Shown piece after piece: positions 1 through 33,132 of a stretch of DNA of 33,132 nucleotides. The notes under the pieces are model-generated. The model did not search any database and was not told the origin of the DNA. It saw only the letters and a program-made list of their open reading frames with translations. The position numbers and the translations under genes are program-made. The stretch's first letter is position 1; the number at the start of each line of letters is the position of its first letter. Origin of the DNA: Pseudomonadota bacterium (GTDB lineage Bacteria; Vulcanimicrobiota; Vulcanimicrobiia; Eremiobacterales; Eremiobacteraceae); the NCBI GenBank assembly GCA_021325335.1, contig JAJPHJ010000068.1, forward strand, positions 1 through 33,132. Direction: 5' to 3'.

Positions 1-22
1 AGCCGGTCTCCGAGCGTGATAT

Positions 23-28
23 TATAAC
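23..28 (+). promoter_or_regulatory. Possible -10 box of rpmB
   Basis: TATAAC sits in a short AT-rich stretch in otherwise GC-rich DNA, 38 bases before the GTG of rpmB. The -35 position falls at the edge of the window, so the promoter cannot be confirmed. Confidence 0.25.
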
Positions 29-60
29 AGGCTGTTGGGCTTTCCTTACAGGAGAAATTC

Positions 61-252
61 GTGGCGAAGAGATGCGATGTCTGCGGCAAGGGCCCGGCAT
101 CCGGCAACAATGTGAGCCATTCCATGCGCAAGACGCGCCGGCGCTGGCTTCCCAACCTGCAATCGGTCCGCGTCCGCGAATCGGGCACGGTGAAGACCGC
201 GCGCGTCTGCGCGGCTTGCTTACGCTCGAGAAAAGTCGTCCGCGCCGTCTAG
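61..252 (+). CDS. rpmB: 50S ribosomal protein L28
   Basis: This 63-residue protein is the short form of ribosomal protein L28, a structural protein of the large subunit. It opens with [12 protein letters not shown] and ends with VCAACLRS, so it carries two CxxC pairs (around residues 5-8 and 51-54) that can form a zinc ribbon, plus the basic [13 protein letters not shown] stretch typical of the family. The start is GTG at 61, chosen because AGGAGA at 50-55 lies five bases upstream. A -10-like TATAAC at 23-28 could be the promoter, but its -35 box would fall at or beyond the window edge. The gene stands alone and converges on thiL. Its TAG stop is part of a 10-bp direct repeat (250-259 and 261-270) next to the first hairpin repeat. 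The identification is secure. Confidence 0.96.
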
Positions 253-258
253 GCGCGA

Positions 259-290
259 AATAGGCGCGAATAAATTCGCGCCCCCTACAG
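259..290 (+). repeat. Hairpin repeat unit A (plus orientation)
   Basis: A 32-nt unit forms a perfect 8-bp stem: GGCGCGAA (263-270), loop TAAA (271-274), TTCGCGCC (275-282), followed two bases later by CTACA. It aligns without gaps to the reverse complement of the two units at 299-362, with 25 of 32 identical bases. Two pairs of the differences are compensatory within the stem. It follows rpmB directly and could act as its transcript end, although no T-tract follows. Confidence 0.85.
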
Positions 291-298
291 ACGTTCTA

Positions 299-330
299 AT
301 GTAGCGCGCGCAAATTTATTTGCGCGTGTT
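299..330 (-). repeat. Hairpin repeat unit B1 (inverted, tandem copy)
   Basis: First of two tandem 32-bp copies that differ only at position 305 (C) versus 337 (T). Read on the plus strand, the stem is CGCGCAAA (307-314), loop TTTA (315-318), TTTGCGCG (319-326). It is in inverted orientation relative to unit A, giving a REP or BIME-like arrangement. On the minus strand it lies just past the thiL stop and could act as a 3'-end hairpin. Confidence 0.88.
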
Positions 331-362
331 ATGTAGTGCGCGCAAATTTATTTGCGCGTGTT
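331..362 (-). repeat. Hairpin repeat unit B2, overlapping the thiL 3' end
   Basis: Second tandem copy, with stem CGCGCAAA (339-346), loop TTTA (347-350) and TTTGCGCG (351-358). It encodes the last four residues (NTRK) and the TAA stop of thiL, the stop lying in the loop. The end of the ThiL family consensus (G-[WY]-D-H-hydrophobic) is reached just before the repeat begins, so the repeat seems to have supplied the tail of the protein. Confidence 0.88.
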
Positions 363-1334
363 CTTGAGGTGATCGTAGCCGCGCGGCTCGTGTTTGCGCC
401 GATCCCCGTCCGCCAACTCCCATACGTTTCCAGCGCCTGGTTGGAACCGGCCCGCCACCCAAAGCTCGCGTCCGAAACGCGCTTTGAATCGGCGTGCCAG
501 GTGCGTATGGGAGCGTGCATTCACGGCGACGAGCAATTCGTAGTCGTCCCCCCCATAGAGCATGAGATCGAGCGCATCGGCGAACTCCGAAAGCGCGAGC
601 GGACGATGCGTGCGCAGCGCATCGAGATCGAGGCAGACGTCGAGCGCAGACGCTTTCGCCATCCGCGACGCGTCGAGGGACAAGCCGTCGGAAATATCCA
701 TCATCGCGTGAACGGCTCGCGAAGCGCCCAGGAACTTCCCCTCGGCTAAGCGTGGTTCGGGACTTTCGTATGCCGAGCGCAGCGCTTGACCGGGCGCGGC
801 GCTTCGCAGATACGCCGCGGCCAGGCCAAGCGGACCGCTGACGCACAGAAGGTCTCCCTGCTTCGCGCCCGATCGCAGCCGCATGTTGCTCGGTCGCACG
901 TCGCCGATCGCGGTCACGGAGATCGTCAGCGCGGGTGCTCGCACGATATCCCCGCCGGCGATGCTGCAGCGAGCGCGGTGCGCGAGGTCGCGCATGCCCT
1001 GATAGAAGCGCCGCGACCACTCCGCGTCGATCTCCGCGGTGACCCCCAGCGCCACGATCGCCAAGGCCGCGCGCCCGCCCATCGCCGCGATGTCCGACAG
1101 ACTCACCGCGAGCGCCTTGCGCCCGAGCATCTCAGGAGTGGTCTCGTGCAGGCGAAAATGAACCTGATCGACGAGCGCGTCAACGGTGGCAAGCGAGAGG
1201 TGCGCGCGGGCCGGTTTCCAGGCGGCGGCATCGTCGCCGATGCCCACGCGCAGCGTTCGCGGCTGCTCGCCGAGCACGCGCACGATGGCGGCGACGAGCT
1301 CGTCCTCGCTAAGCTCCGTCGTCAGGCCTCGCAC
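348..1334 (-). CDS. thiL: Thiamine-monophosphate kinase ThiL
   Basis: ThiL phosphorylates thiamine monophosphate to thiamine diphosphate with ATP in the cytosol. The 328-residue product has the expected PurM/ThiL-fold motifs: GIGDDAA (31-37), VDALVDQVHF (51-60), KALAVSLSDIAAMGG (73-87), MDISDGLS (212-219) and GGDDYELL (261-268). Length is normal. The start is GTG at 1334, so the gene overlaps the end of rpe by 13 bp, which suggests translational coupling. It is the last gene of the long minus-strand run. The final NTRK residues and the stop codon come from a hairpin repeat. The same run also contains a YjbQ domain, a family credited with weak thiamine-phosphate synthase activity; whether the two are linked is only an inference. 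Confidence 0.95.
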   Translation of the reverse strand: MRGLTTELSEDELVAAIVRVLGEQPRTLRVGIGDDAAAWKPARAHLSLATVDALVDQVHFRLHETTPEMLGRKALAVSLSDIAAMGGRAALAIVALGVTAEIDAEWSRRFYQGMRDLAHRARCSIAGGDIVRAPALTISVTAIGDVRPSNMRLRSGAKQGDLLCVSGPLGLAAAYLRSAAPGQALRSAYESPEPRLAEGKFLGASRAVHAMMDISDGLSLDASRMAKASALDVCLDLDALRTHRPLALSEFADALDLMLYGGDDYELLVAVNARSHTHLARRFKARFGRELWVAGRFQPGAGNVWELADGDRRKHEPRGYDHLKNTRK

Positions 1335-2029
1335 AGCGCGCGGATGCGTTCGAGGGTGAGCGCCGGCTTTGCCGTACCGAACAAGCCCGCGCCCATGACG
1401 ATCGTGTCGGGGCCGGCTCGCGCTACTTCGACGACGTTGTCGAGATGCACGCCTCCATCCACCTCAAGCTGAACGTTGCAGCCCCGCCGGTCGATGAGCT
1501 CGCGCGCCGCAGCAAGTTTTTGCGTCGAACTCGGGATGTAAGATTGCCCTCCGAATCCGGGGTCGACGCTCATGATGAGCAGCAGATCGAGGTATGGAAG
1601 GATCTCATCGAGCACGTTGAGCGGCGTCGCGGGGTTGAGCGAAAGTCCCGCTCGCACCCCAAGCTTCTTGATCTGTTGGATGAGCAGGTGGGCGTGCGTG
1701 GCTGCTTCCCAGTGCACGGTGATGCTGTCCGACCCGGCAGCAGCGAAATCGGCGACGTACCGTTCCGGCTCCACGATCATGAGATGCGTGTCGAAGGGCA
1801 GCTGCGTGAGCGGGCGGATATCGCGGATGATCTTCGGCCCCCAGGTGATGTTAGGGACGAAGCGACCGTCCATGACATCGAGGTGAAGCAGGTCGGCGCC
1901 CGCCCCTTCCACCAGTGCGATCTGCTCGGCGATGCGCGAGAAATCTGCAGACAGCAGCGACGGTGCGATCTTGACTTTGCGCCGCGGACCGTTCTTGTGT
2001 GGCATCGAAACCCCGCTTTCCCTCACCAT
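1322..2029 (-). CDS. rpe: Ribulose-phosphate 3-epimerase
   Basis: The enzyme interconverts ribulose 5-phosphate and xylulose 5-phosphate in the pentose phosphate pathway. The 235-residue TIM-barrel sequence shows KIAPSLLSADF (20-30), LHLDVMDGRFVPN (48-60), HLMI (82-85), DPGFGGQ (156-162) and VDGGV (190-194), which cover the metal ligands and phosphate site. I used the ATG at 2029, with AAAGG about 11 bases upstream; a second ATG at 2005 would give a 227-residue protein nearer the usual length, so the true start is open. It begins 28 bases after the PASTA gene and overlaps thiL. Function is secure. Confidence 0.96.
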   Translation of the reverse strand: MVRESGVSMPHKNGPRRKVKIAPSLLSADFSRIAEQIALVEGAGADLLHLDVMDGRFVPNITWGPKIIRDIRPLTQLPFDTHLMIVEPERYVADFAAAGSDSITVHWEAATHAHLLIQQIKKLGVRAGLSLNPATPLNVLDEILPYLDLLLIMSVDPGFGGQSYIPSSTQKLAAARELIDRRGCNVQLEVDGGVHLDNVVEVARAGPDTIVMGAGLFGTAKPALTLERIRALCEA

Positions 2030-2057
2030 GTGGCGCCAGACCTTTAGGGGCGCCCTC

Positions 2058-3170
2058 TCACAAGGGCGTCGAGCTCACGAGCTTGTCGTTCACGTAGGTC
2101 TCGATCGTGCCTTGGCCCACCACGGTTACGTCGAAGGAGAGCGTCACGCCGCCCGTCGTCGTCTGGTCGAAGATCGTCTTCGATCCGGTTGCGTCCTCGA
2201 GCACGACCCGCACGGGCTGCGCGACAGCCGACTGAGGCAGCGCGACCGAGATGCGCATCACCCGCGAGCCGCCGGGGGACGGCAGCACCGGTGTCGGCGT
2301 CGGTGTCGGAGTGGGCGACGCGGACGGCGAAGGCGAGAGCAGCTGCGGCGAAGCGGTGGGACTCGGCGTCGGGGTCGGAGGCGCGCCGCCCGAGACTTGC
2401 AGCGAGATCTTCTGCCCGGGTGTCAGCGCTTGGCCTGCGACTGGATCTTGCGCGACGATCGTCCCTTTGGGTTTGGCGCCCGGAGAGATCGGCATGTCGG
2501 TGATGCCTCCGAGCGCGATCTGCGCATCCTTAGCAGCTTTCTTCGCGAAGTCGAGCGACATCCCGATGAAGCTCGGCGCGTACATCTGCGGGTGGCCCGA
2601 CGCGACGGTGACATCCACGGCGGTGCCCGCTGGGACGGAGCTGAAAGGGTCGGGATGCTGCTCGAGCACGATGCCCGCCACGACGTGAAGATTTTGGGAC
2701 TGCGCGACCTTGCCGAGCCTGAGGTGCGCGTTACCCAAAGCGACTTGCGCGTCGCGTATCGACAGGTTGCTCAGATTCGGCGTCGTCACCATGGGCACGC
2801 CATCCGAGAGGATCACATCGATGACGCGTCCCTCGCGGACTTTTTCGCCGGCGGAAGGGAGCTGGCCGATGATGGTCTGCTTGGGCGCGTGCAGGTCGAC
2901 CCTGTGCGCGACGACCCGAAGGCCGACGTGCGATGAGGCCGCGAGATCTTGAGCTTTCGCGAACGACATGCCGATGAACGGCGGCACGGAGATGAGCCGT
3001 CCGCTGGGGACGAGCCAGTCGTACGCCGCGATGGCGACGACGATGACGACGACCACGAGCGCGAGCAGGGACGCGAGCGGCAGATAGTCGAGGAAGCTGC
3101 GACGGTTTCTGCGACCGCTCTCGGAAGGTCTTGGTCGGCGCCGGCGTTGCCGCCCCGAGCCTTCGCTCAC
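2058..3170 (-). CDS. Membrane-anchored PASTA-domain protein without kinase domain
   Basis: The 370-residue protein has a short, very basic cytosolic N-terminus (residues 1-25), one transmembrane helix (about 30-50), then three PASTA repeats (about 57-124, 126-192 and 194-261). These are followed by a low-complexity Pro/Thr/Ser linker (263-299, with repeated TP and SP pairs) and a beta-rich C-terminal domain (about 303-370) like the tail found after PASTA repeats in some PrkC-type kinases. PASTA repeats bind muropeptides or beta-lactams in other families. This looks like the extracellular half of a PASTA kinase with no kinase domain, so it may be a wall sensor or structural partner; its role is unknown. 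The start is GTG at 3170, overlapping the TGA of yebC as GTGA. Confidence 0.85.
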   Translation of the reverse strand: MSEGSGRQRRRRPRPSESGRRNRRSFLDYLPLASLLALVVVVIVVAIAAYDWLVPSGRLISVPPFIGMSFAKAQDLAASSHVGLRVVAHRVDLHAPKQTIIGQLPSAGEKVREGRVIDVILSDGVPMVTTPNLSNLSIRDAQVALGNAHLRLGKVAQSQNLHVVAGIVLEQHPDPFSSVPAGTAVDVTVASGHPQMYAPSFIGMSLDFAKKAAKDAQIALGGITDMPISPGAKPKGTIVAQDPVAGQALTPGQKISLQVSGGAPPTPTPSPTASPQLLSPSPSASPTPTPTPTPVLPSPGGSRVMRISVALPQSAVAQPVRVVLEDATGSKTIFDQTTTGGVTLSFDVTVVGQGTIETYVNDKLVSSTPL

Positions 3171-3928
3171 GCCAACGCCTCGAGCACGGCGTCCGGGATA
3201 TCGGCATTGGAATAGACACGGGTCACGTCAGCGTGCTCTTCCAGGGCATCGAGCAGTCGCAACACCTCTGGCGCATCCGCCGCGGAAACGTCGAGCGGCG
3301 TTTTCGGCCGCAGATCCACGAGCGCTTCACTTACCTTGAGCCCCTTGGGACCGAGAAGCGTGCGCTCGAGGTGCTCGCGCACCGCGGAAAGTGCTCTCGG
3401 CTCGGTGAGCACCTCCGCTGCTTCTCCTTGGATCTGCACGTCGATCACGCCGTCGGTGACGGCGGCTTCGAGCAGCTCCTCTTCCGTCACACCGGCCATC
3501 GGCAGCGTGAGCACGCCGCGCTCGTCGAAGAGCCAGCTGACGGTTCCTGTCTCGCCGAGATTGCCGCCGTTGCGCGAGAACAGGTAGCGCATCTCGGACG
3601 CGGTGCGGTTGCGGTTGTCCGTGACCGCTTCGACGATCACGGCGACGCCGTGCGGCCCGTAGCCCTCGTAGCGGATCTCGGCGAAGTCGTCGCTGCGCCC
3701 CTCACCAGAGGCCCGCGCGATCGCCCGGCGGATCGTATCCATGGGCATGTTGGCGTCGCGGGCACGCGCGACGGCGATCTTGAGCTTGAAGTTGGCCTCG
3801 GGATCTGGAAGCCCGGCGCGAGCCGCGATGATGATCTCCTTCGACAGCTTCGTGAAGAGCTGGCCCCGCTGGGCATCCGCCTTGCCTTTGCGCAGCTTGA
3901 TGTTGTGCCACTTTGAATGTCCGGACAT
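3167..3928 (-). CDS. yebC: YebC/PmpR family protein (TACO1-like)
   Basis: The 253-residue sequence begins MSGHSKWHNIK and continues with the family's KADAQRGQLFTKLSKEI and NMPMDTIRRAI blocks, followed by the three-domain YebC fold with YEGYGPHGVA and NRNRTASEMR. Older annotations call the family transcriptional regulators. Newer work treats YebC and mitochondrial TACO1 as translation factors that relieve stalling at proline-rich stretches. The next gene, which it overlaps by 4 bp, encodes a protein with a long proline-rich linker; this is suggestive but may be chance. The start ATG at 3928 lies 14 bases after the GT2 stop, without a clear Shine-Dalgarno sequence. Length is normal. Confidence 0.94.
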   Translation of the reverse strand: MSGHSKWHNIKLRKGKADAQRGQLFTKLSKEIIIAARAGLPDPEANFKLKIAVARARDANMPMDTIRRAIARASGEGRSDDFAEIRYEGYGPHGVAVIVEAVTDNRNRTASEMRYLFSRNGGNLGETGTVSWLFDERGVLTLPMAGVTEEELLEAAVTDGVIDVQIQGEAAEVLTEPRALSAVREHLERTLLGPKGLKVSEALVDLRPKTPLDVSAADAPEVLRLLDALEEHADVTRVYSNADIPDAVLEALA

Positions 3929-3942
3929 AGAGCGCTAATTGG

Positions 3943-4710
3943 CTAGGTGAGGGGTTTGCCCATGCGCAGCCGGATGACGTCTCGAATGGTTTTGAGAATC
4001 ACCTTCGGCGTCGCGCCTTTGGAGACGCCGGTCGTGCGCGGATAGTGGTGCACGCCGCGCTCCACCATGGGCACGTCGCGGCGGCGCAGCTTGATCAAGA
4101 GCTCCGAGCTGATGAAGGCGCCATTCGACTCGAGCGGCAGCACGCCGGCGAGAGCCTCTTTGCGGAAGAGCTTGAAAGCGCAATCGATGTCACGCACCTT
4201 CAGGCCGAAAACGGTGCGGATGACGAGGTTGTACACCTTTGCGATGAAGAGCCGATGGGCCGGATCGTTGCGCCGGATGCGATATCCTAAGACGACCGGC
4301 GCGCGGTCCAGCAGGCCCAGCAGTCCGGGCAACTCCGCGAGATCGAATTGACCGTCGGCGTCGGAGAAGAACACGAGCTCTTTCCGCGCGCTCTCGAACC
4401 CCGTGCGCAACGCCGCGCCATAGCCCCGGTTGCGCGCGTGCCGAACGAGCCGCACGTGCGGATCGTGCTTGGCCATCTCTTCGACCATCACGGCCGTCGC
4501 ATCGGCACTGCCGTCGTCGACGACGATGATCTCGTAGTCGTCCGCGAAGCGGGGCAGTATTTTCGAGGCGTTCTCGACCGTCTTCGCGATTATATCCTGT
4601 TCGTTGTAGGCGGGGAAGAACACCGACAGCGAGGCGGCACGCTCCGAAGCCAATGCCTCAGATCCACCCGACGTGATGCGGCGCGCCATCTTTGTACCAA
4701 ATCCGCGCAT
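3943..4710 (-). CDS. GT2 glycosyltransferase, DPM1-like (polyprenyl-phosphate sugar synthase)
   Basis: This 255-residue GT-A fold enzyme has FFPAYNEQ (31-38), IIVVDDGSADAT (61-72), NRGYGAALRTGF (94-105) and the metal-binding SDADGQFD (116-123). The later stretch VRDIDCAFKLFRKEAL is typical of dolichyl/polyprenyl-phosphate mannose or glucose synthases. It lacks C-terminal transmembrane helices, like single-domain DPM1. The likely reaction is transfer of a sugar from its nucleotide form to polyprenyl phosphate. This fits its position directly after a membrane GT-C/PMT protein, whose family uses such lipid-linked donors. Start ATG 4710 overlaps the upstream gene by 53 bp; ATG 4689 is an alternative with 32 bp overlap. 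Sugar identity cannot be read from sequence. Confidence 0.88.
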   Translation of the reverse strand: MRGFGTKMARRITSGGSEALASERAASLSVFFPAYNEQDIIAKTVENASKILPRFADDYEIIVVDDGSADATAVMVEEMAKHDPHVRLVRHARNRGYGAALRTGFESARKELVFFSDADGQFDLAELPGLLGLLDRAPVVLGYRIRRNDPAHRLFIAKVYNLVIRTVFGLKVRDIDCAFKLFRKEALAGVLPLESNGAFISSELLIKLRRRDVPMVERGVHHYPRTTGVSKGATPKVILKTIRDVIRLRMGKPLT

Positions 4711-7690
4711 CCCATTGCTTCCACGAGATGTGCGCGCCGTTGAGCACGGGCAAGAAGAACGCGAAACCGAGCACGCAGGCCGCGAGATACCCGACGACGA
4801 GCGCTCGACGCCCTTGCGGCGACGCGGCAGTCGACGCCGAACGCCATAGCAGATGGAGCACGTACGCTCCGCAGAGACAGATGATCGCGGTATCCGGATA
4901 GAAGTTGTACTGGAAATCGATGCGCGGCGAACCGATCCAGGGCAGCCACTGGAAGAAGTAAGCCGCGACGCACAGCATCATCCCCTTGTGGCGAGTGCGC
5001 CACGCGATGACGCCGGCCGCCGGCACGGTGATGATCTGCGCGAGCCACATGAAGGGATTGGGAAGGGCGAGGACTTCGGCGACGATCTGATTCGGCGGCT
5101 GCACCCCCGAAAAGACGTGGTAGTAGTACGAGACGGGGCGTAGCTCGAGCGGCCACGTCCACCACGTGGAGCTGTAGGGGTGGGTCGCTTTGAGATTGTG
5201 ATGGTACCAGTACATCGCTTTTTGCAGATCCCACCACCCCGCGAGGTTGCTGCCGGTCACGCCCGCGTCCGTATCGCCGATGTGAAAGAACGGGATGTAG
5301 GTCAGCAGATACACGGCGGCCGTGACGAGGGCCGATACCAAGACGAACAACGGCAAGCGGAAGCCGTACGCGTTGCCCCACACAAAACGCCGAGGCGGCT
5401 TGGTACCCGAGCGCTTTGCCGGAACCCAGGGAAGGCGGCGTTGGAGGCTGACCAAAAACGCGACCGCCCAAATCCCCGCGAGATCGAAAAAGCCGTTCCA
5501 TTTGCTCGAGATGACGCAGGCGACGCCGAGGCTCGTCATGACGAGCCAGAACACCCAGGACTGGGTGTCGCGGGCGGGCTTGCCATCCACGGTCCCCTCG
5601 ATCGTGCCGTCGCGGCGCCAAGCGATGACGTTTCCATCCTCTTCCACCCGGGCTCCGTCCGTCGTCCAGGCCGTTTTCGCAGCGGCGTCTTGGAGCTTCG
5701 CCGCGCGCAGCGGCAGCCGTTCTCCATCTTCGAAGACGACCTCGTTGTCCTCGAGCGAGCTGCCGTCTGGGAAGATGAGATCGTTGCCGCGCCGCACGAT
5801 CTGCCCCGCGATCCAAAAGCGATACGTGCAATAGATCGCGGCGAGCGCGAAGAACGCGACGAAGATCTCCGGCGTCGCGATGCGCGCCTGCACGTAGAAG
5901 TAGCCGCTCGAGAGCAGCAAGACCACTGCGAAGACGGCGGCGAGGGTCGACGAGAACAGCCGCTTGGCGAAGGCGTAGAGCAGCGGCACGGTGAGCACGC
6001 CGAAGAAGGCGCTTGCCAAGCGCGCGCCGATCGGATCCACGCGGTAGACGAGCGCGCCGATCGTGAGAAGCAGTTTCGAAAGCGGCGGATGCGTCCATTC
6101 GAACTGGGGCAAGTGATGGATGTATTCCTGCGCGGAGCGCGCGTAGTAGATCTCATCGAAGATTCGCTCCGCCGGGCGCCCGATATTCGCGTACAGTAAC
6201 ACGGCCGTCACCGCCATCAGCCCCGCCACGATGCCGTAGTCGACGCGCGTGAGCCCGACGAGGCCTTCCCACGCGAGCGGCGCGAGACGACGCGGACGCC
6301 CCTCGCCCAGCACGAGCGCTCGCATGCGCGTGGCTGCGGCGTCGAACGATTCGCCGATCTCCGGGATCAGATAGGCTGCTGCGACGACGAACAGACAAGC
6401 GACGTTGAGGATCGAGATCGGGTGCACGAGCCAGGGAGCGAGGTCGGCGCTCGGATTGTAGAGATACTCGAGCGCATAGACCAAGTTGATGAGGAATGTG
6501 CCGGACAAGATGACGTAGATCGCGCGGTTGATGATATTGATGTTCCAGATGAGCGGCCCGAAGGCGAGCGCGCTGAAGAGGTAGCGCTCGTGCATGCGCG
6601 TCGCGAACATGAACAAGCCGAGAAGCGAGAGGAAGATCGCCATGTAGAACGAGCTCTCACGCTCTTGCGCAGAGTACTCGGACCCGAGCGTGCGCCACTC
6701 GCGCATGGCCACGGCGAAGACAAAGGCGCAGACAATCGTGACGCCCCATGCCCATTGCGGCCAGCCGGGAAAATTCGGAAGGTTCGGGATGAGCTTGCTG
6801 TCGGGCTGCCAGAAGTCCAAGCGCGTCGAGTACAAGTTGAAGGCGTTGCACGAATTATATGGATAGAGCGCCGTGCCCGTATGGTAGCGGTCGTACAACC
6901 AGGAGAGCACGTGCACCGGGTTGGCATCGGGCGCGAAGGGCACGCTGCCCCCGTAGGCGACGACGAAACCGAGCAGCGGCACGAGCGCGAGCCGCCACAG
7001 CTGCGCCGAGCTGCGCATCTGCCACACGAGCAGTGCCGGCGCGGCGACGAGCGGCTGCGGCTTGATAAGCACGGCCAAACCGAAGGCCAGCCACCCGAAC
7101 TCGTAGCGCCCGGTCAGCATCATGTAGACGGACCACACGAGGAAGACGGCCGCGACAGAATCCGCCTGACCCCAAAACGCGGAGACGAACCAGACGGCAG
7201 GGTTGAAGACGACGATCGCCATCGCCCACAGCCCGGCTTTAAGCGACCACGTGCGCCGCACGATCAAGAACGAGAGATAGGCGATGCCGAGATCGGCAAG
7301 CACGGCAGGCGCTTTCACGGCGAGCCGCAGCAAGTCGACCGGCAAGTTGAATTGCGACAGGAAGTGGTAGACCGCCCCGAAGATGGCGAGCACGAGCATG
7401 TAGCCCGGCGGATAGTCGACAAAACCGGCGCGAGCATAGAAGTCGCGGATCCCGTACTTCACGACGCTGAGCATCCACGACTCGAAGGTACCGATGTCGG
7501 TCTCATGGCCGTGCATGGGCATGAAGACCGCGCGCACGAGCAGGCCCACGAACAGGATGATCGCGACGGCCTGTGCTTCGCGGGCGCTCAAGGGACCGCG
7601 CTCGGGTTGCTGTCCGGGCTCGTCAGCTGCGCGAGCCGGCGCCGGCTTCGGCTCCGCCAACTCCCGCTTCGATTTTTGAGTCTTTGCCAA
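4658..7690 (-). CDS. Fusion of two GT-C membrane glycosyltransferases (mannosyltransferase-like + PMT/GT39-like)
   Basis: This 1010-residue polytopic membrane protein has two halves. Residues about 1-480 resemble integral-membrane GT-C mannosyltransferases: a hydrophilic N-terminus, an acidic first loop HGHETDIGTFESW, YPPGYM, FWGQADS, VLIKPQP and MHERYLF. Residues about 490-1010 match protein O-mannosyltransferases (PMT, GT39): the catalytic loop IFDEIYYARSAQEY (near 508-521), WTHPPLSKLL, and further helices. A soluble, acidic insert (about 632-705, rich in DG turns) interrupts the second half. Both halves would use polyprenyl-phosphate sugars, which the neighbouring GT2 enzyme may supply. 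The start is TTG at 7690, since a TAA lies two codons upstream in frame; the next Met is residue 57, beyond the first helix. The acceptor, protein or envelope glycan, is unknown. Confidence 0.85.
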   Translation of the reverse strand: MAKTQKSKRELAEPKPAPARAADEPGQQPERGPLSAREAQAVAIILFVGLLVRAVFMPMHGHETDIGTFESWMLSVVKYGIRDFYARAGFVDYPPGYMLVLAIFGAVYHFLSQFNLPVDLLRLAVKAPAVLADLGIAYLSFLIVRRTWSLKAGLWAMAIVVFNPAVWFVSAFWGQADSVAAVFLVWSVYMMLTGRYEFGWLAFGLAVLIKPQPLVAAPALLVWQMRSSAQLWRLALVPLLGFVVAYGGSVPFAPDANPVHVLSWLYDRYHTGTALYPYNSCNAFNLYSTRLDFWQPDSKLIPNLPNFPGWPQWAWGVTIVCAFVFAVAMREWRTLGSEYSAQERESSFYMAIFLSLLGLFMFATRMHERYLFSALAFGPLIWNINIINRAIYVILSGTFLINLVYALEYLYNPSADLAPWLVHPISILNVACLFVVAAAYLIPEIGESFDAAATRMRALVLGEGRPRRLAPLAWEGLVGLTRVDYGIVAGLMAVTAVLLYANIGRPAERIFDEIYYARSAQEYIHHLPQFEWTHPPLSKLLLTIGALVYRVDPIGARLASAFFGVLTVPLLYAFAKRLFSSTLAAVFAVVLLLSSGYFYVQARIATPEIFVAFFALAAIYCTYRFWIAGQIVRRGNDLIFPDGSSLEDNEVVFEDGERLPLRAAKLQDAAAKTAWTTDGARVEEDGNVIAWRRDGTIEGTVDGKPARDTQSWVFWLVMTSLGVACVISSKWNGFFDLAGIWAVAFLVSLQRRLPWVPAKRSGTKPPRRFVWGNAYGFRLPLFVLVSALVTAAVYLLTYIPFFHIGDTDAGVTGSNLAGWWDLQKAMYWYHHNLKATHPYSSTWWTWPLELRPVSYYYHVFSGVQPPNQIVAEVLALPNPFMWLAQIITVPAAGVIAWRTRHKGMMLCVAAYFFQWLPWIGSPRIDFQYNFYPDTAIICLCGAYVLHLLWRSASTAASPQGRRALVVGYLAACVLGFAFFLPVLNGAHISWKQWDARIWYKDGAPHHVGWI

Positions 7691-7796
7691 AGCTTACGTC
7701 CGCTTCTGCATGACGAAAGCGCGAGGCAGTTGCAGGCCGCCTGCGCGCGTGGGCTCGCTCGCTATAGTTATCGGCAACATCACGAGAGCAACGAGT
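7691..7796 (-). promoter_or_regulatory. 106-bp gap with a possible internal promoter for the glycosyltransferase genes
   Basis: This is the only sizeable gap in the 17-kb run. On the minus strand TTGCTC (7786-7791) and CTATAG (7762-7767) are 18 bases apart, a weak -35/-10 match. A small GCAGG-CGG-CCTGC hairpin lies between this and the TTG start. The gap may separate the hopanoid part from the glycosyltransferase part of the run. Confidence 0.22.
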
Positions 7797-8411
7797 TCAC
7801 GCAGCGCTGAGCTGTTTGAGCGCAAGGGCAAGCACGGCCGCAGCCAAGCGCGCGCAGCGCGGCGCTTCCCGCCACAACCACAAGGCCTGCGGCCACAGGC
7901 GCGGATCGGCAACCGCAGTCGCGGGTCGCAGCCACGCAGCCGAGAGCTCTTGATGCGGCGTGTCGAGCACGACGCGCACCGCGGCGAGGGAGAGCGCGCG
8001 CAGCAAACCTGTTTCCATATCGGCGGCGACGAAGCCACGCTCCGCCATCTCGCGCCGAGCATCGCCAGTGACGAGGGTGGAGCTCGTGAGCAAACGCTCC
8101 TGCGACGGCGAGTGACCGAGCTGCAGCGCCGCAGCGACAAGCGCAGCGCTCAATCGTGGATCGCAGGTGATGGTTTGCCCATCGGTCGTGCCGACCTCGC
8201 GCGGTATCACGATCGTTCCGGTCGGCACATCGTTTCGCAGACCACCTGCCAGACCGCAGCTCACAACCATGTCGTACCGTTCGGTGCCCGCCTTCGTCAG
8301 GCCGATGCCCGTCTCGACGACGCGCACGCCCGGGACCGCGCGCCGAACAGAACCCGCCTCGAGGGGAGTCGCCGCGATGACCGTCAGGGCTGCGTTAGTT
8401 GAGGTAACCAT
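7797..8411 (-). CDS. hpnG: HpnG-like hopanoid-associated nucleoside phosphorylase
   Basis: HpnG acts on adenosylhopane, releasing adenine to give the (phospho)ribosyl hopane. The 204-residue product has a PNP/UDP phosphorylase fold outline: VIAATPLEA (11-19), ETGIGLTKAG (33-42), the phosphate-site CGLAGGL (52-58), PTGTIVIP (63-70) and the base/ribose motif VAADMETG (128-135). I chose ATG 8411 because family similarity begins there; it overlaps hpnA by 17 bp, and the reading frame extending further upstream is antisense-like noise within hpnA. The sequence is rather short and divergent. Without the hopanoid genes beside it, it could be called a generic MTA/SAH nucleosidase, so the assignment rests partly on context: it follows hpnH and hpnA directly. 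Confidence 0.82.
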   Translation of the reverse strand: MVTSTNAALTVIAATPLEAGSVRRAVPGVRVVETGIGLTKAGTERYDMVVSCGLAGGLRNDVPTGTIVIPREVGTTDGQTITCDPRLSAALVAAALQLGHSPSQERLLTSSTLVTGDARREMAERGFVAADMETGLLRALSLAAVRVVLDTPHQELSAAWLRPATAVADPRLWPQALWLWREAPRCARLAAAVLALALKQLSAA

Positions 8412-9372
8412 TCGTGCGATACCACGCGACGGCGCCGGCGAGCGCATCGCGCACCGGGCGGGGACGATACGCAAGCTCGCGCTGCGCCTTGGTGCAGTCG
8501 ACATACATCTGCTCGCGCGACATGCGCACGCCCTCGAGCGGCACCACAGGCCGCGATGCGGGGATGACGAGGCAGCGTAGTTCGTCGAGCGTGCCCGCGG
8601 TAAGCGCCACGGCATGCGGGAGGCGTAGCGCTGGTGCAGGGCGGCCGGTCACCTCCGACAACAGCTCCCAGAACCGATCGAACGACACGTTTTCGCCGCC
8701 GACGAGGTAGCGCTCGCGAGGCGTGCCGCGCTGCAGCGCCGCGACGTGGGCCCAGGCGACGTCCTCGACGTCCACGAGATTCAAACCGCCGCCGCTCGGC
8801 CGGGCAGGTATTCGTCCGCGCGCGAAATCGAGCACGACACGGCCGGTCGGCGTCGGCTTCCAGTCGCCGGGGCCGACAGGGGTGGTCGGTAAGACGAGCA
8901 CCACCGGGACCCGCGCGGCCACCGCGGCGCGCTCCTGTTCGAGTTTGGAATGGTGATATGCGGAAGTGCCCGACGCAGCGGCGTAGTCGTTTTCCGTCGC
9001 GGCGACGCCGCGTCTCGCGGGTCCGACCGTGGAACCGCTCGAGGTGACGACGGCGCGCTCGACGCCTGCGACGCGGGCCGCCTCTAAGAGCCCGGCCGTT
9101 CCGGAGACATTCACGCGCGCCATAAGCCTGCGCTCGCGCGGAGCGAATGAGTACAGCGCGGCGCAATGGACGAGAAAGCGGCATCCTCGCATGGCGGCTG
9201 CGAGTGCGCCCGCACTTTCCAGGTCGCCCGTCACGACTTCGGCATCCGGCACGTGCGCGCCGGGGCGGCGCACGAGGGCCCGGATGCGGTAACCTTCGGC
9301 GCCGAGTGCGCGGGCCACGTGGCTGCCGATGAAGCCGGTGGCTCCTGTTACGAAGACGAGGTCACCTGGCAA
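8395..9372 (-). CDS. hpnA: Hopanoid-associated NAD-dependent epimerase/reductase HpnA
   Basis: An extended short-chain dehydrogenase of 325 residues. It starts with the NAD(P)-binding TGATGFIGSH (9-18) and has the catalytic YHHSK (Tyr139, Lys143), with a preceding TSSGSTVG that supplies the catalytic Ser/Thr. HpnA is found in many hopanoid clusters and is annotated as a sugar epimerase or dihydroflavonol-reductase-like protein; its reaction is not firmly established, though a role in side-chain processing is likely. The start is TTG at 9372, overlapping the hpnH stop by 11 bp, with hpnG overlapping its own end. The family similarity starts at once (GDLVFVTGATGF), so this start is reasonable. 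Confidence 0.88.
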   Translation of the reverse strand: MPGDLVFVTGATGFIGSHVARALGAEGYRIRALVRRPGAHVPDAEVVTGDLESAGALAAAMRGCRFLVHCAALYSFAPRERRLMARVNVSGTAGLLEAARVAGVERAVVTSSGSTVGPARRGVAATENDYAAASGTSAYHHSKLEQERAAVAARVPVVLVLPTTPVGPGDWKPTPTGRVVLDFARGRIPARPSGGGLNLVDVEDVAWAHVAALQRGTPRERYLVGGENVSFDRFWELLSEVTGRPAPALRLPHAVALTAGTLDELRCLVIPASRPVVPLEGVRMSREQMYVDCTKAQRELAYRPRPVRDALAGAVAWYRTNGYLN

Positions 9373-10369
9373 GCGCGGCCCGCAGCATTTCTTTCGGTGA
9401 CTTCATCGTCATGTTCACGGCCGTGGGCTCGTAGCCGCAATGCGCCATGCAGTTCTCGCACTTGGGGTGACGCCCGCGCCCGTACTTCGCCCAATCGGTC
9501 TCACCGACGAGCTCGCGGTAGCTCTTCGCGTACGGCTCGGAGGACATGAGGTAGCACGGACGCTGCCACCCCAAGACCGAGTATGAGGGTATGCCCCACG
9601 CAGTGCATGCGAAGTCGACCTTGCCTTCGAGAAAATCCAAATACAAGGGGCTGTGATTAAGACGCCACTTCTTGCGGTTCCCATCCGCGAAGGCTTCCCG
9701 GAAAATGGCGCGGGTGCGCTCGACGCCTAAGAAGTGCTCTTGGTCCGGCGCTCGTTCGTAGGCGAACCCCGGGGCGATCTGCATCTCGTCGACTTCGAGC
9801 TCATCGTTGAGAAAATCGAGCACGTCGCGGATGGAGCGCGCGTCGTCTTGTCCGAAAAACGTCGAGTTCGTCGTCACGCGGAAGCCGCGGCGTTTCGCCT
9901 CGCGTACGGCCTCGACCGCTTGATCGAAGATGCCGGTGCGGCATACCGACTCGTCGTGGCGCTCGCGCAAACCATCGATGTGGACCGACCATGCGAAGAA
10001 GGGCGAGGGTTCGAAGAGATCGAGTTTCTTGCGCATGAGGATGGCGTTCGTGCACAGGTAGACGTAGCGGTGCCGGTCGATCAGCGCGCGCGCGATCTCG
10101 TGGATCTCCCGATGGATGAGCGGCTCGCCGCCGGCGATGGACACGATCGGCGCTTCGCACTCCTCGACCGCAGCAACGCATTGCTCGACGGTGAGGCGGC
10201 GCGCCAAGATGTCGTCGGGCTGTTGGATCTTGCCGCAGCCCGCGCAAGCCAAGTTGCATAGATACAGCGGCTCGAGCTGCAGGACGAGGGCGTAGCGCTC
10301 GATGCCCCGCATCCGCTTGCCGGCGATGTACTTGGCGACGGCCATTTTCTGGGCTAATGGAATGCTCAC
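9362..10369 (-). CDS. hpnH: Adenosylhopane synthase HpnH (radical SAM)
   Basis: HpnH uses S-adenosylmethionine and a [4Fe-4S] cluster to add the 5'-deoxyadenosyl radical to diploptene, giving adenosylhopane, the first step of side-chain extension. In this 335-residue protein the radical SAM cysteines are C38, C42 and C45 in CNLACAGCG. They are followed by SIAGGEPLIH, and the C-terminal SPASM-like part contains KCENCMAHCGYEPTAV. These features and the N-terminal MRGIERYALVLQLEP are characteristic of HpnH. The start is GTG at 10369, overlapping the shc stop as GTGA, with AAAGGGTG just upstream. It lies directly downstream of the cyclase that makes its substrate. Confidence 0.96.
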   Translation of the reverse strand: MSIPLAQKMAVAKYIAGKRMRGIERYALVLQLEPLYLCNLACAGCGKIQQPDDILARRLTVEQCVAAVEECEAPIVSIAGGEPLIHREIHEIARALIDRHRYVYLCTNAILMRKKLDLFEPSPFFAWSVHIDGLRERHDESVCRTGIFDQAVEAVREAKRRGFRVTTNSTFFGQDDARSIRDVLDFLNDELEVDEMQIAPGFAYERAPDQEHFLGVERTRAIFREAFADGNRKKWRLNHSPLYLDFLEGKVDFACTAWGIPSYSVLGWQRPCYLMSSEPYAKSYRELVGETDWAKYGRGRHPKCENCMAHCGYEPTAVNMTMKSPKEMLRAALAR

Positions 10370-12255
10370 GTGCTCACCCTTTCGGCATGACTGTGCCCGC
10401 CACCCGGAGCCTGCGCGACCACGGCGCGATCACCTGCAAGCGCCATCATCGGGAACAGATGTCGGTACATATGGTAGTTGATGTAGAAATCGCCGGGAAA
10501 CCCGGTTCCCGTATGCTCGGGTTCGTCCCAGGTCCCATCCACCTGGCGCTCGCGAAGAAATGCGAGCCCCGACCGGCAGGCGGCGTGCGCGCCGAACCCG
10601 GCGGATTGCAGCGCAAGCACGGCCCATGCGGTCTGCGAGGGCGTGCTCGTGCCGACCCCCGCGAACGACGCGTCCTCGTAGGAGTAGCAGGTCTCGCCCC
10701 AACCGCCGTCAGGATTTTGCGCTGAGACAAGCCAGCGCGCCGCAGCAAGCATCCGGTCCCCGTCGACGTTCAATGCCTCGAGCGCGTCGAGCACGCACCA
10801 GGTCCCGTACACGTGGTTGACGCCCCAGCGACCGAACCACGAGCCGGCCGGCGTCTGCGTCTCTCGAAGGTAGGCGAGACCGCCCGCCACATGGGACTCG
10901 CTTGCCGGGTACCCGAGTGCGGCCAGCATCTCCAACACGTGTGCGGTCACGTCTTCGGACGGCGGGTCGATCATCGCGCCGAAGTCGGCGAACGGGATGC
11001 TGTAGGCGATGCGGCGGGTGTTGTCGCGGTCGAACGCAGCCCAGGCGTTGTTCGTCGATCGCATGGCGAGGACCCAACGCGTCGCGCGTTCGACGGCGAT
11101 GGCAACGCGCTCCCTTCGTCCACCTTCAAGCAAGGCGCAGACGACGACGGCGGTATCGTCGATATCGGGGTACAGGTCGTTGTCAAATTCGAACGCCCAG
11201 CCGCCGCACGGGACGTCCTTGCAGCGCACGGTCCAGTCGCCGTCGCACTCGATCTGCTCGGCGAGCATCCAGTCGACGGCCGACTCAAGCGCGGGATGGC
11301 GCGCGTCAAAACCCGCGGCGTGCAGCGCTCGCACGGCCCAGGCGGTATCCCAAACGGGCGACATGCAGGCGGAAAAGCGCCAGCCGCGATCGTCGCAGAT
11401 CGAAAATCGCTCCATGCCTGCAAGGCCGGCGCGCATGACGGGGTGATCCAGGTCCATGCCTTCAAGGTTGAGCGCGATGAGCGAGTACACCCACGGCGGT
11501 TGAATCCCGCCCCAGCTGCCGTCGGCTTCTTGATGCTCGACGATCCAGCGGGCGACGCGGCGGCGCGCATGGTTGCGCCCGGGCTTGACCGGCGAGCGTT
11601 CGTACAGCTTGAGCAGCTTGTCGAGCCACCAGAAGACCCCAGAGCCTGGTATCTGCGCGAGCCGCTCGTGCGTGCCTGGGACGACGATTTCGGACAGGTC
11701 GACGCCGAGCGGACGCACGGGCCTGTGCGAGATCACGATCGTGAGCGGCGCGATCGTGCCGCGCGCCCAACAGGCGAAATCGTAGAGGTTGAGCGGCAAG
11801 ACGGGCGGCAGGTAGACGAGCTCGGGTGGCATCGTCGGGATGCCTAGCCACGGATATTGACCGAAGAGCGCGAGCCAGATCTTCGTGAATACCCGGGCCT
11901 GCGCGACGCCGCCGAGCCGGGAGATGACCGCGCGCGCGCGGCCCATCGCAGCGTTTGCCGGATCGACGCCCAACACTTTGAGCGCGGTATACGCTTCGAT
12001 GGTGGTGCTCACGTCGGCGGGGCCATTGTGGTACAGCGCCCAGGAACCGTCATCGCGCTGCGCTTGGAGGAGATGCTCTCGCGCGCCGGCACGGATTGGG
12101 TCAAGACTTACCCCGAGAAAGCACAAGAGCAGGACGTGCTCGGCCGTCATGGTCACATTCGTCTCAAGCTCATCCGTCCACCAGCCGTCGGCGTGCTGAT
12201 GTTCCAAAAGCCACTCGGTCGCTGCGTTCAGCGCATCATGCGACAATGGCGACAC
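10366..12255 (-). CDS. shc: Squalene-hopene cyclase
   Basis: A class II triterpene cyclase that folds squalene into hopene/diplopterol at the membrane. The 629-residue protein has the acid motif DIDD (364-367; family DXDD) and several QW repeats, for example QHADGWW (20-26), QRDDGSW (66-72), QEADGSWGG (242-250) and QNPDGGWGE near the C-terminus. Length is typical. The start is taken as GTG 12255, where homology begins (SPLSHDALNAATEWLL); TTG 12249 is an alternative. It overlaps hpnE by 20 bp. The frame stays open further upstream to 12630, but that stretch is Arg/Ser-rich antisense-type sequence within hpnE and is not part of the protein. The position after hpnCDE is consistent. Confidence 0.97.
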   Translation of the reverse strand: MSPLSHDALNAATEWLLEHQHADGWWTDELETNVTMTAEHVLLLCFLGVSLDPIRAGAREHLLQAQRDDGSWALYHNGPADVSTTIEAYTALKVLGVDPANAAMGRARAVISRLGGVAQARVFTKIWLALFGQYPWLGIPTMPPELVYLPPVLPLNLYDFACWARGTIAPLTIVISHRPVRPLGVDLSEIVVPGTHERLAQIPGSGVFWWLDKLLKLYERSPVKPGRNHARRRVARWIVEHQEADGSWGGIQPPWVYSLIALNLEGMDLDHPVMRAGLAGMERFSICDDRGWRFSACMSPVWDTAWAVRALHAAGFDARHPALESAVDWMLAEQIECDGDWTVRCKDVPCGGWAFEFDNDLYPDIDDTAVVVCALLEGGRRERVAIAVERATRWVLAMRSTNNAWAAFDRDNTRRIAYSIPFADFGAMIDPPSEDVTAHVLEMLAALGYPASESHVAGGLAYLRETQTPAGSWFGRWGVNHVYGTWCVLDALEALNVDGDRMLAAARWLVSAQNPDGGWGETCYSYEDASFAGVGTSTPSQTAWAVLALQSAGFGAHAACRSGLAFLRERQVDGTWDEPEHTGTGFPGDFYINYHMYRHLFPMMALAGDRAVVAQAPGGGHSHAERVST

Positions 12256-13528
12256 TCCCGAGCGCGCCCGCAAGCAGCCGCGCGGCCGCCACGCCGCTGC
12301 GCACCGCGGACTCCATGGTGTCGGGCCAGCCGGTGTCCGTCCACGAACCCGCGATGGCGAGATTGGGAAACGACGTTTGCGGGCCCGGCCGCCTTTGCGT
12401 GGGCGCCGGCAGATAGGTCGCTTCCGCGTTGCGAGTGACCGCGCTGCGCACGAGCGTTGCGCCGTGGAGCGCGGGAATCGCCCGCTTGATCTCCTCCCAA
12501 CACCGCTGGCTGACTTCCACCGCAGGCATGCTGACGTAGCTCCGGGCGTCGCTGAGGCTGCAGCACAGATATCCGCTGCCCTTCTCAAAGATCCACTGCA
12601 GCGGCGAATCGAGCACGGCAGCGAAATCAAATCCGAGGCGACCGCGATCGTGCCACAGGTGCACGTCGACGATGGGATACGGCTTGTATCCGTCTAGCGC
12701 CGGCAACCCGATCTGCGTCGCATCGCCCGCCACCCGCGAAAGCTGCGGCGGCGCGAGCGCCAAGACGACCGCATCGAATGCGCGACGCTGGCCGTCGTCG
12801 AGGATGATCCCGTCCACTTCCCCATGCGTGCGCGAATACGACAACCCGGTCACCGGAGCGCTCAGATGGACGCGGGCAACGCTCTCGGCGGCCTTGGCGG
12901 CGAAGCGGGCAAGCGGCACGGTCGCGTATCCGAAGCGCGCCGCTTCTGCCCCGTTGAGAAACGCGGTCGACAAGACGAAGATGGCGTCGGCGGCGCTCAC
13001 GTCTTCGAGCGGCGCATTGAGCGCCGGGATAAAAAATGGACGCCAAAAAGAGCGCAGCGCTTCTTCTCTCTCACCATGAAGCGCGAGCCACTGCGCGAAG
13101 CTTCCTTCACATGGCGGCGTTTCCGCGGCTTTGAGCGTCCGAGCCAGGCGCAGTTTGTCGCGCCATGCGAGGTGGCGATAGCCGAGGAACGATCCGACGA
13201 GGTGCCACGGCGCGGGCAACCCGACGGCGCGCAACCTGCTCGCGACCCCGTCGCGCGAAAAGACCAGCGCGTCGAAGCGCTCCTGCATGCGCACCAAGCT
13301 CGACATGCCGATCCGATCCACGAAGCGCAAGAACTCCGTGCAGCAGCCCAAGAAGACGTGCTGGCCGTTGTCCACCTCGATGCCATCGATGACGAATGAC
13401 GTCGCGCGCCCGCCGAGCAAGCGGCTGCGCTCGAAGAGCTCGACCTCGAAACCTGCCTTCGCGAGATCGAAGCCCGCGGCGAGCCCCGCCAGCCCCGCGC
13501 CGACGACCGCTACCCTGCTTGCAGCCAC
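12236..13528 (-). CDS. hpnE: Hydroxysqualene dehydroxylase HpnE
   Basis: This FAD-dependent amine-oxidase-like enzyme reduces hydroxysqualene to squalene, the last step of the HpnCDE route. The 430-residue product begins with the Rossmann dinucleotide motif VAVVGAGLAGLAAG (GxGxxG at residues 10-15), followed by FERSRLLGGRATS. Its C-terminal FAD motif is NLAIAGSWTDTGWPDTMESA. The start is GTG 13528, preceded by GGTGGAG and overlapping hpnD by 19 bp; the open frame beyond it to 13654 is shadow sequence in hpnD. The HpnCDE system replaces the single squalene synthase used by eukaryotes and some bacteria. Confidence 0.95.
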   Translation of the reverse strand: MAASRVAVVGAGLAGLAAGFDLAKAGFEVELFERSRLLGGRATSFVIDGIEVDNGQHVFLGCCTEFLRFVDRIGMSSLVRMQERFDALVFSRDGVASRLRAVGLPAPWHLVGSFLGYRHLAWRDKLRLARTLKAAETPPCEGSFAQWLALHGEREEALRSFWRPFFIPALNAPLEDVSAADAIFVLSTAFLNGAEAARFGYATVPLARFAAKAAESVARVHLSAPVTGLSYSRTHGEVDGIILDDGQRRAFDAVVLALAPPQLSRVAGDATQIGLPALDGYKPYPIVDVHLWHDRGRLGFDFAAVLDSPLQWIFEKGSGYLCCSLSDARSYVSMPAVEVSQRCWEEIKRAIPALHGATLVRSAVTRNAEATYLPAPTQRRPGPQTSFPNLAIAGSWTDTGWPDTMESAVRSGVAAARLLAGALGSVAIVA

Positions 13529-14355
13529 GACTCCACCACCACATGCAGTTTTTCCATGTGATTGAGCGAGGCCCGAGTGCTCAGCGGCAGCCAAGGATCG
13601 GCCTCGATCTTCGCCAGGATTCGCGCGTAGATCCCCGCCATGGTCTTGACGCACACCGCCGAACGCCGCGGGATGTATTCAAGCAAGCGCAGCCCGGAAG
13701 CATAGAGGCGCGCGGCGCGATCCGCTTGGAAGCGCACGAGCTGTGGCCACGCAGGACCACGCCTCCCTTCGAGCAGGTCGCTCTCCGCGATGCCGAACCG
13801 CGCGAGCTCGTCCTGCGGCAAGTAGATCCGCCCTCGCAGAGCGTCTTCTCGCACGTCGCGGAGGATGTTCGTGAGCTGCAGCGCTACGCCGAGGTCCTCG
13901 GCAAAGTCGAGCGCGACGGCTTCCGAAAAACCGAAGATGCGCACGCACATGCGGCCGACGACCGAAGCCACGAGCCTGCAGTACGCGCGCAGGTCCGGCC
14001 ACGTCGCGTAGCGAGAGCGGTTGAGGTCCGTCTCAACGCCATCGATCAACTCTTGCAGCTCGAGCTCGGGAATCCCATAGCGCGCGATGGCACGTGACAG
14101 CACTTGCGTCACGGGGTCGGAATACTCGCCGCGCATGCAACGGTGGATGCGCAGGCGGCTGGCTTCGAGGCGCGCGCGCAGGTCCGTGCCCACGTGCTCG
14201 TCGACGTCGTCATCGACTTGGCGTGCAAAATCGTAGAGCGCATAGATGGCGGTGCGCTGTTCGTGGGGGAGCGAGATGAAACCCCAATAGAAGTTCTTCG
14301 CGTTGCGGCGCGCCAGCTCGCCGCAGCAGCGCTCGGAGCTTCGCAGGTCGAGCAC
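13510..14355 (-). CDS. hpnD: Presqualene diphosphate synthase HpnD
   Basis: HpnD condenses two farnesyl diphosphates head to head into presqualene diphosphate. From GTG 14355 the protein has 281 residues, normal for the family. It has the two aspartate-rich motifs of squalene/phytoene synthases: DDDVD (48-52, within FARQVDDDVDE) and DVRED (167-171, within NILRDVREDALRGRIYLP). It also has the opening block ARRNAKNFYWGFISLP. The start was chosen because GAGG lies about five bases upstream and homology begins immediately; the frame continues open to 14514, but that part overlaps hpnC. It begins 19 bases after the hpnC stop. The best match is HpnD rather than phytoene synthase because of its hpnC and hpnE neighbours. 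Confidence 0.95.
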   Translation of the reverse strand: MLDLRSSERCCGELARRNAKNFYWGFISLPHEQRTAIYALYDFARQVDDDVDEHVGTDLRARLEASRLRIHRCMRGEYSDPVTQVLSRAIARYGIPELELQELIDGVETDLNRSRYATWPDLRAYCRLVASVVGRMCVRIFGFSEAVALDFAEDLGVALQLTNILRDVREDALRGRIYLPQDELARFGIAESDLLEGRRGPAWPQLVRFQADRAARLYASGLRLLEYIPRRSAVCVKTMAGIYARILAKIEADPWLPLSTRASLNHMEKLHVVVESWLQAG

Positions 14356-14374
14356 GACCGCCTCGCTGCGCTGC

Positions 14375-15223
14375 TCAGGCCGTTTCAAATTTTTTCTCAG
14401 CGCGAACTTCGCGCAAGCTCGAGGCACACGCGCGCAGCACGAGGAGCGCCTTTGTCGCCATGGAGACCTGCGGGCGCCGCTCGTTCGTCGTAAAACCTTG
14501 CCGCGCGATGGCATCGACGATCGCTATGCCTCCGAGGCGATAGAGCGTGAGCTGGACGCGATAGGCGAAGGGCGCCATGGCCTCGAGCTCGACCCCGCAC
14601 GCGAGGAGCTCGCGCGCGCGCTCGCACAGCGATCGCACCGCAAAGGCAGTGCCGCCGGTCCGCAGATCGGACTGCAGGAGATAGCAGCGGCCGCGCGCGG
14701 CATCGCGTGCAACATCTTGCGCGTGATTGGCCAGCTGCAGTCCGACGCAGAGCGCATCGGAGAGCGCGGCCGCCTTGGGGGTATCCAATCCGAAGATCGG
14801 CAGCACCATGCGTCCGACAGGGGCTGCCGACAACTGGCAATAGGCGAGCAGTTCCGGCCAGGATTCGTAGGAGTGGATGGATTGGTCCTGGACGTTCGCT
14901 TCGATCAGATCCAAAAATGGCTGCCGCCCTAACCGATAGCGCCCCACGGTCTGTCGAAGCGCGATGAGCACGGGGTGCACCGGCTGCGCGCCGGCGAAAA
15001 GCGCGGTCACCTCGTCGCGCCAGCGCGCCAGCCGCTCGAGCCCGGCATCGCCGCTCTCGTCTCCCAAATCGTCGGTCGTCCTGCAATAGGCGTAGGTCCG
15101 CATGAGATCGCGCGCCTGAGCCGCGCCCACCAGGCCGCTGACCGCTACGAAATTCTCGTAGTGCCGGCGGGCCAAAAAGCGACAATATTCGTCGGCAGCC
15201 TGCAGCTCGGTGAGCTCGCTCAC
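14375..15223 (-). CDS. hpnC: Hydroxysqualene synthase HpnC
   Basis: HpnC converts presqualene diphosphate into hydroxysqualene. This squalene/phytoene synthase-family protein of 282 residues has DDLGD (51-55) and DVARD (170-174, within NHAQDVARDAARGRCYL) as its metal-binding aspartate motifs, plus LARRHYENF near the N-terminus, typical of HpnC. The start is GTG 15223, overlapping the TGA of the upstream isomerase fusion as GTGA, which indicates tight coupling. The order hpnC-hpnD-hpnE-shc is the classical hopanoid arrangement. Confidence 0.94.
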   Translation of the reverse strand: MSELTELQAADEYCRFLARRHYENFVAVSGLVGAAQARDLMRTYAYCRTTDDLGDESGDAGLERLARWRDEVTALFAGAQPVHPVLIALRQTVGRYRLGRQPFLDLIEANVQDQSIHSYESWPELLAYCQLSAAPVGRMVLPIFGLDTPKAAALSDALCVGLQLANHAQDVARDAARGRCYLLQSDLRTGGTAFAVRSLCERARELLACGVELEAMAPFAYRVQLTLYRLGGIAIVDAIARQGFTTNERRPQVSMATKALLVLRACASSLREVRAEKKFETA

Positions 15224-16761
15224 CGCCCCAGCACCTGAACCACGACGCTGCGCTCGCGCGGCGAGCACAGCTCGATGAGGAAGATGCGCTGCCAGCGGCC
15301 CAGCTCCAGGCGACCGTCGGTGACGGGAACCGTCTCGCTCGAGGACAGGAGCAGATGACGGCAGTGCGCGTGACCGTTGATCGGCTCGTCAGGCGGCGTG
15401 TTGCGCCGTCGCGACAGGTCGTCGTGCTCGTAGAGCCCTGTCGCCGCCGGCACGAGACGGTCGAGCAGGCGCGAGAAATCGCCGAGCAGCAGCTCTTCGT
15501 TCTCGTTGACGCGGATCGCGGCCGTCGTGTGCAACGAGTACACGTGCACGACGCCGTTGCGCACTCCCGACGCTGACAAGACGCTCGCCACGTCATCCGT
15601 GATGTCCACGAACGACCCCGCTTGGCGCGTCTTGTAATGAAGGCGCCCGACCGTCGGCCGCGGAGCCTCGAGTTCTCCGTCGCGCTGCAACCACGAGGTC
15701 TGCTGCAACTCGGCGATCGTGCGCGTGCCGACGGCGAACATGCAGACCCGCAGCACTTCGATGAGCTCGGATGCCAGATCGTGGACCGCGCTGGCGCTTT
15801 GCGCCGCGGCGCGCAAGAAGGGAGCGGCCATGCCCACGAGGTCAGCGCCAAGCGCAACGGCTTTTGCCAGGTCGATCCCGTCGCGGATGCCGCCGCTTGC
15901 GAAGATCAACCCCTCCGGCGCGGCGCGGCGCGCCGCCGTCAATGCAGCGGCTGTTGGAATCCCCCAACCGGAGAACGCGCCGGCCACGCGCGCGCGAACC
16001 GGGTCGCTGATCCGATGGCGTTCGACTTCGCTCCACGACGTGCCGCCGGCACCGGCGACGTCGACCGCGCTGACCCCGGCGTCGAACAACGCCCGGACGA
16101 TGTCCGGGGCGATCCCCCATCCGACTTCCTTGACGACGACCGGAACGTCGAGCGTGCTACAGACGGCCGCGATCTTCGGAAGCAATCCCGAGAAATTCGC
16201 ATCCCCGCCCGGCTGGAGCGCTTCCTGCAAGGCGTTGAGGTGCAACACGAGCGCATCGGCATCGAGTTGCGAGACGAGACGCATGCAATCGTCTGCGTCA
16301 TAGCCGCGGTTGAGCTGCACGGCGCCGAGGTTGGCGAACAGCGCGACATCGGGCGCAAGCTTGCGGACCGCGAACGAGTCGAGCAGATCGGGATGTTCGA
16401 ACAGCACGCGACCGGAACCCAACCCAAGCGCGAGCCCGGCTTCCTGCGCCGCGCGCGCCAAGTTGCGATTGATACGCCGCGCCTCGTCCGTGCCACCCGT
16501 CATGCACGAGATGAGGAGCGGGGCGGCAAGCGCGCGCCCAAAAATGCTCGTCGAGGTCTCGATCTCCGCGAGGTCGACGTCGGGCAGAGCGCGATGGATG
16601 AAACGATAGTCGTCAAAGCCGTTGCCGACGCCCTTGCCGGCTACGTCCGCTTCCAGGTTGATGCGGATGTGATCCGCCTTGCGCGATGCGGTTCCGTCTC
16701 CGCTCGCTTTTGCGGTTTGCAGCTGGCGGCCGTCCTGTCTATCGACACCGACGTGCGACAT
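15220..16761 (-). CDS. fni: Fusion: type 2 isopentenyl-diphosphate isomerase + YjbQ/UPF0047 domain
   Basis: Residues about 20-360 are a type 2 (FMN- and NADPH-dependent) IPP isomerase. Motifs are RKADHIRINL (27-36), CMTGG (86-90), the active-site HLNALQEALQPGGD (174-187), VKEVGWG (210-216), AGAGGTSW (236-243) and the FMN phosphate loop ASGGIRDGID (288-297). Residues about 372-513 are a complete YjbQ (UPF0047) domain: LHTTAAIRVNENE (410-422), YEHDDL (444-449), NGHAHCRHLLL (462-472) and RLELGRWQRIFLIEL (484-498). The His/Asn/Glu metal-site residues are kept. A linker at 355-371 joins them, with no internal start or ribosome site at the junction. The isomerase supplies DMAPP for the neighbouring polyprenyl synthase and squalene genes. 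The YjbQ role here is unknown; the family shows weak thiamine-phosphate synthase activity. Start ATG 16761 overlaps the upstream gene by 23 bp. Confidence 0.92.
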   Translation of the reverse strand: MSHVGVDRQDGRQLQTAKASGDGTASRKADHIRINLEADVAGKGVGNGFDDYRFIHRALPDVDLAEIETSTSIFGRALAAPLLISCMTGGTDEARRINRNLARAAQEAGLALGLGSGRVLFEHPDLLDSFAVRKLAPDVALFANLGAVQLNRGYDADDCMRLVSQLDADALVLHLNALQEALQPGGDANFSGLLPKIAAVCSTLDVPVVVKEVGWGIAPDIVRALFDAGVSAVDVAGAGGTSWSEVERHRISDPVRARVAGAFSGWGIPTAAALTAARRAAPEGLIFASGGIRDGIDLAKAVALGADLVGMAAPFLRAAAQSASAVHDLASELIEVLRVCMFAVGTRTIAELQQTSWLQRDGELEAPRPTVGRLHYKTRQAGSFVDITDDVASVLSASGVRNGVVHVYSLHTTAAIRVNENEELLLGDFSRLLDRLVPAATGLYEHDDLSRRRNTPPDEPINGHAHCRHLLLSSSETVPVTDGRLELGRWQRIFLIELCSPRERSVVVQVLGR

Positions 16762-17797
16762 AATGCGTCACCTCGAGGAACTGGTCGATGTGCTGACGGG
16801 GAAGCCCGCTCGTCTCCACGATGCGCGCCGCCCTGTCAGCAAAGTGTTGTGATGCGCCGCGGGTGAGGTCGGCTCCGCCTGCCGCTTCGAGCAATGCCCG
16901 AATCTCAGGCATGCGGTCACCCGTCCCGCGTGGCACCGCGAAAAGCTCGCGCAGTTGCTCCCGCTCGCGCTCGCCCATCGCCGCGTAGCCGGCCACGACG
17001 GGAAAGGTCAGCTTGCAGCGGCCCAAGTCGCCGCTCGAAGATTTTCCTGTGATCGCAGAGTCGCCCCACGTGCCCAGCCAATCGTCGCGGATCTGGAAGG
17101 CGACACCGAGCAACGTGCCTGCGTGGGCCAGCCGCGCGGCAAGCGCGCTGTCGGCGCCCGCCATGACCGCTCCCGCTTGCAGGCTGGCTCCGATCAATGC
17201 TCCGGTTTTCGCTCGAACCATGCGCAGGTAAGCGCGCAGCGGGGTTTCGGGTTTGCCTTCAAAGCGCAGGTCGAGCGACTGACCTTCGACGACGACGAGC
17301 ACCGCATTCGCGATGAGCCGCGCCGCGCGTAACTGGCGCTCGGGATACTTGCCGTCCGCCGCCGTCAGCGTCGCGAAGGCCTTGGCGAACAAGGCGTCTC
17401 CCGCATTGATGCCCTGCGCGAGGCCCCACACCGCCCACACCGTGTCGCGGCCTCGCCGGCTGCGATCGCCGTCCTGAATATCGTCGTGCACGAGCGTGAA
17501 ATTGTGCACCCATTCGAGTCCGGCGGCAGCCGGAAGCGCCGTCTCGGCTGGGCTGCCGCACGCCTCGCAGGCCCACAGGCAAAGGGCCGGGCGTAGGAGC
17601 TTGCCGGGCGAGCCCTGCAAGGGTCGACCGCTTTGATCCGTCCACCCCATGTGGTACGCGATCATCTTCGAGCTGAAAGAGCCGTTGACGGGCGCTTTTG
17701 CTCGCAGCTGCCCGACGATCGTGTCGGTGTAGGAGGTCAAGATCGATGGATTGCCGTCACCACCGCTCGTCGCGCCTGCCAGCGTCTCGTAGGCCAC
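16739..17797 (-). CDS. Short-chain polyprenyl diphosphate synthase (class I trans-isoprenyl synthase)
   Basis: This enzyme condenses IPP with allylic diphosphates, most likely giving farnesyl or geranylgeranyl diphosphate. The 352-residue product has GKLLRPALCL (65-74), the first aspartate-rich motif DDIQD (105-109) followed by RSRRG, EGQSLDL (171-177), and a second motif FQIRDDWLGTWGD (234-246). The last is the DDxLGxxGD variant common in some high-GC phyla rather than DDxxD. The start is GTG 17797, chosen for the strong TAGGAG seven bases upstream; the frame is open beyond it but lies in the intergenic region. It is the first gene of the long run. Position before the squalene genes argues for an FPP supply, but product chain length is not settled by sequence reading. 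Confidence 0.93.
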   Translation of the reverse strand: MAYETLAGATSGGDGNPSILTSYTDTIVGQLRAKAPVNGSFSSKMIAYHMGWTDQSGRPLQGSPGKLLRPALCLWACEACGSPAETALPAAAGLEWVHNFTLVHDDIQDGDRSRRGRDTVWAVWGLAQGINAGDALFAKAFATLTAADGKYPERQLRAARLIANAVLVVVEGQSLDLRFEGKPETPLRAYLRMVRAKTGALIGASLQAGAVMAGADSALAARLAHAGTLLGVAFQIRDDWLGTWGDSAITGKSSSGDLGRCKLTFPVVAGYAAMGEREREQLRELFAVPRGTGDRMPEIRALLEAAGGADLTRGASQHFADRAARIVETSGLPRQHIDQFLEVTHYVARRCR

Positions 17798-17804
17798 GTG
17801 GGAA

Positions 17805-17810
17805 CTCCTA
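17805..17810 (-). promoter_or_regulatory. Ribosome binding site deciding the start of the polyprenyl synthase
   Basis: TAGGAG on the minus strand lies seven bases before the GTG at 17797. It is one of the clearest Shine-Dalgarno sites in the window and excludes the longer open frame that runs to 18043. Confidence 0.8.
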
Positions 17811-18010
17811 AGAGGCTCGGGCCTGCATACGAATGGAAGATGAAAACGATGATGGACGGGTAACCTGTCTGCAGTCCAAGTGCGTTGCGTTTCTTTTGTC
17901 GGACCCACATCCCTCCGCAGCTTCCGGCAAGACAAGCACCTCTTATAGAAGAAAAAAACTGCTGCGCGCGCTGTGCTCCGCGTCAACGAAATGCGACCAA
18001 TCGCCGCATC

Positions 18011-18024
18011 GTACCATTCGGTAC
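18011..18024. promoter_or_regulatory. Inverted repeat GTACC-ATTC-GGTAC, possible operator
   Basis: Perfect 5-bp arms (18011-18015 and 18020-18024) flank a 4-base spacer, 36 bases before the hpnJ start. The size and position would suit a regulator site, but a short palindrome like this can arise by chance. Confidence 0.3.
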
Positions 18025-18059
18025 CGTGAAGCGCTTGGTTCAAAGGAAGTTCCGGGGTT

Positions 18060-19538
18060 ATGGAAATGTCTCAGTCGATGAAGACGCTATTTGTGAACCC
18101 GCCGAGTTTCGAGGGTTTTGACGGCGGAGCTGGCTCTCGCTATCAAGCGCGCCGCGAGATCCGCTCGTTTTGGTACCCCACGTGGCTCGCTCAGCCGGCA
18201 GCCATGGTGCCGGGAAGCCGATTGATCGACGCGCCACCTGACGGACTCACCGTCGAAGAAGTCGCGCCGCTGGCCAAGGACTACGAGCTCGTCGTCATGC
18301 ATACGAGCACGCCTTCGTTTCACAACGATGCGAAGTTCGCCGCCCGGTTGAAACAAGAAAATCCGGATGTCATGGTGGGAATGGTCGGCGCACACGTCGG
18401 CGTGCTGCCGCTGGAATCGATGAAGGCCGCACCCGCGGTCGATTGGATGGCCCTCGGAGAATTCGATCACATCTGCCTCGACATCGCCTCGCACAAGCCG
18501 CTCGAAGAGACGCCGGGCATCATCTTCCGCCGCGGCAGCAGTATCGAATACACGCCGAAGCGGCCGACCCTCGAGGACATGGACTCCCTGCCCACGGTCA
18601 TCGAGGTGTACAAGCGCGACCTGACCGTTGAAAATTATTTCATCGGCTACTTGCGACATCCATATCTATCGCTTTACACCGGCCGAGGCTGCCGCTCGAA
18701 GTGCACTTTCTGCCTCTGGCCTCAGACCGTCGGCGGTCACGTGTATCGCGTCCGCAGCGTGGCCAGCGTCGAAGCCGAGATGACGCTCGCGAAGAAGTAT
18801 TTCCCGCAGGTCCGCGAGTTTTTTTTCGACGACGACACGTTCACGGACGATCTGCCGCGCGCCGAGGAGATAGCGCGCCGCTTGGGGCGTCTCGGATTGA
18901 CGTGGTCCTGCAACGCGAAAGCCATCGTGCCGCGCAAGACGCTCGAGATCATGAAGGCGAACGGCCTGCGCCTCTTGCTCGTCGGATACGAATCGGGGAA
19001 CCAGCAGATCTTGAACAATATCAAGAAGGGCGTGCGCCTCGACATCGCCCGGCGCTTCTCGCGCGATTGCCGGGAACTGGGCATCACCGTCCACGGCACG
19101 TTCATCGTCGGTCTCCCCGGGGAGACAACCGAGACCATCCGCGAGACGATTCGCTTCGCCTGCGAGGTCGAGCCTGAAACGATTCAGGTGTCGCTCGCGG
19201 CACCGTATCCCGGCACCGAGCTCTTCCGGCAGGCGCAGGAGCAAGGCTGGCTATCGATTCAAAGCGATGGCCTCGTGGACGATCACGGCATCCAAGCCGC
19301 AGCGCTCAACTATCCGCACCTCAGCTCGACCGTCATCTTCAACTCGCTCGACGAGTTCTATCGCAGGTTCTACTTCCGGCCGCGCAAGATGATCTCACTG
19401 TTCGGCGGCATGCTGCGCGACCCGCAAGTCATGAAGCGGCGCTTACGCGAGGGCGCGGAGTTCTTCAAGTTCCTGCGCGAAAGAAAGAACCCCCACGCGG
19501 AGGGGGTTGATGCGAAGATCCCTGCCGCGGTGGGTTAG
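18060..19538 (+). CDS. hpnJ: Hopanoid biosynthesis radical SAM protein HpnJ
   Basis: HpnJ is a B12-binding-type radical SAM protein required in other bacteria for cyclitol-ether modification of bacteriohopanetetrol. The 492-residue product begins with the characteristic MKTLFVNPPSFEGFDGG and SRYQARREIRSFWYPTW blocks. The N-terminal part (about 1-190) is the cobalamin-binding-like domain. The radical SAM cysteines are C211, C215 and C218 (CRSKCTFC), followed by the GYESGNQQIL and HGTFIVGLPGET motifs of the barrel. I used ATG 18060 with AAAGGAAG about 10 bases upstream; ATG 18066 or 18078 are alternatives. Its usual partners HpnI and HpnK are not in the window. It overlaps ispH by 4 bp at the 3' end, tail to tail. 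Confidence 0.94.
   Translation: MEMSQSMKTLFVNPPSFEGFDGGAGSRYQARREIRSFWYPTWLAQPAAMVPGSRLIDAPPDGLTVEEVAPLAKDYELVVMHTSTPSFHNDAKFAARLKQENPDVMVGMVGAHVGVLPLESMKAAPAVDWMALGEFDHICLDIASHKPLEETPGIIFRRGSSIEYTPKRPTLEDMDSLPTVIEVYKRDLTVENYFIGYLRHPYLSLYTGRGCRSKCTFCLWPQTVGGHVYRVRSVASVEAEMTLAKKYFPQVREFFFDDDTFTDDLPRAEEIARRLGRLGLTWSCNAKAIVPRKTLEIMKANGLRLLLVGYESGNQQILNNIKKGVRLDIARRFSRDCRELGITVHGTFIVGLPGETTETIRETIRFACEVEPETIQVSLAAPYPGTELFRQAQEQGWLSIQSDGLVDDHGIQAAALNYPHLSSTVIFNSLDEFYRRFYFRPRKMISLFGGMLRDPQVMKRRLREGAEFFKFLRERKNPHAEGVDAKIPAAVG
19480..19508 (-). terminator. Probable intrinsic terminator of the ispH operon, inside hpnJ
   Basis: On the minus strand AACCCCC, a 7-base loop and GGGGGTT form a perfect 7-bp stem (19488-19494 with 19502-19508), followed by CTTTCTTT (19480-19487). 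It starts about 27 bases after the ispH stop and lies within the last codons of hpnJ on the other strand. Confidence 0.6.
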
Positions 19539-20386
19539 ATCGCTTCTGCTTGCGGGAACCAGTCCATCAACTGGTCGATGACGTCGTCCGCCAAGAATCC
19601 GGGCGTTGAAGCGCCGGTCGCGATGCCCACGCGCTCGTCGCCGCAAAACCAATCGCGCTGCAGATCTTCGGGTTTCTCGATCAAGTAGGCTTTGCTGCCT
19701 TGCGTCTGCGCGATCTCGGCCAGGTGACGCGTGTTGGCCGACTTCGAACCACCGATGACGATCATCGTGTCCACTTCAGAGGCGAGGTCTTGGGCTGATT
19801 TCTGGCGCCCTTGCGTGTCCGAGCAAATCGTGTTGAAGACGCGGGTCTCGTAGTTCATCGCCGAGATCTTCCCGACGAGCTCGCGGAACTTGTCTCCGTT
19901 CAGCGTGCTTTGGGACACGATCGCGATGCGCCGGGCCTTGCGGATCTGGGTGTCGTCTGCCGGCCATTCGTTGAGGATGATGGCGCCTGGCGCGTGGCCT
20001 GCGATGCCCTTGACTTCCGGGTGGTTCGGGTCGCCGAGGATGACCACCGTGCGCCCCTCCTCGGACAGCCGCTTGGCGAGCCGCTGCGTGCGCGTGACCA
20101 TCGGACAGGTGGCGTCTACGACGCGCAGACCTTTGGACTCGGCCGCCTCGATCGTCTGCGGGGGCAAGCCGTGCGCGCGGATGAAGAGCGTTCCCGACTC
20201 GATGTCTTCGAGCGAGTCGACGTTGTGCAGTCCTTTGTCTTCGAGTTCCTTGACGATGAGCGGGTTGTGCACGATGTTGCCCATCGTGTGGACGTCGCTG
20301 CGTTCGGCCGTCTCCGAGAGGGCCTTCTTATACGTCAGCTCAACGCCGAAGCAGAACCCCTGAGTCCGCGCTTTTTGTATCTGCAT
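19535..20386 (-). CDS. ispH: 4-hydroxy-3-methylbut-2-enyl diphosphate reductase
   Basis: IspH carries out the last step of the DXP (MEP) pathway, reducing HMBPP to IPP and DMAPP with a [4Fe-4S] cluster. The 283-residue protein has the three cluster cysteines C12 (GFCFGV), C94 (DATCP) and C188 (NTICSDT). It also has the substrate histidines in MGNIVHNP and IRAHGLPP, the GDPNHPEVKG loop, and the TGASTPG motif. It makes the C5 units used by the isomerase and polyprenyl synthase across the divergent region. ATG 20386 lies inside the 3' end of plsC (47 bp overlap), with GGAGAGG just before it. Confidence 0.97.
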   Translation of the reverse strand: MQIQKARTQGFCFGVELTYKKALSETAERSDVHTMGNIVHNPLIVKELEDKGLHNVDSLEDIESGTLFIRAHGLPPQTIEAAESKGLRVVDATCPMVTRTQRLAKRLSEEGRTVVILGDPNHPEVKGIAGHAPGAIILNEWPADDTQIRKARRIAIVSQSTLNGDKFRELVGKISAMNYETRVFNTICSDTQGRQKSAQDLASEVDTMIVIGGSKSANTRHLAEIAQTQGSKAYLIEKPEDLQRDWFCGDERVGIATGASTPGFLADDVIDQLMDWFPQAEAI

Positions 20387-20978
20387 GCCTCTCCATCAAA
20401 TCGGCGATCGCCGCCGCGAGCTGCTGCGTCCAGCCGGTGATCTCGCTTTTCGTTGGTTTTCGTTCCGTTCCCTGGAACTGCATCGGCTCACCGATGCGTA
20501 CTTCGACGTGACTGCCGCGCAGGCGCCTGCTTGCGAAGTTGGTGCCGACGAGCGCCACGGGCACGATTGGGCAGCGCGCCGTCGCTGCGAGCAGCACCGC
20601 ACCGTTGCGGGCCTGCAGGTCGCCGTTGGGATTGCGCCGTCCTTCCGGGAAGATGCCAACCACTTCGCCGCTTCTGAGCAGTCGCAGCGCATGGCGGATC
20701 GCGCCGATATCGGAGCTCTCGCGGTCCACGGGAAACGCGTGCACGGCGCGGATCGCCGGACCGAGCGGCCACATCCCGAAGAGCTCGCGCTTGGCCATGT
20801 AGTTGATCGTGCGTGGAAACCAGGCGCCGAGCACGGGAGGATCCCAGTACGACAGGTGGTTAGAGGCGACCACGAGCCCGCCGTTTATCGGCACGTGTTC
20901 GACACCGCTGACTTTCGCGTCGAAGAACACCGTCGTGAACGGGCGCAGGAACGCTTTTGCAAGACCGTAGAGGTTCAT
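20340..20978 (-). CDS. plsC: 1-acyl-sn-glycerol-3-phosphate acyltransferase
   Basis: The enzyme acylates lysophosphatidic acid to phosphatidic acid at the inner membrane. The 212-residue protein has the acyltransferase motif NHLSYWD (HX4D, His41 and Asp46), the FPEGRR block (FPEG at 110-113) and a conserved hydrophobic PIVPVALVGTN. Length is typical of the short PlsC family. The start ATG 20978 overlaps the stop of cmk as ATGA. The cmk-plsC-ispH order occurs in other bacteria. The last 15 codons overlap the start of ispH. Confidence 0.93.
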   Translation of the reverse strand: MNLYGLAKAFLRPFTTVFFDAKVSGVEHVPINGGLVVASNHLSYWDPPVLGAWFPRTINYMAKRELFGMWPLGPAIRAVHAFPVDRESSDIGAIRHALRLLRSGEVVGIFPEGRRNPNGDLQARNGAVLLAATARCPIVPVALVGTNFASRRLRGSHVEVRIGEPMQFQGTERKPTKSEITGWTQQLAAAIADLMERHADTKSADSGVLLRR

Positions 20979-21673
20979 GGTTGATTTTTTGCGGCAACCG
21001 TGCGTTCGAGCGAATCCGCCACCTCCTCGATCGTCAGATCCGACGTGTCGACGACGATCGCGTCTGGAGCCTTGGCGAGCGGCGAGACCGCGCGCGTGGT
21101 GTCGCGCAGGTCGCGCGCCACGATCTCAGCATGGAGTTCCTCGCGGGTGATGCGGATGCCGGCATCGTGCAGCTCGCGCCAGCGTCGGTCTACCCGAGCG
21201 TCGACGGACGCCGTCAAGAAGAACTTGAAGCGCGCTTGCGGGAGCACGACCGTGCCGATGTCGCGCCCGGCCATGACCACATCGCGATGCAGCGCGAAGG
21301 CGCGCTGGGCCCCGATGAGCCGCTTGCGCACCGCGGGCATCGCCGCGATCGGAGAGACGGCCTGCGAGACCGCAGGCGCGAAGAGCTCCGGTCCGAGCAG
21401 GCGGCCATCAAGCCTGATACGATAGCTGCGAGGATCGCGCTCGTCCGATACGACCTCGGGCAGTGCCCGCTCCGCGAGCGCGTCGACGCCGCGCTCGTCG
21501 TTTGGCTTCACCCCGCTCTGGAGCGCCATGAACGCGACGGCGCGGTAGAGCGCGCCGGTGTCGAGAAATGCGAAGCCGAGCCGCTGAGCAAGCCGTTTGG
21601 CCACCGTGCTCTTCCCCGACGCGACCGGCCCGTCGATTGCGATCTGAACCGGCGCGCGGTCGGGCGTCCTCAT
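20975..21673 (-). CDS. cmk: Cytidylate kinase
   Basis: Cmk phosphorylates CMP and dCMP to their diphosphates. From ATG 21673 the protein has 232 residues. It has the P-loop GPVASGKST (15-23), DTGALYRAVA, the AGRDIGTVV motif and the RDLRDTTRAVSPL region typical of this family. The frame is open further upstream to 21790, but that stretch overlaps the hutH start and lacks homology. No clear Shine-Dalgarno sequence precedes the ATG. It is the first gene of the cmk-plsC-ispH operon; its promoter must lie in the 79 bp shared with hutH. Confidence 0.95.
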   Translation of the reverse strand: MRTPDRAPVQIAIDGPVASGKSTVAKRLAQRLGFAFLDTGALYRAVAFMALQSGVKPNDERGVDALAERALPEVVSDERDPRSYRIRLDGRLLGPELFAPAVSQAVSPIAAMPAVRKRLIGAQRAFALHRDVVMAGRDIGTVVLPQARFKFFLTASVDARVDRRWRELHDAGIRITREELHAEIVARDLRDTTRAVSPLAKAPDAIVVDTSDLTIEEVADSLERTVAAKNQP

Positions 21674-21752
21674 CAGGTATGTGGGTTCGGGCTTGCGAGC
21701 ATGCGACCTTGGTTGCCGGAAGGCGCACGGGGCGAGCCGAACATCGTCGCCG
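21674..21752. promoter_or_regulatory. Divergent intergenic gap between cmk and hutH
   Basis: This 79-bp gap must hold the promoters, or at least the leader, of both the cmk operon and hutHU. I found no clear -35/-10 pair, palindrome or strong Shine-Dalgarno sequence for either gene. Confidence 0.4.
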
Positions 21753-23285
21753 ATGCAGACCAAGCCTATCGTGGAGATCGACGGCACCAATCTCTCATTA
21801 GAACTGGTGCGACGCGTTGCCGTCGATGGCGCGCGCGTCGGACTGCATCCCGAAGCGCTCCCTCGAATCCGGTCGGCTCGCGAGGTCGTCGAGCGCGCGG
21901 TGGCGTCAAACGGGCGTATCTACGGAGTGACGACCGGATTCGGCAGGTTGAAAAACGTCAAGATAGACGCCGACGAGGCGACCGAGCTGCAGCGAAACCT
22001 GATCCTCAGCCACGCAAGCGGGGTGGGCGAGCCGTTGCGCCGAGACGCCGTGCGCGCGAGCATGCTCTTGCGAGCACACTCGCTCGCACGCGGGTATTCC
22101 GGCGTCCGCGTCGAGCTCATCTCGCTCCTGCTCGACATGCTCAACCGCGACGTCGTGCCGGTCATCCCGGCACAAGGCTCCGTCGGCTGCTCGGGTGATC
22201 TCGCGCCGCTCGCTCACATGGCCCTCGTCCTCATCGGCGACGGAGAGGCCTGGGTGGGCGGCGATCGCCTCGCCGGCCGCGCCGCGCTCGAGCGCGCAGG
22301 CTTGGAGCCGCTGACGCTTTCGTTCAAGGAAGGCCTCTCGCTGATCAACGGCACGCAGATCATGACCGGGGTAGGGGCGCTCGCGCTCCAACGCGCGCGC
22401 GTGGCGCTCAAAGCGGCCGATGTGACCGGCGCCATGAGCCTCGAGGCCTACTTCGGCACGGACGCGCCGTTCCAAGAGCGGATCAACGCGCTGCGCCCAC
22501 ACTCCGGTCAAGCGCGCGCCGCTCACAACGTTCGTCGCCTGCTGCAAGGCTCGGGCGTGCTGGCTTCGCATCGCGACTGCGAGCGCGTGCAGGACCCGTA
22601 CTCGTTTCGCTGCATGCCGGTGGTGCACGGCGCCACGCGTGATGCCGTCGAATTCGCGGCGAACACCCTCGACATCGAGATCAACTCCGTCACCGACAAT
22701 CCGATCATCTTCGCCGAAGACGGATCGCTTGTCAGCAATGGAAACTTCCATGGCGCGCCGGTCGGATTGGCGCTCGACTTCGCCAAGATCGCGCTGACCG
22801 ACGCCTCCTCCATCGCCGAGCGGCGAGTTGCGAAACTGCTGGACGGCGACGAGGGCCTACCCCCGTTCTTGACCGAGCGCTTCGGCCTGTGCAGCGGCTA
22901 CATGCTTGCGCAATACACCGCTGCCGCGCTCGTGAGCGAGAACAAGGTGCTCTCCACGCCCGCGTCCGTCGATTCGATCCCGACCTCCGCTGGTCAGGAA
23001 GACCACAACAGCATGGGCACGATCGCGGCGCGGCACTGCGCCTCGGTCGTCGAGAACTACGAGACCGTCATCGCGATCGAACTGCTCGTGGCGGCACAGG
23101 CGCTCGATTTTCGCAGCTCGCTGTCGTTCGGCAACGGCACCGCCATCGCGCATCGGCTGCTGCGCGAGCGCGTCGCGCACCTGGATCGTGACCGCGAGCT
23201 GAGCCGAGACGTCGCCGCGGCCGTGGAGCTCATTCGCTCCGGCGCGCTCGTCGACGCGGTCGAGCGCGAGCTCGGAGCGCTCTGA
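21753..23285 (+). CDS. hutH: Histidine ammonia-lyase
   Basis: HutH removes ammonia from histidine to give urocanate, the first step of histidine degradation. The 510-residue protein has the catalytic Tyr57 in [10 protein letters not shown] and the [17 protein letters not shown] block that forms the MIO cofactor. In this copy the cyclising triad is Cys146-Ser147-Gly148 rather than the usual Ala-Ser-Gly; the serine and glycine needed for MIO are kept. Other family blocks are VTDNPI and [14 protein letters not shown] 21753 was chosen because homology starts there; the frame is open from 21681 in the divergent gap. hutU follows four bases after the stop. Confidence 0.95.
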
Positions 23286-23289
23286 GCGT

Positions 23290-24948
23290 ATGAGCTCCGT
23301 ATCTGCGGCCCGCGTCGTGCGCGCGCCTCGGGGCTCGAACCGCACCTGCCTCGGGTGGGGGCAGGAAGCCGCCATGCGCATGCTCATGAACAACCTCGAC
23401 CCCGAGGTCGCAGAGCGGCCGCAGGATCTGGTCGTGTATGGGGGCAGCGGTCGCGCGGCGCGCTCGTGGGATGCCTACGACGCCATCGTGCGCACGCTGC
23501 AGCGCTTGCGCAACGACGAGACTCTGCTCGTGCAATCCGGAAAGCCTGTCGGCGTCTTCGCGACGCACGAAGCCGCGCCGCGGGTATTGCTCGCCAACTC
23601 GTTGCTCGTGCCGGCGTGGGCCAATTGGAAGGTGTTCCGGGAACTCGAGGCCGCCGGGCTGACCATGTACGGCCAGATGACCGCGGGTTCGTGGATCTAC
23701 ATCGGCACGCAAGGCATCCTGCAGGGGACCTACGAGACGTTTGCGGCGCTTGCGCGCAAGCACTTCGGCGGCAGTTTGCGCGGGAAGATCACGCTGACGG
23801 CGGGGCTGGGCGGGATGGGCGGCGCACAGCCTCTCGCGGTCACGATGAACGGCGGCGTTGCGATCGTCGTCGAAGTGGATGCCGAGCGCATCCGCCGGCG
23901 CATCGAGGGGCGCTATTGCGACGAAGCCGCCACGAGCGTCGACGACGCTCTCGCCCGGGCGCAGGGGGCCGCGAAAGCCGGCCGCGCGCTGTCCATCGGC
24001 TTGCTCGGCAACGCGGCCGAGGTTTTCCCCGAGCTGCTCGGCCGGGGCGCGCCGATCGACGTCGTCACGGATCAGACCTCTGCGCACGACACGCTCAACG
24101 GCTACGTGCCGGCCGGGCTCTCGCTCGAGGGTGCGAACGAGTTGCGCGAAGAGGATCCGCAGCAGTACGAACGCCGCTCGCTCGAATCGATCGCGGCTCA
24201 CGTGAGCGCGATGAACGGTTTTCTGCGCAAGGGTGCGGTCGTGTTCGACTACGGCAACAACATCCGCGCGCAGGCGGCCGCTGCGGGAGTCAAAGACGCG
24301 TTCGACTTCCCCGGGTTCACCCCGGCTTACATCCGCCCGCTCTTCTGCGAAGGGAAAGGGCCGTTTCGATGGGCCGCGCTCTCGGGCGATCCCGCGGACA
24401 TCGCCAAGCTGGACGATGCCCTGCTCGAAACATTCCCGGACGACGCGCATCTGCGGCGCTGGATAGAGCTCGCCCGAGAGCGGGTCAAGTTTCAAGGGTT
24501 GCCTGCCCGCATCTGCTGGCTCGGATACGGCGAACGCAAGGCCTTCGGTCTGCGCATCAACGAGCTGGTCAAGCGCGGCGAACTCGCGGCGCCCATCGTC
24601 ATCGGGCGCGATCACCTCGATTGCGGTTCGGTCGCCTCGCCCTATCGGGAGACCGAGGCGATGAAGGATGGTTCGGACGCGATCGCCGATTGGCCGATCC
24701 TCAACGCGCTGCTCAATGCGGTCGGCGGCGCTCATTGGGTTAGCGTCCACCACGGCGGTGGGGTGGGCATTGGTTACTCCATCCACGCCGGCATGGTGGT
24801 CGTTGCGGATGGTTCCGAGGATGCGGCCGCCCGGCTTGGCCGCGTGCTCACGACCGATCCCGGGATCGGCATCGTGCGCCACGCGGATGCCGGCTATGAC
24901 GAGGCCCGGGCCGCGGCCGACCGCCACGGCATCGACTGGAAACTGTAG
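23290..24948 (+). CDS. hutU: Urocanate hydratase
   Basis: HutU adds water to urocanate to make imidazolonepropionate, using tightly bound NAD+. The 552-residue protein has the NAD-binding [12 protein letters not shown] (172-183) and the urocanase signature [10 protein letters not shown] (401-410), in which C409 is the active-site cysteine. It also has the downstream [15 protein letters not shown] block (441-455). Length matches the family. It starts four bases after hutH and is certainly co-transcribed with it. A GAF-GGDEF gene follows after 43 bases on the same strand. Confidence 0.97.
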
Positions 24949-24991
24949 GGACGAAAATACCTCGCCGGAACAGCCGATACAAAGAGGGATG

Positions 24992-25936
24992 ATGAAAGAT
25001 CTACAACCCGCTCAACAATACGAGGATTTTGGATCCGCTGCAGAGGTGGCGCTCGGGCTGCTCCGCGAGAAGGTCGGCCTGCAGTACTGGATGATCACTC
25101 GCCTCGCCGGCGACGAGCTCATCGTGCTCAACTGCGTCGGCGATAGCTTCGGCATCAAAAACGGCGACAGCATGCTTTGGACCGACACGCTTTGTTCGCG
25201 CATGCTCGCCGGCAGCGGTCCGCGCGTGGCGCCGAGGGTTTCGGAGGTGCCGGCCTACGCAAACGCACCGCTCGCTCAGGCGCTGGGCATCAACACCTAC
25301 ATGGGAGCGCCGCTAACGCTTTCCGACGGCAAGCTCTACGGCACGCTCGCCGGTTTCGACCGCGAGCCTAAGCGCGATGACCTCAAAGCCCAGCTGTGGC
25401 TCGTGGAGATGGTCGCGGGATTGCTCGGTGCGATCGTGTCGCGCGAGAAAAGCGCGGGTGACAGCGCCACGCAGCTCGTCTCGGAAGGCGGCGAAGTGCT
25501 CGTGGACAAGCTCACGCAGACCTTCAACCGCCGCGCCTGGGATCGCATCCTCGTTTCGGAAGAAGCGCGATGCGCGCGCCACAACCATTCGGCCTGTGTC
25601 ATCTGCGTCGACATCGACACGCTGCGCGCCATCAACGACGCGCAAGGCCGCGACAAGGGCGACGAGCTGCTCATCCGTACCTCGCAGATCCTCAAGCGCG
25701 CCTGCCGTGGTTATGACGTGGTCGCGCGAACCGGCGAAGACGAGTTTGCGATCTTGGCGGTCGAGTGCGGGCTGAAGGGTGCCAAGGGGATGTTCGACCG
25801 CATCAACGGCGGCTTCCATAAAGAGAACATCAAGGCTTCGCTCGGCATCGCGTTGCGCAATGCCAGCACCGGTTTGCCGAGAACGTTCGAAGAGGCTACC
25901 AACACGCTGCTCAACGCCAAGCGCGCTAGGACGTAG
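24992..25936 (+). CDS. GAF-GGDEF protein with GEDEF active-site variant
   Basis: The 314-residue soluble protein has an N-terminal GAF-like sensor domain (about 10-150) and a C-terminal diguanylate cyclase fold (about 165-314). The cyclase part keeps the metal aspartates (VDIDTLRAINDA, near 205-216) and GRDKGDELL. Its signature is GEDEF (248-252) in place of GGDEF, and the usual GH of the following motif is GR. The inhibitory-site motif RGYD (239-242) sits exactly five residues before GEDEF, as in active enzymes. It could be a weak cyclase or a c-di-GMP-binding effector. No EAL domain or transmembrane helix is present. ATG 24992 has GAGG four bases upstream; ATG 24989 is an alternative. It may be co-transcribed with hutHU. 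Confidence 0.85.
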   Translation: MKDLQPAQQYEDFGSAAEVALGLLREKVGLQYWMITRLAGDELIVLNCVGDSFGIKNGDSMLWTDTLCSRMLAGSGPRVAPRVSEVPAYANAPLAQALGINTYMGAPLTLSDGKLYGTLAGFDREPKRDDLKAQLWLVEMVAGLLGAIVSREKSAGDSATQLVSEGGEVLVDKLTQTFNRRAWDRILVSEEARCARHNHSACVICVDIDTLRAINDAQGRDKGDELLIRTSQILKRACRGYDVVARTGEDEFAILAVECGLKGAKGMFDRINGGFHKENIKASLGIALRNASTGLPRTFEEATNTLLNAKRART

Positions 25937-26837
25937 CGGCCTGGAAGTACTTCGACGTCAGTCCGTGGTCGAGATGACCCGCGATGAGCAGTGACGCTTG
26001 CACGACGCGATCGAGGTTCACGCCCGTGCCGATTCCCATCCCGTCGAGCATATAGATCAGATCTTCGGTCGCAAGATTGCCCGCAGCGCCGGGCGCGTAC
26101 GGGCATCCTCCTAGACCACCGGCCGACGCGTCGAAGATCGCGATCCCGGACTGCAATCCGGCGACCACGTTGGCAAGCGCCGTCCCGCGCGTGTCGTGGA
26201 AGTGCAGAGCAAGCCGCCCGGAATCGATGCGTCGCAGCACGAGTTGGCAAAGATCGGCGACTTGACGGGGCGTCGCCACGCCGATGGTGTCGCCGAGGCT
26301 GATCTCGTCCACGCCCAGATCGATGAGTTCCCCGGCCACCTCGAGCACGGCTTGCGGCTTGACTTCGCCCTCGTAGGGACAGCCGAAACAGGTGGAGACG
26401 TACGCGCGCACTCGCATCTGTTGCGTTTTTGCGCGTTCGATGACGGGCTTGAAGCGCTCGAGCGATTCCGCGATCGTCGCGTTGATGTTGCGTGCGGCGA
26501 ACGTTTCTGACGCCGCGGTGAAGACCGCGATCTCATGGACGCCTGCGCCGAGCGCGCGCTCGAAGCCGCGCAGGTTCGGCACCAGCACGGGGTAGCGGAC
26601 GCCGGGTCGACGCTCGATCTCGCGCATGACGTCTTCCGCGTCCGCGAGCTGCGGGATCGCGTCGGGCCGCACGAATGAGGTCACCTCGATGACCGGCAAG
26701 CCTGCTTCCGAAAGCGCGTTGACGAAGGCGACCTTCACGGCGGTTGGGATGCTCGCGCTCTCGTTCTGCAGACCGTCGCGCGGGCCGACCTCAACGACGG
26801 TCACCCGATTGGGAAGCGATGCGAACGCCGAGGCCAT
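25926..26837 (-). CDS. mvaB: Hydroxymethylglutaryl-CoA lyase
   Basis: This enzyme cleaves HMG-CoA to acetoacetate and acetyl-CoA, the final step of leucine degradation. The 303-residue TIM-barrel protein has EVGPRDGLQNE (16-26), the metal-binding HFHDTRG, and the GGLGGCPYAPGAAGN loop with the catalytic cysteine. The last motif separates HMG-CoA lyase from isopropylmalate synthase relatives. It starts 7 bases after the mccA stop and ends with an 11-bp tail-to-tail overlap with the GAF-GGDEF gene, leaving no room for a separate terminator. Confidence 0.95.
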   Translation of the reverse strand: MASAFASLPNRVTVVEVGPRDGLQNESASIPTAVKVAFVNALSEAGLPVIEVTSFVRPDAIPQLADAEDVMREIERRPGVRYPVLVPNLRGFERALGAGVHEIAVFTAASETFAARNINATIAESLERFKPVIERAKTQQMRVRAYVSTCFGCPYEGEVKPQAVLEVAGELIDLGVDEISLGDTIGVATPRQVADLCQLVLRRIDSGRLALHFHDTRGTALANVVAGLQSGIAIFDASAGGLGGCPYAPGAAGNLATEDLIYMLDGMGIGTGVNLDRVVQASLLIAGHLDHGLTSKYFQAATS

Positions 26838-26844
26838 CGGCCGA

Positions 26845-28839
26845 TCAGTCCTCCGCGAGCACGACGAGCGTCTCGCCCGCGCTTACCGTCTGACCGGCTT
26901 GGATCATCACCCGGCTGACGGTGCCCTCGTATGGTGCGACGATGCTGTGCTCCATCTTCATAGCCTCCATGACCGCGAGGACCGCAAAACGTTCGACGCG
27001 ATCGTGCGGCCGCGCGACCACCTTGACGATCGTGCCGCTCATGGGCGCTTGCACGAGACCCGCCGCGCCACCCGCCCCATGGCGCGGGCCCGCATGTTCT
27101 TCTGCCGTTGGCGGCTCGGGCAATCCCAAGCTCGTGACGTCACCGTGGAAGCTCGTAGCGATTCCTGACTGCGTCGGCCAAGCGGCGAACTTGACGGTGC
27201 CGGAAGGGCCCACGAGCTCGTATGCTCCGTCACCCAAAGCGCGCACCTCCGCTGACGCCTGTCCGGCGCTCGCGCGCCATGCGCCCCGTGCGAAGCTCCA
27301 GCGAGCTTCGACCGTGAGCTCGGGCTCGGTGAAGCGCACGCTGCGAGGAGTCGCGGAATGCCTCCACGGTCCGGCCGCTTGCCATGGGTCCGTCTGTCTT
27401 GTCCGCGTGCCGAGGTGGACTTTTTCAAGCGCGCCCGTCGCCCCGAGCGCCACAAGCGTCACGGGAACCTGCGGGTCCGCGCGGACGAGCTCCGCGAGAT
27501 GACGCTCCAAAAAGTCCGTCTGCGTGCGCGCCGCGACGAAGTCCGGCTCGGAGACGAGCCGGCGCAGGAAGCCGACGTTGGTCGCGATCCCACCCACCAC
27601 ATAATCGTCGAGCGCGCGAGCGAGCAGCTCGACGCATCGAGGCCTCGATTCCTCGCGTGCGATGAGTTTTGCGATCATGGGATCGTATGCCGCGCTGACC
27701 TGCGAGCCTGCCCGCACGGCCACGTCGTTGCGCACGCCGGGCAAGACGGGCGGGTTGAACGTGGTGATCGTTCCTGTTGAGGGTAAGAAGCCCGCTACCG
27801 TATCCTCGGCATAAATCCTGACTTCGATGGCCGATCCATGGGGATCGCGGGGGCCCGCTTCGATCTCGTCGCCAGCTGCGATGAAGAGCTGCTCGGCGAC
27901 GAGGTCGCAGCCCGTGACCAGTTCGGTCACCGGATGCTCGACTTGCAGGCGGGCGTTCATCTCGAGAAAATGATAATCGCCGCCTTCGTCGACGAGGAAC
28001 TCGACCGTGCCGGCATTGCGATACCCGACGGCTCGCACGATCGAAGCGGCTGCTTCCTGCAGGCGTCCACGCAGCTCGGCCCCGACGGCGGAGGACGGTG
28101 ATTCCTCGACGATCTTCTGGTAGCGGCGTTGGATGGAGCACTCCCGTTCGGGGAACGTCATCACGTTGCCGGCATCGTCGGCCAGCACCTGGATCTCGAC
28201 GTGCCTCGGATGCGCGATATAGCGCTCGAGGAACACGCTTGGATCTCCAAACGCCGCCTGCGCCTCGCGCTTTGCACCTTCGAGCGCCGCAGCGAACTCG
28301 TCGAGCTTTTGGACGAGGCGCATGCCACGTCCACCGCCGCCAGCCGCCGCCTTCACGAGGAGCGGGAAGCCGATGCTCCGCGCCGCTTGCGCGAGCGCCT
28401 CGGCGCTTTGAGCGGGACCGTCGTATCCCGCGATGATGGGGATGCCTGCCTCCTGCGCTATTCGCTTTGCGGCGATCTTGTCACCCACGGCTTGCATCGC
28501 GTCCGGCGGCGGCCCGACGAACGTCACGCCGGCGCGCGCGCAGGCGCGCGCGAACTCCGGGTTTTCGGAGAGGAATCCATATCCTGGATGGATCGCCTCA
28601 GCGCGCGAGCGCAGCGCCGCCTCGATGACGAGGTCGATGCGCAGGTACGAGTCCCGGGGCGCCACGCCGCCGATCGCGATAGCCTCATCGCAGACCTGCG
28701 CGTGCAGCGCATCTTTGTCTGCGTCGGAGTATATGGCGATCGAGCGAACGCCGAGGTCGCGACACGTGCGCGCGATGCGCACGGCGATCTCGCCGCGGTT
28801 CGCGATGAGAAGCGACGAAAAGAGCTTTATTCGTGCCAC
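26845..28839 (-). CDS. mccA: Methylcrotonyl-CoA carboxylase, biotin-containing alpha subunit
   Basis: The subunit carboxylates its own biotin with ATP and bicarbonate for transfer to 3-methylcrotonyl-CoA. The 664-residue protein has a biotin carboxylase domain: LLIANRGEIAVRI near residue 10, the ATP-grasp loop KAAAGGGGRGMR, EMNARLQVEHPVTE and the biotin carboxylase C-terminal part. A BT-like linker domain follows, and then the C-terminal biotinyl domain with AMKM, whose target is Lys628. Start GTG 28839 was chosen because homology begins there; it overlaps the upstream hydratase by 13 bp. A propionyl- or geranyl-CoA carboxylase subunit is possible by sequence alone, but HMG-CoA lyase and LiuC-like neighbours favour leucine catabolism. 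Confidence 0.93.
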   Translation of the reverse strand: MARIKLFSSLLIANRGEIAVRIARTCRDLGVRSIAIYSDADKDALHAQVCDEAIAIGGVAPRDSYLRIDLVIEAALRSRAEAIHPGYGFLSENPEFARACARAGVTFVGPPPDAMQAVGDKIAAKRIAQEAGIPIIAGYDGPAQSAEALAQAARSIGFPLLVKAAAGGGGRGMRLVQKLDEFAAALEGAKREAQAAFGDPSVFLERYIAHPRHVEIQVLADDAGNVMTFPERECSIQRRYQKIVEESPSSAVGAELRGRLQEAAASIVRAVGYRNAGTVEFLVDEGGDYHFLEMNARLQVEHPVTELVTGCDLVAEQLFIAAGDEIEAGPRDPHGSAIEVRIYAEDTVAGFLPSTGTITTFNPPVLPGVRNDVAVRAGSQVSAAYDPMIAKLIAREESRPRCVELLARALDDYVVGGIATNVGFLRRLVSEPDFVAARTQTDFLERHLAELVRADPQVPVTLVALGATGALEKVHLGTRTRQTDPWQAAGPWRHSATPRSVRFTEPELTVEARWSFARGAWRASAGQASAEVRALGDGAYELVGPSGTVKFAAWPTQSGIATSFHGDVTSLGLPEPPTAEEHAGPRHGAGGAAGLVQAPMSGTIVKVVARPHDRVERFAVLAVMEAMKMEHSIVAPYEGTVSRVMIQAGQTVSAGETLVVLAED

Positions 28840-29606
28840 GAGGGGCGGCGCTTGTCCAAGAAAGCCCGCAGCCCTTCTTGCCCTTCTGCGCTGACCCGCT
28901 GCGCCGCGATCCGCTCGGCGGTCCACTGCCGAGCGTCGCGGGCGTCCTTCTTGCCCACGGTCCGGGCGATTTTCTTGGCGAGCCTGGCCGCGCTTGGACC
29001 GCTCGTCAGCAGCTCGTGCAGTTTCGGCGAAACGAAGACATCGAGTTGCCCTGGCGGCACGATCTCGTGCGCGAGGCCGATGCGCAGCGCGCGCTCCGCG
29101 TTGAAACGCTCGGCGCTGGGAAAGAGCGCGCGCGCGTGGCTTTCTCCGATCTTGCGGATGACGAATGGCGAGATGACGGCGGGCACGATGCCGAGCTTTG
29201 CCTCCGTGAAGCCGAAGAGCGCGTCTTCTTCTGCGATGACGACGTCGCACACCGCGACGATGCCCGCGCCCCCGCCGAGCGCCGCGCCCTGCACTTTGGC
29301 GAGCGTCGGACACGGGCAGTCGTCGATTGCCGCGAACATATCGGAAAGCCGCAAAGCGTCTTCCATGTTCTCCTGCTCGGAAAGATCGAGCGCCGCGCGC
29401 ATGTAACGGATATCCGCTCCGCCGCAAAAGATCGCACCGGCGCCTTCGACGACCACCGCGCGAAGCGCATCGTCGCGGGCGAAACCGGAGAAGGCCGTGG
29501 TGAGCTCGGCGATGGTCGTCGCGTCCAAGGCGTTGCGCACCTCGGGGCGGTTGAGCCGTACCGATGCGACGTTTCCTTCCCTTGTCACGACGACAGAAGC
29601 GGACAT
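28827..29606 (-). CDS. liuC: Enoyl-CoA hydratase, probably methylglutaconyl-CoA hydratase (LiuC-type)
   Basis: A crotonase-fold protein of 259 residues, likely hydrating 3-methylglutaconyl-CoA to HMG-CoA. It has RLNRPEVRNAL (17-27), the oxyanion-hole blocks FCGGADIRYM (60-69) and GAALGGGAGIVAVCD (107-121), and FTEAKLGIVPAVISP (133-147), where Glu135 is the likely catalytic acid. The first glutamate of classical crotonases is replaced by glycine (GGGAGI), as in LiuC-like hydratases. ATG 29606 was chosen for a perfect AGGAGG five bases upstream; the longer frame to 29753 lies in mccB. Its position between mccB and mccA fits the liu operon order. Confidence 0.9.
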   Translation of the reverse strand: MSASVVVTREGNVASVRLNRPEVRNALDATTIAELTTAFSGFARDDALRAVVVEGAGAIFCGGADIRYMRAALDLSEQENMEDALRLSDMFAAIDDCPCPTLAKVQGAALGGGAGIVAVCDVVIAEEDALFGFTEAKLGIVPAVISPFVIRKIGESHARALFPSAERFNAERALRIGLAHEIVPPGQLDVFVSPKLHELLTSGPSAARLAKKIARTVGKKDARDARQWTAERIAAQRVSAEGQEGLRAFLDKRRPSWHE

Positions 29607-29611
29607 CAGGT

Positions 29612-29617
29612 CCTCCT
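29612..29617 (-). promoter_or_regulatory. Ribosome binding site deciding the start of the hydratase
   Basis: AGGAGG on the minus strand lies five bases before ATG 29606. This consensus site rules out the longer open frame and lies in the 37-base gap after mccB. Confidence 0.85.
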
Positions 29618-29643
29618 CGATGCAGGGGTCGCGAATGACGCAA

Positions 29644-31251
29644 TCACATGCGGAAGATGCCGAACTTGGTGGGACGCGCCGGAGCGTTCGCGGCCGCGGA
29701 TATCCCCAGTCCCAAGACATCGCGCGTTTGGGCGGGATCGATGATGCCGTCATCCCACAAGCGGGCGGTGCTGTAGTAGGGGTTTCCCTCCGCTTCGTAC
29801 TTCTCCAAGATCGGCTGCGTGAACTCGCGCTGTTCTTCTGGGGTCATGGTCTTGTTCTGCCGTTCCAATCCATCCATCCGAACGGTCAAGAGAACGCTCG
29901 CCGCTTGCGGGCCGCCCATGACCGAGATGCGCGCGTTCGGCCACATCCACAGTTGCCGCGGCGCATAAGCTCTTCCGCACATCCCGTAGTTTCCGGCGCC
30001 GAACGATCCCCCGATGATGACCGTGAACTTCGGAACCTCGGCGTTGGCTACCGCCATCACCATCTTGGCGCCGTCTTTTGCGATGCCGCCTTCTTCATAT
30101 TGCTTGCCGACCATAAACCCGGTGATGTTCTGCAAGAACACCAGCGGGATCCCGCGCTCGCAGCACAGCTCGATGAAGTGAGTCGCCTTGAGCGCGCTCT
30201 GCGAGAACAGAATCCCCTGGTTCGCGATGATGCCCGCGGGATGGCCGTGGATGTGTGCGAAGCCGCACACGAGCGTCTGCCCGTAGAGCGCCTTGAACTC
30301 GTGGAACTCGCTCCCATCCACCACCCGGGCGATCACTTCGTGCACGTCGTAGGGCTTGCGCCAATCGCGCTGCACGATGCCGTAGATCTCTGACGGATCG
30401 TGGGCCGGCGGACGCGGCGCCTGTACGGGCCAAGGGATCTTCTTCTGGTACGCGAGGTTGGCGACGATCTCACGGCAGACGCCCAGCGCTTGCTCGTCCG
30501 AGAGAGCGTAGTGGTCGGTGACGCCCGAGATGCGTGAGTGCACGTCCGCCCCGCCGAGATCTTCGGCGCTCACCACTTCGCCGGTCGCCGCTTTCACGAG
30601 CGGCGGCCCGCCCAAGAAGATTGTCCCTTCGCCCTTGACGATCACCGTCTCGTCGGACATGGCGGGCACGTACGCGCCGCCTGCAGTGCACGAGCCCATG
30701 ACCGCCGCGATCTGCGCGATCCCTTCGCTCGACATGCGCGCTTGGTTGTAGAAAATACGGCCGAAGTGATCCCGATCCGGGAACACGTCGGCTTGCAGCG
30801 GCAAGAACGCACCCCCCGAATCGACGAGGTAGATGCACGGCAAGTGGTTCTGCTCGGCGATCTCCTGCGCACGCAAATGCTTCTTGACCGTGAGCGGGAA
30901 GTACGTACCGCCTTTGACCGTGGCGTCGTTGGCGACGATCACGCACTCTCGCCCCGACACCACGCCGATCCCGGTCACAAGTCCCGCGCTCGGCGCTTCG
31001 TTCTTGTAGAGATCCCACGCGGCGAGCGTGGAGAGCTCGAGGAACGGCGCTTGCGGATCGATGAGACGCGCGATGCGCTCGCGCACCGGCAACTTCTTGC
31101 GGGATACGTGGAGCGCCATCGCCTCCGCGCCACCGCCTTCGCTCACGCGCGCGGTCCGCTGCGCCAGCTCGTCGAGCAATCCGACGAAGTATTCGCGATT
31201 CGCGACGAATTCCGTCGACGATGTATCGATTCGCGTCTGCAAGACAGGCAT
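29644..31251 (-). CDS. mccB: Methylcrotonyl-CoA carboxylase, carboxyltransferase beta subunit
   Basis: The subunit transfers the carboxyl group from biotin to 3-methylcrotonyl-CoA, giving 3-methylglutaconyl-CoA. From ATG 31251 it has 535 residues, as expected. It shows two carboxyltransferase (crotonase-like) halves: [11 protein letters not shown] and [17 protein letters not shown] in the N-terminal half, and [12 protein letters not shown] plus [16 protein letters not shown] in the C-terminal half. [15 protein letters not shown] is characteristic of MCC beta. The frame is open upstream to 31302 but homology starts at 31251. It is the first gene of the leucine operon, divergent from ftcD across 62 bp. 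Confidence 0.95.
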
Positions 31252-31313
31252 GAACAGAGGCCACCATTCCGCGCCAGAGGGACGCAGCCTCCTCGGCGCC
31301 AACGCCGCAGCAG
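31252..31313. promoter_or_regulatory. Divergent intergenic gap between mccB and ftcD
   Basis: A 62-bp gap between the leucine operon and the second histidine block. It is GC-rich, with no recognisable operator or promoter motif that I can support. Confidence 0.35.
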
Positions 31314-32192
31314 ATGGCGAAGCTGTTCGAGTGCGTGCCGAACATCTCAGAAGGCCGGCGCGCCGACGTGGTCGCGCACATCGGCGAACTCGCCGCCAGC
31401 GTCTCGGATGTGACGCTCATCGACACGCAGAGCGACCCTTCCCACAACCGCTCCGTGTACACCCTCGTCGGCACAGGCGACGGGGTTGTCGAAGCGGCGC
31501 TGCGACTGGCCGGCGGCGCCATCGACGCGATCGACTTGCGCAGTCATCAGGGCGAACACCCGCGCATGGGCGCGGTCGACGTGATCCCGTTTATCCCGCT
31601 CGACGGCGCGAGCATGGAAGAAGCGGTGCTGCTCGCACGCCGCTGCGCGCAAGGCCTGTGGGAACGCTATCGCGTCCCGTCCTATTTCTACGAGGCGGCA
31701 GCGACCAAGGCAGAGCGCCGGGACCTCTCAGCCGTGCGCAAAGGGCAATTCGAAGGGTTGCTCAGCGCGGTCAAAGAGCCGGACCGCCAGCCCGACGTGG
31801 GCGAAGCCGCGCTGCATCCGAGCGCGGGCGCCGTGGCGGTGGGAGCGCGGGATTTCCTCATCGCTTTCAATGTCAATCTTGCGACGGCAGACCTCAAACT
31901 TGCCGAACGCATCGCGCTCGCCGTGCGCGCGCGCAGCGGCGGCCTCATCGGGATCAAGGCCTTGGGGTTCTCCCTGCCGGGCGATGTCGTGCAAGTGTCG
32001 ATGAACGTCGTGAACGTCAAAGCGATACCGCTCTACCGCGTGACCGAGCTCATCCGGCGCGAAGCTGCAGCCGCCGGCGTCGCGGTCCGCGCTACCGAAC
32101 TCGTCGGACTTTCACCCTTACGCGCAGTGCTCGAGAGCGCCGCGTACTATCTCCACTTCGACGAGGTCGAACCGTCGCAGGTGACGTGGTAG
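31314..32192 (+). CDS. ftcD: Glutamate formimidoyltransferase
   Basis: The enzyme transfers the formimino group of N-formimino-glutamate to tetrahydrofolate, giving glutamate. The 292-residue protein begins [15 protein letters not shown] and has [11 protein letters not shown], the [14 protein letters not shown] block with the catalytic histidine, and [16 protein letters not shown] near the end. It matches only the formiminotransferase part of the mammalian bifunctional enzyme; no cyclodeaminase domain is attached or seen in the window. It overlaps the start of hutI by 7 bp. With no hutG or hutF in view, it supports the folate-dependent branch of histidine degradation. No clear Shine-Dalgarno sequence precedes ATG 31314. 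Confidence 0.95.
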
Positions 32193-33132
32193 CCGGCGCG
32201 CGCTCCCGCTCCTATTCCATCCACGACGCCACCCTCGTCACGCTCGCCCCGCTTGCCTTGGCGGCCGGTCCGCAAGCGCTGGTCGAACGAGACGACCTCG
32301 GCCTGGTCGAACGTGGAACCGTACTCGTGGAGAACGGCGTCATCACGGCGGTGGGCAGCCAGCATGACTGCGCGCCGGCGGTGGCGCATGCGCGCTCGCG
32401 TTTCTCTTCCTTTGAAGAGCGCGACGCGCACGGGGCGGTTGTCATGCCGGGTTTCGTCGACGCGCACACCCACGCGCTCTTTGCGGGCAACCGGATCGCG
32501 GACTTCGAGGACCTCGCAGCCGGCCGCAAACCGGGTCTTGGAATGCCGTACACGATCGAGCAGACGCGGGCCGCGAGCGACGAAGTCCTCGCGCAGATCC
32601 TCGAGCGTCACCTCTTGCTCATGCGGGCGCACGGCACGACCGCAGCCGAGGTGAAGAGCGGCTACCAGCTCGACGCGCGTGGCGAGTTGCGGTCGCTCGC
32701 GCTGATGGCCCGCCTCGGCGCGCGTGCCGACCTGCCGCGCGTCGTCCCCACGTTTTGCGGCGCGCATGCGCTCGCCCCGGAGTTCGATGACTACGACTCC
32801 TTCGTGGACGAGCTGTGCGAACGCATACTGCCGCAAGTCGCAGACCAAGGCATAGCCTGGTTCGCCGACGCGTTCTGCGACCAGGGCTTCTTCACGCCGG
32901 CACAATCCGAGCGCTTTTTACGCGCGTGCGCGGCGAAGGGCTTGCGCCTGCGCATCCATGCGGACGAGCTCGCTCCAAGCGGCGGGGCGGAAGTCGCCGC
33001 GCGGCTGCACGCGGCCTCCGCCGATCATCTCAATTTCGTCGGAGCGCGGCAGATCGAGGAGCTCGCCGCGGCGGGTTGCATCGCGGTCTTGTGCCCGGGC
33101 ACGGTCGAATACCTCGACCTCGAGCGCTTCGC
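32186..33132 (+). CDS. hutI: Imidazolonepropionase, 3' end outside the window
   Basis: HutI hydrolyses imidazolonepropionate to N-formimino-glutamate, between HutU and FtcD. About 315 residues are visible, and the frame is open to the end of the window. After YSIHDATLVTLAP come the amidohydrolase metal motif MPGFVDAHTHALFAGNR, the AAEVKSGYQLD block, FCGAHALAPEF, the HADELAPSGGAEVA motif, SADHLNFVG and VLCPGTVEYLDLERF. The metal ligands in HTH and HADE are present. Translation probably starts at GTG 32186, inside the last codons of ftcD and shortly after AGGTGA; a few residues before YSIHDATL are not conserved, so the exact start is uncertain. The C-terminal quarter is missing only because the window ends. 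Confidence 0.94.
   Translation, partial: MVAGARSRSYSIHDATLVTLAPLALAAGPQALVERDDLGLVERGTVLVENGVITAVGSQHDCAPAVAHARSRFSSFEERDAHGAVVMPGFVDAHTHALFAGNRIADFEDLAAGRKPGLGMPYTIEQTRAASDEVLAQILERHLLLMRAHGTTAAEVKSGYQLDARGELRSLALMARLGARADLPRVVPTFCGAHALAPEFDDYDSFVDELCERILPQVADQGIAWFADAFCDQGFFTPAQSERFLRACAAKGLRLRIHADELAPSGGAEVAARLHAASADHLNFVGARQIEELAAAGCIAVLCPGTVEYLDLERF

Follow-up and report, generated by a model that had tools for sequence, protein, structure and literature searches.

YjbQ (UPF0047) proteins are found in bacteria and archaea, and many crystal structures of them exist. To our knowledge, they have no agreed physiological role, and the sole activity reported for them is that of a weak thiamine-phosphate synthase. 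The other described systems closest to the locus analyzed here are the type 2 isopentenyl-diphosphate (IPP) isomerases (IDI-2; TIGR02151; PDB 2zrv and 1vcf) and the hpn clusters of hopanoid synthesis. As far as we know, solved IDI-2 proteins are single-domain, and neither an IDI2-YjbQ fusion nor the stand-alone YjbQ of Bipolaricaulota and Chloroflexota clusters is among the named hpn genes.

The window, i.e., the whole 33,132-nucleotide stretch of DNA that was analyzed, contains the gene set of the hpn clusters (HpnA, C, D, E, H, J and squalene-hopene cyclase, SHC) around a gene that joins the first two families. Its product resembles IDI-2 in its full-length domain, invariant positions and predicted fold, but differs from the solved enzymes in carrying an extra C-terminal YjbQ domain. 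That domain is like other YjbQ proteins (TIGR00149, PF01894; PDB 1ve0, 1vph and 1vmj) in its full profile match and in histidines 411, 446 and 466, but neither ordinary YjbQ nor the PDB relatives shown have its insert with R451 and E459 or its H464, C467 and H469, and it is joined to IDI-2. The original prediction knew of no described fusion of the two families, and no description was found in the literature searched; nor, in the same literature (papers open without subscription), was any link of YjbQ to isopentenyl or heptaprenyl enzymes. Both domains belong to known families, and it is the IDI2-YjbQ fusion, a second fusion of YjbQ to polyprenyl diphosphate synthase (PPS), and a motif-defined subfamily that appear to be undescribed as far as that literature shows.

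The fusion gene and its operon

The fusion gene (15220..16761, minus strand) is one open frame that runs from ATG to TGA, and its translation covers 513 codons without an internal stop; the original prediction was exact in coordinates, strand and length. Both families score over their curated cut-offs. The IDI-2 domain (residues 27-358; 15688..16683, minus strand) reaches 396.1 bits against the NCBIfam model TIGR02151 (cut-off 281.3), contains the HLNALQE active-site block (residues 174-180; 16222..16242, minus strand), and keeps all 70 positions that are invariant in 44 unfused IDI-2 relatives, in line with conserved substrate and FMN sites. It is thus predicted to be an intact FMN-dependent isomerase of IPP and DMAPP. 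A linker (residues 359-373; 15643..15687, minus strand), defined by the gap between the profile matches, leads to the YjbQ domain (residues 374-512; 15226..15642, minus strand), which scores 108.3 bits against TIGR00149 (cut-off 67.75) and 117.7 bits against PF01894 (cut-off 27), in the latter case over the full profile, 1-117. Within it lie HTT (residues 411-413; 15523..15531, minus strand), of which H411 is one of three histidines universal to the family, NENE (residues 419-422), and NGHAHCRH (residues 462-469; 15355..15378, minus strand), which combines the universal H466 with the subfamily-specific H464, C467 and H469. The profile bounds bear out the claim that a complete IDI-2 and a complete YjbQ share one protein, and every motif that had been named, including NGHAH (residues 462-466), was found.

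Structure prediction had been proposed as a check, and AlphaFold gave a confident model of the whole fusion protein (mean pLDDT 89.3, pTM 0.77), with a dip in confidence around residues 361-370, i.e., within the linker. The predicted model has the IDI-2 fold, its best Foldseek match in the PDB being the Sulfolobus shibatae IDI-2 (2zrv) with a TM score of 0.88 by target; the Foldseek matches listed are IDI-2-like folds and bear on the IDI-2 part, not on the YjbQ domain separately.

The gene lies in an operon, all on the minus strand, in the order PPS, IDI2-YjbQ, HpnC, HpnD, HpnE, SHC, HpnH and HpnA. Upstream is the PPS gene (16739..18043; PF00348, 194.6 bits), given here as the longest open reading frame, the real start of which is probably further in; the top NCBIfam match of this PPS is a family 2 encapsulin cargo model, at 295 bits and below the cut-off of 450. 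Downstream are hpnC (14375..15268; PF00494; TIGR03464 at 217.6 bits, below the cut-off of 250.45), hpnD (13510..14514; TIGR03465), hpnE (12236..13654; TIGR03467), SHC (10366..12630; TIGR01507), hpnH (9362..10369; TIGR03470), and a sugar epimerase gene resembling hpnA (8395..9372; TIGR03466 at 324.5 bits, below the cut-off of 367.65); the TIGR matches given without a score are over their cut-offs. Divergent from the operon is hpnJ (18060..19538, plus strand; TIGR03471 over cut-off), beyond which lies ispH (lytB) for the last enzyme of the MEP pathway (19535..20386, minus strand; PF02401, 283.9 bits). The fusion gene shares its first 23 bp (16739-16761) with the end of the PPS gene, and its own stop overlaps hpnC by 49 bp for the frame as listed or by 4 bp if hpnC begins at its likely start, the GTG at 15223-15221. 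Overlap with both neighbors and membership of an isoprenoid/hopanoid unit, as originally predicted, are both upheld, and the fusion is a genuine two-domain protein within a hopanoid operon. Farther along the window, positions 21681-33130 hold histidine degradation genes (histidine ammonia-lyase, urocanase, formiminotransferase and amidohydrolase) and, on the opposite strand, a biotin carboxylase/carboxyltransferase/HMGL-like set; no link of this region to the fusion is visible.

Distribution and origin of the fusion

An in-frame IDI2-YjbQ fusion was found in 16 further genomes, or 17 with the window. Three more members of the window's family have the entire fusion, at 68-70% identity. When named genomes were scanned with only the YjbQ domain as the query, the 80 nearest loci were returned, 13 of which have IDI-2 in the YjbQ frame; three of the 13 are the members of the window's family, and two are only partly visible (L073 contains N and a break, and L136 begins at a contig end). 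Three more fusions (G269, G591 and G252) were added by a survey of 400 genomes from the Chloroflexota-type phylum of G160, in which the fusion is rare (9/400) and many other genomes have IDI-2 alone. The original prediction was that either a frameshift or missed stop at 15640-15690, or relatives in which the two genes are always separate, would speak against it; the frame is open across this suspected linker in relatives that are 63-70% identical over their full length, and the 16 further genomes have the two joined. Although the window is one of 149 contigs in a fragmented assembly, a false joining of two genes by misassembly or frameshift has next to no probability and is refuted by the same in-frame architecture in other genomes, which are separate assemblies; because 16 of them carry it, the fusion is not a sequencing error.

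By an RpoB tree, the hosts of the fusion are Eremiobacterota, Chloroflexota and one third lineage, comprising Centralia 45, 47 and 233, which is sister to Chloroflexota with 83% support, two of the three being fragmentary. Two genomes labelled Proteobacteria (L069 and L071, Centralia_MAG_338 and _67) are placed with Chloroflexota in this tree, and their labels look wrong. Within the window's family, the fusion occurs in all four genomes with an SHC over cut-off and in none of the ten without one. In families f2 and f3 of the window's class, IDI-2 either separates PPS from HpnC or lies immediately upstream of HpnC, and the hopanoid clusters contain IDI-2 and no YjbQ of the fused type. By this gene order, the YjbQ domain sits where IDI-2 meets HpnC, and since these clusters do without it, a YjbQ of this type is not required.

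A first tree placed the fused IDI-2 domains as one cluster nested in Eremiobacteria, a result that was lost when more unfused Chloroflexota sequences were included. In the fuller IDI-2 tree, fused rows are intermixed with unfused ones and a single fusion origin is not rejected (p-AU 0.147). On these sequences, a single origin is neither rejected nor shown, and no direction of transfer is claimed.

A divergent YjbQ subfamily and its neighbors

Of 129 YjbQ domains placed in a tree, 105 form a group (SH-aLRT 91) that contains the fused ones; the other 24 are ordinary copies, mostly second copies in the same genomes, that of the window included. A group-wise comparison of columns defines an insert of about 10 residues (residues 449-460; 15382..15417, minus strand), the core of which (451-454) is missing from all 24 ordinary copies; the alignments shown with YjbQ proteins of the PDB have a gap in this region. 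In isoprenoid-linked rows, R451 is conserved at 98% and E459 at 100%; H464 (100%), C467 (92%) and H469 (92%) are specific to the subfamily, giving NGHxHCxH in place of one histidine, whereas H411, H446 and H466 are at 100% in all three YjbQ groups compared. The loop thus departs from the canonical length of ordinary copies and solved structures, but the family cut-off is still passed. Judged by its sequence, the fused YjbQ is a divergent subfamily set by the insert and NGHxHCxH, and its additional invariant residues suggest that the active site is altered.

The 80 nearest loci were picked on YjbQ sequence only, and 48 of them are isoprenoid-linked: the 13 fused to IDI-2, and 35 that lie no more than 5 kb from a gene for hopanoid synthesis, PPS or IspH. 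Only 1 of 24 ordinary YjbQ has an isoprenoid neighbor (Fisher p 7e-7, which overstates the evidence because the rows are related); this sole exception, in an Acidobacteria-labelled genome (L161:4993-7539), is near IDI-2-like and HpnA-like genes. The commonest upstream neighbor of stand-alone subfamily members is IspH, typically overlapping. In Bipolaricaulota, the order is SHC-IspH-YjbQ, usually with overlapping frames and in some genomes followed by HpnC-D-E; at 16 loci, in Bipolaricaulota (e.g., L109:5426-5884), a DUF116 gene follows the YjbQ of this arrangement. Some Chloroflexota have SHC-YjbQ-HpnC/D, and in others YjbQ lies about 70-120 bp after PPS.

A second fusion, which places YjbQ at the N-terminus of a PPS, occurs in one class of Chloroflexota, in about 35 of the 110 genomes: about 30 have it over its whole length or as far as the contig reaches, and five more show it as two pieces in one frame. 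Examples are L155:5016-6395 (plus strand), L145:1014-2441 (minus strand) and L209-L234, and Pfam and NCBIfam matches in two genomes confirm the architecture. Most of these genomes also have a separate PPS match. A UbiE methyltransferase gene adjoins this fusion; a TetR gene and a small upstream open reading frame without a Pfam match are also beside it.

Other neighborhoods are more varied. In three genomes of 7-8 Mb from the same phylum (L047, L050 and L051), subfamily YjbQ is near a UbiD decarboxylase gene, as confirmed by Pfam in L047; UbiD requires a dimethylallyl-derived flavin, and this neighborhood may be a further isoprenoid link of the subfamily. At L048:4783-6615, YjbQ lies between genes that, by eye, resemble MtnB and MtnC of methionine salvage. 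The remaining 32 of the 80 loci have no isoprenoid neighbor, and include a block of 15 from soil Chloroflexota. A role of YjbQ in isoprenoid metabolism, as originally predicted, therefore gains much from the second fusion type and the stand-alone genes in hopanoid operons; the link holds for one subfamily and not for YjbQ in general, given the ordinary paralogues and the unlinked loci.

One fusion has a decayed partner. In a Chloroflexi genome (HOG27; L070:3894-5414, plus strand), a 512-codon frame in a hopanoid operon carries an IDI-2 in which 16 of the 70 invariant positions are changed (R27S, H31A, H174R, G240D, T241P and others), whereas the other fusions have 0-3 changes. The YjbQ motifs of this protein are intact, and the genome has a second IDI-2 (L162, 363 bits). 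Because the IDI-2 has decayed beside an intact YjbQ in a genome with another IDI-2, the pattern of changes suggests that YjbQ is kept for a function of its own.

Candidate functions of the YjbQ domain

From the fusion, the subfamily and its contexts, we infer with moderate confidence that these YjbQ domains act in isoprenoid metabolism as histidine-site enzymes, probably metal-dependent, on prenyl diphosphates or their by-products. The group acted on would be the diphosphate moiety of IPP, of DMAPP or of a short allylic prenyl diphosphate; alternatively, the substrate would be a by-product formed when these compounds are used. The chemistry would be hydrolysis or of an ionization type, with YjbQ acting beside the prenyltransferases that consume these diphosphates. 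The partners IspH, IDI-2, PPS and HpnC/D share a pool of substrates (IPP, DMAPP and allylic diphosphates) but no single reaction, which leaves more than one candidate substrate for YjbQ. The thiamine-phosphate synthase reaction displaces pyrophosphate (PPi) from a benzylic-type diphosphate, which is chemically akin to allylic prenyl diphosphates; as the weak reaction of YjbQ is of this kind, a prenyl-diphosphate substrate is plausible. A more specific version, which we offer tentatively, is that the NGHxHCxH subfamily is an unrecognized isoprenoid enzyme with a new prenyl-diphosphate reaction, which serves hopanoid and prenyl-chain synthesis and was wired in by two fusions. Such a reaction might be the controlled conversion of DMAPP or an allylic diphosphate to the monophosphate, or the repair of a dead-end prenyl diphosphate.

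The subfamily might instead be a general housekeeping or metabolite-repair enzyme, with isoprenoid metabolism as one frequent use and no dedicated substrate. The 32 loci in other contexts fit this, as does the finding that all close phylum relatives examined (L046-L059) are elsewhere, e.g., near UbiD or a diaminopimelate/ornithine-type decarboxylase; however, two different fusions, both to isoprenoid enzymes, and membership of hopanoid operons across phyla make it somewhat unlikely. YjbQ and IDI-2 each form oligomers, and with YjbQ fused at opposite termini to two enzymes of one pathway, the domain could be imagined as a non-catalytic scaffold, the oligomer of which clusters IDI-2 or PPS into a metabolon. 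We consider this improbable because the residues that resemble an active site do not vary and the subfamily has further ones, many members are stand-alone, and YjbQ persists in L070, where its IDI-2 partner has decayed.

Removal of PPi by YjbQ, pulling the prenyltransferases and squalene synthases forward, would suit PPS, HpnD and HpnC, all of which release PPi and are fusion partners or neighbors, yet IDI-2 and IspH, respectively a fusion partner and the commonest upstream neighbor, yield none, and the proposal is decidedly unlikely. A thiamine-phosphate synthase that supplies thiamine diphosphate to DXS of the MEP pathway is less credible still. Dxr matches in all 38 genomes tested (35 over cut-off) indicate that this pathway is used, and overexpressed YjbQ replaces ThiE in Escherichia coli and is a weak thiamine-phosphate synthase (work cited in PMC11551756). 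The neighbors of YjbQ are, however, late isoprenoid genes and not thi or dxs. ThiC was found in 6 of 22 genomes checked, all six with ThiE, and every genome of the 22 below the ThiE cut-off is without ThiC; there is thus no ThiE gap wherever ThiC occurs, YjbQ fills none, and it is no stand-in for ThiE. A thiamine role of the fused YjbQ is accordingly disfavored.

Returning to the preferred reading, an enzyme acting on prenyl diphosphates, two fusions and repeated operon membership point one YjbQ subfamily at prenyl-diphosphate metabolism, which narrows the question of YjbQ function to a few candidate substrates of one small, soluble domain. If this reading is true, the synthesis of hopanoids and of polyprenyl chains (probably quinone side chains) in Eremiobacterota, Chloroflexota and Bipolaricaulota would gain an enzyme that is so far unannotated.
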